A DNA stretch of 64,000 nt from Sinorhizobium numidicum (GTDB lineage: Bacteria; Pseudomonadota; Alphaproteobacteria; Rhizobiales; Rhizobiaceae): contig NZ_CP120369.1 of the NCBI RefSeq assembly GCF_029892045.1, forward strand, positions 124,001-188,000, given 5' to 3'. Positions 1 to 64,000 of the stretch are shown piece after piece (within the stretch, counting starts at the first letter, position 1; each line of letters begins with the position of its first letter). The notes under the pieces were generated by a model. That model did no database searches. It was not told where the DNA came from and saw nothing but the letters and a program-made list of their open reading frames with translations. Both the position numbers and the translations under genes were made by a program.

Positions 1-888
1 GCACCACTAAAAAAGCCGTTCCGGCTACAAGATTTGAGAGGTGTTCTAGACGAGGCGAGGAGTGGCCCAGCGGCGAATCTGGCGCGCGTGTTGAAACGAG
101 TTCCCGACGGGCTCTTGCGGGAGGGGCTTCAGAAGGATTGGATCGAATTCTGGTTTCAGCCGAAGGTTGAGCTCAAGACCGGGCTCATAAAGGGGGCAGA
201 GTGCTTGGCTCGAATCAGACACCCGACCGCAGGTCTGCTCTTTCCCGGCCAGTTCTTGCCCTCGGCTGACGACAACGATCTTCATGAACTCGCCATCAGG
301 GCGGCGAAGGCCGCGGCAAAAGCCGCAGCACTCGATTTACTTGATGGTGTCCCGCTCCGATTCTCGATAAACGTTTCCACCCGAAACATGAAGCAGCCGG
401 CGTTGATTTTTCAACTCAAGAGGATTAGTGACGGTGCGGTTAGGCCCGTAGACCTGGTCCTGGAGATCACCGAAAGCGATCTTGGCGGTGATAGCTCCGT
501 TTGCCAAGCGTTTGCGACACGCGCTGTCTTGCATGGCTTCAAGATTTCAATCGATGATTTTGGCTGCGGTTACGCCACCTTTGAACGGCTGCGGCACACA
601 CCCTTCTCTGAACTAAAATTGGATCGATCTGTCGTAGATGGATGCTCAGGCGACCGCTCTTTGAAAAATATCTGCGTCGCGACCATCCAGTTGGCTCACG
701 GCTTTGACGCACTCGCAGTTGCGGAAGGCGTCGAGACGCAGGAGGATGCCGCCCTTCTTGCCGACATCGGCTGTGACATAGCGCAAGGTTATCTCTTTGC
801 ACCCGCATTGCCTCTGAAGGAATTTGCGGCATACGTTCGAGCCCCATTGAAGCCCGTTACAGGACCAAAGTATTCACTCAAGTCCTGA
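1..888 (+). CDS. REC-EAL response regulator, c-di-GMP phosphodiesterase type (5' end outside window)
   Basis: The frame is open to the left edge and begins with a KKPF...L motif typical of the last strand and helix of a response-regulator receiver domain, so the protein is probably REC-EAL and cut by the window. The first usable start inside is TTG at 34. The EAL domain follows with ECL in place of EAL, ITESD, DDFGCGY, KLDRS, AEGVET and QGYLF, covering most metal- and substrate-binding positions of active c-di-GMP phosphodiesterases. The ECL variant keeps the metal-binding Glu. It converges on the hybrid histidine kinase 50 bp downstream, a plausible but unproven partner. Hydrolysis of c-di-GMP is inferred. 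Confidence 0.85.
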   Translation, partial: APLKKPFRLQDLRGVLDEARSGPAANLARVLKRVPDGLLREGLQKDWIEFWFQPKVELKTGLIKGAECLARIRHPTAGLLFPGQFLPSADDNDLHELAIRAAKAAAKAAALDLLDGVPLRFSINVSTRNMKQPALIFQLKRISDGAVRPVDLVLEITESDLGGDSSVCQAFATRAVLHGFKISIDDFGCGYATFERLRHTPFSELKLDRSVVDGCSGDRSLKNICVATIQLAHGFDALAVAEGVETQEDAALLADIGCDIAQGYLFAPALPLKEFAAYVRAPLKPVTGPKYSLKS

Positions 889-939
889 GCTGTACCACCT
901 GCTCCCGATGATATTGGTGAGCGCAAGTCCGAACTGCGT

Positions 940-3267
940 TCATAAACTCTCCTGTCCTCTCTTGCCATCAAGTATTAGGCGAATCTTGGCAGCCAGTTCC
1001 CTTGGTCGATAAGGCTTTTTGAGTAAGTGGAGCCCAGGATCGAGCCCACCTTGATGAGTTATGACGTCCTCTGTGTATCCGGAAGTAAATAAAATGGGTA
1101 TCTCCGGTCGAATCCGACGAGCTTCCTCCGCCAATTGACCTCCATTCAGACCACCTGGCATGATTACGTCGGTGAACAGAAGGTCGATGTCAGAGACCTC
1201 TCTCAGAATGTCCGAAGCCTCTTGACCGTTCCCGGCGGCAATGATCCGGTAGCCAAAATTTTCGAGCTGCGCGGCTACATAGCTCAAGACCAGCCCATTG
1301 TCCTCCACCAGAAGAATTTTCTCCGTGCCTTGAGGCACGACGGCCTTTTCCGGCCTCGATCTCGTCTCCTCCTCGCCCCGAACAGCTCTTGGAAGATAAA
1401 TCTTGACTGTCGTTCCCCGGCCGGGCTCCGAGTAGATCTTGACGTGTCCATTCGACTGCTTGGCAAAACCAAAGACCATGCTGAGTCCGAGGCCGCTGCC
1501 CTTCCCAGTTTCCTTGGTTGTAAAGAACGGCTCGAAGGCGCGCGCGAGGATTTGGGGTTGCATCCCAATCCCCGTGTCAGAGATGGTCACTACTACGTAT
1601 TGGCCGGGAGCAATCTCTGCGCCACAATGTGCATAATCTTGATTGAGAGAGAGATTTCCGGTTTCGATCGTCAGTTGCCCGCCGCGAGGCATCGCATCGC
1701 GCGCATTGAGGCAAAGGTTCAGGATCGCAGTCTCGAGTCCGGAGGGATCGACAAGGGCATTCCAGAGGTCGGCTGATTGGATGAATTCGATTTCTATTTC
1801 CGCGGAAAGCGCCCGCCGCAGCAGACCGTCCATATCCTTCAGCAGCGAATTAAGATCGACCACTTGCGGCTTGAGAGCCTGCCGGCGGGCGAAGGCGAGC
1901 AGGCGGTGAACGAGATCAGCACCTCGTTGAGCGGCCGCTGATGTCATCTCTGCAAGGTGGCGAAGGCTCTTGTCCTCGCTCAGCCGTTCGGCGAGGACCT
2001 CCGCGTTGCCCAAGATGACCGTTAGAAGATTATTGAAGTCATGCGCGATGCCCCCCGTCAGCCGTCCTACTGCCTCAAGCTTTTGGGCTTGCCTCAGTTG
2101 CTCCTCTATCGCAAGCCGTCTCGTTATGTCCGAGTTAATCGAGAGAATGGAATGTGGACTAGCAGTACTGTCCCGCATTAGGGAACAGCGGGCCTCTACT
2201 GTAATGCAGCTCCCATCCCTGCGCCGTTGCGCGATCTCGCCAGTCCATTCCCCAGTATCCACGACAGCGGCGGCGTAAGCGAGGGAATTGAAGTCATCGC
2301 CATAAAGCAGCGGTCCAACCGATCGGCCGAGTGCTTCTTCCGCCGTCCACCCGTAGATTCGCTCTGCCCCCTTATTCCAAAACAGAATCCTATGGTCGAT
2401 ACCATGAACGACAATCGCATCCCGGGCCATGTCGAGAAGCGCCGCCTGATGGGCAAGCTTATCTTCCGCTTCCTTGCGTGCCGTAACGTCAGTCATGCCA
2501 CCGACACATCGAACCGGCTTTCCCTGGCGGTCGTAGATGATGTATCCAGAATCCTCGACATACGCGATCGAGCCATCGTCACGAAAGAATCTGTATTGAT
2601 CCTCCCATGTTTGTTCCCTCGAATCGAGCGCCGACTGAGTGGAACGCAACACACGCTCTAGATCGTCCGGGTGAACATGTGTCTTCCAAAACTCAAAATT
2701 GCGACGACTTTCTTCAGGAGAGTGGCCAAATACTACCTTGAGGCCCTCGCTCCACCACATGGTGTCCGTAACAATGTTCCAATCCCAAATCACGTCAGCA
2801 GTTACGTTTGAGACTGCCCGAAACAACTCCTCGCTTTCACGAATCTTCTGTTCAGCAGCCAGGCGCTGGGTTACATCTAGGGCCATAATCAGCCTTGCAC
2901 TTCGACCTTCGAAGTCGAAGGCATGGGACGATATCTCTACGAAGATGATCCCGCCGTCCTTGAGACAATGCCGGAAGACGCTTGGCTGCTCGACGCCAAG
3001 GCAGCCCTTGGCCACACTTTCCAACAAGTCTGGCAGGTCTTCGCGGGGACGAATGTCCCTGATGGTCATCTTAAGGAAATCCTCCCGAGAGTAGCCGTAG
3101 TGGGCAACGGCAGCGTTGTTTACCATGAGGAAACGGAGCGTTTCGGTGTCGTACACCCACATTGGTTGTGGGTGAGAATCGAATAGCTGTACGTAGTGTG
3201 ATTCACTTTGTAGCGGGGCGCTGCGACTATCATGGGTCATAATCGGGGGTTGTACCATCGCGATCAT
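940..3267 (-). CDS. Hybrid sensor histidine kinase with three PAS domains and C-terminal receiver
   Basis: This 775-aa soluble protein has no clear membrane segment. Three PAS/PAC modules lie at about residues 20-140, 145-265 and 275-390. A HisKA H-box follows (GGIAHDFNN, phospho-acceptor His409), then an HATPase with N box (NLCLNARDA), G1 (DTGIGM) and G2 (GSGLGLS). The receiver domain at about 648-770 has the phospho-acceptor Asp700 (LLFTD) and the conserved KKPY. This is the layout of cytoplasmic PAS hybrid kinases common in rhizobia. The signal is unknown. Starts at 3258 or 3240 are also possible because no strong ribosome site separates them. It is transcribed towards the REC-EAL gene. 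Confidence 0.9.
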   Translation of the reverse strand: MIAMVQPPIMTHDSRSAPLQSESHYVQLFDSHPQPMWVYDTETLRFLMVNNAAVAHYGYSREDFLKMTIRDIRPREDLPDLLESVAKGCLGVEQPSVFRHCLKDGGIIFVEISSHAFDFEGRSARLIMALDVTQRLAAEQKIRESEELFRAVSNVTADVIWDWNIVTDTMWWSEGLKVVFGHSPEESRRNFEFWKTHVHPDDLERVLRSTQSALDSREQTWEDQYRFFRDDGSIAYVEDSGYIIYDRQGKPVRCVGGMTDVTARKEAEDKLAHQAALLDMARDAIVVHGIDHRILFWNKGAERIYGWTAEEALGRSVGPLLYGDDFNSLAYAAAVVDTGEWTGEIAQRRRDGSCITVEARCSLMRDSTASPHSILSINSDITRRLAIEEQLRQAQKLEAVGRLTGGIAHDFNNLLTVILGNAEVLAERLSEDKSLRHLAEMTSAAAQRGADLVHRLLAFARRQALKPQVVDLNSLLKDMDGLLRRALSAEIEIEFIQSADLWNALVDPSGLETAILNLCLNARDAMPRGGQLTIETGNLSLNQDYAHCGAEIAPGQYVVVTISDTGIGMQPQILARAFEPFFTTKETGKGSGLGLSMVFGFAKQSNGHVKIYSEPGRGTTVKIYLPRAVRGEEETRSRPEKAVVPQGTEKILLVEDNGLVLSYVAAQLENFGYRIIAAGNGQEASDILREVSDIDLLFTDVIMPGGLNGGQLAEEARRIRPEIPILFTSGYTEDVITHQGGLDPGLHLLKKPYRPRELAAKIRLILDGKRGQESL

Positions 3268-3644
3268 CGAAGACCAAGACGATAGCTTGGCTCAGGGCTT
3301 CTTGATAAGGCGCTATTTTCGGCGAATTCGGTCTTTTTTCCGCTGGTCCCGCATCGAAAGGGTCGATGACAGAGGAGCGAAACTTACGAAGAGCCAAGGG
3401 CCGCAGTCATCGACTTGCGTGAGGACCTAAGGCGCCTTGCCGGCGAGCCAGGTCGAAAGGATCGAAATGCTTCCTGCCTGGTCGCCTCATTGATGGAATC
3501 GTCAAAAGCCTATGAGGCGCTGCCGCCGATAGAACTTTGTTTGATCACCGTACCGGAGTCTGACTCGTGGCTCCACTCCGATCTCAAAGGTTTGCTAAGG
3601 ACACCGCGCACGATCGTCGGGCTCGACACCGAGCCTTGCGCAAA

Positions 3645-3654
3645 TTATCTATAA
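3645..3654. promoter_or_regulatory. BioR operator box in front of bioR
   Basis: TTATCTATAA fits the alpha-proteobacterial BioR consensus TTATMKATAA exactly. It ends 3 bp before the bioR ATG, so the operator occupies the place of a ribosome site and points to autoregulation and a very short or leaderless mRNA. Nothing else is recognisable in 3268-3644. Confidence 0.85.
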
Positions 3655-3657
3655 AAA

Positions 3658-4314
3658 ATGACGACGAACGAAGGCACGATTGCCAACCGCATCTGCCGCA
3701 TTCTCGCGGCACGGATCGTGACGGGTGAGCTGGAGCCCGGCACAAAGCTCCGGCAGGATCACATCGCCGAGGAATTCGGAACAAGCCATGTGCCGGTGCG
3801 CGAGGCTTTCCGTAGGCTGGAGGCGCAGGGCCTCGCCGTGAGCGAGCCGCGTCGCGGCGTGCGAGTCGCCACGTTCAGCCTGGACGAGGTTCGCGAGGTT
3901 GCCGAGATGCGGGCAGCCCTTGAAGTGCTGGCGCTGCGCCATGCGGCGCCGCATCTGACGCCGTCGATCCTCGATCAGGCGGAGGCGGCGACCGTGGAAG
4001 CCGACAATGCGCGCGATGTGCGCTCCTGGGAGGAGGCGAATCGTCGCTTCCATCGGTTGCTTCTGACGCCTTGCGGCATGCCGCGCCTGCTCGCGGCCAT
4101 CGACGATCTGCATGCGGTCAGCGCTCGCTTCCTGTTTGCGACCTGGCGGTCGGACTGGGAGGTCAGGCCTGATCATGACCACCGGGCGATTCTGGCTTTC
4201 CTTCGCCAGGGCAGGACAGAGAACGCAGCGGCGGTGCTGGAGCGCCACGTCCAGAGGATCGGACAAAAGCCGGCGAAAAACGCATCCGGCGGCGCCTTCG
4301 CCATCGTCGGCTGA
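3658..4314 (+). CDS. bioR: BioR, GntR-family repressor of biotin synthesis
   Basis: This 218-aa protein has an N-terminal winged HTH (about residues 8-70, with VPVREAFRRLEAQGL) and a C-terminal FCD-type helical domain (about 80-205). GntR/FCD proteins next to bioBFDAZ in alpha-proteobacteria are BioR, which represses biotin genes through TTATMKATAA boxes. Exact boxes stand in front of this gene and of bioB. The ATG has no Shine-Dalgarno sequence, since the box takes that position. The gene runs parallel to the bio operon with about 200 bp between. Confidence 0.88.
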   Translation: MTTNEGTIANRICRILAARIVTGELEPGTKLRQDHIAEEFGTSHVPVREAFRRLEAQGLAVSEPRRGVRVATFSLDEVREVAEMRAALEVLALRHAAPHLTPSILDQAEAATVEADNARDVRSWEEANRRFHRLLLTPCGMPRLLAAIDDLHAVSARFLFATWRSDWEVRPDHDHRAILAFLRQGRTENAAAVLERHVQRIGQKPAKNASGGAFAIVG

Positions 4315-4459
4315 TCGTTGCGCTCAGCGATTGCTTTGCAGCCTTTTTCCGGCTCCGAGACGAAGCTGGCCGTAGCGCCGCCGATTCCGGAATCTCGTGA
4401 TGGTTGAAGTTCCACTCCAGCTCGCCGTTTAGGCGGTTGCGCCTCCGTCACCCGCGAGA

Positions 4460-4493
4460 TTATAGATAAAAATGCAAATCTATCTATATAGAT
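4460..4493. promoter_or_regulatory. BioR operator region of the bioBFDAZ operon
   Basis: TTATAGATAA at 4460-4469 fits the BioR consensus exactly. A second, weaker match (CTATCTATAT, 8 of 10) lies at 4480-4489 and overlaps a perfect 12-bp palindrome ATCTATATAGAT at 4482-4493. The sites lie 30-60 bp before the bioB start, where a bound repressor would block transcription. Confidence 0.85.
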
Positions 4494-4520
4494 CGTGAAG
4501 ACAGGGGGAGATTGCTAAGC

Positions 4521-5540
4521 ATGCTGGATGCACGCGCTTCAGGGGACAGAAGTTCGGCCAGTTCCGGTGCTGCCGCAGAGCGTTGGACACTCGGCGATGC
4601 AAAAAAAATCTATAATCTGCCGTTTAACGATCTTCTCTTCCGCGCCCAGTCCGTCCATCGCACGCATTTTGATCCAAACGCCGTACAGATGAGTCGGCTC
4701 CTGTCGATCAAGACCGGCGGCTGCGCGGAGGATTGCGGCTATTGCAGCCAGTCGGCGCATTACCCGACCGGGGTCAAGGCTTCGAAGCTGATGGAGGTCG
4801 AGCGGGTCGTTGCGGGGGCACGGAGGGCCAGGGAGGGCGGTGCGACGCGCTACTGCATGGGGGCCGCCTGGCGCAGCCCGAAGGAGCGCGACATGGAGAC
4901 GATCGTCGCCATGGTTGAGCGCGTCAAGGCGCTTGGCATGGAGACCTGCATGACCCTCGGCATGCTCACGCCGGCGCAGTCGGAGCGGCTGGCGAATGCC
5001 GGTCTCGACTACTACAACCACAATCTCGATACGTCCGAGCGCTTCTACAGCGAGGTCATCACCACACGGACCTTCGCCGACCGGCTGGAGACGCTCGCCA
5101 ATGTGCGCGAGGCGGGGATCAAGGTCTGCGCCGGCGGCATCCTGGGGATGGGGGAGACGGTCGACGACCGTATCGCAATGCTGGTGACGCTCGCCAATCT
5201 TCCGGCCGCTCCGGAAAGCGTGCCGATCAACATGCTGATCCCCATCCCCGGATCGAAGCTCGCCGACCAGCCGCCGGTCGATCCGATCGATTTCATCCGC
5301 ACTATCGCGCTCGCCCGTCTTCTGATGCCGCAATCGCATGTCCGTCTCTCGGCCGGGCGCACGGAGATGAGCGACGAGATGCAGGCGCTCTGTTTCTTTG
5401 CCGGCGCCAATTCCATCTTCGTCGGCGAGACGCTGTTGACGGCTGGCAACCCCGGCGAGGACCATGATGCGGCGCTGTTCCGCCGCCTCGGGTTGAAGGC
5501 GATGGAACTGCATCTGGCCGAACCGGAGCCGGCCGAATGA
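4521..5540 (+). CDS. bioB: Biotin synthase BioB
   Basis: This radical SAM enzyme inserts sulfur into dethiobiotin, the last step of biotin synthesis. The radical-SAM cluster motif is C68-x3-C72-x2-C75 ([12 protein letters not shown]), followed by the BioB-typical CMGAAWR and YYNHNLDT segments. The length of 339 aa is normal. ATG 4521 was chosen because GGGGAG at 4505-4510 is well spaced from it, while the in-frame TTG at 4512 lies almost on top of that site. It is the first gene of a tightly overlapping operon and is probably repressed by BioR when biotin is plentiful. Confidence 0.97.
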
Positions 5541-6682
5541 CGCTGCGCGCTCTCGTCTGTTACGAGAGGACGCTGGCGGGGCTCGAGCGCAAGGGACGGC
5601 GCCGGGCGCTTGCGGCCCTGCAAGGCGTCGATTTCACCTCGAACGACTATCTGGCGCTCGCCGATTCGCCGCGCCTCAAGGCTGCCATTGCCACGGCGAT
5701 CGACTATGGCGTGCCGGTCGGCGCCGGCGGTTCGCGGCTGTTGCGCGGCAACCATCCGGAGCATGAGGCACTGGAGGCGGAGGCGGCCGAGTTCTTCGGC
5801 ACGAGCCGAACGCTCTTTTTCGGCAGCGGTTATACGGCCAATGTGGCGCTTTTCTCGACCCTGCCGCAGCGCGACGACATCATCGTCCACGACGAGCTGA
5901 TTCATGCGAGCGCCCATGAGGGCATTGCGGCTAGCAAGGCGCCGAGGGTAGCGGTGCGGCACAACGATGCGGATGCCTTTGCCGACGCGATTCGCAGGTG
6001 GCGCGACGCCGGCGGAACGGGGCATCCGTGGATTGCCGTCGAAAGTCTTTATTCGATGGACGGCGACCGGGCGCCGCTTGCCGAACTCGCGGCGCTCGCG
6101 GACCGGCACGACGGCTTTCTGGTGATCGACGAGGCGCATGCGACCGGCGTCTTCGGCCCCGGCGGCCGCGGGTTTTCAGCTTCGCTGGAAGACCGGGAAA
6201 ATATCGTCGTACTGCATACCTGCGGCAAGGCACTCGGGGTTTCGGGCGCGTTGCTGGGGGCGAATGCGATCCTTTGTGACTACCTCGTCAACCGCGCCCG
6301 CGGCTTCATCTATTCGACTGCGCCATCGCCACTGACTGCCGCCGCCGTTCGCGAGGCATTGAGGATTCTCGCGGATGAGCCGCAGCGCCGAGCGGCTTTC
6401 GATGAGCTCAGAATATTCGCCAATGAGGCACTTGCCGTAATGCTCGGTGTAAAGGGCAGCGGATCGCAGATCCTGCCGGTTATGATCGGTGACAATGCCA
6501 GGGCGGTGAGGATCGCGGCGCGCCTGCGCGCCGAAGGCTTCGATATCCGCGCCATCCGCCCGCCGACGGTGCCTGAACGTACGGCGCGGCTCCGGATCGC
6601 GATAACGCTGAATGTCGATAGGTCGGCGATCGCTGACATGCTGGAGAGACTGAAGATCGCGATGGCGGAGGAGCAGCCATGA
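5537..6682 (+). CDS. bioF: 8-amino-7-oxononanoate synthase BioF
   Basis: This PLP enzyme condenses pimeloyl-ACP (or -CoA) with L-alanine. At 381 aa it has the alpha-oxoamine synthase hallmarks: GSRLLRGN, the GSGYTANV turn, Asp198 and His201 in VIDEAHATG, and Schiff-base Lys231 in HTCGKALG. It overlaps bioB by 4 bp (ATGA), which implies translational coupling. The bio genes share high-GC codon use, unlike the decayed DNA further on. Confidence 0.97.
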
Positions 6683-7317
6683 CGCTTCGCCTTTTGATCA
6701 CCGGCACCGATACGGACATCGGCAAGACAGTCTTTGCCGCAGCACTCACCGATGCGCTTTCCGGGTACTATTGGAAGCCGGTGCAGTCCGGACTCGAGGA
6801 CGCAACAGACAGCGAAACCGCGCGGCAGCTCGGGCAAATAGCGCCCGACCGCATTCTGCCGGAGGCCTACAGACTTACGACACCCGCCTCGCCGCATCTC
6901 TCTGCCAAGCTCGACGGCGTCACGATCTTGGCCGACGATCTTTCACCGCCTGAGACCGACGCGCCGCTCGTCATCGAAGGCGCCGGCGGGCTCATGGTGC
7001 CGCTGACGGACCAGACGATCTTTGCCGATGTCTTCGCGCGCTGGCGGATTCCCGTTGTCCTCTGCGCCCGCACCGGGCTCGGGACGATCAATCACACGCT
7101 GCTATCGCTCGAAGCGCTGCGGGCTCGTTCGATCCCGGTCCTCGGCGTTGCCTTCATCGGCGACGAGCAGGCTGACACTCAAGCCATTATTGCCGTCCTC
7201 GGGCAGGTCCGCGTGCTCGGTCGGTTGCCGCGGCTCGAGCCGCTGACGCCGGATGCTCTGCGGCAAGCTTTTCGCGCGAATTTCGATATCGACCGGTTCC
7301 GCGAGGCCGCAGTATGA
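6679..7317 (+). CDS. bioD: Dethiobiotin synthetase BioD
   Basis: This ATP-dependent carboxylase closes the ureido ring of 7,8-diaminopelargonate. At 212 aa it has an N-terminal P-loop (residues 9-17, GTDTDIGKT), the KPVQSG motif at about 33-38 and the [10 protein letters not shown] motif. It overlaps bioF and bioA by 4 bp on each side. No anomalies were seen. Confidence 0.96.
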
Positions 7318-8582
7318 GAACCTCGCCCGTCTGGCATCCCTTTACCCAGCATGCGCTCGAAGCCCCGATGAAACGGGTCGTCGGCACCGAGGGCGCCTAC
7401 CTCATCGATGAGGATGGCGCGCCGATCCTCGATGCAATCTCGTCCTGGTGGGTGATCACCCATGGCCATCGGCACCCGGCCATCATGGAAGCGATCCGTC
7501 GCGCCTCGGAGAGCTATGACCAGATCATCTTCGCCGAATATACCCACGCGCCGGCGGAGGAGCTAGCCGACGGGCTGATCGGGATTGCGCCCACTGGCCT
7601 CAAGCATGTCTTCTATTCCGACAGCGGCTCGACTGCGGTGGAGGTGGCGCTGAAAATGGCGCTTGGCTTCTTCCACAATATCGGTGCCCCGCGCAGCCGC
7701 ATCTGCGTGATTGAGCACGGCTACCATGGCGACACCATCGGCACGATGTCGGCCGGCGAGCGCGGCGTCTTCAATGCGGCCTATGAGCCGCTTCTCTTCG
7801 CCGTCGACCGGTTGCCGTTTCCCGAAGCCGGCCGCGAGCAGGAGACGCTCGATGCCTTCGAGGCATCTTGCGCGTCCGGCCAGGTGGCGGCACTGCTCGT
7901 GGAACCGCTGGTGCTCGGCGCCGGCGGAATGAAGATCTATCCGCCCGCCGTCCTTGCCGAACTGAAGCGGATCGCCGAGCGGCACGGCAGCCTCTTGATC
8001 GCCGACGAGGTGATGACCGGCTGGGGCCGAACGGGTAGACTCTTCGCCTGCGAGCAGGCTGGGGTTGCGCCCGATATCCTCTGTACCTCGAAGGGGCTCA
8101 CAGGCGGCGCGCTGCCGCTGGCGGCGACCCTTTGCGCGGCTGCAATCTTCGAGGCGCATCTTTCGACCGACCGCCGCAGGACGTTCTTTCATTCGAGCTC
8201 CTATACGGCCAACCCGATCGCCTGCGCGGCCGCCCTTGCCAATCTCGAAATCTGGAAGACGGAGCCGGTAAGGGTGCGCATCGAGGCGCTTGCGGCGAAG
8301 CAGAAGACCCACCTGCGGCGCTTCGAAGGCGACCCGCGCTTCTGCAACATTCGCCAGGCCGGCACCGTTTCCGCGCTCGATCTCGCCGTGCCAGTCGGCG
8401 GCTATCTTTCGGAGGTCGGGCCGCGGCTTCGGGGCTTCTTTCGCGAGCGCAAGCTCCTCATCCGGCCGCTCGGCAATGTCATCTATCTGATGCCGCCCTA
8501 TTGCGTCTCGGATGCAGATCTCGACCGGGCGTATGACGCGATCGACGAGGCGGCGTCGGCCTTCGCGGCGGGGTGGCTATGA
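7314..8582 (+). CDS. bioA: Adenosylmethionine-8-amino-7-oxononanoate aminotransferase BioA
   Basis: This class III PLP aminotransferase uses SAM as amino donor to make 7,8-diaminopelargonate. At 422 aa it has the SSWWV motif near the N-terminus, [17 protein letters not shown], Asp231 in IADEVMTG and the PLP lysine Lys260 in TSKGLTGG. These are BioA signatures rather than those of a generic omega-aminotransferase. Its stop overlaps the bioZ start. Confidence 0.96.
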
Positions 8583-9568
8583 GCAGCGTCCGGTCATCCC
8601 GCCTTGCCGGCTTCGGCCATTACGTGCCGGCGCGGCGCGTCGAAAATGCCGAGATCGAAACGAGGCTCGACCTTGAGCCGGGCTGGATCGAGCGGCGGAC
8701 GGGCATCCGTGCGCGGCGCTGGGTGGAAACGGGAGATACGCTGAGCGGACTTGCGGCAAAAGCGGGGGAGGCGGCGCTTCAGGACTCGGGCATCTCACGG
8801 GGTGACATCGCCTTGACGCTGCTTGCGACCTCGACGCCCGATCACCTGCTGCCGCCATCCGCGCCGCTGCTCGCCCATCGGCTCGGGCTTGCCAATTCCG
8901 GTGCAATCGACCTTGCCGGCGCCTGCTCGGGCTTTCTTTACGCGCTGACGCTTGCCGATGGTTTCGTCCGCGCGCAGGGGAGAGCGGTCCTTGTCGTTGC
9001 GGCCAATATCCTCAGCCGCCGGATCAATCTGGCGGAAAGCGCGAGCGCCGTGCTCTTCGCCGATGCGGCCGGCGCCGTCGTCGTCGCGCCTTGCGACGTT
9101 CAGGGCAAGGGGCTCATCGGCGTCGATCTTTCATCGGACGGGAGCGGCTACGACCTGATCACGATTCAAGCCGGCGGCAGCAGCCGTCCCTTTGCGCCAG
9201 GCATGGCAGCGGAGGATGTCCTGATGACCATGCGCGACGGGCGGGAAGTTTTCGTCCGGGCCGTGGAAATGATGACGGTTTGCGCAAAGCGCGCGCTCGC
9301 CAATGCCGGTCTTGGCGCCGGGGACGTCAGCCGCTTTGTGCCGCATCAGGCGAATGTCCGGATCTTCGATGCGGTTTGCGACAATCTCGGCATCGATCCG
9401 TCAAAGACCGTGCGCACCATCGAGGAGCACGGCAATTCGTCGGCAGCGACGATCCCGCTCTCGCTGTCGCTTGCGCACAAAGCCAGGTCCTTCGTGCCTG
9501 GGGAGAAGCTGTTGTTGGCGGCGGCCGGCGCGGGGATGACCGGAGGGGCTGTGCTCCTCAGCATTTAG
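8579..9568 (+). CDS. bioZ: BioZ, FabH-like ketoacyl synthase making the pimeloyl precursor
   Basis: This 329-aa thiolase-fold protein has a Cys-His-Asn triad: Cys116 in AGACSGF, His256 in VPHQANVR and Asn286 in EHGNSSAA. BioZ was first described in a bioBFDAZ operon on a Mesorhizobium symbiosis island. Alpha-proteobacterial BioZ is reported to condense glutaryl-CoA with malonyl-ACP, replacing BioC/BioH. ATG 8579 overlaps the bioA stop (ATGA). An in-frame GTG at 8573 is less likely. The identification as BioZ rather than FabH rests mainly on operon position. Confidence 0.92.
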
Positions 9569-9789
9569 GGGATTCGGAACCTCGCCGGCTATATGAGGCG
9601 AGAGGAGGAAACGAGGTGAGACATGGCAATGGCATGTTGTGGGTCGACTGTTCGAATCTCTTAAGGCGGCAGAATGCTGCTATCGATCGGTAACCTCCAC
9701 CTGGTGCCTGACAGTCTGGCATACGAGTGCCTTCCGGTCTGGCAGACTTTCCTCTAATAAAGGCACGACGAAAGTAACGGTGAGGGAAC

Positions 9790-10242
9790 ATGAGAAAGCT
9801 TGTCGCAGGCAAACTGCATGGTATCTACGTGACTGAGGCAAACCTCAACTATCACGGATCAATTACGCTGGACCCGGACCATTGCGAGGAAGCTGGTATC
9901 CTGCCCATGGAGTTTGTCGAGATCTGGAACAGGAATTCCGGCGCCCGAATCTCAACATACGTCATTCTTGGTGAACGCGGGTCGCGGTGCTGCGTTCTCA
10001 ACGGAGCCGCAGCGCGCACCTGCCAGCCCGGTGACCAGATCATCATTTGCAACTCGGTCTATCTCGACGAAAGCCGGATTACGTCGTTGAAGCCGAAGGT
10101 GCTCACGTTCGACGAAAGCAATCATATACGCGATCGCCTGAGCTATTCAGTTGACATCAATCCGGAGGGAAAATACACGTTCGATATCCTCGATGAGGCA
10201 AACACCGTGTTGCCTGTACCGGTGTTGGTGTGTGGTACATAA
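9790..10242 (+). CDS. panD: Aspartate 1-decarboxylase PanD
   Basis: This pyruvoyl enzyme makes beta-alanine for pantothenate and coenzyme A. At 150 aa it has the N-terminal MRKLVAGKLHG (conserved Lys8) and the self-cleavage site Gly23-Ser24 in NLNYHGSIT, where the serine becomes the pyruvoyl group. The C-terminus is slightly longer than usual. A GAGGG ribosome site precedes the ATG. It follows bioZ after 220 bp in which no terminator was recognised, and makes a second vitamin-precursor function on this replicon. Confidence 0.93.
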   Translation: MRKLVAGKLHGIYVTEANLNYHGSITLDPDHCEEAGILPMEFVEIWNRNSGARISTYVILGERGSRCCVLNGAAARTCQPGDQIIICNSVYLDESRITSLKPKVLTFDESNHIRDRLSYSVDINPEGKYTFDILDEANTVLPVPVLVCGT

Positions 10243-10448
10243 CAGCTCACTAAGCGCCGACGCCCCCGCGCGCTTGCGCCTTAAATGAAGCAAGATTGGA
10301 CGCTTCGTCGGAGAGTTGGGGATCGCGGAAATCTCAGACGGCCGAGCTTTGCCCAAGATTGCGGGCGTCTCTGTAGATAGGAGAGCTTTGTTGACTCGGT
10401 CTTTCGCTCGGTCGAAAACAGCCTTCCGCTTCCAGAGGGGATCATCTG

Positions 10449-10715
10449 ATGGCTGAAGAGAAGAGTACAGACCCAATTGCCGGGATTGTCGAGACGGTCG
10501 CCACGGAAAAGACACCGGAGACAAAGAAGCAGATTGCTGTCGAACCTGTCCCAGCCGCATACAAAAGATGCTTGGGTGAGAAAAAACTAGCTCAACAGGA
10601 TCGCAGTCCGGCTTGCTCAAGATGGGAAGACTATGAAATCACCGTGGAAATTTGTTGCCCAATTGATGTCCCGGCGACCATCGGCGGAAGCGCAAGAGAG
10701 TTCAATCAGGAATGA
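10449..10715 (+). pseudogene. SyrB-like N-terminal remnant (tentative)
   Basis: The first about 35 residues (MAEEKSTDPIAGIVETV..., Lys/Glu/Pro/Thr-rich) recall the N-terminus of rhizobial SyrB-type proteins, and AGAGGGG before the ATG is a good ribosome site. After that the frame turns Cys-rich and unlike any family known to me, and overlaps the next gene in another frame. I read it as a decayed gene, but a real 88-aa protein cannot be excluded. Confidence 0.35.
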
Positions 10716-11217
10716 CACCGGGGCTCTCGAGAGCGAAGTGGAGCATACGTCCGCACTTCCGCCCAGTTCGACGCTCGCTGCCAGCCCACCTGAGGACGTC
10801 TCGGTTGATCAAGGGTCGGTCGCCTCGGATAAGGCGGAAGGCGATGGCGCACAGGCATTAACACCGCCGACCGATGCTGAAGAGGCTCAAACAACTGCGC
10901 GTCATGAAGGCGACCATTCGGGTGCCGAAGCGAATTCGTTGGTTCCGAAAAGGGCGGCAAGCACAAAGTCGCAAGGCAAACCGTGGATCAAGCGTGGAGA
11001 AGGTGGCAAGAGAGCCAACGCCCACGTGGCTACGCAGAGCGTTGTCGCCCAAAAGCATCATCAAGGCTTGCGATCCTCGTCGTCACGAGACTTGTTTTTC
11101 CATGAAATGGCAACGCTCGACGAAGAAATCAAAATGCTGAGGGCCCAACTCGCTGAAAAGCTTCATCTGCAGAACGTTCAGCTTATGAAGATGCTTGAGC
11201 GATTCGACGTTTCATGA
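10633..11217 (+). CDS. Hypothetical low-complexity protein with SyrB-like C-terminal coiled coil
   Basis: This 194-aa protein begins with a basic KSPWKFVAQLMSRR segment, then has a long Ser/Thr/Glu/Ala-rich disordered middle with a basic patch at about 115-140. It ends in a heptad-like helix (LDEEIKMLRAQLAEKL). The C-terminus resembles the terminal coiled coil of SyrB-type regulators of rhizobial symbiosis plasmids. No enzymatic motif is visible. A transcription-linked role is only suggested by the SyrB resemblance. No strong ribosome site precedes the ATG, which also fits a frame remaining from a longer gene. Confidence 0.5.
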   Translation: MKSPWKFVAQLMSRRPSAEAQESSIRNDTGALESEVEHTSALPPSSTLAASPPEDVSVDQGSVASDKAEGDGAQALTPPTDAEEAQTTARHEGDHSGAEANSLVPKRAASTKSQGKPWIKRGEGGKRANAHVATQSVVAQKHHQGLRSSSSRDLFFHEMATLDEEIKMLRAQLAEKLHLQNVQLMKMLERFDVS

Positions 11218-11358
11218 ACTCGGCGGCGCTCCACACTTGCGTCGTCTTTACTTGGCGGCGAAGCCCTCGCCGGCACTCAATTGAATGAGTGCGAGAGCCT
11301 GCTGAGCAGGCAGCCATCAATCGGCTCAGTCTGTATTCGCCGCTGCGCGCGCGGCGCC

Positions 11359-11568
11359 TCAGGACAGCCCAGCGACAATACTCAAGCCCAGGTCGTCGCG
11401 AATCCCTGCTTGATAAGCGTTGATCAGTTTTGCGGCGAGCGCTTCAGCTTCTTCAGACTTGCGTGACAAAGCGCGCCTTTGCAGCTCGTCTTGGAAGGCC
11501 TTTCCGATCATGTCCAACTCGTCAGGCCCAATTGGATCGAAACTCAAGGTTTGAGCTGAATTCATCAT
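11359..11568 (-). CDS. Small conserved-looking acidic protein
   Basis: This 69-aa soluble protein starts at one of two adjacent ATG codons (11568 or 11565) behind a good GAGGGG ribosome site. An upstream start at 11586 lacks one. The predicted product is mostly helical (DELDMIGKAFQDELQRRAL...) with no membrane segment or known motif. The gene is intact although surrounded by decayed ones. Function unknown. Confidence 0.5.
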   Translation of the reverse strand: MMNSAQTLSFDPIGPDELDMIGKAFQDELQRRALSRKSEEAEALAAKLINAYQAGIRDDLGLSIVAGLS

Positions 11569-11658
11569 TTCCCCTCGCTCCGCCATCCGATGCGACGGAA
11601 GACCCTTTGTGCCTCTGCGTTTCAGTCTGAATTGAACGGGTGCAGCTTCGCTGGAGAA

Positions 11659-11817
11659 CTATCGAAATTGAGCCGTCCTCACGGCCGAACCATCCGTATC
11701 GGTCCACTGCAGTGCCGCAATGGCGGAGCCGAATAGTAGAGCAGGTATAGCCAGAGCTCCCATGAACCTGAGCATTTGGAGCCGACGTGTGCGCTTTCCA
11801 TCCCAGTCGTAAGCCAT
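11659..11817 (-). CDS. Small single-pass membrane protein
   Basis: This 52-aa protein starts MAYDWDGKRTRR, has one hydrophobic segment (about residues 18-37, FMGALAIPALLFGSAIAAL) and a short polar tail. AAGGG lies about 8 bp before the ATG. The Asp-Trp-rich N-terminus with a basic stretch and one helix is a pattern I associate with small rhizobial proteins of unknown role. Longer upstream starts would extend into unlikely sequence. Confidence 0.5.
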   Translation of the reverse strand: MAYDWDGKRTRRLQMLRFMGALAIPALLFGSAIAALQWTDTDGSAVRTAQFR

Positions 11818-12079
11818 TGCTACGCCCTTGCTACTCGGAAACAGTACCCCAGGATAGAACCAGAGAACGACTTTCCGGTCGAGTCTATTTTCAAGTATTA
11901 CTTTTAAGGGAATTCCGTACCCGGCATTTATATTGCGCGTCCAACGGGCGTCGGTAGAAGATGACAAGTAGAGCTGGCCAGGCATTGAAGCATGACGACC
12001 GCATTGGCCGCCGTGACGGCGGGCGTGATTTCTGAAAGGTGGTGCCGGGTGGCATCATACTGCGATACCGGTCGCCCTC

Positions 12080-12417
12080 GCAGACATCGGCGTGAGCTAC
12101 CCTTTCCTGGAGTCGCATGCCGATCATGCAATAGCCCGCAAGCAGATGGCCCAGGGGTCCGGCATGATCGCCTTCGGCCTTTATGCGGGATTCGATGGTG
12201 CACGAACAATGCTGGACCGCTTGAAGCTGCTGACACGCGCGGTGAGCTTGGGCGACACGGACAGCCTGATCTGTCATCTGGCAAGCATCACTCGAGCGCG
12301 GCGAACGATCCGAAAAAAGACGCCCACTTGGTCTCGGGCGTTGGGGAAGACCTTTTCCGGCATTCGGTGGGCCTGGAGGACGTAAACGACCTAGTTGCCG
12401 ACCTGCGCCAACCCCTT
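12080..12417 (+). pseudogene. Methionine gamma-lyase / Cys-Met PLP enzyme, C-terminal remnant
   Basis: Frame 2 reads SYPFLESHADHAIARKQM and then DRLKLLTRAVSLGDTDSL, the C-terminal signature of Cys/Met-metabolism PLP enzymes. A frame change near 12300 continues with SVGLEDVNDLVADLRQPL, the family's final helix. The PLP lysine region and N-terminal two thirds are absent. It is a 5'-truncated, frameshifted fragment. Confidence 0.75.
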
Positions 12418-12560
12418 CGTGGTACAGCTGCTACTCAATGCCGTCGCGCTGTTCATAGACTGCCAACCGGACGACGTTTTTGGCATGGATGCAGCGGGAC
12501 TGCTCCACTCCATCACTCTCTCCCTCCTTGCCTCAAAGCATCCGGTCGCGCTTACGCCGA

Positions 12561-13456
12561 GGTGGATGCGAGCCTTTCTGCCCCATCACTTGCCGAGGCC
12601 GCGCGTCAATTCCAGGCAGCACTCGGTCAATTCGACCGCACCGTAGTCCTCGCCTTCGACGAGATTGACTATGTCACACCGCGTGACGGCGGCGGCGAGC
12701 GATGGCGGGCCGGGTTCGTCGAGTTCTGGCGCAACGTTCGGGCGGCCTACCATGCGGCCGCTCGCGATGAGCGACGAGCGTCGCTGTTAGTCAGCGGCGT
12801 CTCCAGTCGCTAGGTTCGCTGTGGGGTCGGTCTATGGGCCGAAAATGCAGCGTTAGCATCCATCCCGGAGGAGTACCTCAGTCTTGTGCAGCGAGGCGCT
12901 GCCAATGCAATGATCAAGAACATTGGCGCGCTGGCAGGACTCCGCTTCGAGGAGCCAGCGCTAGAAGCGATATCATCTTTCTGCTCAGACATGCCGTTCT
13001 GGATCAGGAAGGCCTGCTCCTCAATACATGGAAAAATCGAGACGGCTATCAGACCGGTTACGCTCCAAGAGCCTGCCGTCTCCGGGATGCTTGAGGCATA
13101 TGGTCGGGACGAGGGGCGGCCCTCGCCAAGGTCGTACTGTAACATCTCTTCCGCGTTTATCCCGAGCTCCGGCCACCTTCACTCACGCTGCTTGTCGAAG
13201 ACTCAGAACTCCCCAGTGGCGTAAAGCGCACACTGAACCGCTACGGCGTTGCTGATGCTGCGGGCAAGGTCTCCGGACAATGATGCGTATGGCCCTGACA
13301 TGGTAGCCGAAGAGCTGCCGTTAGTGGACGCTGGTTTGGTCGATCGGAGGCTCGTCCGCTTGTGAACGAGTGGCGGAAGAGCTTGCAGGTATCTGCTATC
13401 GCCGCAACACGATGGAACGCGCACTTCGTTCGCCCGTCATCAACTTGCGAATGTCG
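12561..13456 (+). pseudogene. ORC/CDC6-like AAA ATPase, decayed
   Basis: The fragment begins near AAA Walker B (VVLAFDEIDYVTP) and continues with WRNVRAAYHAA and SLLVSGVSSR. A TAG at 12811-12813 replaces an expected Trp, after which the same frame resumes (ENAALASIPEEYL..., CSDMPFWIRKAC). A frameshift near 13117 and a TAA lead into HLFRVYPEL and a final NEWRKS segment. The Walker A part is missing. Family members are plasmid-borne AAA ATPases of poorly known role. The stretch 13457-13893 after it holds nothing I can identify with confidence. Confidence 0.7.
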
Positions 13457-13893
13457 GCGCTGACAACGAAAAATAGCGTTTCCGCAAAGTCATCTCTACT
13501 ATCTGCCATTTCGCAAAAGTACCAGCCTGCTCGCATTTGGGGGCACAAGACTGTCGGCCGAATCATCTGATCGCCCGTCCGCTTGCGTTGCTCAGTCGTT
13601 GAAAACGGCTTAGCGGGAAACGACCCCTTCCTGCCCAATCCTGTTGCGCAACCCGACTGGCGGCTTTCAGGAAACGGAGCGGCACCGGATAGAGCGCGGA
13701 ACCCGACTCGGGCAAACTTTGCCTGAAACCGGGCCGCGCGGATCGTTCGGTTTGAAACGGGCAACGGTGGCGTTATCGTTGAGAGATGCTCTCAGGGGAG
13801 GGAACTTACGAGCGGGAGAAACTGGCGGCCACCCAACCGCCACCATAACGTCAACGTCTCGCAAAAAAGACTTCCGCGCGAAACGGTCCAATT

Positions 13894-14170
13894 TCATTCC
13901 TCCCGGAATGCCCGACTGATTTGGTCGGACAGCGGCTTCACAAGATAAGAAAGAGCCGTTCGCTCACCCGTCTGGACCATCGCTTCGGCCGGCATGCCGG
14001 GCACGAGCGTCAGGTCCTTGAGCTTGGTCAGTTCCGCATGCGGAACCGACAGGCGCACCAGGTAGTAGGAAATGCCGGCTCTTTCGTCCGTCGCCAGATC
14101 GGCAGCGACCCGGCTGACATATCCGTTCAATTCCGGCGTGGCTCTCAGATTGAAGGCTGACATCCTTATG
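13894..14170 (-). pseudogene. HlyD-family type I secretion adaptor, C-terminal remnant
   Basis: About 92 residues match the C-terminal lipoyl/barrel end of HlyD/PrsE adaptors: MSAFNLRATPELNG, VRLSVPHAEL, LVPGMPAEAMVQTGERT and SYLVKPLSDQ. Everything upstream of the barrel is gone. The sequence differs from the complete adaptor at 40797-42230, so it comes from another type I system. In 14171-14738 no gene is evident. Confidence 0.8.
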
Positions 14171-14738
14171 ATCGCAACGTTGCCGCTCTGATGGGTGTGT
14201 GTTTCAAACCATGCCCGAGAATTTCTGGTGCTCGTGAATGCATGCGAATGCCGCTTTTGCACTTCTTCTCGGAACGGAGCAGGGCGGTATTGTTTTTCTG
14301 TGGTGAGCATCGAAGAACGCCGCGATGCAAGCGCGCCTCCTCACACACCTCGCATAACTTCAAAAAAGACGTAATCCTGCGGCATCCACGCATGATCGCG
14401 CAACTCAGGGGCCGCCAAAAACAGCAGCGCCATTCCTGCCGTCTGCACGTCCATAGCTCTCCTCGCTCGCTCTCTTTGACGAGCCAAAGACGGGGTTGCT
14501 TAGGAAAAAAAGTTCCACGCCGGCAAAGCGCCCCTCGGATAACACCATGCCGCGGAGCGCGGCGATCCTGCTAGACTTCATCCGTGAAAAAGGAAGCCGG
14601 ACGGGGCAATCGAAACCAATCTCTCTAAAATTTGGCGTTCAACCAGCCGCGCCCGCGCACCGCCCATACTGGAAACGAAAGTTCCCCCTCCCAATATATG
14701 AAAATCATCGCAACGTTCCTTTAAAAGTGGAGGTTCAA

Positions 14739-14957
14739 GTGGCTCTTCGCTTTTCGGACATGGGGATTGGCGACGAAGAAATAAAGATGCTTCGAAGGGT
14801 GCATTTCTATGCATGCGGAGCAAATGATCTGGAGCCCGACAGCGACGGGGGCACAGAATTGGGCAGAATGCTCTTTCACTTGTATCAGCAGGGAGTTCGA
14901 AGCGAACTGGCTTTGATGCAAATGCTAACGAAGGGGAGTCTCGCGATGGATGAGTGA
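14739..14957 (+). CDS. Small hypothetical protein
   Basis: This 72-aa protein starts at GTG 14739 behind GGAGG at 14729-14733 (5-bp spacing). An upstream in-frame ATG lacks this site. The product (ALRFSDMGIGDEEIKMLRRVHFYACG... then RMLFHLYQQGVRSELALMQML) is compact and helical with a single cysteine and no membrane segment. It resembles the small orphan proteins common on rhizobial symbiosis plasmids. Function unknown. Confidence 0.5.
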   Translation: MALRFSDMGIGDEEIKMLRRVHFYACGANDLEPDSDGGTELGRMLFHLYQQGVRSELALMQMLTKGSLAMDE

Positions 14958-15039
14958 GCAACTAGGCGGCCTACCGCTCAGCAGGTTCGCTCTGCCGCAA
15001 AGGGCAGGGTGAACGAGGGCAATCTCGCGTCCGTGCTCG

Positions 15040-15412
15040 TGCTTTGGTCAAATACGGCGACCGGTTCGGCATGGATCGGCCGCACCGGCTCGCTCAGTAT
15101 TTCGCACAGCTCATGCATGAGAGCGGCGACTTCCGCTACGATCGCGAGACCTGGGGGCCAACGCCGTCACAGCAGCGCCATGACACTTAACCGCTGGGCC
15201 GACGAAGGCGACGCTGAGACCAGTACGAAGAAAGTCAACGGAGGTAAGAACGGCCTGTCCGATCGGTTAGACCGGCTGGCACACATCTCGCTCTCCTCGG
15301 GTACCGCGCCGACAACGTGGTCCAGTTCCAGGCCGATCAGCGGCTTGACGTAGACGGCGATATCGCGCCGAAAACGCGGGCTGCCATGCAAGGCGTCACG
15401 GCCGGAGGTTAA
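15040..15412 (+). pseudogene. GH19 lysozyme/chitinase with peptidoglycan-binding end, internally deleted
   Basis: Frame 2 reads RFGMDRPHRLAQYFAQLMHE and ESGDFRYDRETWGPTP, the GH19 catalytic region, then stops at 15182. Frame 3 resumes with LNRWADEGDAETSTKKVNGG. Frame 2 returns as LGYRADNVVQFQADQRLDVD and KTRAAMQG, a peptidoglycan-binding-like C-terminus. The middle of the catalytic domain is deleted near 15184. Such enzymes are often phage endolysins. Confidence 0.75.
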
Positions 15413-15439
15413 ACGGCGCCTGTAACCGAGGAGAAGCGG

Positions 15440-15637
15440 TTTCGGTTCCTGTGACGCCTGCCAGCCTTGATGCGCCGTGGTGGAAGCCGAACGAGGTGCT
15501 TGGTCCCAGTACGATCGGCGGCGTGGTTTCGCTATCACGGCGGTCGGCGGCCTTCGCTGGCAAAACCTCCTCCTGATCCTCGCCGCGTTCGGCGCGCTAC
15601 GCCTCGGCTCCACGGGATCAGGTTGCGTACACTCATG
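15440..15637 (-). pseudogene. Second small heat-shock protein, N-terminal remnant (tentative)
   Basis: A strong AAAGGAGG ribosome site precedes an ATG at 15637 and MSVRNLIPWSRG, a start typical of rhizobial Hsp20 proteins. A stop and frame loss follow within about 35 codons. It lies just downstream of another decayed Hsp20 gene on the same strand, matching the tandem sHSP pairs of rhizobia. The remaining part of 15413-15738 shows nothing else. Confidence 0.4.
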
Positions 15638-15738
15638 GCTGTCCTCCTTTCTTCGGTTTCTTTTGCTCCAATTTTCGGCGCAGCTGGGTCCTTCGCCCAT
15701 TCGGCAACAGGCGAGGATCGAGCGGCTGAGGGACGGCA

Positions 15739-16130
15739 TCAGGCGGCTTTATCGCCTTCGAGCTGCTTCGAAGCCGGTTTCGTCATCTCGGTTTCGATGG
15801 CGATCCGACGCGGCTTCATCTCCTCGGGTATTTCCTTCTTCAGGTTGATGACGAGTAGCCCGGTTTGGAGCTTGGCGCCCTCGACGACCACATGATCGGC
15901 GAGTTCAAATCTCCGCACAAACGGTCTAAGTGGGAGTTTTTGATGGAGGTACTGTACCTCTTCTTCCTCCGATTTCGCGCCGTTGACCCCGAGCATGTTC
16001 GCGCCTCGTGGGTGATCGTCAGTTCGTCCGCGGCAAACCCCGCCACCGCGATGGCGATGCGGTAAGCATCTTCGCCAAGTTTGACGATGTTATAGGGCGG
16101 CCAGTCGTCAGCGTTGAGGGAGCGCGGTTC
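15739..16130 (-). pseudogene. Small heat-shock protein (IbpA/Hsp20), decayed
   Basis: The upstream frame gives PYNIVKLGEDAYRIAIAVAG and FAADELTITHEA, the start of an alpha-crystallin domain. After a frameshift near 16000 another frame gives RPFVRRFELADHVVVEGAKL and LLVINLKKEIPEEMKPRRI, the end of the domain. The N-terminal arm is missing. These are class A sHSP signatures. Confidence 0.8.
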
Positions 16131-16179
16131 ACTCCGCCTGAAAAATTAGTCTTGAAACATTATCCATCTCGAAAATGCT

Positions 16180-17806
16180 CTAACGAGCAGCCCTGATCAG
16201 CCTCTCAGCAAGTCCTGTCTTTCGAGCGATAATCTCTGATCCTTCATAGGAAAGATGGCCGCTGTCCCGGTAGAGGAATTTGCCATCGATCTCGGTTCTG
16301 CATTTTGTGTCGTCGCAGAGAAAGTCGTGGTAAGAGACAACCTCTACGTCAGCTTTCACGGCCACCTGGTTCAAGAGCTCGAGAGTGCGGGATCGCATCC
16401 GGCGGTAGTCGATGACATAGATTTTGCAATCACTGTGCCGCCCGAGCATAAGACTTCCCCTCACCTTTCGCTCAAGGCAATCTCCGATATCGAAGCCTGC
16501 GACTGGCGGGGGAGCAACTACGACCACTCGCCTGCCTAAAGCGCGAACCGCCTCGACGAGAGACTTGATACCCTCAACGGCTCCATCTACCGAAGTTTCA
16601 ACTTCCGTGAATGTACCGTCACGCCTCTTAAGCAGCATGAAGTCTTTGGAGTCAGGGGCGTCAAATGGGCTCGAAATGACAACGGTCCTTATCTCCGGCC
16701 GATTTTTCAGGATACCCAAAACACTGTCATTGAAGCGGATACAGTCCTCGCCGAAGGAGGGAGACGCTGCGCGCTTGGAGACGGCAGCAACGCCGATGGC
16801 GGGGAAGCACGCGCTCATTGTGAGCTGAGCCAGGCCGGCCTCTCCGACCGTTTTGGCCAAGCCGGGAACCAGTGCCATGGCAAATGAATCGCCCCAGACC
16901 AGCAATTCGGGCCTGTCCGTCGTCTGGCAGGCCTCCGGAATTTCCTGAGGAGGCGATCCAGATGTGAAATCACATGCACTTCCCAGGCCGTAATTGATCC
17001 GTCGGCTCTCGGAAAAGCCAACCCTACTTTCGGCTGCGCCAATGTCGACTGACGGTGCGAAGCCGAGAAGAACCGTCGCCGCAACGAGTCCTGAGGCCAT
17101 CCGTCCACGAGATGCGACGAATCCCTGCCGGAACGGCCTTTCCACGAAACGGTGAAGAACTGAGCTCGCTACAACTGAGAAGGCAACTGCCGCATAGATC
17201 GCAAGCGCAGGAGGCTCTTCCAGCCAAGCAGCCCTTACATATACAAGCACCGGCCAATGAACCAGATAAAGCGAGTAGGAGATATCCCCGATCCTTGCCA
17301 TGCTTCGAACCGCCACATTATCCCTGCTGGGCGACAGCAGGAGGATCACGGTTGCCAAGCAGACCAAAGCGGCATCCACGATCGGGTTCTGCGAACCAGA
17401 AGGTCCAATGGGAATAAGGAGGACAAGGACGAGCGCCGGGAGGCGAGCCCGCCTGAGTCCAGAGAACGATGTTGCCGGTGAATGTGAGCGCCCCGAGGAT
17501 CTGACTTCGGAAGTCCCGCAGGCCTACATCTGAAAGGAAGAAGGGTGCAGCGATCGTCGTGAGCGCAATGACCACATAGGCCGCGGGCAACAGACGCTTC
17601 GCACGACGATAATAGAATTCATAAAAGCTGAACCGTGACTGCTCAAGCCGGGTCGCGATGTGGCCGGTGATCAGAAAGCCCGAAATTACGAAGAAAATAT
17701 CAACGCCGAGATAACCAAACGGCGCGAGTTGGGTATGATAAAGGACAACCAGTAGGACAGCTGGACCCCGCAAGGCCTGGACATCGGCTCGAAAGTCTCG
17801 CGGCAT
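16180..17806 (-). pseudogene. Acyltransferase-3 / SGNH surface-sugar O-acyltransferase, internally deleted
   Basis: The first frame (17806-17318) encodes the N-terminal acyltransferase-3 membrane part: VQALRGPAVLLVVLYHTQL, GYLGVDIFFVISGFLI, RRAKRLLPA. After a deletion and frame change near 17440, a second frame (ending at 16180) gives later membrane helices and a complete periplasmic SGNH domain with LLVWGDSFAMAL (nucleophile Ser) and DSGHLSYEG (catalytic Asp/His). Family members are about 650 aa. Here roughly 100 residues of membrane domain are lost. They acylate exported glycans. The SGNH part alone is open (399 codons) but lacks a start and the membrane core. Confidence 0.75.
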
Positions 17807-18436
17807 AGACGACCTGATGAAATTCCCGGTTTAATTGGATGAACTGAGGCGTTAGGCACGTTGGTCAGCCGTAGGTATCCGCAGCAACGATGTGAAACTG
17901 GTGCTTTCTAGAATCATTCGCTGGATTGATTTCGGCCGATCTGCTGCACTCGCCCATAATTAAGAAAATCGCCGGCAGCAGGTGTAGGCGTACTTGCTTT
18001 TCGTCTAATGGAGCATGGACGGCTAATTCGCAAAGTCGATTGTTTGGATGCCATACATCCACGCTATGGATCGCTTGCACACGCCTTTGGCTCGACGCTT
18101 TGACGGAGGCCAAAAACTTACGGACGGCAAGCAGTCGGTAACCTCGCCGATGCCATCAGAGCGCCCGCCACGCGCGTTCGCCATTAGGCTTCTGCATCTG
18201 GTGCTTCGGACCGCATTCGCGGGACCAACAATCACCACCACGACTCGCACTATCGGCTTCCGCATGCCGGTTTAAGGCCGCTGGATACCTACCGCTGTCG
18301 ATACCGGGAACAATACTCCCCAAATGTGCCGTTTGAATCTTCCCCACTTTGCGCTGTGACCAGTCTTCCGGGGGCGCGCCCGGAAGACCGGTAACATGTC
18401 ATCACCGATACTGCTTCCGATGGTCGGAAGGGGATT
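17807..18436. other. Gene-free stretch
   Basis: No convincing gene. The end, about 18180-18275, reads TTTTRTIGFRMPV* on the plus strand, vaguely like the C-terminus of formylglycine-generating-enzyme relatives, which is too little to annotate. Confidence 0.3.
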
Positions 18437-18925
18437 TCGGTGATCAAGCTGCGGGAGATGATGATGATCCTGGATCTACGATCGCCAGGCAGGCTGGTAT
18501 TCGATCGCAAGACGGTGCGACAAGTACATCGAGTGCGGGCTGGAGGCTCCGGTCTATTGGCCCGCAAGCCAAGAGCGACGGTGATCGACCCTTCGCGGCC
18601 TTTCTTCGCAGACGCGTGCAGACTATCCCGGCCTGACACGCGCGGCTGCTTTTCCGCGAGATCAAGGATCTCGGCTATTCCGGCGGCTACACGGCGCTGA
18701 CCGACGTCTTGCGCGACATTCGGCCGCCGAGCGAGCAAGGTTTTGAGGTTCGCTTCGAGACACCGCCGGGCGAGCAGGCGCAAGTCGATTTTGCCCAGTT
18801 TCATGTCGTCTTCACCGATGAACCGACGACCCCCAGGATAGTCTGGTTTGTTTTCCATCGTGCTGGGTAACAGCCGCCTCATCTGGACGCGCTTCGTCAT
18901 GCATCAGAACCTGCCGACCGTGCCC
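18437..18925 (+). pseudogene. istA: IS21-family transposase IstA, truncated and frameshifted
   Basis: Short frames in order read LREMMMILDLRSPG, FDRKTVRQ, RKPRATVIDPSRPF, EIKDLGYSGGYTALTDVLRD, then FEVRFETPPGEQAQVDFAQF and VFTDEPTTPRIVW. These are the N-terminal HTH and first catalytic Asp region of IstA. Several frameshifts break it, and the 3' half and istB are missing. It joins the next remnant at about 18920. Confidence 0.8.
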
Positions 18926-19255
18926 ATGTTAGCCGCCGCTGGCATAGCGTTGACCGCCTGTGCGGGGGGCGCCTTGGCCGATCCTTGGAAAGACGAAAGT
19001 GGTCACGAGCGCTGGCGTTCGTACCGTTATTATGATGAACCGCAATACGAGCGCAGAGCCAAAGAAGAGTATCGCTGCGGGGGCGCTGCAAGATCGAGCG
19101 CAAGTGGACGACGACGAATACAAGGAAGAGATCAAGTGCAAGCGCGGCGCTCCACCTATTTATGGGTATTATCGATACTGGGAAGTCGCCCGTGTGTTGT
19201 GTCGCGCGGGTCCTGCTTCGAGCGCCAGCGGAACTGGCCCCTCGAGAGTCTAATC
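18926..19255 (+). pseudogene. Small secreted basic/acidic protein, frameshifted
   Basis: The frame at the istA junction gives a signal-peptide-like stretch (LAAAGIALTACAGGALA) followed by DPWKDESGHERWRSYRYYDE. Later frames give GRCKIERKW and DDDEYKEEIKCKRGAPPIYG. Together they look like one small exported protein rich in charged residues and tyrosine, broken by two frameshifts and fused to the transposase fragment. Function unknown. Confidence 0.5.
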
Positions 19256-19314
19256 ATCCGTACCAGCTACGCGCGAGTCTATTCGAGCTGAGTTGGGCAG
19301 CAAAAGCGACGGCG

Positions 19315-19340
19315 CTGAAACCTCTGACCAGAGGTTTCAG
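19315..19340. terminator. Hairpin downstream of the amidohydrolase
   Basis: A perfect 11-bp stem (CTGAAACCTCT / AGAGGTTTCAG) with a 4-base loop lies about 150 bp past the end of the minus-strand operon. A short T-run follows only some distance away on that strand, so intrinsic termination is uncertain. Confidence 0.35.
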
Positions 19341-19491
19341 CGGGTACTAAATGCGATCAAACCTTTCGGCAAAAAAGGTGTCGAACCAACTTCGACTGGA
19401 CTACCTGAAGATCGAAAAGGTGGATTTGGTAGTCGCCGAGGACAGAGGTGCGGCACCGACCTCAACTAACGAACAGAAAGCGGCTCGTCCG

Positions 19492-20886
19492 CTAAACTCT
19501 ATAGTCTCCTGGATTGTCATTCCACGCGGCATGTGTCGCCTTGTCAAAAATGGCAATTGCCTGGTCCGGATTCAGCTGGGGCATAGTGCGGGAACTTCGC
19601 ATCCGTGCTTTTTTTATCTCAATATCAAAAAAAGCGTACTGATTGGCATTCATGAATTGATGGGCTAGCGCGATCGCCCCCCGTTCATCTATGAACCCAT
19701 CATTGATCTCCTGCTCCAACGTTTTAAGTAACCAATTCCTCGCCTGGAAGGCATACCCAACCGATGCCGCCGGAAGGCGCGAGTCGCCTCCGAATGCGAA
19801 GATTTTATGGGAGGGAACAGCATGTATCATTCGGCGCACGAATTCCGACGTGGCGCGTGGGTTTAGCGCCCAAGCCCAACATAAATCGATTGCAACATTC
19901 GGGAACTGTTTCGCAACCGCAACAAGTTCGTTCTCGTAAGGGTAGGCAATGTGCATGAGTACAAAATTCGTATTGGGGTGTGCGTGCAAAAGTTCGTGAA
20001 GCATTTCAGCACGAGAGACGGTGATTGGAAATCCGCCAAACCCGTTGAGATAGCCAGTATGGAGTTTAAACGGCAATTTGTGCTCGGCAGCCAAGCGCGC
20101 GATCAGGTCGATGCACCAGTCACCAAGACAGTTTCTCGTCTCAGCCGCAGTACCGGGCCCGTCACGCCTCCATCTGTCAAGTGCTTCGGCCGCACTCGAC
20201 TCATCACGGACCTGCCACCGCAGTGTGCGGTGATAAGCGTGCTGGGATTTTATTGCTACGGCCAGGTTGCCGTTGCTCTCGAATATCGTCGAAATCGCTC
20301 GCTCCAAGCTCGATAGATCAGAGACGTCCACACCTGTCGTTCTTGCGATTCTCTCAAAATCGGGAGTGCCATCGCAGAACCGGCATAGGTTGATATCGTA
20401 CAGGAAGAAATCCTGGCCCAAAGCCTCCGAGGGAATGTTCCAGTCCATCGCGTCTATCTGGACATGGTCAAGATTTCCTTGATTACGTAAGAGTGTAAGG
20501 CGTTCCCCAGGAGAGCCGCAATATCTCGTTTGGTTATGTTCAAGTGCCAATCCGTCAATTTCTTCAATACCGTAAAGAGCTTTTGCGATCATTTTAACGG
20601 CTTCACCGTAACCAGTGTACTGCGCCCGGCTCCAGGCTTCTGCTACACCAGCAAACCGGATCGCAATACTGTCAACACCTTTCGCCAAAAGGCGTCGGAG
20701 GCTCTCCGGATCAGCACCCGCTACTGCAAGATCATTGATGATATAGTTATCGAACAGGTTGGCTAATATGTCCGGAGGGTTACGGACATATTCTGACTCA
20801 AATTCGGTGTGCTCGTGGGTGCTACACATCTGGAGGGACGTGACATAGTCCGCTAAATCGCGGAACTTCGTGACATCAAACTGCAT
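19492..20886 (-). CDS. Amidohydrolase-superfamily protein of the moc-like operon
   Basis: This 464-aa protein has the metal-binding marks of the amidohydrolase superfamily: HEH in CSTHEHTEF near residue 25, His in KLHTGYLNGFGG, His in LMHIAYPYENE and a late Asp in FGGDSR. It resembles the uncharacterised amidohydrolase-2 / uronate-isomerase-like branch. It is the last gene of the operon, 31 bp after the small HTH gene, so a ring-opening or isomerising step in sugar or inositol breakdown is plausible. The substrate is not deducible. Confidence 0.75.
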   Translation of the reverse strand: MQFDVTKFRDLADYVTSLQMCSTHEHTEFESEYVRNPPDILANLFDNYIINDLAVAGADPESLRRLLAKGVDSIAIRFAGVAEAWSRAQYTGYGEAVKMIAKALYGIEEIDGLALEHNQTRYCGSPGERLTLLRNQGNLDHVQIDAMDWNIPSEALGQDFFLYDINLCRFCDGTPDFERIARTTGVDVSDLSSLERAISTIFESNGNLAVAIKSQHAYHRTLRWQVRDESSAAEALDRWRRDGPGTAAETRNCLGDWCIDLIARLAAEHKLPFKLHTGYLNGFGGFPITVSRAEMLHELLHAHPNTNFVLMHIAYPYENELVAVAKQFPNVAIDLCWAWALNPRATSEFVRRMIHAVPSHKIFAFGGDSRLPAASVGYAFQARNWLLKTLEQEINDGFIDERGAIALAHQFMNANQYAFFDIEIKKARMRSSRTMPQLNPDQAIAIFDKATHAAWNDNPGDYRV

Positions 20887-20917
20887 TTTCTCGTCGCTTC
20901 TCGAGTTGTCGCCGCGC

Positions 20918-21127
20918 CTATGTCAACCGCCGCAGCTCAGCCTGGTATTTGGCGATAGCCTGGTTATTCAGATCGAAGATCGCATATGAAATTTTCTCGC
21001 GAACTTCGAACTTGACGGATGTATCGTTCTTCAACGCGCGATGCACAGTAGCCCGGTCAAAACCGGTTTTCTCCACGATTTCGGAGATCGTGCAAAACCT
21101 GGTTTTGGGGATATGAACCAGTTTCAT
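20918..21127 (-). CDS. Stand-alone LacI-type helix-turn-helix protein
   Basis: This 69-aa protein consists of little more than one HTH: FCTISEIVEKTGFDRATVHR followed by ALKNDTSVKFEVREKISYAI, closely resembling the DNA-binding head of the LacI-type regulator at 26135. No ligand-binding domain follows, and the frame ends in a short helix. It lies within the operon between the binding-protein and amidohydrolase genes. It may be a small competitor or co-regulator of the full regulator, or the kept head of a lost one. Confidence 0.6.
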   Translation of the reverse strand: MKLVHIPKTRFCTISEIVEKTGFDRATVHRALKNDTSVKFEVREKISYAIFDLNNQAIAKYQAELRRLT

Positions 21128-21188
21128 TGTGCTGCCTCAAAACGTGTCGGGCGCGACAAACACGTATGTCGCGCCCGAAGCTAACCGG

Positions 21189-22184
21189 TTAGTTGAGACC
21201 CCCCTCCATCAAGCGGAACTTGACCTTGTCGAGATTGGACTTGTCGATGATGGCGGGGCCAGTGGAGATGTCAGCGCCCGGCATCATGCCGTAGTCCAAG
21301 TAGGTTCTAGCGATTACCGCAGGAAGATAGCCCTGCAGGTACATAAGTTGGTCGATACCAGCAATCGCCTCGCCGCTCGCGATTGCGTCGAGCAAAGCTG
21401 GCGAGACGTCGAATGTCACATTCGACACGCTCTTGGACAGGTTTTCTCGGCGCTCGACGTCGAGCAATGTTTCGAAGCAGAACGGCCCCGAATTCATGCA
21501 GAACACAGCGTCGGTATCCGGATGGGCCAGGAAGTAGTTCGACAGCATCGCAGAGCTTTGAGACACGTCGGTGCCAATGGCGATAACCTCCGTCTGGGCA
21601 CCGGCTTTCGCAAGCGTGTCCGTAAATCCCTTTGCCATTTGCTCCAAGCCGACGTGACCGGGAACATGATTTGGAACGACTCCGCGCTTTGGATGAGGAT
21701 TGACCTTCAGGACCTGCTCGGCGGCTGCAACGCCACTCTGATAAAGGTCAGCGCCAATGCCGATCAGGTACGGCACGCGCTGATCTTTTGGGGCCGGGTC
21801 GAGCACGTTAATGGCAATCATCGGGATTCCAGCCGCTTTTGCCTTTTCGATTGTCGGCCGCATTGCTGTCGGATCGGTGGCCGTGATCACGAGCATGTCA
21901 GGCTTCTCCGTGATTGCCGTTTCCATGCGGTTGATCGTTGTCTCAATCGAGAACTTGTCGTCCTGCGTCCACTTAATCTTCAAGCAATTGTCATCCGCAC
22001 CTTGCTCGGCACCCTTCTTAACGGTCGCCCAAACCGGCTCCGCAATTGCGTGCGTTGCGTAGTAAATGAGGTATGGCTTTTTGCCCTCGCAGCGGTCGGC
22101 TGCCAGTGAAGTCCCCGCAGCAAGCGTTGCTGCCGCAGCCGCCAGAATGCCCGTTGTCATCAGTCTTACAGAGATATTGGCCAT
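21189..22184 (-). CDS. Sugar/inositol ABC transporter periplasmic binding protein (MocB-like)
   Basis: This 331-aa protein has a cleavable signal peptide (about residues 1-29, ending ...AAGTSLAAD) and the peripla_BP_4 fold of the RbsB/MocB group (KKGAEQGADDNCLKI, ETTINRMETAITEKPDMLVI, AAGIPMIAINV). It binds a sugar or cyclitol outside the membrane and delivers it to the adjacent permease. GGGAGGA precedes the ATG. Rhizopine MocB is one candidate identity. Ribose- or inositol-type sugars are equally possible. Confidence 0.85.
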   Translation of the reverse strand: MANISVRLMTTGILAAAAATLAAGTSLAADRCEGKKPYLIYYATHAIAEPVWATVKKGAEQGADDNCLKIKWTQDDKFSIETTINRMETAITEKPDMLVITATDPTAMRPTIEKAKAAGIPMIAINVLDPAPKDQRVPYLIGIGADLYQSGVAAAEQVLKVNPHPKRGVVPNHVPGHVGLEQMAKGFTDTLAKAGAQTEVIAIGTDVSQSSAMLSNYFLAHPDTDAVFCMNSGPFCFETLLDVERRENLSKSVSNVTFDVSPALLDAIASGEAIAGIDQLMYLQGYLPAVIARTYLDYGMMPGADISTGPAIIDKSNLDKVKFRLMEGGLN

Positions 22185-22204
22185 GGTTTCCTCCCGTTAG
22201 CCTC

Positions 22205-22987
22205 CTAGACGGCAAGCTTGCTGCTCGCTCGTGTTCCCGTGTTGATAAGATTTGCCAGTTCCTGCTCACTGACGTCTTCGCGAGACGTCGTTTCCGCGAC
22301 CTTGCCGTGATAGAGCACGGTGAACCGATCGCAGACCTCATATGCGTGGGAGATGTTGTGAGTGATAAAGACGACCGATACGCCCTGACGCTTGGCTTCC
22401 TGAATATAGGCGAGCACTTTCGCCGTTTCCTTCAGGCTCAACGCCGCAGTCGGCTCATCGAGGATCAGCAGCTTGGACTGGAAATGCACCGCCCTTGCGA
22501 TTGCAATCGACTGCCGTTCGCCGCCGGAAAGGCGGGCAACCGTTAAATCGACATCGGCGATGTGAATTCCCAACTGCGAAAGCGATTTGCGAGCGATCTC
22601 GCGCATCTGCCGTTTCTTCAGCAGCATCAAACCCGGCAATTTCACCGACACTTCCTCTTCGCGGCCAAGGAAGAAGTTCCGGTAGATGCTCAGGAGCGGG
22701 ATGATCCCCAAGTCCTGATAGACAACCGAGATCCCCTTCGCCATGGCCTTTCTCGGAGAGTCGATGGACGTCTGCTGACCCTGCCAGATGATCTGACCGC
22801 TCGTCGGCTGATGGACGCCAGCGAAGACCTTGATCAGCGTCGACTTGCCTGCGCCGTTATCCCCAAGCAGTCCCAAGACCTCACCTGGCCTCACGTCCAT
22901 GTTGATGCCACGCAGAGAATGAACGCGGCCGAAGGACTTCGTGATTTCCTTGAGTTCGAGAAGTGGAGAAGCTAAATCCTTGGTCAT
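22205..22987 (-). CDS. Sugar ABC transporter ATP-binding protein
   Basis: This 260-aa protein has a single ABC domain: Walker A GDNGAGKST, signature LSGGERQ, Walker B LLILDEPTAALS and a switch His in FITHN. Monodomain ATPases of this type (FrcA-like) pair with one RbsC-type permease. The ATG at 22987 overlaps the permease stop by 1 bp. A longer frame upstream exists but would run back through the permease gene. Confidence 0.92.
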   Translation of the reverse strand: MTKDLASPLLELKEITKSFGRVHSLRGINMDVRPGEVLGLLGDNGAGKSTLIKVFAGVHQPTSGQIIWQGQQTSIDSPRKAMAKGISVVYQDLGIIPLLSIYRNFFLGREEEVSVKLPGLMLLKKRQMREIARKSLSQLGIHIADVDLTVARLSGGERQSIAIARAVHFQSKLLILDEPTAALSLKETAKVLAYIQEAKRQGVSVVFITHNISHAYEVCDRFTVLYHGKVAETTSREDVSEQELANLINTGTRASSKLAV

Positions 22988-24012
22988 CACACGCCGTTCC
23001 TTATTCTCACGCGTTGATTGACAACAGCAGCGACGATCAGCAGCAAACCAATGCCGGCTTGGTACCAGTAAACTGAGATGCCCATCAGAAGCAGACCTTG
23101 CTGGATCATGCTGATGATCAGGACGCCCAAAGCTGCACCCACAATGCTGCCGTATCCACCATTGAGAGACGCACCACCGACAACCACCGCCAGAACGGCT
23201 TCCAGTTCCATTCCCTGTCCACGCAGCGCATCCACACTTGAGAAACGCGCGACGGAGACATACCCGGCAAGACATGCCATCATCGAATTCAGGGCAAACG
23301 CTGCTATTTGGACCCCCTCGGCCGGAACACCCATGCCTCGCGCAGCCTCAGGCGACCCCCCTGTAGCAAAGAGCCAGTTGCCAAATCGAGTGGAGGTCAA
23401 AACGAAAGCGAATATGACAACGAGCACGAGGAACCAGAAGAACGGCCCCGGTATCCCGTTCCAATTGAAATCGAAGGCTCGAAGGAAGGGATCGGGAGTT
23501 TTCAACCGGATCGGAAACCCTTGGGTTAGCGCCAGGAGTACACCTCGGTAAAACATCAAGCCTCCGAGCGTGATGATCAACGAGTGTATCTGCAACCTTG
23601 TTACGAGAACCCCGTGGAACGCCCCCACCAGCAGACCGGCGACCAAAACGATCGGCAGCATAACGATCGCCGGGATTCCGGCGTTTACGCCCATGATCAC
23701 CATCCCAGCTGATAGACCGTAGACCGAACCAACTGACAGATCGAATTGACCGGCGATCATCAGGACGGCGACACCGACGGCTATGATGCCGAGCGTCGAC
23801 GAACTGAGCAGAAGGTTCGAGGCAACCCGGTCCGAGAAGAAGTGCGGAGCGAACGCTGAAAAGAATAGGTACACGGCAATAGCAGCGATGACGACGCCCG
23901 ACTCAGGCCGAAGCATCAGCTTGTCGATGAAGGTCTTCTCAGGCCGTTTAGCGCTGATCGCTGCTGCTTCGCCATTGCTTCCTGTGACGGTTTGATGTGT
24001 ATCCAAGGCCAT
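22987..24012 (-). CDS. Sugar ABC transporter permease (RbsC family)
   Basis: This 341-aa protein has about 9-10 hydrophobic segments and family motifs GIIAVGVAVLMIAGQFDLSVG, SLIITLGGLMFYRG and VVVGGASLNGGYGS. ATG 24012 was chosen because AGGGAGGAG stands 7 bp before it. An in-frame ATG at 24045 lacks one. It sits between the dehydrogenase and the ATPase gene in one operon. Confidence 0.92.
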   Translation of the reverse strand: MALDTHQTVTGSNGEAAAISAKRPEKTFIDKLMLRPESGVVIAAIAVYLFFSAFAPHFFSDRVASNLLLSSSTLGIIAVGVAVLMIAGQFDLSVGSVYGLSAGMVIMGVNAGIPAIVMLPIVLVAGLLVGAFHGVLVTRLQIHSLIITLGGLMFYRGVLLALTQGFPIRLKTPDPFLRAFDFNWNGIPGPFFWFLVLVVIFAFVLTSTRFGNWLFATGGSPEAARGMGVPAEGVQIAAFALNSMMACLAGYVSVARFSSVDALRGQGMELEAVLAVVVGGASLNGGYGSIVGAALGVLIISMIQQGLLLMGISVYWYQAGIGLLLIVAAVVNQRVRIRNGV

Positions 24013-24041
24013 TGGCTTCTCCTCCCTAGACGAGCCATCGG

Positions 24042-25049
24042 TCATTTCAGGCTCACTGGCGAGCCGCTTCGCGCTGACTTAAGCGCCTCCATGCTGATGT
24101 GCAGCGCCTGACGACCGTCCCACACATTTGGAAAATTGGTGGTCTCGCCGCGGACGGCTCCGACGAATTGATCGATCTCGCGAACATAGGCATCGGCGTA
24201 TCGATCGATGAAAAAGTTCTTCAGGGGGTCCGTACGGATCGCATCCGCGCCGTAGACTTTTACATTGGTCTTGCCGTGGTTTTGCGACTGCACCATCCCC
24301 TTAGAACCGAAGACCTCGATACGCTGGTCGTAGCCGTAGACGGCGCGTCGGCTTGCGGACACTTGGCACACTGCTCCAGATGTGGTTTTCAGCGTCGCGG
24401 TTGCAGCATCGTACTCCCGGTCCGGGTTCAGTTCCCCATTGATGTGACTGCTCGCCGTGGCGTAGACTTCGGTCGCCTCGACGCCGAGAACCCACCTCGC
24501 GATATCGAAGTCATGGATCATGGTGTCATAGAAGATGCCGCCGGGTGTGGCCTTCATGTAGGCCGGTGGCGGCGGATTGGGGTCACGGCTCGTGATGGAC
24601 ACCATCTCGACCTCCCCAATCGCACCACTTTCGACAATTTCCTTGAGCCGGGCATGGCTGGCGTCGAAGCGCCGATTAAAACCAATCAGGATCGGTTGCT
24701 TATACTCGCGCAATTCCGAAACGAGGACATCGACGTCCTCCATATTCATACCGACAGGCTTCTCGCAGAAGATCGCTTTGCCTGCTTTGGCGGCGCGCCG
24801 GATAAAGTCCGTGTGTGTGTTGGCCGGAGAAGCAATCCACACCGCCTCAACACTCGAATCCTCATATGCTTCTGCCGCGTCGGACAGCCACCTAGCCCCG
24901 GTCGCGTCTGCCACCTTTCTGCCTAGCGCTTCAGATGGCTCTACGACATACTTTAGCGCCACATCAGCGTGCCGCGCCAAGTTTTTCGCGTGAAGCTCAC
25001 CGATAAATCCGGCGCCGATCAGCGCCACTGTGATCTTTTGGTTCGTCAT
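24042..25049 (-). CDS. Gfo/Idh/MocA-family NAD(P)-dependent dehydrogenase (inositol/rhizopine type)
   Basis: This 335-aa protein has an N-terminal Rossmann fold (VALIGAGFIGELHAKN), the family's FCEKPVGMN motif (Lys for NAD and substrate) and a C-terminal dimer domain with DTMIHDFDIARW, where His/Asp act in proton transfer. Members oxidise myo- or scyllo-inositol, or act in rhizopine breakdown (MocA). The ATG at 25049 follows the isomerase gene by 4 bp. A long in-frame upstream extension would cover that gene and is rejected. Confidence 0.88.
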   Translation of the reverse strand: MTNQKITVALIGAGFIGELHAKNLARHADVALKYVVEPSEALGRKVADATGARWLSDAAEAYEDSSVEAVWIASPANTHTDFIRRAAKAGKAIFCEKPVGMNMEDVDVLVSELREYKQPILIGFNRRFDASHARLKEIVESGAIGEVEMVSITSRDPNPPPPAYMKATPGGIFYDTMIHDFDIARWVLGVEATEVYATASSHINGELNPDREYDAATATLKTTSGAVCQVSASRRAVYGYDQRIEVFGSKGMVQSQNHGKTNVKVYGADAIRTDPLKNFFIDRYADAYVREIDQFVGAVRGETTNFPNVWDGRQALHISMEALKSARSGSPVSLK

Positions 25050-25053
25050 TTCT

Positions 25054-25944
25054 TCAACCAATTCCGACGTCGTTGAGATATTTGCGGGTGGCGCGTGCAA
25101 TAGGGAAAGGCCGTTCGGGGGGAGCCGGATACATGTCTTGTTCCACGACCGCGTAGCCTTGGTACCCGATTTCATCGAGGACCGATTTCAGCTGTTTGAA
25201 ATCGACCAATCCCTTCCATGGTTCGCACATGATGTTTTTCGTGACGGCATGCGCGAACGACCAACCCTCGCGCCGCATGTCAGCCAGAACATCCGCGTCG
25301 CAGTTTTTCAGGTGAATGTAGGGGATGCGGTTCGCATGCTTTTTCAAGAAGGCGCACGCGTCACCGCCGCCATACGCATGGTGCCCGACGTCAAGGCATA
25401 GCGCCACATCTTCGGCGGGAGTCAATGCCAAGAGGCTCTCGATGTCTTCCTCTGTTTCCAGATGACTGTCGACATGCGGATGTGCGGCCAAAACAAGCCC
25501 GTACTGTTCGCGGATAAACTTGCCGATCCGGCCAATGTTGCGGTTGAAGCGTTCACGCTCTTCCGCAGACAATTGCTTGTTGAGGACGACTTCACCGGTG
25601 AACAGGTCGGTGAACATCTCAGGAAGCAAAACGACGAACTTTGCACCAAGCTCTTTTTGAAGCGCGGTGATCGCGGGAAGCTGAATAAGAAGGCTCTCGA
25701 TGCTCTCTTCATTGAGCAAATTGCATCCAACCGTGGACGCCGCTAACGTCAAATTGCGCTTCGATAGTTCGGCCTTCAGTGCCGACGCCTCAGTCGGCAA
25801 ATATCCCCATGGGCCCAGCTCAATGCAGGAATAGCCCGCTGCCGCGACCTCATCCAGGAATACGTCCCACGGTACTTGGCGGTCATTATGCGGAAACCAC
25901 ACGCCCCACGAGTCCGGAGCGTTTCCAACCTCGATACAAGCCAA
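25054..25944 (-). CDS. Sugar-phosphate isomerase-like protein (IolE/MocC-type)
   Basis: This 296-aa TIM-barrel protein of the AP-endonuclease-2 family begins ACIEVGNAPDSWGVWF, typical of IolE/MocC. Metal-ligand regions include AHPHVDSH, CLDVGHHAYGGGD, IHLKNCD and VVEQDMYP. IolE dehydrates 2-keto-inositol. MocC acts in rhizopine catabolism. Start TTG 25944 was chosen because GGGAGG stands 5 bp before it, while the ATG at 25974 lies inside a regulatory repeat and has no ribosome site. It is the first gene of the seven-gene operon. Confidence 0.85.
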   Translation of the reverse strand: MACIEVGNAPDSWGVWFPHNDRQVPWDVFLDEVAAAGYSCIELGPWGYLPTEASALKAELSKRNLTLAASTVGCNLLNEESIESLLIQLPAITALQKELGAKFVVLLPEMFTDLFTGEVVLNKQLSAEERERFNRNIGRIGKFIREQYGLVLAAHPHVDSHLETEEDIESLLALTPAEDVALCLDVGHHAYGGGDACAFLKKHANRIPYIHLKNCDADVLADMRREGWSFAHAVTKNIMCEPWKGLVDFKQLKSVLDEIGYQGYAVVEQDMYPAPPERPFPIARATRKYLNDVGIG

Positions 25945-25965
25945 GACGACCTCCCAAGCCTTGCG

Positions 25966-26118
25966 ATGTCTCATTTTGTTTCTTATACTGAGACATTGTC
26001 GCAAACCTTACATGCGGTCAACCTCTTTTTCGGTCAAAAGGGCATAAACGTGACAAATCGTAGAAAAAAGGCCCGATTGATGTTGCGTAAGCGCCAAGAT
26101 GAGGTAATTTGAGACATT
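25966..26118. promoter_or_regulatory. Divergent promoter region with TGAGACAT operators
   Basis: ATGTCTCA at 25966-25973 and TGAGACAT at 25989-25996 form a perfect 8-bp inverted repeat, embedded in longer partial symmetry (GCGATGTCTCA / TGAGACATTGTCGC). A third copy, TGAGACAT at 26110-26117, lies 18 bp before the regulator start. The copies sit between the catabolic operon and the LacI-type gene, as expected for one regulator controlling both. Confidence 0.6.
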
Positions 26119-26134
26119 CAAGGGAGAGCTAGCC

Positions 26135-27154
26135 GTGACGCGTCGGGTAACGATGAACGAATTAATAAAGGTGACCGGACTGTCCCGCGCGACGATAGAC
26201 CGCGCTCTTAATAAACGAGGCGGCATCCATCCCCGTACCGAACAAGTCATCAATCGGGCGCTCGAACAGCTCGGCCGGGCTCCACAGGAGAATGGAGGGC
26301 TTCCCGCAAGCAGCGCCGCAGATGCCGTGCTCCGAGTAGGCCGTGGGTTTGCGATGCAGATTCAGGCCTCATGCCAAAACCGCGCTATTCCTCTAAACTT
26401 CGTCGACATGTCTCAAAAGAACGAAGACGAGATGCTCGATGCGGTAAACGATGCTTGCAGAGACGTTTCACGCCCGCTGATCGTCACCGCAAAAAACACT
26501 GAACGGATGAACGCGCTGTTGTTGCAGGCGCGAAAGCGCGGCAAGCGCGTCATTACATTCGTCTCCGATCTTCCTCACGACAGCCGCGATGCTTTCGTGG
26601 GCATTGATAATAGGAGTGCCGGGCAGACTGCCGCCTATCTTATCGGCAGCCTCTTGAAAGAACGCGAATCTGCTACCGTTGGCGTTGTTCTTGGTGACTA
26701 TGCATTTAATAATCATGAAGACAGAGAAATCGGGTTCCGTTCGCACCTTCGGGCAAATTTTCCAAACATAAGACTCACGGATGTGGCTAAGGGGGAGGAT
26801 TCGCCTGAACAAACCTATCTGGCGGTCCGCGATCTTTTAAAAAAACATCCAGATGTTGCCGCGATCTACAATGTCGCAGGCGGAAATGCAGGCATGGCCA
26901 AGGCGTTGGAAGAGGCCGGTCTGGCTGGTCGGACCCGCGTAGTAACCCACGAAGCAAACTCAATCACAGTTCCACTGATGCGTGACGACGTCGTTCAATA
27001 TGTTCTCGCGCAAGACCCGGCCGAGATGCTAAAGCTGGCTGTGAATGTTGCCCTTGCAAAAAGACCTCAACCCCTCAAGGAGCAGCATCTTGTCGATTTT
27101 GGCCTGCATACGCGCTTCAATTTGCCAAGATTTGCGTTGGACATAGTCGATTAG
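26135..27154 (+). CDS. LacI-type transcriptional regulator of the moc-like operon
   Basis: This 339-aa protein has an N-terminal HTH (about residues 6-45, MNELIKVTGLSRATIDRALN) and a periplasmic-binding-protein-like effector domain (about 65-335, with VGIDNRSAGQTAAYLIG and VAGGNAGMAKALEEAGL). Start GTG 26135 follows GGGAGAG. It is divergent from the catabolic operon and probably responds to the imported cyclitol or sugar. The HTH resembles that of the 69-aa protein at 20918. Confidence 0.88.
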   Translation: MTRRVTMNELIKVTGLSRATIDRALNKRGGIHPRTEQVINRALEQLGRAPQENGGLPASSAADAVLRVGRGFAMQIQASCQNRAIPLNFVDMSQKNEDEMLDAVNDACRDVSRPLIVTAKNTERMNALLLQARKRGKRVITFVSDLPHDSRDAFVGIDNRSAGQTAAYLIGSLLKERESATVGVVLGDYAFNNHEDREIGFRSHLRANFPNIRLTDVAKGEDSPEQTYLAVRDLLKKHPDVAAIYNVAGGNAGMAKALEEAGLAGRTRVVTHEANSITVPLMRDDVVQYVLAQDPAEMLKLAVNVALAKRPQPLKEQHLVDFGLHTRFNLPRFALDIVD

Positions 27155-27406
27155 GCCGCAAACTTTCTCATCGAACTCGGTAGCCTTTTCCCCGATAGAG
27201 TAGCAGCGCCTCATTCAGAGCATGGCTCGATTTCCAACTGGAAGCCAACTTCGCTCGCTAGCGTGATGAGTAGCGCTCGAGCAGATTGGCAGGAGGCGCG
27301 CGACCTCGTGTACTAACTGCCGCTAATGGTAGGGATGCACATCCCCCGGTGGCGCGTTCTTCGGAGCAGCGCCGCGTCCAAGAGTGACCGACATCCCTGT
27401 CGTGAA

Positions 27407-27515
27407 TGTCGCGCCTGCGACGTAGCGGTCTGTGGGCCAATTTCATAGCACTCCGGATTAAGTCATTGATTTGACAGGAAAGGCAGCTTTTTCGAAAGTT
27501 GGCACGACTTTTGAG
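27407..27515 (+). promoter_or_regulatory. Sigma-54-type promoter with NifA-like upstream site
   Basis: TGGCACG at 27500-27506, four bases, then TTGAG at 27511-27515 matches the -24/-12 consensus except that the -12 GC is GA. TGT-N10-ACG at 27407-27422 is one base off the NifA activator site TGT-N10-ACA and lies about 80 bp upstream. The promoter is about 100 bp before the carbamoyltransferase gene. The rest of 27155-27617 shows nothing else. Confidence 0.45.
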
Positions 27516-27617
27516 TCCCAGAAGAGGAACTGCGATGGGAGAAGACAATGAGCGTTGATCGAAAGGATCTTTCCCGAAATCCACGTGTGTGCCATTTACA
27601 ACTAGGAGTTTGGCAAC

Positions 27618-29186
27618 ATGAGAATAATTTCGATCAAGCCGGATCATGATGGCGCAATTGCAGCACTGGACACATCGGCAGCCGAGCTCATCTATTCATA
27701 CGAGCCTGAGAAAGATAGCTTTCCTAGATATTCGGCCATCAACCCAACGACGGTTCTCGACGCCGCTGGCCGCCTCGACGCCATTCCGGATGTGATTGCT
27801 ATCGGTGGGTGGCGGAAGACGGCGATGGCAAGCGACAGCGCCGTCACGGCAGGCTACGAGGGCGTAGCCCAAGGGTCGGAGGTTGTCGGCGAGAAGACCT
27901 TGTTCGGCAGGAAGGTGCACTTCTATTCCTCGACGCACGAGCGCTCCCACCTCTGGGGCACATACGGCATGTCGCCGTTCCCCGCCGGAATGCCCTGTTA
28001 TTTGCTGATCTGGGAAGGGGTGTTCGGGGATTTCTATGAAATTGATGAGCGCCTGCGGGTCGTGCATTTGGGAAAAGTGATGGCGAGCCCTGGCGACAAG
28101 TATGCCTTCCTCTATGCGCTGGCCGACCCGAACAGAGGACGGTTGCACGTCGAAGACGCGGGTAAGCTAATGGCGCTTTCCGCCTATGGGCAGACCGGAT
28201 CGCCAGACCGGGACGAGCAAGCGCTGATAGATTTCCTGCTTCCACGCCACGGCATTCTGAGCTCCTCAGTGAGAAAGGAGGATTTGCGGAGTTCGCCCTA
28301 CCATAACATTGGCGTAACCCATCAGAAGTTCACCAATCTCGCCAAGCGCGTTTCGGACGCCATCTTCGATTCGTTCCACACTTTTGCAAAGAAGAATCTG
28401 ACAAAGGGATTCCCGCTGCTGATTGCCGGCGGGTGCGGATTGAATTGTGAGTGGAACCGCCGTTGGCTCGAAACAAACCTTTTTTCTGATGTTTTCATAC
28501 CGCCGTGCGCAAATGATACAGGCTCGGCAATCGGGACCGCCGTCGACGCGATGCGGCATTTCACCGGCAATGCTAAAATCAAATGGAATGTCTATTCAGG
28601 CCAGCCATTCATACTTGACGACTTCGACAGGACCGGAGTCGAGGTCCACCCGCTCGACTACCATCAAGTCGCCTCGGCGTTGCTCGATGACAAGGTGATT
28701 GGTTGGGTACAAGGGAATTGCGAAATCGGACCGCGCGCACTCGGCAACCGGTCAATTCTCGCGGCGCCCTTCTCAAAGGCAACCCACGAGCGGTTGAATC
28801 GCATCAAGAAGCGGGAGGGTTTCCGTCCGATCGCGCCGGTTTGCCTGGAGGAAGATATCGCGCGCCACTTCGACTTGACACGCCCGTCGCCCTACATGCT
28901 CCTTTTCCAGAAGGTTATCGATAGCCGGTTGAAGGCTGTCACGCATGTTGACGGCACAGCGCGGGCCCAGACAGTTTCGCGGGAGCAGAACTTGCACCTC
29001 TTTCAGTTGTTGACCTCGTTTAAGGCGAGAAGCGGGGTCGGCGTTCTTTGCAACACATCCCTGAACTTCAATGGCGCCGGCTTCATCAATCGTGCAAGCG
29101 ATTTGCTGACCTATGCCCAGGCTACAGGTCTCGACGGATTTGTTATCAACGACGCTTTCTATCTCCGTAAGATGCCCATTGCGTAA
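27618..29186 (+). CDS. Carbamoyltransferase of the NodU/CmcH/TobZ family
   Basis: This 522-aa protein has the N-terminal Kae1-like half: MRIISIKPDHDGAIA, His-containing SSTHERSHLWGTYGMSP, and GGCGLNCEWNRR. The C-terminal carbamoyltransferase half has VIGWVQGNCEIGPRALGNRS, the ILAAPF segment, KKREGFRPIAPVCLEED and LCNTSLNFNGAGF. Members move a carbamoyl group from carbamoyl phosphate, via carbamoyl-AMP, to a sugar hydroxyl. NodU and NolO do this on Nod factors, others on antibiotics. The sequence does not clearly equal NodU or NolO and no nod box was found. A sigma-54-type promoter suggests expression in symbiosis. Confidence 0.85.
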   Translation: MRIISIKPDHDGAIAALDTSAAELIYSYEPEKDSFPRYSAINPTTVLDAAGRLDAIPDVIAIGGWRKTAMASDSAVTAGYEGVAQGSEVVGEKTLFGRKVHFYSSTHERSHLWGTYGMSPFPAGMPCYLLIWEGVFGDFYEIDERLRVVHLGKVMASPGDKYAFLYALADPNRGRLHVEDAGKLMALSAYGQTGSPDRDEQALIDFLLPRHGILSSSVRKEDLRSSPYHNIGVTHQKFTNLAKRVSDAIFDSFHTFAKKNLTKGFPLLIAGGCGLNCEWNRRWLETNLFSDVFIPPCANDTGSAIGTAVDAMRHFTGNAKIKWNVYSGQPFILDDFDRTGVEVHPLDYHQVASALLDDKVIGWVQGNCEIGPRALGNRSILAAPFSKATHERLNRIKKREGFRPIAPVCLEEDIARHFDLTRPSPYMLLFQKVIDSRLKAVTHVDGTARAQTVSREQNLHLFQLLTSFKARSGVGVLCNTSLNFNGAGFINRASDLLTYAQATGLDGFVINDAFYLRKMPIA

Positions 29187-29686
29187 TCCATCGACGGGTC
29201 TGCCTGCTACCTCCCGCGCCGCCGGCGACAGAGTTGACGAGTTCGCCCAGAGAGCCGGAAGCGAGCTTCATCGAGAATGCAGTCGGCGGTGATTGTGCCT
29301 GCACCTCGTCCTAGTCACGGCGAGCCATCTCGCGCCGCGTCTCCGCGACCGAAACGGGGACGGTCGCTGTGGAGAGAGCCGAAGGGCCTCTGGCCCCTGG
29401 CTTATAACTTAGGTTAGTTCACGCTGTTCACTCGCGATATAGCGAACGCAAGGAAGAGGCAGACACATCCGATCAGTAGCTCAAGTCCTCGGGTATCGTC
29501 AGCATCTTGCCGTGCTGTGAAACAGGAAATCCGATTTGACTAGCCATTCTCAGACGTGCCGCACTCTGGGATCAACCGTGATGAAGGAGGCGTTGTTCGC
29601 GACGCCGAGAAACTGCTTCGAGTCCATCAGCGCTTCGGGTAACAAGCTGTACAGCTGTGCAAGATCGTACGTGTTATCAGGGCGCC
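29187..29686. other. Gene-free stretch
   Basis: No intact gene. On the minus strand at about 29568-29640 a frame reads EALMDSKQFLGVANNASFIT then VDPRVRHV*, which looks like the C-terminus of a lost protein. I cannot name it. Confidence 0.3.
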
Positions 29687-30302
29687 ATGAACAAGTCTCT
29701 CAATTCTAAGCCGGAAGCGGCTCTGCTCGCCGCTTTAGGTGGGCGCTGCATTGTGCTCGTCGGCATGATGGGCTCGGGCAAGACGTCGTTCGGCTGGCCG
29801 CTCGCGGCGCGGCTCGGGCTCGATTTTGCTGACGCCGATGCCGAATCGAAGCGGCGCACCGCATGACGATCCGGAAAGCTTGCCCCGGCACGGCGAGTCC
29901 TATTTTTGCGACCGGGAGCGGCGGATGCTCGCTAGGCTCTTGGCCGAAGGACCGAAAGTAGTGGCGACCGGCGGCGGCGGGTTCATGAATGCCGAGAGCC
30001 GCTCGCAGATCTCGGAGCAGGGGGTGTCGATATGGCTGAAGGCCGATTTCGACGTATTGATCCGCCGCGTGCGTCGGCGCGCCAACCGGCCGCTGCTGCA
30101 AACGCCCGACCCCGAAGGCGCCCTGCGCAAATTGATCGATGACCGTTACCCAACTTATGCTCTGGCCGACGTGACGGTGGTGTCGGACGACGGCCCGCAC
30201 GAAATGATCGCAGCGAAAACGATGCAGACTTTGATGCCCTATCTGGACGTTCACCCCGTGCCGCAGGCCCGCCCGGCCGCGACGGAAGAGGGTATTTCCT
30301 GA
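29687..30302 (+). pseudogene. aroK: Shikimate kinase (aroK-like), frameshifted
   Basis: The first frame carries the P-loop (VLVGMMGSGKTSFGWPLAAR) and DFADADAE, then ends at 29866. A second frame continues with RHGESYFCDRERRMLARLLA, TGGGGFMNAESR and LIDDRYPTYALADVTV, the rest of shikimate kinase. Two small deletions near 29848 and 29870 explain the breaks. Apart from them the kinase is nearly complete, so the loss looks recent. It would be an extra copy of a chromosomal function. Confidence 0.85.
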
Positions 30303-30538
30303 CCAAAGGTGCAGGACGATCTCGGATAGCGCGGATGACGAGTGGCTGATTTTCGCACCGAGCGGGTGGGAGGAGAGCGCGCGAGGGGAGGGGCCGAACA
30401 AAAGCTTCGAATCGATTCCGGCAAATGCCGGACAGTACAGCTCGCCGGATCGACTTTCGCCCGCCTGGTTGATGTCATTTGGTGTATTGATTTCGGCGTT
30501 TCGCGCGTCGGTCAAGAGCGGGGTTTGCTTTTGTTTCC

Positions 30539-30778
30539 TCATGCTATCGCCTTCGGCCCGCCGTAGCTCTGAAGAATTTGAGCGAGGGGCATGCCCGGGC
30601 GGCGAAACAGCGCAAGCTGAAGGGCAACGCCGAGGCGATTGGGGCCCTCTCGGCGACGCCGGGTCAGATCGAGGTCGCCGGGCTCAAAGGTGTAAAGTCG
30701 GGCCAGGTCGTCACAATCCGCCGGGAATCCCAGTAGTTGTTCCCGCTCGGCTTCGCTCAGCAGTTCGTGCTTGCGCAT
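30539..30778 (-). pseudogene. Tn3-family transposase, N-terminal fragment
   Basis: 79 residues starting MRKHELLSEAEREQLL and including LARLYTFEPGDLDL and NRLGVALQLALFRRPGM match the N-terminal domain of Tn3-type TnpA, which is normally about 1000 aa. The frame ends in GGPKAIA and a stop. Its 5' side directly abuts a P450 fragment. Nothing is recognisable in 30303-30538. Confidence 0.75.
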
Positions 30779-30782
30779 TCGC

Positions 30783-31010
30783 CCATCAGCGCGCTGATGA
30801 CCATGGCCGGAAGCGGAAAGGAGAGGTGGCGCCGCAGGTCGGCGGGCTGGGGCTGGGCCGCCAGCGTCTCGAACAACTGCGCGGCGATCGCCTCGACCTG
30901 CTGCGCGAGCAGCTTCACCCTGCCGTTGCTGAAGACCGGCGCCACGATCGTGCGAGACCAGCAATACCGGCGAACCGAGAATCACCGAATCCGGGGTGAA
31001 TGCCGCACTC
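30783..31010 (-). pseudogene. Cytochrome P450 fragment (second P450)
   Basis: A stretch reading APVFSNGRVKLLAQQVEAIA then AAQPQPADLRRHLSFPLPAM and VISALMG matches the C- to E-helix region of bacterial P450s. It is not part of the complete P450 that ends just upstream, and the haem-binding part is missing. It is cut by the Tn3 fragment. Two P450 genes therefore once stood here in tandem. Confidence 0.6.
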
Positions 31011-31011
31011 T

Positions 31012-32244
31012 CTAAGCGATGGAAGAGCGGAAGGTGACCGGCAGGCGCTGCGGGCAGCGAATGACGTAAGACGGCATGTAGACGACGTCCTCCGCGGCGA
31101 TGGTCAGCGCCAGATCCTCCAGCCGCCGGAACAGCGCGGGAAAGGCGCAGCGCAATTCCAGGCGCGCCAGCGCAGCGCCCAGGCATAAATGCGGCCCTTC
31201 GCCGAACGACAGGTGCGGGTTGTGCCGCCGGGTGACATCGAACCTGTCGGCGCCGGGACCGAAGGCCTCTTCGTCCCGGTTCGCCGCATGGAACGACATC
31301 AGGACGGCGTCGCCGCGGCGGACCATGCATCCGTCGATCTCCACGTCCTGGGTGGCATAGCGGAACGGCAGATTGGCCACGGCGCTGCCCCAGCGCAGGA
31401 TCTCCTCGATCGCCTGTGACCACGGAACTTGGCCGCTGCGCACCAGGTGCAGTTGCTGCGGATGCGTCAGCAAAGCAAGCACGCCATTGCCGATGACGCC
31501 GGTGGTGGTCACGAAGCCCGCAGAGAGCACCATGAATAGCATGTCGATGAGCTCGGTGTCCGAAACGAGCTCGCCGTTGTCGCGCGCGACGATCAGGGCC
31601 GAAGCCAGATCGTCGCCGAGCTGGCCCCGCTTGAGCGCGATCAAGCGACGGAAGAACTCCGGGATGCGCTGCCGCGTCTGTCGCACCTCTGCGGCTGTGG
31701 CGGAGGTGTTGGCCAGGCTGTAGGTGAGCGCGACGATCTCCTCGCGCTGTTCGTACGGCAAACCGAACAGCTCGGCGATCACGTTGGTGGGCAGCGGAAC
31801 GGCGAACTCGCTCATCAGATCGGCACTGCCGCCGCGCTGCGCCATCTCGGCCAGGAGTCGATCGACGCATTGTTCGATACGTGGCGCCAGCAAGGCGATA
31901 CGACCGGGCGCGAAGCTCCTGGACAGCAGGCCGCGCAAGCGCCGGTGATCGGCGCCATGCGCCGTGACCATGTTGTCCACTTTGCACATCCCGATCAGCG
32001 GATGATCCTCGGGAATCTCGCCGTCCTGCAGCGCCCGCCACTGTCGCCAGTCCCTGTTGAAACGCTGGTCGGAAAGCATCCGCCTGAGCGTCTGGTGACC
32101 ACCTGCCGCCCAGGTCACCACATCGCCTGGCAGCGACACTCGCGCCATCCCCCCCTGCTGCAGAATCGCAGAAGACAGATTATCAAGTTCAGTGGGAGCG
32201 GCCGACACACCGATCATATCGCAATGATCGTTTTCTACGCGCAT
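31012..32244 (-). CDS. Cytochrome P450
   Basis: This 410-aa soluble bacterial P450 has an I-helix VLSAGFVTTTG with the acid/Thr pair altered to F-V-T-T, a K-helix EEILR (ExxR), and haem-binding FGEGPHLCLGAALARLE with the axial Cys. AAGGAG stands 8 bp before the ATG. It needs ferredoxin and reductase partners, none of which is encoded nearby. Family placement (CYP105/107-like against rhizobial CYP127) cannot be settled by eye. A good sigma-54 promoter upstream suggests NifA- or microoxia-linked expression in nodules. Confidence 0.9.
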   Translation of the reverse strand: MRVENDHCDMIGVSAAPTELDNLSSAILQQGGMARVSLPGDVVTWAAGGHQTLRRMLSDQRFNRDWRQWRALQDGEIPEDHPLIGMCKVDNMVTAHGADHRRLRGLLSRSFAPGRIALLAPRIEQCVDRLLAEMAQRGGSADLMSEFAVPLPTNVIAELFGLPYEQREEIVALTYSLANTSATAAEVRQTRQRIPEFFRRLIALKRGQLGDDLASALIVARDNGELVSDTELIDMLFMVLSAGFVTTTGVIGNGVLALLTHPQQLHLVRSGQVPWSQAIEEILRWGSAVANLPFRYATQDVEIDGCMVRRGDAVLMSFHAANRDEEAFGPGADRFDVTRRHNPHLSFGEGPHLCLGAALARLELRCAFPALFRRLEDLALTIAAEDVVYMPSYVIRCPQRLPVTFRSSIA

Positions 32245-32338
32245 GCCAACAACTCCTTAAAGAACGCTCCCGACAGCCATTGCAAATCATTGTCCGACAA
32301 ACTTCTCTCCTACATGAGCGAGGCGTTCGCGGACACCC

Positions 32339-32415
32339 TTGCACCTACCGTGCCAAAGAAGAAAAGTCTTTTAAAACAATCATGGATCTAGCCGTGCCAT
32401 GTAGCATATCAGACG
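32339..32415 (-). promoter_or_regulatory. Sigma-54 promoter of the P450 gene, with NifA-like site
   Basis: On the minus strand TGGCACG (32355-32349), GTAG and GTGCA (32344-32340) match the -24/-12 consensus with correct GG-N10-GC spacing. A TGT-N10-ACG near-match to the NifA site lies at 32400-32415. The promoter is about 95 bp before the P450 ATG. The remaining part of 32246-32892 holds no gene I can support. Confidence 0.65.
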
Positions 32416-32892
32416 TCGCCAGACACGGAACGTCGGAACAAGAACAGCGCGAAATTGGCAGATCGGCCGCCTTTGATGCCGAGAAACAGACAGCGATTGA
32501 GACCCATTCCACGCTGCGCGTGAAAGTGTGTCGTTCAACGGCCGTGCGGATGGCAATTTTGACAAGGAAAACCTGATGATGATGTACGGCCTGGTGCCTC
32601 GCCGTAAGCGCATGCGCAAGAGGGTCTAGCGGCTGCGCATCGCGCGAGCGCTGGCCCGGCGGCTTTCAGGCCCGATTTAGGCGAGAGCGGCGTACGCCAT
32701 AGATTGGACCACATCATCTACTGGACCCCATCGTGGGAGGGCTGAGGCCGATCCCGGAGAGAAGCGCGGCCGCGAAAAGACGTTAAACGCCGAACAAACG
32801 GGGTCGGCGTGCAGAAACGATCAGCTGTTTAGGGGTCAGGGGGAAGCGCTGGGAAGGGAGCCGTCCCCCGTCCCAACACGCTTGCGGCAAGC

Positions 32893-33330
32893 CTAGGCCG
32901 CCTCGATGTCTGTTTTTGAGAAATCGTCGCCTTTGAAGAGCAGGGGGATGCGGTACGCTTTCGCGCACGCATAGGAGAAGCAGTCTCCGAAATTGAGCCT
33001 TGCCGGATGGGCGACAACGCCCCCATAGGTTTGACAGGCTTCGACCGCCTTGCGATGCATAGCACTGCCGATAGCCATTTCTTTCGCGCCGATCGCCTCA
33101 AGGAATGCGTCAATGTGTTTCTGCGCCAGATCAATCAAATGAGGCGGGATCGGCACTTGGTTGCCGAATGCCGCGTCCCGCTTTTTGCGAGCAAGGCTGA
33201 TGACGGCCTCGTAAATCGAAATCGATGAGTAGTAGATCTGATTTTTCGAATTTTCGATTCTGGAGATCAGAAAATCTGCGTCTTCCTCGTTGCCCACGAT
33301 AGCAACGATGGCGGAGGCGTCCAGAAACAT
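32893..33330 (-). CDS. vapC: VapC-type toxin, PIN-domain ribonuclease
   Basis: This 145-aa PIN domain has acidic residues in FLDASAIVAI (Asp4), YEAVISLARKK (Glu) and NFGDCFSYACA (Asp), and a final LLFKGDDF, as in type II VapC toxins that cleave RNA. ATG 33330 overlaps the antitoxin stop (TGATG). An upstream in-frame start would overlap further. It is co-transcribed with, and presumably neutralised by, the protein encoded just before it. Confidence 0.88.
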   Translation of the reverse strand: MFLDASAIVAIVGNEEDADFLISRIENSKNQIYYSSISIYEAVISLARKKRDAAFGNQVPIPPHLIDLAQKHIDAFLEAIGAKEMAIGSAMHRKAVEACQTYGGVVAHPARLNFGDCFSYACAKAYRIPLLFKGDDFSKTDIEAA

Positions 33331-33578
33331 CAGATGCCGCCCCACTGTTCATCAGTGAATTTCTTCATATCGAAATTCGGGTCATCCGGACCCATAGCAG
33401 CGCGAACATCATCCTGAATCTTTTTAATACGTTCTTTCAATGGTATAGCTTTCTGGGCGCGTTCCAGCTCGTTGAGCAGCGCTGTACGTACCGCCTCGGT
33501 CTTGTTGGGAGCCTTGATGACCTGCTGGACCTGCTTCGCCAGTTCGTCAACCGCATCATCGCGAATGTAGAGAGACAT
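33330..33578 (-). CDS. vapB: VapB-type antitoxin
   Basis: This 82-aa protein begins MSLYIRDDAVDELAKQVQQV, the N-terminal DNA-binding form of Rv0623-like VapB antitoxins. Its C-terminus (DDPNFDMKKFTDEQW) would wrap the toxin. AGGAG stands 7 bp before the ATG. A longer upstream frame has no ribosome site and runs through the operator. It likely represses its own operon. Confidence 0.85.
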   Translation of the reverse strand: MSLYIRDDAVDELAKQVQQVIKAPNKTEAVRTALLNELERAQKAIPLKERIKKIQDDVRAAMGPDDPNFDMKKFTDEQWGGI

Positions 33579-33600
33579 CGGGTTTCTCCTGAGGACGGAT

Positions 33601-33647
33601 ATCCCATTTGGGAATATACGAATATTTCTAGCTGGAATATACGGGAT
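33601..33647. promoter_or_regulatory. Probable VapBC operator
   Basis: GGAATATACG occurs twice in direct orientation (33611-33620 and 33634-33643), flanked by ATCCC and GGGAT as an outer inverted repeat. The array is 25-70 bp before vapB, where a VapB autorepressor site is expected. The rest of 33579-33895 shows nothing more. Confidence 0.5.
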
Positions 33648-33895
33648 TTGCAAGGTTAGGGCGCACCCAGCGATAGCCAAGCACGCCCTCTGGGCAGTTC
33701 GGAAGGAGAGAAACCAACTGCCCGTCTGAACACGCGGTTTGGGCCGAACCTGGGATGTGTGAACGGCACGCCTATCGCATTCCGGAACGCCAAGCAGGAA
33801 CACAAGTTTCAAGATTAGATATTTGAGAAACAATATCAAGGCCTCAGTTCCATAATAAACCTTATCTGATCCGTAATGTTATAACATTTGTAGAG

Positions 33896-35360
33896 GTTAA
33901 AGTGTGCAGTCCTGCAAAGTTGGATGTCACACTCCCCGCGATTTGATGACGTGGGAGATTGCGGATGGGATTGATTGCGATGAGCGAGCGCGATCTGCAG
34001 CGGATTGAGGTTTTGTCGAAGGTGATCGACGGCCGCATGACGATTGTTTCGGCGGCGCATGTCCTGGGCTTGAGCACGCGCCAGGTTCGCCGGCTCCTGG
34101 AGCGGATCCGGACGGATGGTGCAGCATCGATCCGGCACAAGGCGCGCGGCCGACCATCGAACAATCGGATTTGTGACGGCGTGCGCGATTATGCCATGGC
34201 GATCGTGCGCGAGCGCTATGCGGACTTTGGTCCGACGCTGGCGGCCGAGAAGCTTGCGGAGCTTGATGGTCTGACGGTGTCGCGCGAGACCTTGCGCCGA
34301 TGGATGGCGGAGGCCGGCCTGTGGCTGTCGCGCCAGCAGCGGCGCACGTTTCATCAGCCGCGGTTGCGGCGCGAGGCCTATGGCGAACTGGTGCAGATCG
34401 ACGGTTCCGAGCATCGCTGGTCCGAAGATCGCGGTGACCCATGTTCGCTGCTGGTGTTCATCGATGATGCGACCGGCAAGCTGATGCAGTTGCGGTTCGT
34501 ACGATCGGAAAGCGCGTTTACGTATTTCGAGGCGCTGGAGCTCTATCTGAAGGCGCATGGTGCTCCGGTCGCCTTCTATTCCGACAAGCATTCGGTGTTC
34601 CGGGTGGCGAAGAAGGACGCCAAGGGCGGCCAGGGCATGACCCAGTTCGGGCGTGCGCTTTCAGAGCTAAACATCGAGATTCTTTGCGCAAACTCGAGCC
34701 AGGCGAAGGGCCGGGTCGAGCGGATGAACCGGACGCTACAGGATCGGTTGATCAAGGATCTGCGTCTGGAGGGCATCTGCGGGATGGACGACGGCAACGC
34801 TTTCCTGCCTCGGTTCATGGAGCGCTATAACCGGCAGTTTGCCATTTCCCCTGCCCGGCCTGATGACCTGCACCGGCCGATGAACCTTGCCCCGGATCGG
34901 CTGCGCGAGTTGCGTTATGTCGGTGCGCAACTGACGTTCTCCTACGAGCGCCAGCGCATCATGCTGGAAGAGAACGAGGTGACGCGCGGGCTGGTTGGTC
35001 GCTATGTCGAGACCTATGCCTATGCGGATGGCCGGCTCGACGTGCGCTGGAATGGGCATTCCCTGCCCTACCGGGTGTTCGACAAGGACCAGCGGGTGAC
35101 GCATGCGGCGATCACCGAGAACAAACGGCTTTCCGATGTGCTGGCCTATATCAAGGAGCGGCAGGACGAGCGGCCGGCGCCGAAGGTGAAGACGAACAGC
35201 GAGAAGATTGGCTACAAACCGCGGGGTCGCAAGCCGGGCAAGCGGACGGATTTCATGAACGATCCAGCGGTCATCGCTCGGCGGCGGCAGGCACTTTCCC
35301 AGCAAAGTGCGGTGGAGCAAGGGCAACCCTACCCGGCACAGTTCAATGGAGAATAAACTC
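33896..35360 (+). mobile_element. ISNCY-type insertion sequence, copy 1 (right end displaced or missing)
   Basis: The left end begins GTTAAAGTGTGCAGTCCTG at 33896, like the left end of copy 2 (GTTAAAGTGTCCTGTTCCTG at 53634). The transposase gene is intact, but the tail that follows the gene in copy 2 is not adjacent. A related tail lies 790 bp further on, at 36145-36298. The element is therefore either truncated or carries extra DNA. Confidence 0.7.
33959..35356 (+). CDS. Transposase, ISNCY-type (DDE/rve domain), intact
   Basis: This 465-aa protein has an N-terminal HTH (ATG at about 33980, SERDLQRIEVLSKVID and VLGLSTRQVRRLLERI), then an integrase core with QIDGSEHRW (first Asp), FYSDKHSVF (second Asp) and NSSQAKGRVERMNRTLQDRL (catalytic Glu). 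The C-terminal barrel and basic tail end RKPGKRTDFMNDP. It is about 85-90 percent identical by eye to the frameshifted copy at 53699. ATG starts at 33965 or 33980 are possible. Probably functional. Confidence 0.9.
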   Translation: MRMGLIAMSERDLQRIEVLSKVIDGRMTIVSAAHVLGLSTRQVRRLLERIRTDGAASIRHKARGRPSNNRICDGVRDYAMAIVRERYADFGPTLAAEKLAELDGLTVSRETLRRWMAEAGLWLSRQQRRTFHQPRLRREAYGELVQIDGSEHRWSEDRGDPCSLLVFIDDATGKLMQLRFVRSESAFTYFEALELYLKAHGAPVAFYSDKHSVFRVAKKDAKGGQGMTQFGRALSELNIEILCANSSQAKGRVERMNRTLQDRLIKDLRLEGICGMDDGNAFLPRFMERYNRQFAISPARPDDLHRPMNLAPDRLRELRYVGAQLTFSYERQRIMLEENEVTRGLVGRYVETYAYADGRLDVRWNGHSLPYRVFDKDQRVTHAAITENKRLSDVLAYIKERQDERPAPKVKTNSEKIGYKPRGRKPGKRTDFMNDPAVIARRRQALSQQSAVEQGQPYPAQFNGE

Positions 35361-36077
35361 GGGATGCATGTCTGATTTCAGCTTTAAACAGGCAGGCCAC
35401 AAGGGTGTCTTGTGGTAGGTTCCGTGCTGCCAAATGGTCAGCCCCTCGCGGTCTTCGTGCAGCAATCCCAGCCAGCACAGCGGGCGAATGATATCGTAGC
35501 GGAGCGCCGACCTTTCCGCCCAGGTTTCGACAGTCATTTCTGCTGGCTCTGGGTACGATTCGCTCGGGTATAGCTCGTTCGCCAGGTCGTCCAATGAGCA
35601 GCCCGTTTCTGCTTTCATATTGGTGAGAAAGACGTGCCACCAACGCATCCGATTGCGGACAGCCTCCTGCGTCTGCCCGTGGTGGATATAAGCATAAAGA
35701 TAATCCGTCGCGATCAGATCGAAGAAGGCCTGCGGTCTCGCCAGAAAGTCCTGGCCACGTTTTGTGGGCAGCAGGACGTCTTTTTTCCGGCGAAGAAGCT
35801 TTAGATGTCGGACCATATCCCGCACCACCCAGAGCGGCGGCATGTCGGCTTCATTGAGGACCTTATTCATCCTGTACAGGTCTTCGGATGTGTACCCGGG
35901 CCAATCGAAATGAACGGCGGCCCAGTGCACGAACTTGCGGTTCATGGCGCCCGTCGCTGTTAATCCAATGCCATTGTGAGTATCGGCATAGGATATCGTC
36001 ACGATCATCCCGCGAAGCAGCGGCGACAGCGCGGCTACATCGACATCACCCATCAGCCTGATTTCCGGAAGCATCGC
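35343..36077 (-). CDS. Hypothetical protein lying between ISNCY transposase and a matching IS tail
   Basis: This 244-aa soluble protein starts at ATG 36077 behind a weak AGGA. Longer starts would read through IS-tail sequence. It begins LPEIRLMGDVDVAALSPLLR and is rich in Trp and aromatic residues (FVHWAAVHFDWPGYTSEDLY, RMRWWHVFLTNMKAETGCS), looking like a winged-helix-rich regulator or unknown domain. No family is recognised. Its last codons overlap the transposase 3' end on the opposite strand, so its original C-terminus may have been cut by the element. Confidence 0.6.
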   Translation of the reverse strand, partial: AMLPEIRLMGDVDVAALSPLLRGMIVTISYADTHNGIGLTATGAMNRKFVHWAAVHFDWPGYTSEDLYRMNKVLNEADMPPLWVVRDMVRHLKLLRRKKDVLLPTKRGQDFLARPQAFFDLIATDYLYAYIHHGQTQEAVRNRMRWWHVFLTNMKAETGCSLDDLANELYPSESYPEPAEMTVETWAERSALRYDIIRPLCWLGLLHEDREGLTIWQHGTYHKTPLWPACLKLKSDMHPEFILH

Positions 36078-36144
36078 GAGATCCTGGCCCTGCACATACA
36101 GCTGCCTGCAACATCTACCAGGAACGCAATAAATGAAACTGAGA

Positions 36145-36298
36145 AAGCTAAAGCCGAAGGGGTGCCCCTTCAGCCGCCCCCTCCCTTTCCTTGCAACCCG
36201 GCCCAGCCGGTCCGGTCGGGGGCTTGCCTCAGCGCAAGTGGAGATGCCGAGTGTCGTATTTCTAACTGGCTGGCGGCGTCGCATCTCTAATCAGCTTT
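36145..36298. repeat. ISNCY-like right-end tail remnant
   Basis: AAAGCTAAAGCCGA and the following CCTTGCAACCCGGCCCAGCC match the tail after the transposase in copy 2 (55093-55238). The terminal 58 bp (36241-36298, with TTTCTAACTGGCTGGCG) recur at 40634-40691. It marks the end of an element of the same family. Confidence 0.65.
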
Positions 36299-36320
36299 GA
36301 CACCTTGTGTAACCGCAAAG

Positions 36321-36593
36321 TTAAACTGTCCTGTTTCTGCACCCTGCGGCCGCTGCAAAGGCCGCGACCAGAACGCTAAGGATAAAGCCGTTCAGAAACT
36401 GCGGCTGGCGAGAAGCCTCCTGGTACCAGTGCAGCGAATAACCTTCCACCGGCAGTGACAGGATCTCGTTCGAGATCACCGACAACCAACTAACCAGGAT
36501 CAATGGCAAGAGCATCAATCCGAGCGCGAAGAGATTAAGACCGCCGACGAGCAAGCGCCCCAATCTTTCAGGAAGCGTGCTTCCCCTAATCAT
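36321..36593 (-). pseudogene. ABC transporter permease (PotC-like), truncated by an IS end
   Basis: The first about 84 residues (LGRLLVGGLNLFALGLMLLP, LILVSWLSVISNE, GYSLHWYQE) are the N-terminus of a polyamine/opine-type ABC permease with one full and one starting membrane helix. The frame then enters TGTCCTGTTTCTGCA at 36327-36341, the outer inverted repeat of the ISNCY-type element, which provides the stop codon. The rest of the gene is gone. It stands 6 bp after the amidohydrolase gene and was probably co-transcribed with it. Confidence 0.75.
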
Positions 36594-36599
36594 CGCGGA

Positions 36600-37844
36600 T
36601 CATGCAGCAAGCGTGTTTTTGTAGAACTTGCCGCCGCGAACGATTGCGGCAAGGTTTTTCTCCGGACGCGACAGGATTGTGACGTCTTCAAGTGGATTGC
36701 CATTCACGACGACGAAATCCGCATAGGCGCCCTCGGAGATGACGCCGATCTGGTTCTCCATCATGCAAAGCCTCGAAGAAACGCGGCTTGCGGAATAAAG
36801 AATGTCGTGCGCCGTGAGCACCTTGGCCCGGATCTCGAACTCCATAGACTGGTACTTGTGCAACTGGCCAAGCAGATCCGTTCCAAAGCCCATTGGCAAA
36901 CCAGCTTCCTTCATCAGGCGCAGGGATTCCAGGCCCCCGGTTCGCACCGTTTCGATCTTGGCCTGGGAATCCGCACTCAGACCGAACGCGGCACCATCTA
37001 ACGCCAGCCCTTCATAGGCGGCAAGGGTCGGGCATGCGATCGCACCGGCTTCCGCGGCAAACTTCGCGGTCTCCAGAGTGATGAGGTTGCAGTGTTCGAG
37101 GGATTTCACGCCGCATTCCACCGCACGCCGGATGGACGCATCGGAATAGGTGTGGGCGGCAACGTAGAGACCGTAGTTCTCCGCTTCCTCGACGATGACG
37201 CGGATTTCGTCGCGGGAATACTGCAGAACGTGGATCGGATCGTTCGGCGAGGACACGCCGCCATTCGCCATGATCTTGATGAAATCGGCACCGCCCTTGA
37301 TTTCGTCGCGGGTCGCGCGGCGCACTTCATCGACCCCATCGGCAATTCGCCCCAGCGCGCCGAGCGATGCAGGATGCAATTGGCGCTTGTCGTTGCGAGC
37401 GCGGTAATCGCAATGGCCGACGGTCTGACTGAGCGCCTTGCCGCAGATCACCAGTCTCGGACCGTCGATCAGCCCCTCTTCCACCGCAAGCTTCAGACCG
37501 AGATCGGCGCCGGCGAGATCGCGAACCGTGGTAAAGCCGCGCATCAGCATTTCATGCATGATCTCGCGGCTGCGAAGAGCGATCAGAGAAGATGGAAGTT
37601 CGGCGTTCTTGGCGAGATCGACGAGCGTGGCGATGACATGGACATGCGCGTCGATAAGGCCGGGCATCAGCGTCCGGCCCTTCAGATCGATGCGCTCCAC
37701 TCCAGCAGTATCGAGCTTCTCCGAGGAGACGCGGACGATGCGGTCGCCTTCCACATGGACCTCGAGACCGTCGCGCAGCGTTCCGTTGTCAACGTCTAGA
37801 ACCTTGCCGCCGTGAAAAATGTAACCGTTCATGAAGTCGCCCAT
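36600..37844 (-). CDS. Metal-dependent amidohydrolase (imidazolonepropionase/Xaa-dipeptidase-like)
   Basis: This 414-aa amidohydrolase-superfamily enzyme has HVHV in GLIDAHVHVIAT, the carboxylated-Lys region DFIKIMANGGV, His in VAAHTYSD and KSLEHCNL, and Asp in MGFGTDLLGQ. This binuclear-centre set is found in enzymes that cleave N-acyl amino acids or dipeptides and in imidazolonepropionase relatives. It was in an operon with an ABC permease, which suggests that an imported small amide or peptide is its substrate. ATG 37832 is an alternative start. Neither has a strong ribosome site. Confidence 0.85.
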   Translation of the reverse strand: MGDFMNGYIFHGGKVLDVDNGTLRDGLEVHVEGDRIVRVSSEKLDTAGVERIDLKGRTLMPGLIDAHVHVIATLVDLAKNAELPSSLIALRSREIMHEMLMRGFTTVRDLAGADLGLKLAVEEGLIDGPRLVICGKALSQTVGHCDYRARNDKRQLHPASLGALGRIADGVDEVRRATRDEIKGGADFIKIMANGGVSSPNDPIHVLQYSRDEIRVIVEEAENYGLYVAAHTYSDASIRRAVECGVKSLEHCNLITLETAKFAAEAGAIACPTLAAYEGLALDGAAFGLSADSQAKIETVRTGGLESLRLMKEAGLPMGFGTDLLGQLHKYQSMEFEIRAKVLTAHDILYSASRVSSRLCMMENQIGVISEGAYADFVVVNGNPLEDVTILSRPEKNLAAIVRGGKFYKNTLAA

Positions 37845-38352
37845 TTAGTATTTTCAAGAATGATAAAAACGATCATTTCTGTTTGTGATGAGTCGCCCTG
37901 GTGCCCATCGCACGAAAAACGTACTTGCCCGCCGAATATGGCACGTCAAACAAAGTTTTCGCCGTTAACGCCGATGGGTGACGACTGGCGTGTTCGACGC
38001 AATATACGATACGGGACACCACCGCCGCATAGTCGACAGCAGAGTGGTCTCAGCACATCATTGCACAGCACGATGCAGATGCTACTAACTGTCGCCTTGC
38101 CGGCACATCTGATAGATCAGCGCCTGATGGAACCCTTCGGCTCCTCGGTCCAGTCGAACAGCGGCTTCGGAAATTCCTCGATCGGCCTGGCTGAACGCCC
38201 GGTTTCGCTCTAGTCTCCTCGATGACTAGGTTAACTCTCTGCAGAGTTGGGGAAGGCTTTGCAGGACTACACATGTAACGCTAAGTAGGTTTAGCGGACC
38301 AATCTCCGATGGTAGCTTCATAGGGCAGAAGAAAAAACTTCGGAGTCGACCA
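37845..38352. other. Gene-free stretch
   Basis: No gene recognised. AACTCT and AGAGTT around 38233-38248 form a small imperfect palindrome about 100 bp before the next gene. No tts box or nod box was found. Confidence 0.3.
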
Positions 38353-39240
38353 ATGGATCGCGATAGCAAACGGATACGTACAGCTGAAAGTTCATCCCGC
38401 GACGGCGGGAGGGCCGAGGCACGCACTTATCTCTCTGACCTTCCAGATGGACCGCTGACCAATGTGGCAGAACGATTAGTAACCACCAACCCGCGCGAAA
38501 CGGGACGCAATCTTGGGAACTTTAAAGCCGTGCTGGGCGAAGCGCCACAGGCAGCTTGGAGAGACAGCGCTGGGCAAGAAACTGCCTTGGGAAAATTTGA
38601 CAGGCGGAACAACCAGCTCGGCAGAGCCGCCAATGATCTGTACAACGAAAAGCTGGCACAAGTCGGGCACAATTCGAATGATATATCAACGTATCAAGCT
38701 GCAGCGGGCGGTCATATAGGTGATTTTCTATCACCTGAGAAGCAAACTGATATCGTTAATCGGATCATCAACCTGGATCCGGTCAACCAAGCTATTGCAA
38801 TTAACTTGGTTGCGACGCAGCTTGGCAAATTTGAAAGCGAAAACAAAAACCGTCTTGTTAATCGCGCCATTGAATTGCTTGAGGCGCCTGATGTCGACCC
38901 TCACGTCCGTCTGTACGCGAGAAATGCCATGTTGAACGGGTATAGCCACTTAGGTGCAAGTGAAAGGGCCCGAGTTAGCTTAGTTCCCGGCTTCAATCGA
39001 GACCAGGAGATGATGCAAAGGCTCCCTCAACAGGAGCGCTCAGCAGATGCGGATTTGGACGCGACCATAAGGGCTATTGATGCTTCAGTCCGTTATACAG
39101 TAGGACAGCCAATGTCGGTTGACGTGGTGTGTGGGGCTGTTACAGGAGTAGCGCTGCCCATCAGCCAAGCCTCCGATCAAGCCCGAGCCGAGCTAGTGGC
39201 TTCCTTCAGAAGCAGAGAGCGATCTGACTCGGGGCGTTGA
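38353..39240 (+). CDS. Unknown 295-aa soluble protein
   Basis: A GGAG site 7 bp upstream supports the ATG. The protein has a charged, disordered-looking N-terminus (about 1-30), then a helical body with LGNFKAVLGEAPQAAW, FDRRNNQLGRAANDLYNEKL, FLSPEKQTDIVNRIINLDPV and LVNRAIELLEAPDVDPHVRL, and a Ser/Arg-rich end. There is no signal peptide, membrane segment or catalytic motif. The profile would fit a secreted effector or a regulator, but no tts box lies upstream and I recognise no family. Codon use is less GC-rich than in the bio genes. Confidence 0.55.
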   Translation: MDRDSKRIRTAESSSRDGGRAEARTYLSDLPDGPLTNVAERLVTTNPRETGRNLGNFKAVLGEAPQAAWRDSAGQETALGKFDRRNNQLGRAANDLYNEKLAQVGHNSNDISTYQAAAGGHIGDFLSPEKQTDIVNRIINLDPVNQAIAINLVATQLGKFESENKNRLVNRAIELLEAPDVDPHVRLYARNAMLNGYSHLGASERARVSLVPGFNRDQEMMQRLPQQERSADADLDATIRAIDASVRYTVGQPMSVDVVCGAVTGVALPISQASDQARAELVASFRSRERSDSGR

Positions 39241-39320
39241 GTTTCATTTGTGACCGCCGTCAGTGACTGCATAAGAGGCTCTGTCATCGGTAAGAAGAAA
39301 AGGTAACAGGGCGTCGCCTC

Positions 39321-39464
39321 TCAAAGCTAAAGCCGATGGGTATCCCTCACCCGCCCCGATCTCACCTTGCGGCCCGGACCAGCCGGTCAGATCGGGGCTG
39401 ATCGTGGTGCGGTATGGCGGATCAAAGTGACATTTTAACATTGCGCCACGGCGGACATTTCAAC
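39321..39464. repeat. ISNCY-type right end, solo remnant
   Basis: TCAAAGCTAAAGCCGAT at the left and GTGACATTTTAAC...GCGGACATTTCAAC at the right copy the tail and right inverted repeat of the element at 53634-55238. No transposase sequence is attached. It marks a deleted insertion. Confidence 0.7.
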
Positions 39465-39555
39465 ATGGCCGCCACACGCCATGTAGGGGGTGGGTTCAAG
39501 GATGAAGTGCGACTTGCGATAGATACCAATGGGTTATCGCTCGCAAGGAATGTTC

Positions 39556-40131
39556 ATGAGACGCACCTACTCCCAGATCGATATGGATGAACGTCGTAGG
39601 ATCGCTCGCTGGCGAGCAGCCGGCCTGAGCGTCACCGTCATCGCCGAGAAGCTCGGACGGCATCGCTCGACGATTTTCCGCGAGCTCAAGCGCAATGCTT
39701 TTGAGGATCCGCAAATGCCGGATCTGAGCGGCTACTATTGCGTGACCGCCAACGAGATGGCACGTGAGCGCAGAGCCAAGCTGCGCAAGCTCGCCCGGTT
39801 CTCCCATGTGCGCCAATCGGTGATCGAGCGGATCATCCATGGCTGGTCGCCGCAGCAGATCGCCGGCCGCATGCGGCTGGAGCGCCATCCGATTTGCGTC
39901 AGTTACGAGACGATCTATAAGTTCGCCTATTCCGCAGACGGCCAGGCTATCAAGCTGTGGCGGCACCTGCCGGAGCGTCGTGCGAGACGTCGGCCGCGGC
40001 ATGCCCGACGGCGTCACGGTCGCCGCTTCAGCCCGGAACTCAACATTCTTCATCGTCCTGGCACTGTCGCCGAACGCAAGCAGTTCGGGCACTGGGAGTG
40101 CGATCTCATCCAGTTTCGCAAGAAGTTCGGC
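39556..40131 (+). pseudogene. IS30-family transposase, N-terminal part
   Basis: The frame reads MRRTYSQIDMDERRRIARWR, VIAEKLGRHRSTIFREL (HTH), HGWSPQQIAGRM and FGHWECDLIQFRKKFG, which includes the first catalytic Asp of IS30 transposases. At about 40131 the match ends abruptly and the sequence becomes the reverse of a methyltransferase gene start, so the rest of the element is missing. AAGGA precedes the ATG. Confidence 0.85.
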
Positions 40132-40263
40132 ACCCGAGCGCAGCCGCCTAATCGTCGTTTCTTTGTTTCCGAACGCTTGCAAGAATGCATACGGAAACTC
40201 GGCAGAATCGAACGCATGCTCAGCGAGAGCTGAGATAGCCTCTTCGATCTCAACGGCGTTCAT
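40132..40263 (-). pseudogene. DNA methyltransferase, N-terminal fragment
   Basis: 44 codons read MNAVEIEEAISALAEHAFDS and FPYAFLQAFGNKETTIRRLR, the start of a class of large plasmid- and phage-borne restriction-type DNA methyltransferases. A GGGGGAAGGGA site stands before the ATG. The fragment is cut at its 3' side exactly where the IS30 fragment begins. Confidence 0.6.
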
Positions 40264-40796
40264 GCTGTCCCTTCCCCCAATTCACTTCTGACCGGAAACG
40301 GTCCCCTCCACCGAATCAGGGAACCTGGTGATCGATCGCCTCGCCCTTGTACGCCGTTCGCCGGCTTGGATGAACAAGATGTACATGTTCCATGTCACCA
40401 AACTTGGGGATTGCTAATGCGTTGAGAACAAGCAGCGACGCTACTGATCGCGCATGATCTAAATCGCATGGAGCTTCTTCGCTTTGTCGTTGCACTTCAA
40501 GCCCCGATTAAACTTCAATCGTGTGCCAATCCATTAGTCCGGATGCGCTAGATCGAATCGGATGCCAGATGCGCATGCGCGCGATCACGTCTTCAATTTG
40601 CGAGCTCATCGCGGGCTGCCGTCAGCGCCAGCGGAGATGCTGAGTGTCGCATTTCTAACTGGCTGGCGCCGCCGCATCTCTAATCAGCTTTCTGCGTGCT
40701 CCGCATGCAGGCAGCTCTCATCCGCCCCCTGCCGGTGCTTGCTCGCGGCAGACGGCCGGATGCCAGTAGGCCGATACGGTTCTCTGGTCAGCGGCC
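40264..40796. other. Gene-free stretch containing an IS-end repeat
   Basis: No gene found. The 58 bp at 40634-40691 repeat the terminal part of the ISNCY-like tail at 36241-36298 (54 or so bases the same), a further solo IS end. Confidence 0.5.
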
Positions 40797-42230
40797 TCAG
40801 CTTTCCCGCAAGCCTCTGCGAAAGGCTGCCCGGAAAGGTTCGATCATGTAGTCGAAGGCGGTTTGCTCGGCCGTCACGATCAAGACCTCCGCAGGCATTC
40901 CCGGAACGAGGGAAAGGCTTTTGTCGAGAGAGGCAAGCTCTTCGTTCGGCACCTCCACGCGTGCGAGATAGTAGGCTTGGCCTGTCGCCTCGTCGACGAT
41001 GCGATCGGCAGAGAGAGTTCGGACCACGCCTTGCACACGGGGCAAGCCCCTGTTTGAAAATGCGGTGAGGTGAACAGTCGCGGTAAGCCCCACCGTCACG
41101 ACATCGATATCGCCAGGAGCTATCCGCGCGTCTATGAGTAGCCGCTCCTCCGTCGGCACGATCTCGAGGATCGGTTCGCCGGGCAGGATAACCCCGCCGA
41201 CCGACTTGAAATGCAGATTCACGACCTTGCCGCTTACCGGAGCGGTCAAGGTCGTTCGATTCAGGACGTCCTGGCTAGCATTGAGGCGCTCGGAGACGCT
41301 CGCCAGCTCGGCCCGCACTCTTTCGAGTTCCGTCGACGTTTCCTCCGAGCGCATGGCGCGGAGTGAGATGCGTTGGGTCTCGATCTCGCCGATCTTCTGC
41401 CTGATCTCGGCGATCGAGCCGAGATACCGACCGCGTTCGCCCTGGAGGGCGGCTTGGAAGCGCTGAAGCGTAAGTATTTCTGGCTCGGTGACAAGCGCCT
41501 TGCCGAGCAGTTTCCCCTTTCCTAAAAGCTCCTTCGCGATAAGTTCGATCTGCCGGTCGGCGCTTTCGACTTGTGCCTCCAAGGCGCTGATTTGCTCCCT
41601 CAACTGTTTCTCCCGGTCGTCGAGAACCTGCAGCTGGGCTGCAAATGACGCACGGCGCATTTCAAAGATCGAGATCTGCCCCTGAACGACCTCGCGCAGC
41701 CCAGGATCGCCCTCGGCCAACATTTCCTTCGGGAAGAGGACCGCATCGTTGCCCGCCTGTTCCGCAAGCAAGCGCAGCCGCGTTGCCACAAGGGTTCTCG
41801 ACTGCTCGAGAAGCAGTTCGTTTGCCGCGGCCGCCTGAGTGCTTTGAAGGACCACGATCGGGTCGCCGGCCCGCACTAAATCCCCGTCCCTGACTTTCAG
41901 CGCCTGAATGATGCCGCCTTCCAGGTGCTGTACGGTCCGCCGGCTTCCGTCCGGGCTGATAATGCCGGGAGCTATCGCTCCGGCCGCGATCGGGGCAAGC
42001 AGCGACCACGCAAGGCCGCCAAGGATGAAGATGACGATTACGGCGAAACCAAGCCGGACCGGACCCTTGATCACCTCGCGCACCGTGAGGGATTCCGGCA
42101 GGGCCTCTTGGCGTGGCATCCTGTTCCCTGGAAGCGCAACTACATTCGACCGGCCGTTTGCCACGGGGATTGCCTTCCCATTTGAGGATATTGAGAGGTC
42201 AGGGAAATTCTTGTCGTCCGTACAGTTCAT
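40797..42230 (-). CDS. Type I secretion membrane-fusion (HlyD/PrsE-family) protein
   Basis: This 477-aa protein has a short cytoplasmic N-terminus, one membrane anchor at about residues 56-80 (GFAVIVIFILGGLAWSLLAP), a biotinyl-lipoyl-like half, long alpha-helical hairpin segments (about 130-300) and a C-terminal barrel ending MIEPFRAAFRRGL. It links the inner-membrane ABC exporter to an outer-membrane channel. Its ATG overlaps the exporter stop by 4 bp. No TolC-like gene is present here, so a channel from elsewhere must serve. Confidence 0.93.
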   Translation of the reverse strand: MNCTDDKNFPDLSISSNGKAIPVANGRSNVVALPGNRMPRQEALPESLTVREVIKGPVRLGFAVIVIFILGGLAWSLLAPIAAGAIAPGIISPDGSRRTVQHLEGGIIQALKVRDGDLVRAGDPIVVLQSTQAAAANELLLEQSRTLVATRLRLLAEQAGNDAVLFPKEMLAEGDPGLREVVQGQISIFEMRRASFAAQLQVLDDREKQLREQISALEAQVESADRQIELIAKELLGKGKLLGKALVTEPEILTLQRFQAALQGERGRYLGSIAEIRQKIGEIETQRISLRAMRSEETSTELERVRAELASVSERLNASQDVLNRTTLTAPVSGKVVNLHFKSVGGVILPGEPILEIVPTEERLLIDARIAPGDIDVVTVGLTATVHLTAFSNRGLPRVQGVVRTLSADRIVDEATGQAYYLARVEVPNEELASLDKSLSLVPGMPAEVLIVTAEQTAFDYMIEPFRAAFRRGLRES

Positions 42231-44005
42231 TCGCCGATCCTTTCGGTGAGGCGCGGCGGAGCCGCGGCGGCATCGCGCAGTTGCGGCTCCAGGCGCTTTG
42301 ACTCACCGCCAGCCAACTGAAGCCTGCCGAGGACATCTTCACGCGCGCCGAAGAGTTCGACGCGCCCTTCGCGGAGGAACAGGATCTTGTCGGCCTGAGC
42401 CAGGGTCGAGGGGCGGTGGCCGACGATCATGAGGGCGGCGCCGCGCTCCTTCAGCGTCCTCACCGCGGCGGCGAGCGCTGTCTCGCCGGACTGGTCGAGA
42501 TTCGCGTTGGGTTCATCCAGGATGATGATCTTGGGATTTCCGAACACGGCACGCGCCAGGCCGATGCGCTGCCGCTGGCCACCTGAGAGCCGTGCGCCTG
42601 CATCGCCGATCGGCGTCTCGTAGCCTTGTGGAAGGCGCTGGATCATCTCGTGGGCGTGCGCCAGCATCGCTGCCTCAACGACTTCGTCGTCGTCCGCCCT
42701 GGCCATGCGTGAGATGTTGTCGCGGATGGTGCCGGAAAACAGCTCCACGTCCTGCGGCAGGTAGCCGACATAGCGGCCCAGCTGTTCCGGGTTCCAGTGG
42801 TGGAGTTCGGAGCCGTCGAGCCTGATTTCTCCACCCGACGGTGCGGCAATCCCGGCAATCAGGCGACACAGCGTGCTCTTGCCGCTGGCCGATGGTCCGA
42901 TCACCGCCAGGGCCTCGCCAGGCGTCAGGCGGAAACTGACATCATCTATAACGTGGGTCTTGGTCGCGGGCGCGGCGTAGGAGACATGCTTGAGGGAGAT
43001 GTGTCCGTGGGGTTCCGGCAGGCGTGTCCGCTGTGCTTCGACGGGGATACCCTGCAGGCGCGACTTGAGGCGGTCATAGGCGATCCGCGTCGCCAAGAAG
43101 TTCCGCCAGCTTCCCATCGCGACTTCGATTGGAGCGAGCGCCCGACCAAGGAGGATCGAAGACGCGATCATGGCGCCGCCAGTCACTTCTCCGTTCAGAA
43201 CCAAATAGGCGCCAAGCCCGAGCGTGGCCGACTGGACGAAGAAGCGTAGGAACTTGGTAAACCCCAGTATCGCGGCGCCGCGTTCCGACGAGGAACGGGT
43301 TGCATCGAGCGAGGAAGCGTTGCTCGCCCGCCAGCGTTCGAGCAGTCCGGGGAGCATTCCCATCGCGCGCACCACTTCGGCGTTCCGGATCGTTGACTCA
43401 GCCTGCTGGAATGCCGCGATCTGCTTGGTGCTGGCGGTCTGGGACGCTCGCCGCGTCGTCAGCTCGTTGAGCAGGGTGAGCAGCGTCAGAAGCAGTGCCG
43501 CGCCGACTGCAAGGGTTCCCAGCGCCGGATGGAGCAGCCAGATGAGGGCGAGGAAGACGGGCGTCCACGGCGCGTCAAAAAGCGCGGTCAGTCCTTGCGA
43601 GGACAGGAAGGACTGCACCTGGGCGAGATCGCGCAGAGGCTGTGCGCCGGCATTGTCGCCGACTAGCCGGGCACGCACCCCACCCGAGATCAGCACTGGC
43701 CCCAGCCTGTCGTTCAGCCAGCACCCCATCCTGACCATCACCGAGCTGCGCAGGCTGTCGAGCACGCCCAGGACAAGCAGAGCGCCCCCGGCGAAAACCG
43801 TCAGTAGGACGAGCGTCTCTACCCGGCCGGACACGAGAACACGATCGTAGACCTGCAGCATGTAAAGCGGCGACGTCAGCATCAGCACGTTGATGGCGAA
43901 GCTGAACATGGCGAGCACCAGGAGAGACGAGCGAATTTGTCCTGTCGCGTAATCCAGGTCCGTCTTGCTGCGCCGACGCTTGTCGGCCGATGCTTTTGCT
44001 GCCAT
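42227..44005 (-). CDS. Type I secretion ABC exporter (PrtD/HasD family)
   Basis: This 592-aa protein has an N-terminal membrane domain with about six helices (residues 25-320) and a C-terminal ATPase with Walker A GPSASGKST, signature LSGGQRQRIGLARA, Walker B IIILDEPNANLD and switch His in VGHRP. There is no C39 peptidase domain, so the cargo keeps its C-terminal secretion signal. It lies 27 bp after the RTX gene and overlaps the adaptor gene. The operon order is cargo, exporter, adaptor. Confidence 0.95.
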   Translation of the reverse strand: MAAKASADKRRRSKTDLDYATGQIRSSLLVLAMFSFAINVLMLTSPLYMLQVYDRVLVSGRVETLVLLTVFAGGALLVLGVLDSLRSSVMVRMGCWLNDRLGPVLISGGVRARLVGDNAGAQPLRDLAQVQSFLSSQGLTALFDAPWTPVFLALIWLLHPALGTLAVGAALLLTLLTLLNELTTRRASQTASTKQIAAFQQAESTIRNAEVVRAMGMLPGLLERWRASNASSLDATRSSSERGAAILGFTKFLRFFVQSATLGLGAYLVLNGEVTGGAMIASSILLGRALAPIEVAMGSWRNFLATRIAYDRLKSRLQGIPVEAQRTRLPEPHGHISLKHVSYAAPATKTHVIDDVSFRLTPGEALAVIGPSASGKSTLCRLIAGIAAPSGGEIRLDGSELHHWNPEQLGRYVGYLPQDVELFSGTIRDNISRMARADDDEVVEAAMLAHAHEMIQRLPQGYETPIGDAGARLSGGQRQRIGLARAVFGNPKIIILDEPNANLDQSGETALAAAVRTLKERGAALMIVGHRPSTLAQADKILFLREGRVELFGAREDVLGRLQLAGGESKRLEPQLRDAAAAPPRLTERIGE

Positions 44006-44032
44006 TCCCCAATCCCCCTTCTTGGCTCGATC

Positions 44033-47000
44033 TCAAGCAATCAGAGCCGGATCGATGAACAGGTCGTTCGCAATGAGCGTATTGAGCGCCGCGCCCGCCT
44101 GGGCCTGGCTGACCGAACTCTGGGCGCCCAGAGCGACGTATGTCTGATGGGTGGTACCGGTAAACCGGCCGGCCCATGTTGCCACGCCGCCGATGCTGAT
44201 CGCGGTGAGCGCAATCCCGCCTGTTGCGTTGAGACTGTTCAAGAAGAGATCTTCACCGGTCTGATAGTCGGCAATCACATTGCCTGTGCCGCCAAGAATC
44301 CGGTACGTATCCTGACCGGCCAGGCCGCCATCGGCGATTCCATCGCCGAACAAGGTCTTGGCGCCGGTTCCCGTTGCCGAGAGAATGTCGGCGCCACTGC
44401 CACCCCGCATCTGGTCATTGCCGGAACCGCTGACCAGCTTGTTGGCCGCGGTGCTTCCGAACAGTTGATCGCTGAAATTCGAACCGATGACGTTTTCCGT
44501 CTGCAGGAGCAAATCTCCGTCGGCTTCGCCCCCTTGGCTGAGACCTCCGGATGTTCCGCTGAAGAGGCGCGCCAACACTCCGCCCGTGGAGGCGGAATAG
44601 TCGATCGTGTCGATGCCTGCTCCGCCGATGATGATTTCTGTGATCCCGCCCGCGGATGAGCCGCCCGCGCCGCTGCGGAAAGTGTCGTTTCCGCCGCCGC
44701 CGTCGAGACGGTTCACGCTGGCATTGCCGACCAGAAGGTCGTCGAAATTGGAGCCGATGAGATTCTCGATCGTGCTGAGCTGGTCGCCCTGCGCATCGCC
44801 GCCGTTGCCGAGCGCCGCGCCCGTATTGTCGAGGACGATTGTAACGCCAGCGCCGGAGGTCTGATAGAAAGCAGTGTCGGTTCCAGCGCCGCCAATTAGC
44901 ACGTCCGCGCCCGCGCCGCCTATCAGCACATCGTTCCCCGCGCCACCATCGAGTCGGTTGGCAACCGATGCACCAATTAGCTGGTCATCGAACACAGAGC
45001 CAATGATGTTCTCCATCGTGACGAGGACGTCGTTCTGCGCGTCGCCACCGCTCGAAAGTGCCCCACTGGTTTGACTGTCCGACAGCCTGGCAATCACGGC
45101 AGCGCCTGAAGTCGAATAGTCGGCCGTATCGATGCCTTCGCCGCCGATGAGGAATTCGGTTCCCGTGTTGGCGCCGCCGCGTATAAAATCGCTCCCCGCG
45201 CCGCCGTCGATGCGGTTCGTCAGGGCGTTACCGGTCAAAATGTCGTCAGCGCCCGAGCCGATCAGGTTTTCGATCGAAGTCAGTATATCGCCTTCGGCGT
45301 CACCGCCGACGCCGAGCGCCGCGCCCGTGTCGTCCAGCGTTATGGAAACGCCCGCAGCGGAGGATGAATATTCGGAGGTGTCTGTCCCGAGTCCGCCATT
45401 GATGAAATCCGCGCCACCGCCGCCCATGAAGGTGTCGTTGAGTTCGCCGCCGTTCAGCGTGTCGACAAAGGCTGAGCCGATGATCCGCTCGATGAGCTGA
45501 AAGGTATCTCCCTCGGCATCGCCACCGGTTCCGGTTCCGATTGCCAAAGGATCAAGCACGGTCGTGTTTAGGTTGATGGTGACGCCGACAGCTGACGTCG
45601 AGTAGTCGGAGGTGTCGAGTCCTCCCTGGCCGACGATCTGGTCGGCTCCGGCGCCGCCGGTGAAGGTATTGTTGTTGCCGTCGCCGACCAGAATGTCGTC
45701 CTGACTCGAGGCCATGATGTTCTCGATGTTCACCAGAACGTCGCCGGCCGCCGCGCCGCTGACGACGCCAGTTCCCAGATTGATCCCGACGGCGCCGCCA
45801 GCGGCATAGCTCACGGTGTCGTTTCCCGCGCCGCCATCCATCTGGTCGGCCTCAGTGCCAGTTAACATCATGTCGTCGCCATCACCGCCATTCAGAATGT
45901 CGCCGCCGTTAAGGGGATCGCCGTCGCCACCGCCGCCGTTCAGGACGTCGTCGCCAGCGCCGCCGTTCAGAATGTCGTCGCCGGAGCCTGCCAGGAGCTC
46001 GTCATTGCCGTCGCCACCTTCAAGAATGTCATTGCCGATCGAAGCGTTGAGGAAGTCGTCGCCAGCGGCGCCGCGTAGGGTGTCGTTGCCAAGGCTCGCC
46101 AAGAGGGTGTCGTTGCCAGCGCCGCCGTCGAGCACGTCGTCACCGTCGCCGGCGTTGAGCAAATCGACGCCGTATCCGCCATGCAGCACGTCGTTGCCGA
46201 ACCCGCCGATCAGAGTGTCGTTGCCGCCGCCGCCGTAGAGACGGTCGTTGCCGAAGCCGCCGTCAAGGACATCATCGGCTCCGACCTCGTCCTCATCCAC
46301 CCCGTCCGGAATGCCGTCCATGTTCTCGTCGTCCGGCAAACCGTCCATATCGACGTCTACTATGCCGTCGCCTACGAGGAGATCGTTGCCGTCCATGCCG
46401 CGCAGGATATCCTCTCCGGCATTTCCGACGAGTTGGTTGTCGAGTCGATTGCCGGTGAGCAGGTCGTTTCCGGCTGAGCCAGTCAGGTTCTCGATGCTGC
46501 TCAGCGTGTCGCCGGCGGCGTCGCCTCCGTAACCGCGTGATGTCCGGCTGGGGTCGGACGGAAGCGAAACTGTCACGGCAAGGACGGAGATGGAATAATC
46601 GGCGGTGTCGATGCCCGCCCCGCCGTTCAGCATGTCCGCGCCAGCGCCGCCCCGCAAGACATCGTTGCCCGCATTACCGTTCAGGGTGTCGATGCCTGCA
46701 CCGCCGTCGAGAAAATCATCGGTCCCGGCCGCATTCAGCTTATCGTTGCCTGCGCCGCCGTCGAGATAGTCATTGCCGGTGCTCGTGGCTGCCAAGGTGA
46801 TGTCGTCGTTGCCATCGAGGCCCTCTATCCGGAAGCTGCCATCGGCCGCATGCGTATAGGTGTTGCCGCTGTTGGTGAGCTGGACGAGCGTGTAGGCAGG
46901 CGACGAAACCAGTGCCGACGTCGTGGCAAGGCTCGTGAAGGACTGCTGCGCCACCGGACCGACATTGGAGGACGGCGCATTGATCGACGGCGATGCGGTA

Positions 47001-47047
47001 TTGGACGATACGGTCGATGACCCACGGGATTTCGAAATACGAGCCAC
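44033..47047 (-). CDS. Large RTX calcium-binding secreted protein
   Basis: This 1004-aa acidic protein is composed almost wholly of GGxGxDxLx nonapeptide repeats in about 70-80-residue modules, each with NLIGS/NIIGS...DD.L.GN...[10 protein letters not shown]. Between repeats at about 265-305 sits an Asp-rich [19 protein letters not shown] segment like thrombospondin-type-3 calcium loops. It ends in a repeat-free region suited to type I export. GTG 47047 was chosen for GAGGAGGG 5 bp upstream. A longer in-frame start runs through the terminator at 47195-47226. Cargo of the adjacent exporter. No enzymatic domain is visible, so an adhesin or surface-layer role is likely. Confidence 0.92.
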
Positions 47048-47194
47048 TTTGCCCTCCTCTATGTCGACGTGCCTCTCGGCGTGCTCTGGACGGTATGCTA
47101 GGGGGCATTTGCCCGGACCGACACAACGCGTTGGTGGACCATTCTTCGGGCGTACACCCTTGGTGGGGTGGGTAATCCCAGGCGCCCCACACGC

Positions 47195-47226
47195 AAAAAA
47201 GGGACCCTGCCATAAGCAGGGTCCCT
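47195..47226 (-). terminator. Intrinsic terminator after the small acidic-protein gene
   Basis: A GGGACCCTGC / GCAGGGTCCC 10-bp stem with a 5-base loop is followed on the minus strand by TTTTTT (47200-47195). It is placed about 55 bp past the stop of the 93-aa gene and ahead of the RTX operon, so the RTX operon needs its own promoter in 47048-47195 or read-through. Confidence 0.85.
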
Positions 47227-47281
47227 CACGCTCCGGAGAGTTGGGGCCAGCCGCTTCCCGGAGCGACAAGCTCGGCTTCGC

Positions 47282-47563
47282 TTAGGCGACCGCGGAGTGG
47301 CCCACAGCGGTGATCGACGACAGCTCGTCTTCAATCACGAGGACAACCAGGTCCAGCTCTGTGGAGGTATCTTTGCCGATGGCCTCAACGTCGATCGCAA
47401 AGGTCGCTTCGTTGCCGTCAATGTTGACGTCGACCCAGTAGTCGACATTGACATCAACGTCTTTGTAAAAGTCGATGTCGACGTCGGATTCGAATTCGAA
47501 TTCCACGTCGACGTCGATTTCCTTCTCGAATTCGAATTCATTGGGATCGCACCAGTAGGACAT
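47282..47563 (-). CDS. Small acidic protein sharing the RTX-locus C-terminal module
   Basis: This 93-aa protein, strongly acidic in its first half with alternating Asp/Val and Glu/Phe (FEFEKEIDVDVEFEFES, DVDIDFYKDVDVNVDY), is likely an all-beta, calcium-binding strand array. Residues 45-93 (DVNIDGNEATFAIDVEAIG, VLVIEDELSSITAVG) match the ends of the 246-aa and part of the 515-aa neighbours. AAGGAG stands 8 bp before the ATG and a terminator follows. No signal peptide is present. Function unknown. Export by the adjacent type I system is an inference. Confidence 0.7.
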   Translation of the reverse strand: MSYWCDPNEFEFEKEIDVDVEFEFESDVDIDFYKDVDVNVDYWVDVNIDGNEATFAIDVEAIGKDTSTELDLVVLVIEDELSSITAVGHSAVA

Positions 47564-47846
47564 AGTTTCACTCCTTTAGCGTGGTTATGTCAGGCTCCTG
47601 CGCTGACATGGGAAGATTAAGTCTGGTGTGAAGCGGAAGCAAAGAGGCACTAGGCGTACAAAACTAAGGGAGTATTCGTATACGCTTTGTAACACTATCG
47701 AGAAAATATTGCCGCTATCCGATGCATTGCGATGAAAGAACTCGCTACGTCCAATTTACGATTTCGAAAGCCAGGATTATATTTAAAAATACGTGATAGA
47801 ACGCGCTCGTGCGCGATTTATCCAACCATTCACCGACGAGGGTTTC

Positions 47847-48587
47847 TTATCCAATGGCGACGACGACAACCGAGGTAACAGTGGAAATCTGATCCTCGAC
47901 AACGAACGCATCGGCGGACACCTCAGCCCGCGTGTCGGAACCGAACGCATAGGCCTCGATATCGAATGCCGCGAAGTTTCCGTCGATGTCGACGTCGTAA
48001 CCCAAGCCCCCCTCGACGTCAGGTTCGTCGCAGCCGCATTCGGGCGAGAGGTAAGGCTGCGCATACTCCTGCGGAAGCTGTGTTTCGGGAACGTACTCCG
48101 GAACCGCTTGCTCGGAGCCGGCACCTCCGCCGGCTGAAAACTGCAGCGCATGAACGCTCGCCGAGACTTCCGACACGGTCGTCGACCCTGTTTCGTCCTG
48201 GACCGTATAGGTGGTCGAGTGGCTGCTGCCAAAGTAGATGTCGGCCCCGCCATAAACCTCCATCAGGGCAGTTGCGACCGCGTAAGCATTGCCGTCGGGC
48301 GACTGCGCAGCCGCGATTACCTCTACGGAGGCGAACGCGGAGTCAACATATGTGCCGTCGGAAACGGTCGCGTTCACCTCGAGCTCGGCCAACGTATCGA
48401 TCCCCAAGGCTGTGGCGTCGGCCTGGACTCCCACACCGAACCCTGTGCCCTCGGCGTTTGACAAATCCCCGACGAACACCGTGGTCTCAGAGGCATAGGA
48501 GTCGGAATAGGGTTCGCTACCGGCATCGCCGCCTGAGGTCGAAACGCCGGTGCTTACGGTGGATGTACGGGTCGTAGACATGTGCAC
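47847..48587 (-). CDS. 246-aa acidic beta-rich protein of the RTX locus
   Basis: This Ser/Thr/Ala/Asp-rich protein has no Sec signal peptide or membrane helix. Alternating strands with TVFVGDLSNAEGTGFGVGV and ADATALGIDTLAELEVNATV suggest a beta-helix or beta-roll. There is a short Cys pair at PECGCDEPD. The C-terminus (YDVDIDGNFAAFDIEAYAFG, AFVVEDQISTVTSV) shares its module with the 93-aa and 515-aa neighbours. ATG at 48581 is an alternative start. The gap 47564-47846 is AT-rich and includes GTATTCGTATAC, with no gene. Confidence 0.7.
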   Translation of the reverse strand: MHMSTTRTSTVSTGVSTSGGDAGSEPYSDSYASETTVFVGDLSNAEGTGFGVGVQADATALGIDTLAELEVNATVSDGTYVDSAFASVEVIAAAQSPDGNAYAVATALMEVYGGADIYFGSSHSTTYTVQDETGSTTVSEVSASVHALQFSAGGGAGSEQAVPEYVPETQLPQEYAQPYLSPECGCDEPDVEGGLGYDVDIDGNFAAFDIEAYAFGSDTRAEVSADAFVVEDQISTVTSVVVVAIG

Positions 48588-48799
48588 TCCTCCATCTCGT
48601 CTATTGCGTCAAGACACCATACACCTGACGTTGGTGGATATCAGACGTTCAAATGTTGGATACGTCCAATGGTCCTGGAAGGGCCCAAGGCTCGGAATCG
48701 CTATAGGTCGTTGTGGGAGGGTCAGGCGAAAGTAGCTATGTCTTTGGAGTGGCGGCGAGGCCGCTTCGCTCGGGCCTACGGAATTCGCCGTGCCGGCCG

Positions 48800-50347
48800 T
48801 TATCCGAGCAAAGACAAAAGGCCGCCGAGTTGCAGGAACAGTTGAGCCTCCTGCACGTCCTGACCGTCGTCGGCCTCAAGCGAGATCGCTCCGAGCAGCG
48901 CTCCCGCTTCTGAGTCGCTGAAGATGCCCCTGCGCGGCATGCCGGCGTAACCCGGGTTGAGCGCGAAGAACTCGTCCAACGTCAGTTCGGAGCGGCGGTC
49001 AAAAATATCGAAGGTAATCACAAGGTCATCCGCATCTCGCGACGAACGCTGCATGTTGAACGCGCCTCGCCCGAGCGACACGACCTCTTCCAGTCCGGAA
49101 ATGGCCAGGCGGTCGCCTCCTCCTTTCGAGAAGTCCTGGATCACGTCCCGATCGAAGCTCGCGACGAGAAGGAACAGGTCGCTGCCACTCCCGCCACCAT
49201 AGACGTCGCGGTCGTCGCCGCGTTGAGCGCCAAGCCGGAAGATGTCGTCGCCAGCGCCGCCATCCAGGCAGTCGCGGCCTTCGCCGCCGCACAGGACGTC
49301 GTTCCCGGCCCCGCCGTTCACTGAATCATTGTCGTCACCGCCAAAGAGAAGATCGTCTCCGCCGCCGCCGCGAACCGTGTCGTCCCCCTCGCCGCCGAAG
49401 ATCCAGTCGGCGCCTTCGTCGCCGTGCAGTCGGTCCGTGCCACCTTCGCCAAGGACGGTGTCGCTTCCCGCCCCTGCGTGAACCGTGTCGCTGCCCCGGC
49501 CTGCGAAAATCCAGTCATCCCCGGCACCTGACAGAACATTGTCGCCACCGGCTCCTGCAAAGACGAGCGTGTCGCCGGGCCCGGTGCTGATGCTGTCCGG
49601 CCGCGACGACCCGACGATCTCCGTGTAGGCTACTTCGGCGCTGACCGCTGCGGTCGCGGAGACCGTGACCGTGGACAGCGCGTCCTCTACCGTCACCGCA
49701 TCGGCCTGAACCTCCACGAAACTGTTATCGCCTGCCGCGACGGCATCGACGTTGAAGAACGCCGAATTTCCTTGCAACGCCCCGATGTTCGCGTCCGCGG
49801 TGTGGGATTCCGCCCTTTCGACCTGTATCTGGCAACCGAGATCGAACTTCAAGCCGATAGCCGCGAAGCTCAGGCTCGTCGTTTCGGCCATTCCGTCGGA
49901 GCCGCTCGCTGTCGCCGTTTCCGTGGACACGACAGACAGATCGGCGCCCGTTATGGCCACGCCTCCGTACGCCGTTGCGAAGGCGGAATTCCCGCGTGCC
50001 GCTGCGGCGAAGCCGGCGCTGCCTATCGCGAATGTAGCGAGTCCGCGGTCCACCACCTGAAGGCTGGCAGTGGCCGTGGCCGTGGAGTCCAGCCCGAATG
50101 CGTCGGCCCCGCCAAAGACGTTCACGGCAAGCGCCTGTTCGGTCTTCAGTGCCCTTGTGACAACCGACGGACCTTCCCGCGGGCTGCTAAAGTCGTAGGG
50201 AGTGCTGAAGTCATACGGAATAAAGTGATGGCAGGGTGACGACCAGATGCCGTCTCCTAACGTGTACGCTCGCATGCTTGGATATCCCTCTAAATCGTGT
50301 TCACGGTCGTACACGCGAGGCGGAAAGACATCGGTTCGATCAGCCAT
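48800..50347 (-). CDS. Second RTX protein with a beta-rich N-terminal region
   Basis: This 515-aa protein has residues about 60-245 as Ala/Ser/Thr-rich strands including the locus-specific module (LQGNSAFFNVDAVAAGD, AVTVEDALSTVTVSA). Then come about ten GGxGxDxxx repeats (about 255-390), a DLFLLVASFDRDVIQDFSKG segment as in RTX C-terminal caps, and a hydrophobic end LFLQLGGLLSLLG suited to type I export. It has the same orientation as the exporter operon. The product is probably another cargo. No catalytic domain is seen. Confidence 0.85.
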   Translation of the reverse strand: MADRTDVFPPRVYDREHDLEGYPSMRAYTLGDGIWSSPCHHFIPYDFSTPYDFSSPREGPSVVTRALKTEQALAVNVFGGADAFGLDSTATATASLQVVDRGLATFAIGSAGFAAAARGNSAFATAYGGVAITGADLSVVSTETATASGSDGMAETTSLSFAAIGLKFDLGCQIQVERAESHTADANIGALQGNSAFFNVDAVAAGDNSFVEVQADAVTVEDALSTVTVSATAAVSAEVAYTEIVGSSRPDSISTGPGDTLVFAGAGGDNVLSGAGDDWIFAGRGSDTVHAGAGSDTVLGEGGTDRLHGDEGADWIFGGEGDDTVRGGGGDDLLFGGDDNDSVNGGAGNDVLCGGEGRDCLDGGAGDDIFRLGAQRGDDRDVYGGGSGSDLFLLVASFDRDVIQDFSKGGGDRLAISGLEEVVSLGRGAFNMQRSSRDADDLVITFDIFDRRSELTLDEFFALNPGYAGMPRRGIFSDSEAGALLGAISLEADDGQDVQEAQLFLQLGGLLSLLG

Positions 50348-50471
50348 GATCCGCGTGAGATTACATTACCGGAAGTATGATCACTCAAATCGCAGTGTGA
50401 GTAAGCTATTTGGAGTAAAGCGTGAGAACGGAGAAATCAGCGAACGGGCAGCTAGTACACCTCGCCTGAAG

Positions 50472-51311
50472 TTACCACTGTTTGGGCTCCGGCTGCGCGC
50501 CGGTATTCGGCCGGCTTCCGGCGGCACTTGTGCCTCCGCCACTCTGTTCGATCGCGATGCCTTCGCCCGCAAATGTGGCTGGAGTAACGGCGTTGGACCG
50601 GGCGCCGTTCTGGAAGGGCGCGGAGCGACGTGCCTCAGTCAAGACCGCCGCACTGAACAGCGCCGCCTGTGTCCTGTTTGAAGCGCCAAGCTTTCGCATT
50701 ATCTGCCGGACATGCACCTTGACCGTCGATTCCTCCATATCCAGGTCACGCGCTATATGCTTGTTCGATCTGCCTTGCCGCAGCTGCTCGAGTACTTCGT
50801 TCTGACGTGGCGTCAGTCCCTCATTTTCACTCTTATGGTCGTACGCTTGGCTCTTCACAGACCGCGCAGTCGATGGGTAGTGGTGGAGGAGGGCCTCGCG
50901 AGGAAAGAACGTTCCGCCACCAAGGATAAAAGTCAGGGCCTGGCGAGCAATTCCAGGCTCCATGCTCGTGGAAAGGAAGGCCTGTTTGCCAATCTGGGCG
51001 GCCACGATCGCTTCCTCGGCTTCCATTCTGTCGGAAATGATCGCGCGTGGCGCGTTCGGAAACAGCTCGCGCGCGCTCTTCGCCCAGTTCTGCAGAGCCC
51101 CCTCGCGAAGGGACGATCCTCCTACGCTCAATATGACCAATCGTACTACCTCTGCCAACTGACTGTGCGCCGGCATCTCGTCGGGAGAAATTCCAACGGT
51201 CTCGAGACCGATCGCACCAGCCCACTCGTCGACCAGTGATGCAATCCCCGCCCGACGTAAGTCCAGTGCGTCGATGACGAGAACGATTCTTCCTTCTGAT
51301 TTGTTGGACAT
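50472..51311 (-). CDS. LuxR/NarL-type regulator with degenerate receiver domain
   Basis: This 279-aa protein has a receiver-like domain (about 8-125) and a LuxR HTH (about 165-225: LTPRQNEVLEQLRQG, NKHIARDLDMEESTVKVHV), followed by a Gly/Ser/Ala-rich tail. The strand that normally ends in the phospho-acceptor Asp reads LVILSVGG, with Ser62 instead of Asp, so phosphorylation is unlikely. It lies 124 bp upstream of the second RTX gene on the same strand and is a good candidate controller of the locus. Confidence 0.85.
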   Translation of the reverse strand: MSNKSEGRIVLVIDALDLRRAGIASLVDEWAGAIGLETVGISPDEMPAHSQLAEVVRLVILSVGGSSLREGALQNWAKSARELFPNAPRAIISDRMEAEEAIVAAQIGKQAFLSTSMEPGIARQALTFILGGGTFFPREALLHHYPSTARSVKSQAYDHKSENEGLTPRQNEVLEQLRQGRSNKHIARDLDMEESTVKVHVRQIMRKLGASNRTQAALFSAAVLTEARRSAPFQNGARSNAVTPATFAGEGIAIEQSGGGTSAAGSRPNTGAQPEPKQW

Positions 51312-52334
51312 TGTACTCCCCCATCTACATGGCGTAAGTGGCCAGTAACAAATCCCGTTGATTAAACGATAATCTTAACAAATACTATCCATATTTCTAT
51401 GGAAATCGTATTAAATGATGTACGATGACAATTAAAGGTCTATTTCGTGCTACGCCTTTCGTTGAACTTAGCCTGCCATACCGGCAATATGCTAATAGTA
51501 TGACAAATAACTTTCTGCTCTACCCACAGCATAGATTTCTTTATAGCTGCTAACCTATTGTGGTTCCCACCAATACTAGGAAAACCGCCTGTACCTAGCA
51601 CAGGTTGCGATCAGGAACAACTTCAATTGCAAAGCGCCTTGCTATTTAAAGAGGTCGAGCCTCATGCCCCAGGGACGATGTTCGCGACGCCAGTCAAATG
51701 GCTGCCACCTTCTTTGTCGAGGAAGCTTTGGCATCGCTTCCTGTTTTAGAACTTCCGAATAAGAATTTTGTGACAGTTTTGTATCCGCCGCCCCGGTTTC
51801 TCAAGGAGTGGAAAGGCTAGAAACAGGCAGTTAGCGTTATTTGATCAGCCGTCACCATAAGGTTCGAACACGTTGGCCGCGATTAATGCGCTCGTCAGTG
51901 CCACCATTAAAGTTGGAACCCTGCTACCAATCGTCCATATGGCTTTCTCTGTTGGTGGCCTTGAATGCCACTGCCCCCCATTTGGCTCTGCCGCTTGACG
52001 CTGCAACTGATGAATGTAGCAGTCGGAACTGCTCGGGCGCAGCCCTCGACGGACACCAGTTCCTGTCGTGACGGCCAATCGACCGCGTATTTCCTCGCTG
52101 GAGGATAAACGACAGCGGAAACAAATGTCTGCGCCGACGTTTGCTGGTTTTGAATCGAGTTCGTTTGATGTGGTGGCGTTCTACGGCAAACACCGTGCAT
52201 CAACGCTGTCCTAGTGATCCGGCCGCACGCTTTACACCGAAGTCGACTACCGCCCCTCGAGGTAATCCATAAAAAGACCGAACCCCTCGGCTAGCACGTC
52301 GCACCGTAGCTGCCCTGCTGTGCATCAGGTACGG
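51312..52334. other. AT-rich gene-free stretch
   Basis: 51312-51560 is clearly AT-rich, with CCATATTTCTATGG as a small inverted repeat, and likely holds the promoter of the LuxR-type gene. Short frames further right (for example ...MVALTSALIAANVFEPYGDG on the minus strand, ending near 51845) cannot be supported as genes. Confidence 0.4.
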
Positions 52335-52976
52335 TCAGGCGTGGAACTCTTTCTCAGCGCCGCGGCCGCTCGCTGCGGCGCGTCGAGAACGAGTGAAAGG
52401 CGCGCGGGACGCGCAGGCGGTGTCTCCGATTCGAACATGGTCATGGCGCGTGTGAGGAACTGGGGCACGTCTATTCATCATCGCGTCGAGAGGTTCGAAG
52501 GCTTGCCGCACGCTATTCAGCGCACCAAACCAAAAGAAGCCGCCAAGAGCCTCGGTCAGCACGTCCGCGATGCCGTATCCGGAGACAACTGCCGCGACCG
52601 GGCCTCCCACCGCGTCTGCCACGTTACGTGCGAAAGCGGCCGCTCAGAGGGCCGAGCTTCCGACGCCAGCAATGGCAAGTGGCGCCACCGACGGAGCGCC
52701 TTTAAGGAAATCCTCGGCGGTAAGGAATACCTTCAGGCGATCAGCGCCGCTCGGCGGCACCAGGATTACCGCACCCTCGCGCGCGAGCCAAAAAGCCAGG
52801 TCCGGCGTTTCTTCCTCCGTCACCGCATCGACGTCGTAGAATACTGCATCTAGAATGGCGTTGCGCCGCTGGATCGTGTCGAGACTGGCAGCGCGGGCCG
52901 GGTTGTCTGCGAACTTCGCGGGAAACGCCGCGGCGCGTTCGATCTGGACATTGGTGATAACGGAAAGAGCATTCAT
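52335..52976 (-). pseudogene. Alpha/beta-hydrolase-like protein, nonsense-mutated and truncated
   Basis: The frame starts MNALSVITNVQIERAAAFPA and runs to IAGVGSSAL, where TGA at 52646-52644 stands in place of an expected Gly codon. The same frame then continues AAAFARNVADAVGGPVAAVV and GGFFWFGALNSVRQAFEPLD to about 52440, where homology is lost. I recognise this as the N-terminal region of a Sinorhizobium/Agrobacterium lipase-like family. The catalytic part is missing. Confidence 0.6.
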
Positions 52977-53391
52977 GCCCCGCCCCCGTGTTTTTTCAAC
53001 TTGCAGTGCAGCATACCCTTTCTGGTAAATTATAGAAGGCGGTTTCAGCCATGCGCAGAAGCTGAATGCGAGGCGTTTGATAGGCGGCGAAATGAACGCG
53101 GACAGCGAGCGGATCGCTAGTCTCAGACGCGACGACAGAAGGCTGGTGCGCGTTGGAGATGCAATTCCAGCCAAGTCTACAGAACTGACTTGGGAAAGGT
53201 CACGACTCCCCAGGTTCGTCCGCTCCTTCGAAAACGCTGCAAGTTAATTCGGAGAAACCGCCAGCGTAATGTTTTTGTATTGTTGCGGCATCGCTTGACC
53301 AGCCAGTCGGCCCTCAAGCGGTGTTTCGCGCACTCGGCGCACTTGGCGGATCTTTTGATGAGGCTAGGTTTCCGAGAGCGAAACAGGCGGC
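52977..53391. other. Gene-free stretch
   Basis: No gene or clear IS end recognised between the hydrolase remnant and the IS30 tail. Confidence 0.3.
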
Positions 53392-53589
53392 GTGAGCCAG
53401 CAGAAAGGCGCGGTCGAGAACGCCAACAAACGCATCCGCCGCTTCATGCACGGCGATACCGATCTGTCCACCAACAGCCAGCAGCAGCTCGTTGGCCTCG
53501 CCCATCACCTCAACCCGCTCCCGCGCAAGTGCCTGGGTTACCGCACGCCCGCCGAAGTGTTGATGGCGTATTTGCGCGATTGCGGGTAA
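53392..53589 (+). pseudogene. IS30-family transposase, C-terminal part
   Basis: The frame reads QQKGAVENANKRIRRFMHGD, then LSTNSQQQLVGLAHHLNPLP and RKCLGYRTPAEVL, the catalytic-Glu region and end of IS30 transposases. Upstream parts are missing. An ISNCY copy begins 45 bp after its stop. Confidence 0.85.
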
Positions 53590-53633
53590 TTCCCTACCCT
53601 CCACTCGTCATTGGATTAGATTCTCCACGGCAA

Positions 53634-55238
53634 GTTAAAGTGTCCTGTTCCTGCAAAGTAAGAATGTCACTCTCCCCGCGTTTTGAGGACGTGGGAGATT
53701 GCGGATGGGACTGATTGCGATGAGCGAGCGCGATCTGCAGCGGATTGAGGTTTTGTCGGCGGTCGTCGACGGTCGGACGACGATCGTGTCTGCAGCCCAA
53801 GTGCTGGCGCTGAGCACGCGTCAGGTTCGCCGGTTGCTGGATGTCTTCGGGCAGCATGGCGCGGCGGCGATCCGGCACAAGGCGCGCGGCCGGCCGTCGA
53901 ACAATCGGATTTGCGACGGCGTGCGCGATTATGCGGTGGCGATTGTGCGCGAGCGTTATGCGGATTTCGGTCCGACGCTGGCGGCCGAGAAGCTGGCCGA
54001 AGCGCATGGGCTGACGGTTTCGCGCGAGACCTTGCGCAAATGGATGGCTGAGGCCGGCCTGTGGCTGTCACGCCAGCAGCGGCGCACGTTCCATCAGCCG
54101 CGGCTGCGCCGAGAAGCCTACGGCGAGCTGGTGCAGATCGACGGTTCCGAGCATCGCTGGTTTGAGGATCGTGGGCCGCCCTGTTCGCTTCTGGTGTTCA
54201 TCGACGATGCGACGGGCAAGCTGCTGCAGTTGCGCTTCGTGCGGTCGGAAAGCGCCTTCAGCTATTTTGAGGCGCTGGAGCTTTATCTGAAGGAGCACGG
54301 CGCTCCTGTCGCCTTCTATTCCGACAAGCATTCGGTGTTCCGGGTGGCGAAGAAGGATACCAAGGGCGGCCAGGGAATGACGCAGTTCGGGCGCGCGCTC
54401 TCAGAGCTAAACATCGAGATTCTTTGCGCGAATTCCAGTCAGGCGAAGGGCCGGGTCGAGCGGATGAACCGAACGCTGCAGGACCGCTGGTGAAGGAACT
54501 GCGGCTCGCCGAGATCTCCGGCATGGACGCAGGCAACGCCTTCCTGCCCGGCTTTATCGCGCGTCACAATGCGCGCTTTGCCCGCACCCCTGCCCGGTCG
54601 GACGATCTGCATCGGCCGCTGAACCTCATGCCGGACCGGCTAAAGGATATTCTCTGCAAGCGCGAGCAGCGTTATGTCGGCGCCCAGTTGACGTTCTCCT
54701 ACGAGCGCAAGCGGATCATGCTCGAGGAGAACGAGGTGACACGCGGACTGGTCGGGCGCTATGTCGAGACCTACGCTTTCGCCGACGGCCGGCTCGACGT
54801 GCGCTGGAAGGGACATTCCCTGCCTTATAAGACGTTCGACAAGGATCAGCGGGTGACGCATGCGGCGATCACCGAGAACAAGCGACTTTCCGATGTGCTG
54901 GCCTACATCAAGGAGCGGCAGGAGCAGTTGCCGTCGCCGAAGGTCAGGACCAACAGCGACAAGAACGGCTACACGCCACGAAGACGTAAGCCGGGCAAAC
55001 GGACGGATTTTATGAACGATCCGGCGGTCATCGCCCGGCGGCAGCAAGCGCTCTCTCGCCTTGATGCCGCAGAATAATCAGCGGTCTGGCTGTCAAAGCT
55101 AAAGCCGATCAGTGGATAATCCACCCGCCCCGATCTCACCTTGCAACCCGGACCAGCCGGCCGGATCGGGGCTGATCGCCGTGCCGAGTGGCAGCCTGAA
55201 GTGACATTTTTACTTTGCGCCGGAGCGGACATTTCAAC
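53634..55238 (+). mobile_element. ISNCY-type insertion sequence, copy 2 with both ends
   Basis: Left end GTTAAAGTGTCCTGTTCCTG (53634-53653) and, on the opposite strand, right end GTTGAAATGTCCGCTCCGGC (55238-55219) are imperfect inverted repeats whose similarity extends further inward through CAAAGTAAGAATGTCACT and CAAAGTAAAAATGTCACT. Length about 1605 bp, one transposase gene, here frameshifted, so the copy depends on another for movement. Confidence 0.85.
53699..55077 (+). pseudogene. ISNCY-type transposase, frameshifted
   Basis: The sequence is the same as the transposase at 33959 until NRTLQDR, where CGCTGGTGA lacks one base against the copy-1 reading and gives W-stop at 54493. The other frame then carries KELRLAEISGMDAGNAFLPG to the normal C-terminus. 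All catalytic residues are in the first part, but the barrel needed for activity is out of frame. The intact copy 1 argues against programmed frameshifting. Confidence 0.88.
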
Positions 55239-55294
55239 ATGGCCGCCACAAGTAATGCTATGACATACCGCATAGAGAAATGAGATCGGCGGGA

Positions 55295-55717
55295 TCATGC
55301 CGGCTCCCAGGGGTTGATGATGTCTAGTCCAGCGGCCTCGAACGGACTGGTATCGCGCGTAGCAACCATAAAGCCATGCGCAACCGCCGTTGCGGCGATA
55401 TAGCCATCCGCCTTGCCGATGGCCTTGCCTGACGTTTTCGCTTGCGCCATCAGGTCCGCATAACTTCGCGACGCGTCCAAGTCGAAGGGAAGAACGCGCC
55501 CTGCAAGGGCTGGCAAGACCTCTCCTTCCAAGCGATTCTGAAAGATCGTGCGTCGCTTGCCTGCCGGCATGGCCGCCAAGCCGAAACGCAGTTCGGCCAC
55601 CGTAATCGCGGACAAATACAGTGTTTCAATCATCTGCGCATCGATCCAGGCCAACACAGTGCGGTCCGGCTCGGCCTTCCACAATTCGGATATGACGTTG
55701 GTGTCGAGCACGATCAT
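55295..55717 (-). CDS. PIN-domain toxin of a FitAB/VapBC system
   Basis: This 140-aa PIN protein begins MIVLDTNVISELWKAEPD, with further acidic residues in VAELRFGLAAMP (Glu) and GKADGYIAATA (Asp) and a closing TRDTSPFEAAGLDIINPW, as in FitB/VapC ribonucleases. It overlaps the antitoxin gene by 4 bp and is transcribed towards the ISNCY copy. Confidence 0.92.
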   Translation of the reverse strand: MIVLDTNVISELWKAEPDRTVLAWIDAQMIETLYLSAITVAELRFGLAAMPAGKRRTIFQNRLEGEVLPALAGRVLPFDLDASRSYADLMAQAKTSGKAIGKADGYIAATAVAHGFMVATRDTSPFEAAGLDIINPWEPA

Positions 55718-55971
55718 TCGAAGCTCATCGGTTCAGCAGGAGTCTTGTCACGGAGCTGGTTGAAATGCTCCGCTTCGGCATCCGTTAGCCCTCCAGCTTC
55801 ATGGGCAATAGACGCCAATAAAGAGCCGAGTTTGACCCGCTCCGGGGGCCGGACAGTCGTTTCGAGGATGTCGCGGATCTCGGCTTCGGTGCTGCGGCCA
55901 TGCATGGCTGCTCGTACGCGTAGCGCTCGGTGCACCTCGTCGGGCAGGTTCCTAACGGTCACATTTGCCAT
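55714..55971 (-). CDS. FitA/VapB-type ribbon-helix-helix antitoxin
   Basis: This 85-aa protein has an RHH N-terminus (MANVTVRNLPDEVHRALRVR), then HGRSTEAEIRDILETTV and a toxin-binding tail LTDAEAEHFNQLRDKTP. ATG 55971 follows AGGGAAG. An upstream GTG is less likely. It presumably represses the pair. A decayed copy of this gene lies at 59351-59549, beyond the ubiquitin-like operon. Confidence 0.92.
   Translation of the reverse strand: MANVTVRNLPDEVHRALRVRAAMHGRSTEAEIRDILETTVRPPERVKLGSLLASIAHEAGGLTDAEAEHFNQLRDKTPAEPMSFE
55731..55930. repeat. Direct repeat A flanking the ubiquitin-like operon (inside the antitoxin gene)
   Basis: About 200 bp of the antitoxin gene recur in the same orientation at 59351-59549. 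Long blocks are the same, for example CAGGAGTCTTGTCACGGAGC. Confidence 0.8.
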
Positions 55972-56289
55972 GATCACTTCCCTTCAATGACGATATCAAA
56001 GATAGCATTATACATCCAGTGCTATCATACCGCAATATCTCATGGAAGATTTCGCCAATACTTTAGCTGCTCTAATCGATTATAGTTGTGACGAGCAGTT
56101 TTCCGGGGGTTTACTTGCCTCTCAAGTACCGCATAAAAAAAGCCTAGCACCGATTCGGTAGCTTATCCCCTGTCTTTCACGTACTCGCGGTTCGTGGCGC
56201 CGAGTGGACGATCAAAGACCGCCAGCCCGCTCACCAGTGGGTCGGCAGTAGTGCCTTGGGGCCGGTTGGCAAGCCACTGGAGTATGACA
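55972..56289. other. Shared upstream region of antitoxin and ubiquitin-like operon
   Basis: This 318-bp divergent intergenic stretch is AT-rich in its left half. It must hold both promoters. No operator could be defined by eye. Confidence 0.4.
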
Positions 56290-56586
56290 ATGTCGAAGGA
56301 TTCGGGTAAGGGCGATAATCACGGAGGCGGCCCCGGGAAGATCGAAATCATCGTCGTGGTGAACGGCCAGCCTACGCAGGTCGAAGCCAATCCCAACCAG
56401 CCGCTTCACGTCGTTCGCACCAAAGCCCTTGAGAACACGCAAAACGTGGCCCAACCTGCCGACAACTGGGAGATCAAGGACGAGGCCGGCAACTTGCTCG
56501 ACGTCGACAAGAAAATCGGCGATTTCGGCTTCGCGAACACTGTAACCCTGTTCCTCAGCCTGAAGGCGGGTGTCGCAGGTGCCTGA
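56290..56586 (+). CDS. bilA: Ubiquitin-like protein of a Bil-type conjugation operon
   Basis: This 98-aa protein has residues 1-15 as a flexible Gly/Asp tail, then one ubiquitin-like beta-grasp domain: IEIIVVVNGQPTQVEANPNQ, PLHVVRTKALENTQ, NWEIKDEAGNLLDVDKKIGD, ANTVTLFLSLKAG. It belongs to the DUF2604/multiubiquitin-type bacterial UBLs. The end is AGVAGA, not a bare GG, so trimming by the peptidase encoded in the operon may be needed. ATG 56290 is 7 bp after GGAG. ATG 56284 is too close. First gene of four overlapping genes. In Bil systems it is attached to phage structural proteins. The name is inferred from operon architecture. Confidence 0.85.
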   Translation: MSKDSGKGDNHGGGPGKIEIIVVVNGQPTQVEANPNQPLHVVRTKALENTQNVAQPADNWEIKDEAGNLLDVDKKIGDFGFANTVTLFLSLKAGVAGA

Positions 56587-57184
56587 ACTCCAAACTGTGG
56601 ACCCGGAGGTCTCGCGAGCAAAATTTGATCGGGAGATCAGCCGGTTCCGGCCATATGCAGATGCCTATCGGGCTCAAGGCTGCTTCCTGATCGATGCGAG
56701 CTTCCCGAGCGCATTCTTCATATTTGTAAGCCCTAAAGTAAAGCCGCGCGTTATCGGCGCAGCCATCGAGATCGACTTCACCAACTACGACTTAAGACCA
56801 CCGTCTGTGGTCTTTGTCGATCCATTTACGCGCCAGCCGATTGCCCGGAAGGATCTCCCCCTGAATATGTTGAGACGTCTGCCCGGAACGCCGCCGGAAA
56901 TGATTGGAGCTCTCATCCAGCAGAACGCCGTGACGGATTTCATCCAGGCCAACAGTCTCGAGGACCAACCATTCCTGTGCATGGCGGGAATCCGGGAATA
57001 CCACGATAATCCAGCGCACTCAGGTGACCCATGGCTACTTCATCGGGGTTCTGGCGAAGGCTGTTTGGCCTTCATCCTGGACAAGATCATCAAGTACGGG
57101 ACCGGCCCGGTGGAGCAGCTGCAGATTCACTTTCAATTCGCGGTGGGAGGGCTGCTGGTGCCACCTCAGGCCATTCCAGAATGA
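56570..57184 (+). CDS. bilB: E2-like ubiquitin-conjugating enzyme of the Bil-type operon
   Basis: This 204-aa protein overlaps the ubiquitin-like gene. After a predicted UBC-like core (FLIDASFPSAFFIFVSPK, VIGAAIEIDFTNYDLRPPSV) comes FLCMAGIREYHDNPAHSGDP, in which Cys137, His145 and His150 form the likely active site; Cys165 (GEGCLAF) is an alternative. Bacterial E2-like proteins of these operons carry such a Cys-His arrangement. GTG 56570 or GTG 56579 may be the start. Its role is to accept the UBL from the E1 and pass it to the target. Identification relies on order and motif, not on strong sequence likeness. Confidence 0.78.
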   Translation: MSQVPELQTVDPEVSRAKFDREISRFRPYADAYRAQGCFLIDASFPSAFFIFVSPKVKPRVIGAAIEIDFTNYDLRPPSVVFVDPFTRQPIARKDLPLNMLRRLPGTPPEMIGALIQQNAVTDFIQANSLEDQPFLCMAGIREYHDNPAHSGDPWLLHRGSGEGCLAFILDKIIKYGTGPVEQLQIHFQFAVGGLLVPPQAIPE

Positions 57185-57669
57185 CCGCGTTAGAGGATGT
57201 CAGGACAGTCGCCCTCCCCCGAGATTGTGTGTCCACTGCACAGGCGCATCTGCGCTCGGTTGGACAGCAGGGCTATGAAGGAATGGCGCTCTGGGTCGGC
57301 GTTCAGCAAGACCAGCACTTTGCGGTAACAGAAACGGTTATCCCGGCGCAGAGACACATCCGAACGAGCGACGGCGTCTGCGTGATAGTTCCTGCCGAAG
57401 AACTGCACCGCCTAAACGTCTGGCTCTACAAACGTGGCCTGATGCTTCTGGCGCAGATCCACAGTCATCCGGGCCGCGCCTATCACTCGACGACCGATGA
57501 CGCCTACGCGATCGCTACCACGGTTGGGTGTCTCTCGCTGGTAGTGCCGAATTTCGCCCGCGAGCCTTTCGACCTTGCTCGTGTCGCCGCCTATCGACTT
57601 GACGCGAGGGCGAACTGGAATGAGATCCCGTCCGCGGCACTGACGCGAATGATCACGATAACGAGTTGA
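57181..57669 (+). CDS. bilC: JAMM/Mov34 deubiquitinase-like peptidase of the Bil-type operon
   Basis: This 162-aa protein is a single JAB domain with a full zinc signature: Glu33 (GYEGMALWVG), His94-x-His96 (QIHSHPG), Ser103 and Asp106 (HSTTDD). It would trim the UBL precursor or remove it from targets. Its ATG overlaps the E2 stop (ATGA). A longer in-frame start at 57031 would run inside the E2 gene and is rejected. Metal-binding residues are complete, so activity is expected. Confidence 0.92.
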   Translation: MTALEDVRTVALPRDCVSTAQAHLRSVGQQGYEGMALWVGVQQDQHFAVTETVIPAQRHIRTSDGVCVIVPAEELHRLNVWLYKRGLMLLAQIHSHPGRAYHSTTDDAYAIATTVGCLSLVVPNFAREPFDLARVAAYRLDARANWNEIPSAALTRMITITS

Positions 57670-57671
57670 CG

Positions 57672-59231
57672 ATGGCCCTTGCTAATTTCATCGACCGCGC
57701 CGCGACGGCGGCATCTCAGGTCCTGGCCGATTTTCATCTGGGCGACTTCAAAGCGGCTCTTGAAAAGCAGGTCGTGACCGTCGCCTTCGACGATCAGGCC
57801 GCTTCCTGCGCCGAAGGCCAGGCGACGCTAGATCTTGCGGTGAGGTTGCTTGCCAGACTGTATCCGGTTCTGGCAATACTCCCCTTGGACAGTGCGGCGA
57901 CCTCTCAAGCCCAGGCGCTGGAGCGATTGGCAAAGTCGATCAATCCAAAAATCGGCATTCGGCGTTCCGGCAAGTCCGCCATGGTCTGCCTAGTTGCAGG
58001 CGCGACGCGCCCATCACTCCGGTGCCCAACCTTTTTCATCGGATCGGACGGTTGGGCGGCAAAGCTGTCGCGTACGGACCCGGTGGGCTCTGGCTCGAGT
58101 TTGCTGCCCTTTGGAGCTGGCGCCGCCAGTTGCTTCGGCGCCGCCAACGTCTTTCGAACCATCTTCGCCGCCCAGTTAACCGGCGCCGAGTTGGACCAGG
58201 ACATTGACCTCTCGTTATACAGCTACAACAAGACCAAAGCTGGCGATGCCCGCCCGGTTGACCTTCCTGTCGACCTTGGCGAAACGCACCTCGTTGGGCT
58301 CGGCGCGATAGGCCATGGCGCGCTTTGGGCCCTGGCGAGACAATCCGGCCTCTCGGGTCGCCTGCATGTCGTCGACCACGAAGCGGTCGAACTCTCAAAC
58401 CTGCAGCGCTACGTATTGGCCGGCCAAGCGGAGATCGGCATGTCCAAGGCGGTTCTTGCAACCACCGCCCTTCGATCGACCGCTTTAGAGGTCGAGGCGC
58501 ACCCGCTGAAGTGGGCAGAACATGTTGCGCGCCGGGGCGACTGGATTTTCGATCGAGTGGGTGTGGCGCTTGACACAGCCGCCGACCGTCTCGCTGTCCA
58601 AGGTGCTCTGCCGCGATGGATCGCGAATGCCTGGACGCAGGAACACGATCTCGGCATCTCGCGGCATGGTTTCGATGACGGCCAGGCATGCCTTTGTTGC
58701 ATGTACATGCCGTCCGGAAAATCCAAGGACGAGCACCAGCTGATTGCCGAGGAACTCGGGATACCGGAAGCACACGAGCAGGTGAAAGCGCTATTGCAGA
58801 CCAACGCCGGCGTCCCCAACGACTTTGTGGTTCGAGTGGCTACGGCGATGGGCGTGCCTTTTGAGCCGCTCGCCCCGTTTGTTGGCCAACCTCTCCGTTC
58901 CTTCTACCAGCAGGCTATCTGCGGCGGTCTGGTATTCCAGCTTAGCGATGGAAGTCGTCTCGTTCGAACCGTGGTTCCGATGGCGTTTCAGTCAGCGCTT
59001 GCCGGGATCATGCTTGCCGCGGAGCTGGTCAAACATAGTGCGGGTTTTCCCATGAGCCCAACGACAAGCACTCGCGTGAATCTTCTGCGTCCCCTTGGAT
59101 CTCACTTACATGACCCGAAAGCCAAAGACTCGAGCGGCCGCTGCATCTGTAGCGACGAAGATTTCATCTCGGCCTATAGGCGCAAATACGGCAACAGCGT
59201 TGAACCGCTGAGCAACATATCCGCTGCCTAA
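57672..59231 (+). CDS. bilD: E1-like ThiF-family activating enzyme of the Bil-type operon
   Basis: This 519-aa protein has an N-terminal domain of unknown fold (1-200), then an adenylating Rossmann domain with LVGLGAIGHGAL (nucleotide loop at about 208-216), VVDHEAVELSNLQRYVL and a distal AVQGALPRW region. Cys340/Cys343 (ACLCC) and Cys491/Cys493 (RCICSD) look like a zinc site. Cys417 in QQAICGGL is the likely thioester cysteine. It adenylates the UBL C-terminus. ATG 57672 is preferred over TTG 57666, which overlaps the peptidase stop. It closes the four-gene operon. Confidence 0.9.
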   Translation: MALANFIDRAATAASQVLADFHLGDFKAALEKQVVTVAFDDQAASCAEGQATLDLAVRLLARLYPVLAILPLDSAATSQAQALERLAKSINPKIGIRRSGKSAMVCLVAGATRPSLRCPTFFIGSDGWAAKLSRTDPVGSGSSLLPFGAGAASCFGAANVFRTIFAAQLTGAELDQDIDLSLYSYNKTKAGDARPVDLPVDLGETHLVGLGAIGHGALWALARQSGLSGRLHVVDHEAVELSNLQRYVLAGQAEIGMSKAVLATTALRSTALEVEAHPLKWAEHVARRGDWIFDRVGVALDTAADRLAVQGALPRWIANAWTQEHDLGISRHGFDDGQACLCCMYMPSGKSKDEHQLIAEELGIPEAHEQVKALLQTNAGVPNDFVVRVATAMGVPFEPLAPFVGQPLRSFYQQAICGGLVFQLSDGSRLVRTVVPMAFQSALAGIMLAAELVKHSAGFPMSPTTSTRVNLLRPLGSHLHDPKAKDSSGRCICSDEDFISAYRRKYGNSVEPLSNISAA

Positions 59232-59350
59232 GCAGAAGCGGACGTCGCCGTTGCCGCGGACGGGGCGGCAGGGTGTGCGCGTGACAATGTCGGCGCCACT
59301 ATGACACGCTCGGCCTTTTTCTCTGTCTCCGATCGTTCCACGCGAATTCG

Positions 59351-59549
59351 GTCCAGCAGGAGTCTTGTCACGGAGCTGGTTGAAATACTCCGCTTCGGCA
59401 TCGGTCAAGCCCCATGCTTCAAGGGCAGCAGGCGCCAATAAAGAACCGTTTGACCCGCTCCGGGGGATGGGCAATCGCTTTAGAGGATGCTGCGGATCTC
59501 GGCTTCGGTGCTGCGGCCATGCATTGCTGCTCGCACGCGAAGCGCTCGA
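59351..59549 (-). pseudogene. Antitoxin (FitA/VapB) remnant, direct repeat B
   Basis: The sequence copies 55731-55930 with scattered changes and small deletions. The minus-strand frame still reads WGLTDAEAEYFNQLRDKTPA. The start codon region and toxin gene are missing. Immediately beyond, 59625-59670 on the minus strand reads MAKALRKALAEQNVELT, the start of another family (glyoxalase-like). Nothing is seen in 59671-59984. Confidence 0.85.
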
Positions 59550-59984
59550 CGCCAACTGTGCTAAGAACCGTCTTCCGCCACTTCCTGCTTTTGGACGGGT
59601 TCGGCAAGTGGGTAGCTTCCGTTAGTTCGACATTTTGTTCGGCCAGAGCCTTGCGCAAGGCTTTGGCCATGGATTTCGAGCGCGCGAAAACACTAATGGT
59701 TCTTTCCCTTTCTGGGGCGTAATGAAGGTCAGTGCTCGCGTTTCTGACGAGCCGCCCACAGGGTCAAGCCATGAATTTGTGCACTCACCATTCCAGAAGG
59801 AGCGAGCGGCGGGCTTGACGGGCCGACTCGGATGGTAGCCAATTTGCCGTTGATGTCAACGAGGCACAGTCTCCGCTGTCGCGCCCAAAAAGAAGCGAAA
59901 CTGTGATAGAAGTGTTCGTCAGGCCGGAGCAAAGGCTAACGAAGGGCAGCGCAACAATGCTGAAAACCGATACCGCCAATAATG

Positions 59985-60310
59985 AGAGTCTCGTGGAGCT
60001 GCGACTTGGGGAGCTATGCCTGCACGAACACCAGCTTGGATCCGGACGCTTCGGACTATCGGCAGCCCACGTACTACTTTACGCCAACGGCGAAGAATAA
60101 CACGGACAAGCCCGTCGCCACGACGGCGAATGGATCGCCTATATCAAGAACTACAATGTCTTGCCGTGCAGCAGGGACGGAGTTCAGCATGTCCCGCTGA
60201 GCTGGGACGGATCGGAGGGTAATTACTACGTCCTTTCGACGCTGAGTCGGTCTCCAGACGCTCGCCACCTCGCGACTTACCGCATCCGCCCAGGCTACAA
60301 GCGGGAGGTG
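59985..60310 (+). pseudogene. S9 prolyl oligopeptidase / DPP-IV-type peptidase remnant
   Basis: Frames around 60110-60310 read HDGEWIAYIKNYNVLP, LSWDGSEGNYYVLSTLSRSP and DARHLATYRIRPGYKREV, typical of the beta-propeller part of dipeptidyl-peptidase-IV-like S9 proteins. Several frames are needed and the catalytic hydrolase domain is absent. Truncated at both ends. Confidence 0.55.
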
Positions 60311-60439
60311 ATGCCAATAACGGGCCGATCAAGCGCTTTATCCGAATAGCCCATCGCCTTGCTGAAAGCCTTTCGCAGGAACATGGAGAAGCCGGCATCA
60401 CCGTCAGTCCCTGCTTTATGCCGCTGGGCTCCTCGGCCA

Positions 60440-61378
60440 TCATGTGAACCCTTCAGGCCTCGTTTCTTGTCGTGGCTCAGCGTCACGATTTGGCATCGTT
60501 GCCGCATGGCTTCTCCGCACTACCAGACGGTATTCTCGCCAAGCTGTAAACAGGCCAGCTCCGACTACGATGGCCGCCCCGGCCGCCATGTTCCACGTCA
60601 CAGTTTCACCAAAAAAGACGTACGCGACAATCACGCTCAAGACGAGTTGGAGATACGTGAGGGGCTGAACCTCACCTGCGTTGAGAAGCCCGTAAGCCCT
60701 GATGAGAGAAAAGTGGCTGAGAGCACCGCAAACGCTCAGTGCCGTCATTGCAGGCCAGTCCCCGATATGTATAGGCGTCCAATAGAACGGCCCCACAGAT
60801 GTTACCGCCAGGGCTCCTCCGACACCGGCATATAAGACACTTGTCACGGCGGAGTCGTACTGGCTGACCGCACGCGTGGCGATCCCATACAGCGCGTACA
60901 AAAGACTAGCAGCCAGGGGAAGCAGCAGCTGGATACCGAAATGAGCGCTCACCGGGTTTAGAAGCACCAGAACCCCAGCCAACCCGGCAGCCACAGCGAC
61001 GCCGCGACACCAACCGACCTTTTCCCCGAGTAACGGCACCGACAGAATGGTGACTATCAGTGGAGCCGCTTGGTATATTGCTTGGCTCATCGCTAGCCCA
61101 GCAATCGTGTAAGCGTAGACGATGACAACGATGTTGCTTGCTAGAAGAACACCGCGGAGCAACTGCAGAATTGGTCGCGGCGTGAATAAAGCGCCTCGCA
61201 GGCCTACCGGAGAGTATGCAGCAAGCACCGTTGCAAACGCCGCAAACGCCCAAAAGCGAATCATTGTCACTATAATTGCCGGGTACTTCTCAGCGAGTAG
61301 CCTGGAAAAGCCGTCCTGCCCGGCAAATAGTATCACCGCCAAAAGGACATAAAGATAGCCTGGCGATTTGTCTTGCAT
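60440..61378 (-). CDS. EamA/DMT-family transporter
   Basis: This 312-aa protein has ten predicted membrane helices in two EamA repeats (first PAIIVTMIRFWAFAAFATVL, second with VGGALAVTSVG and LTYLQLVLSVIVAYVFFGE) and a short basic C-terminus. Drug/metabolite-transporter proteins of this size export amino acids or other small metabolites. The cargo is unknown. AAGGAG stands 11 bp before the ATG. It is an isolated intact gene among remnants. Confidence 0.9.
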   Translation of the reverse strand: MQDKSPGYLYVLLAVILFAGQDGFSRLLAEKYPAIIVTMIRFWAFAAFATVLAAYSPVGLRGALFTPRPILQLLRGVLLASNIVVIVYAYTIAGLAMSQAIYQAAPLIVTILSVPLLGEKVGWCRGVAVAAGLAGVLVLLNPVSAHFGIQLLLPLAASLLYALYGIATRAVSQYDSAVTSVLYAGVGGALAVTSVGPFYWTPIHIGDWPAMTALSVCGALSHFSLIRAYGLLNAGEVQPLTYLQLVLSVIVAYVFFGETVTWNMAAGAAIVVGAGLFTAWREYRLVVRRSHAATMPNRDAEPRQETRPEGFT

Positions 61379-62189
61379 GGTTGAACTTACTCCTTGGCAA
61401 CGGCGTCAGAATTGGCACTGCTTCGTCGTCGGGTTGCCCCGGTGGTCATGCGGAGCCTACCGCGTGCCAGAGTTCGTCAGCGTACTCACGACAAGGCTCG
61501 ACTAGCGGGTCATGTCACCCCTTACTCGGTCTCGTCCGCCTCAAGCCCGCGAACTCGAAGGATGGAGGACCACGGGTTCGGACGGCACCCCGGTCTCGGC
61601 AGTTCGCCTTACGAGGGCGGCGGTCAATCGTCGCCCCACGCAAATAGTCGTCGTAGTGACTACTCACGAGCCGAAGCGAACGATCCGGTTCGATCACGTA
61701 GGTTTCATAAACCCGTCGACCGAACAGACGGATGAACTGATGAGGCACGATGCTGCCGACCGGTGCTTTTGCAAGCTTCGTGCGGCGCTGTCGGCCATAG
61801 GTGACGCTGCCCGGTATAGGTTTAAGGTAGGGGCCCTAGCCGGTGGGAAGTGTCAACGTGCAAGCGAGGAGCAAAAGCGCTGCTATTAGCACAGAAAGTG
61901 TATCTTTCATGCTGATCACCCGAACCTGTCACTTCGAAGGGGCACGGCCACCGTCGATCTCCTCTCTGTTCTGGGTCGCGCTACTGCGCGACCCAGAAGC
62001 ATCGACAACAGGGACTGGCACTACCGGCTTCCGCTGCGTTTAACGGAAGATTTCAAAGCTCATGCCACTTTCGCTGTGGACAGCAACAATTCACTTCGCG
62101 CGCGTTTTCAGCTACTTAGGCATGAACATAGAAGAAGCCGTTGAAGTAAGGCTGTGTCATCAAGTCGGCAAAGGCGACATGATTGTCGG
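61379..62189. other. Mostly gene-free stretch with a hairpin
   Basis: CTGGGTCGCGC (61971-61981) and GCGCGACCCAG (61986-61996) form a perfect 11-bp hairpin with a 4-base loop and no T-run. A 24-codon minus-strand frame at 61836-61910 (MKDTLSVLIAALLLLACTLT) resembles a tiny lipoprotein but has no good ribosome site. No other gene is supported. Confidence 0.4.
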
Positions 62190-62384
62190 ATGCCGTCGAC
62201 GATGCCGGCCGTGGACGCACCCAGCTACCCCAACGGGCCGGTCACGGTGGCACCACATCTAATGGACCGCGAGCTGCTAATCAGTGCAATGGAGAAGGCC
62301 GGTGGGTCCAGGCAAAGGCAGCTCACACCGCGGCAAGTCGGCTATGCTTTGCGCCGGCATCGTATGCAGGTGAAGAAGATCTAA
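62190..62384 (+). pseudogene. nifA: nifA, C-terminal remnant
   Basis: The plus-strand frame reads DRELLISAMEKAGG, then TPRQVGYALRRHRMQVKKI and a stop, the DNA-binding end of NifA. The intervening Q-A-K-A-A...L-L-G-L part of the HTH is broken by a small deletion (the parallel frame still shows WVQAKAA). The preceding Pro-rich segment suits the interdomain linker. The AAA and GAF domains are missing. The remnant keeps the usual nifA-nifB gene order. Confidence 0.75.
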
Positions 62385-62465
62385 AGTCGGTGAGCCCACT
62401 TATCGTGGGCGTGGCCAACCCTTCCCTCAGGAACGCCGATCTATTGTCTAACTTGGCGCCTCTCT

Positions 62466-62570
62466 TGTCGCGACTTCGACAAAACTGCGTCGGCGCTATT
62501 GGCCGGAAATCGAACACGAAACGCCAACCTCTTGAATTTGCCATCTCATTTGGTTGGCACAGCGCTTGCA
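62466..62570 (+). promoter_or_regulatory. nifB promoter: NifA site and sigma-54 -24/-12
   Basis: TGT-N10-ACA at 62466-62481 is an exact NifA upstream activator site. TGGCAC at 62555-62560, five bases, TTGCA at 62566-62570 is a near-perfect sigma-54 promoter with proper spacing. They lie about 75 bp apart and the promoter is about 40 bp before the nifB ATG. Confidence 0.92.
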
Positions 62571-62607
62571 AGTTCGACAACGACCTTACCCACCGTGGAG
62601 CTGTTCG

Positions 62608-64000
62608 ATGAGTGCACCGATAATTTCGCTTGAAAGCCTGACCAACACGACATCCTCTGGGCAGTTGCTGACAACCGCGAAATCCGGTGGCTGCGCGTCC
62701 TCGTCCTGCGGCTCGTCCTCAAGGCCAACTGACATGGATTCGGCTACCTGGGAGAAGATCAAGGATCACCCATGCTTTTCAGAAGAAGCGCATCATTATT
62801 TCGCCCGTATGCACGTCGCAGTCGCACCAGCCTGCAATATCCAATGCAATTACTGCAATCGCAAATATGATTGCGCCAACGAAAGTCGTCCTGGCGTCGT
62901 CTCCGAAAAGCTGACACCGGACCAGGCGCTCCGCAAGGTGATTGCGGTCGCCAACGAAGTCCCGCAGCTTTCGGTTCTCGGCATCGCGGGTCCGGGCGAT
63001 GCTTGTTACGACTGGAAGAAGACGAGGGCGACTTTCGAACGCATTGCTAGGGAGATTCCTGACATCAAGCTGTGCATTTCCACCAACGGACTTGCGCTGC
63101 CGGAGCACGTGGACGAGTTGGCGGAATTGAACATCAGCCACGTGACGATCACCATCAACATGGTCGACCCCGCAGTCGGCGAGAAGATCTACCCGTGGAT
63201 CTTTTATGGTCATCGCCGCTACACCGGCATGGAGGCTGCCAAAATCCTGCATGAGCGGCAGATGTTGGGACTTGAGATGCTGAGCAAACGCGGCATTCTT
63301 ACGAAGATCAATTCGGTGATGATCCCCGGCATCAATGACCAGCACCTGATCGAAGTCAACAAATGGGTCAAGGAGCGTGGCGCGTTTCTGCACAACGTCA
63401 TGCCGCTGATTTCAGACCCGGCACACGGCACCTGTTTCGGCCAGACAGGACAGCGCGGCCCAACTGCGCTCGAGCTAAAGGCGCTTCAGGATCGTCTCGA
63501 AGGCGGTGCCAAGCTGATGCGTCACTGCCGACAGTGCCGCGCCGATGCAGTCGGCCTGCTCGGCACTGATCGTGGCCAGGAGTTCACGCTCGACCAGATT
63601 CCACTCGAACCTGGCTACAACAGTGGCAAGCGTCATGCCTACCGGGAGGTGGTCTCACGCATACGCGATGACCATTTGGCAGCCAAGAACCAGGCGATCA
63701 CGACGCTTGCATCAGTGAGCGTGCGCGGGTCGCTTCACGTGGCTGTAGCGACTAAGGGGGGCGGACGCATTAACGAACACTTCGGCCATGCGAAGGAGTT
63801 CCAGGTTTATGAAGCCTCGCAGACAGGGATTAAATTTGTGGGGCATCGAAAGGTCGAGCCGTATTGCCGTGGGGGCTGGGGCGAGGAAGCCACCCTCGGT
63901 GGCATTATTGCAGCACTCGAGGGCATAAATATCGTGCTGTGCGCCAAGATCGGAGATTGCCCCCAGAAGCAGCTCATGGAAGCTGGGATCAGGGCAACGG
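62608..64000 (+). CDS. nifB: NifB, FeMo-cofactor biosynthesis radical SAM protein (3' end outside window)
   Basis: 464 codons are present. The N-terminal tail is Ser/Cys-rich. The radical-SAM motif is C76-x3-C80-x2-C83 (PACNIQCNYCNRKYDC), followed by NifB-typical VLGIAGPGDACYDW, NGLALPEHVDEL, HNVMPLISDPAHGT and CRQCRADAVGLLG. A NifX-like C-terminal domain begins at about 380 (HVAVATKGGGRINEHFGHA) and is cut by the window edge. NifB builds the 8Fe-9S-C core (NifB-co) of the nitrogenase cofactor. TGGAG stands 8 bp before the ATG. It is driven by the NifA/sigma-54 promoter just upstream. Confidence 0.97.
   Translation, partial: MSAPIISLESLTNTTSSGQLLTTAKSGGCASSSCGSSSRPTDMDSATWEKIKDHPCFSEEAHHYFARMHVAVAPACNIQCNYCNRKYDCANESRPGVVSEKLTPDQALRKVIAVANEVPQLSVLGIAGPGDACYDWKKTRATFERIAREIPDIKLCISTNGLALPEHVDELAELNISHVTITINMVDPAVGEKIYPWIFYGHRRYTGMEAAKILHERQMLGLEMLSKRGILTKINSVMIPGINDQHLIEVNKWVKERGAFLHNVMPLISDPAHGTCFGQTGQRGPTALELKALQDRLEGGAKLMRHCRQCRADAVGLLGTDRGQEFTLDQIPLEPGYNSGKRHAYREVVSRIRDDHLAAKNQAITTLASVSVRGSLHVAVATKGGGRINEHFGHAKEFQVYEASQTGIKFVGHRKVEPYCRGGWGEEATLGGIIAALEGINIVLCAKIGDCPQKQLMEAGIRAT

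Follow-up and report, generated by a model that had tools for sequence, protein, structure and literature searches.

The four overlapping genes at positions 56290-59231 of the window, by which we mean the whole 64,000-nucleotide stretch analysed here, raise two questions: what system do they encode, and why does it travel with symbiosis genes? Sequence comparison identifies the locus, with high confidence, as an intact and complete bilABCD operon on a symbiotic plasmid of Sinorhizobium numidicum, the ortholog of a rhizobial-type Bil for which structures exist. The system is already known and close copies of all four proteins have been characterised. A sequence-only reading of this DNA, which had predicted a bacterial ubiquitin-like system by eye, was correct, yet the system had been solved beforehand.

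All four frames lie on the + strand, overlap or abut one another, and run in the order A-B-C-D. The first, bilA (56290, or 56284, to 56586), encodes a predicted single-domain ubiquitin-like modifier (UBL) of the DUF2604/BilA type (DUF2604 2e-36; PDB 8tyx_A, Ubl(BilA), 5e-59), which is 98 aa long from the ATG at 56290 or 100 aa from the ATG at 56284. It is followed by bilB (GTG 56579, or 56570, to 57184), for a putative E2-like conjugating enzyme with a CEHH motif (Metal_CEHH 1.6e-94; PDB 8tyz_C, E2(BilB), 8e-122), by bilC (57181-57669), for a putative JAMM isopeptidase (PDB 8tyx_B, the E33A mutant of DUB(BilC), 9e-102; PADLOC BilC 2e-17; Prok-JAB 3e-6), and by bilD (57672-59231), for a putative E1-like activating enzyme (PDB 8tyz_A, E1(BilD), E 0, 1112 bits; PADLOC BilD 3e-16; Prok-E2_C 3e-77; ThiF 3e-14). 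This is the gene order of Bil, i.e. UBL, E2, JAMM peptidase, E1. The best PDB match of each protein was the corresponding BilA, BilB, BilC or BilD chain, and the Pfam and PDB matches together place all four proteins with their Bil counterparts; PADLOC, which returned no family for BilA or BilB and matched BilD to weaker E1-E2 models as well, agrees with them for BilC and BilD.

The residues expected of each enzyme are present. The CEHH motif of BilB comprises Cys134, Glu140, His142 and His147, counted from the GTG at 56579, and is invariant in 20/20 aligned BilB proteins; the Cys137, His145 and His150 picked out earlier in the E2-like protein are the cysteine and two histidines of this motif numbered from the GTG at 56570. 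BilC carries Glu33, His94, His96 and Asp107, as assigned from the JAMM spacing; Thr104 stands where a Ser is usual, and His94, His96 and Asp107 are the zinc-ligand positions that had been claimed for the peptidase. BilD contains a ThiF adenylation domain and the catalytic Cys417, which answers to the thioester cysteine foreseen for the E1-like protein. Both the CEHH spacing and Cys417 of the window operon are as described in a review (PMC11354881), where BilB is assigned on structural grounds as the E2, and BilD, whose N-terminal adenylation domain is inactive, as an E1. The RefSeq/Pfam names, 'putative metal-binding' for BilB and 'E2 ligase fold family C' for BilD, conflict with this assignment and are misleading.

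The BilA precursor ends in LKAGVAG-A. The earlier description of a single-domain UBL whose end is not GG (AGVAGA) was accurate, but such an end is not unusual and is normal among near relatives: 62 of 67 related BilA proteins end in LKAGVAG followed by A, G, V or nothing. According to the same review, BilC proteolysis exposes a C-terminal glycine on the UBL, and as the 62 ends fit LKAGVAG with or without one further residue, BilC may trim a single residue from BilA to leave a terminal glycine. By homology, the proposed cycle would then begin with removal of the last alanine by BilC; BilA would be adenylated by BilD and held as a thioester on Cys417, and the CEHH cysteine of BilB would receive BilA and conjugate it to target proteins, from which BilC could remove the tag. 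The published target of one Bil system is the phage central tail fiber, and we infer an antiphage role for the window copy, along with all of its biochemistry, by homology.

The placement of the operon on a symbiotic replicon, also part of the sequence-only reading, is borne out by nodC, which this contig carries at a distance of ∼100 kb, and by nifB, which is found downstream in the matching plasmid record. Within one Mesorhizobium genus, we observed nodC in all 53 genomes that have a full-length rhizobial-type BilB, compared with 48 of the 93 others (Fisher 1.3e-11, not corrected for phylogeny). Neither of two controls showed such a link: nodC was present with HSDR_N in 36/55 genomes (p=0.46) and with JetD_C in 11/13 (p=0.35), the latter being a weak control because of its rarity (13/146 genomes). 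Furthermore, Bil and nodC share a contig in at least 24 genomes.

These results could be taken to mean that Bil modifies proteins in connection with symbiosis, acting mainly on rhizobial or plant-encounter proteins and not on those of phages, and that the link with nodulation genes reflects this role. We regard this as improbable, since carriage on symbiotic mobile elements explains the link equally well and the association is incomplete. Outside Mesorhizobium, nodC is missing from 5 of 24 Bil-positive genomes (two Bradyrhizobium, two Methylobacterium and one Sphingomonadales), and in the window's own genus Bil occurs in only 5/33 genomes, compared with 31/33 for nodC, so that nodulation there does not depend on Bil. 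Nor, in a partial Mantel analysis of 28 hand-picked genomes out of those with both Bil and nodC, was Bil distance closer to nodC (0.24, p 0.011) than to rpoB (0.23, p 0.029), i.e. this analysis did not distinguish co-inheritance of Bil with nodC from co-inheritance with the chromosome.

Comparison with five relatives by blastn places the left edge at 56052-56054 and the right edge, which varies by relative, at 59259-59315; together with edge alignments this delimits a ∼3.2-kb cassette (56052..59315, + strand). No exact inverted repeats of at least 9 nt were found between 56021-56160 and 59231-59400. The operon is placed, as a mobile cassette of this size, on symbiotic plasmids and near rhizobial nodulation genes. 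The cassette is preceded on its left by a vapBC pair, and the next frame to its right, among those of at least 150 aa, encodes an EamA transporter (60440-61378). A phage-borne origin was rejected, as none of 50,697 phage records matched BilB (E 1e-5).

The first part of the cassette is a conserved leader of ∼230 bp (56052..56289, + strand; mean column identity of 80% over 12 aligned sequences), presumed to be a control region, for which the Bradyrhizobium copy L057 gave no blastn match. It contains a near-perfect, operator-like palindrome, CTCTAATCGATTATAG (56070..56085, no strand assigned), at the only such place within the window; the form CTCTAATCGATTAKAG is exact in 9 of the 12 aligned leaders, has one mismatch in two and is lost in one. 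A second palindrome, ACCGATTCGGT (56149..56159, no strand assigned), lies within the block ACCGAWTCGGTAGC, which is kept in 12/12 leaders and has its only match within the window here. A structured RNA leader was rejected, as a comparison of 55900-59900 with Rfam yielded no hit at E 0.1 or below and none of the 53 predicted pairs showed two-sided change.

We tentatively suggest, as a possibility that we hold to be less likely than its negation, that rhizobial-type Bil has specialised in riding on symbiosis plasmids and islands. It would be a ∼3.2-kb cassette whose control region is conserved and bears palindromes, nearly confined to nodulating strains, which might move between symbiotic replicons of different nodC types and answer to a regulator of the host or island, immunity being switched on in one symbiotic or infection state in particular. 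No paper linking Bil to rhizobia or to symbiosis islands was among the literature matches listed, which does not imply that the subject is unpublished; as far as we know, the nodC link, the cassette edges and the leader palindromes go beyond the published accounts. The rhizobial clade is a natural set in which to ask why Bil travels with symbiosis genes, and the conserved leader offers a handle on how it is switched on.

Could the window copy instead be a decaying, non-functional one, on a plasmid where much of the DNA has decayed? The only signs of decay near the operon are an incomplete second copy of the antitoxin and transposase-like fragments, and bilB itself has small in-frame deletions, BilB having 2+2 residues fewer upstream of the catalytic Cys than the PDB chain and NGR234. 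However, these deletions are common to other open copies (CCBAU 05631, CCBAU 83666, Ensifer aridi LMR001 and S. terangae); R. altiplani BilB has further deletions in this region. With four open frames, the catalytic residues present and dN/dS well below 1 (0.07-0.29 in 20 comparisons of the window with five relatives over four genes), the operon is under purifying selection, as had been suspected, and we consider decay very unlikely and reject it. All four genes are open and match the motif patterns in 63 of 67 related loci, by an open-frame reading that some frameshifts would escape; the other four are L054 (stops), L080 (truncated), and L075 and L078 (mismatch to the JAMM pattern only). In G448, a Mesorhizobium copy, bilB is interrupted by a stop. 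A thiamine or molybdopterin sulfur-transfer operon (ThiS/MoaD, ThiF/MoeB and a JAMM protein), the outcome named earlier as fatal to the Bil assignment along with a lack of fold matches, is suggested by the ThiF domain of BilD and weak MoeB/ThiF scores, but can be dismissed almost entirely, as BilA matches DUF2604 and solved BilA, BilB matches solved BilB, and 16/16 matched NCBIfam models scored far under their curated cut-offs (best 37 bits vs 266).

Among known systems, Bub and CBASS Cap2/Cap3 resemble the window in that immune-type operons encode bacterial machinery for ubiquitin-like conjugation (PMC13373217, PMC12355090; according to the former, phage protection by Bub is not demonstrated). 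Unlike these, the window operon matches the BilC and BilD models and the solved Bil chains, and unlike type II CBASS (Cap2/Cap3) it has no adjoining CD-NTase gene among frames of at least 150 aa; the matching record, whose RefSeq annotation is incomplete, is in line with this. The operon of pNGR234a, which apparently served Iyer et al. 2006 (PMC1779556) as the prototype of their operon type 6c, has the same gene order and flanking vapBC and 94.6% DNA identity with the window over 3.1 kb; its BilB is 4 residues longer, and bilB and bilC are more diverged (dS 0.31-0.32) than bilD and bilA (0.06-0.10), a contrast consistent with recombination. The Bil of Methylobacterium brachiatum (8U38) shares the A, B, C, D order at its genome locus, L075, with 42-59% identity per gene, but only the C-terminal part of its 243-aa BilA chain matches the window's single domain (6e-15). 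Also close to the window is the solved BilABCD (8TYX/8TYY/8TYZ/8TZ0), reportedly the system that Chambers et al. 2024 described from Ensifer aridi: its BilB chain differs from that of the window by the 2+2 residues and by one Gly that is extra in the window, whereas all four proteins match along almost their full length, BilA has a corresponding end in both, and BilD Cys417 and BilC Glu33 are numbered identically.

The four genes lie consecutively on the + strand, separated by short gaps or overlaps: bilA (56290-56586, with a second ATG at 56284), bilB (56579-57184, GTG start, with another GTG at 56570), bilC (57181-57669) and bilD (57672-59231). The source genome comprises 6.72 Mb in three contigs, and window 56200-59300 matches a Sinorhizobium numidicum LMG 27395 plasmid at 100% identity. 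With its start at 57181, bilC encodes 162 aa and so equals the PDB chain in length; the RefSeq start is 48 bp downstream. Pfam names all four proteins (DUF2604; Metal_CEHH; Prok-JAB; Prok-E2_C + ThiF, in gene order), PADLOC matched BilC and BilD and returned no family for the window A or B proteins, and the top PDB matches (E-values 5e-59 to 0) were Ubl(BilA) in 8tyx/8tyz, E2(BilB) in 8tyz, DUB(BilC) in 8tyx and E1(BilD) in 8tyz. Both the observation of these genes and their interpretation as a Bil operon in the sequence-only reading are borne out.

The catalytic positions are intact, as they had appeared from the sequence. A review (PMC11354881) gives Cys138/Glu144/His146/His151 for BilB and Cys417 for BilD, and the PDB BilB likewise has Cys at position 138. 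Window BilB has Cys134/Glu140/His142/His147 at the same spacing, the numbering being lower because 2+2 upstream residues are absent. All 20 members of a BilB alignment, namely the window protein plus 19 selected from related loci, share the Cys, the Glu and both His. Cys417 is present in window BilD, as are Glu33, His94, His96 and Asp107 in window BilC; the solved BilC differs in being an E33A mutant at the position equivalent to Glu33.

Selection, previously put forward as probable, is supported by pairwise Nei-Gojobori comparisons of all four genes with the five relatives at a useful distance (L017, L019, L024, L048 and L055), in which dN/dS was 0.07-0.29 in 20/20 cases. Values were 0.14-0.33 against L003 and 0.14-0.36 against L016; L004 and L014, which are too close, gave 0.13-0.75 with one undefined, and the L057 comparison was saturated. 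Four open genes and the motif patterns were matched in 63 of the 67 related loci, the exceptions being L054, which has stops, the truncated L080, and L075 and L078, where the JAMM pattern alone was unmatched.

The bilA frame was readable in all 67 loci. In 62 of them BilA ends in LKAGVAG followed by Ala, Gly, Val or nothing; the two Methylobacterium copies end in LNAGVAGV, the Sphingomonadales copy in LGAGVAGV and L080 in LKVGIVGA, and in L054 the frame continues beyond a disruption. The earlier statement that the end is not GG stands for window BilA; GG does end the copies whose last residue is Gly, mostly from Bradyrhizobium. In the review's general account, cleavage by BilC uncovers the reactive glycine (PMC11354881). 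A fixed glycine with a variable last residue fits a one-residue propeptide, which BilC would trim from window BilA to leave a terminal glycine.

Identity to five Rhizobium and Mesorhizobium relatives extends from 56052-56054 to 59259-59315, and in the Bradyrhizobium copy L057 the match is confined to the coding part. The leader ahead of bilA (56052-56289) was aligned in 12 selected copies, with a mean column identity of 80%, and gave no indication of conserved RNA structure. Its palindrome CTCTAATCGATTAKAG (56070-56085) is exact in nine leaders, has one mismatch in two and is lost in one; ACCGAWTCGGTAGC, at the second palindrome (56149-56159), is present in 12/12. Each occurs at a single place in the whole window, and both palindromes are conserved in bil operons of Sinorhizobium, Rhizobium and Mesorhizobium. 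We read them as putative operator-like DNA sites. Against NGR234 and S. psoraleae, dS was 0.24-0.32 for bilB and bilC vs 0.05-0.10 for bilA and bilD, with an identity drop spanning about 56500-57650; the simplest reading is that the bilB-bilC block was exchanged by recombination.

Left of the operon lies an intact vapBC-type toxin-antitoxin pair (55295-55977), and right of it a partial second copy of the antitoxin region (59348-59548), forming a direct repeat (101 nt at 86%, 70 nt at 91%) with a spacing of about 3620. The vapBC region is uninterrupted on a Rhizobium sp. NXC14 plasmid, which is outside the 11 with a BilB match, and is separate from Bil in R. altiplani. The arrangement looks as if a Bil cassette had inserted beside vapBC with local duplication. 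Elsewhere in the window, HlyD-type and ABC-transporter genes adjoin those of two proteins with RTX calcium-binding repeats (1078 and 515 aa) at 40800-50347, likely a type I secretion cluster; at 4512-8579 two aminotransferases lie near a radical SAM/BATS-domain protein, an arrangement resembling a biotin synthesis cluster; and a carbamoyltransferase (Carbam_trans_N and _C) at 27618-29183 is possibly of NodU type.

The locus search used window BilB alone as query and so recovered near relatives only. The 67 loci include two from Methylobacterium, one from a Sphingomonadales MAG and one labelled 'Bacterium' only; the remainder, going by their titles, come from Sinorhizobium/Ensifer, Rhizobium, Mesorhizobium, Aminobacter and Bradyrhizobium. 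Metal_CEHH was matched in 6 of 394 sampled genomes of the family, two of the matches being weak and partial. In the genus of G271, taken to be Mesorhizobium, it was matched in 59 of 146 genomes, and nodC was above cut-off in 101. Six of the 59 matches were excluded after scores were seen: divergent full-length BilB in G397, G494 and G155 (nodC in 1/3), a fragment in G524 (nodC present) and weak matches in G409 and G480 (nodC in both). All 53 genomes with retained BilB carried nodC vs 48/93 others (Fisher 1.3e-11, the genomes being non-independent and phylogeny uncorrected); counting all 59 matches gives 57/59. G448, counted among the 53, carries a stop within bilB. In the same 146 genomes the control families gave 36/55 with nodC for HSDR_N (p 0.46) and 11/13 for JetD_C (p 0.35). 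The window's genus, with Bil in 5/33 genomes and nodC above cut-off in 31/33, is uninformative on this link; for loci of other genera nodC was found in 19/24 genomes ('Bacterium' record left out).

In the nine single-contig Mesorhizobium with rhizobial-type BilB, Bil and nodC are 25.6-450 kb apart in genomes of 6.2-7.8 Mb, and the 26 same-contig pairs listed lie at linear distances of 16-808 kb (median 40 kb); these comprise 21 from Mesorhizobium, three from Sinorhizobium and two second Bil copies beside broken nodC, the count covering same-contig cases and not drafts with the two on separate contigs. The second copies, about 16 kb from the broken nodC (G466:C1:2110519-2129110 and G467:C1:1260298-1278889), suggest the remains of a second symbiosis region. 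Two Bil operons per genome also occur in Rhizobium mesoamericanum and R. altiplani (L018/L019 and L017/L020), with BilB identities to the window's of 82% and 87-88%.

Across 28 chosen genomes, Bil distances correlated equally weakly with those of nodC and rpoB (0.33 and 0.33; partial correlations 0.24 and 0.23). Movement is shown in single cases by sequence divergence in two pairs: between Aminobacter G563 and Mesorhizobium G417 it is 0.9% for bil, 0.8% for nodC and 9.1% for rpoB, and between the window genome and G536 it is 1.3%, 22% and 9.4%, respectively. Together these indicate that Bil travels with symbiotic elements and is also exchanged between them.

Among the literature matches listed in a limited search, we found no publication on the symbiosis-element association or the conserved leader. 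The matched PDB Bil chains presumably come from Ensifer aridi, whose Bil proteins were reportedly solved by Chambers et al. in 2024. Among 80 loci compared, S. psoraleae CCBAU 65732 has the BilB most similar to the PDB chain (97%); Ensifer aridi LMR001 BilB is 92% identical. The operon of pNGR234a is 94.6% identical to the window operon over 3.1 kb, and is by our own reading the prototype of operon type 6c of Iyer et al. 2006 (PMC1779556). The current assignment, as given in the review, makes BilB the E2 and the N-terminal part of BilD an inactive adenylation domain (PMC11354881). The window operon is an ordinary copy of this known, structurally solved system.
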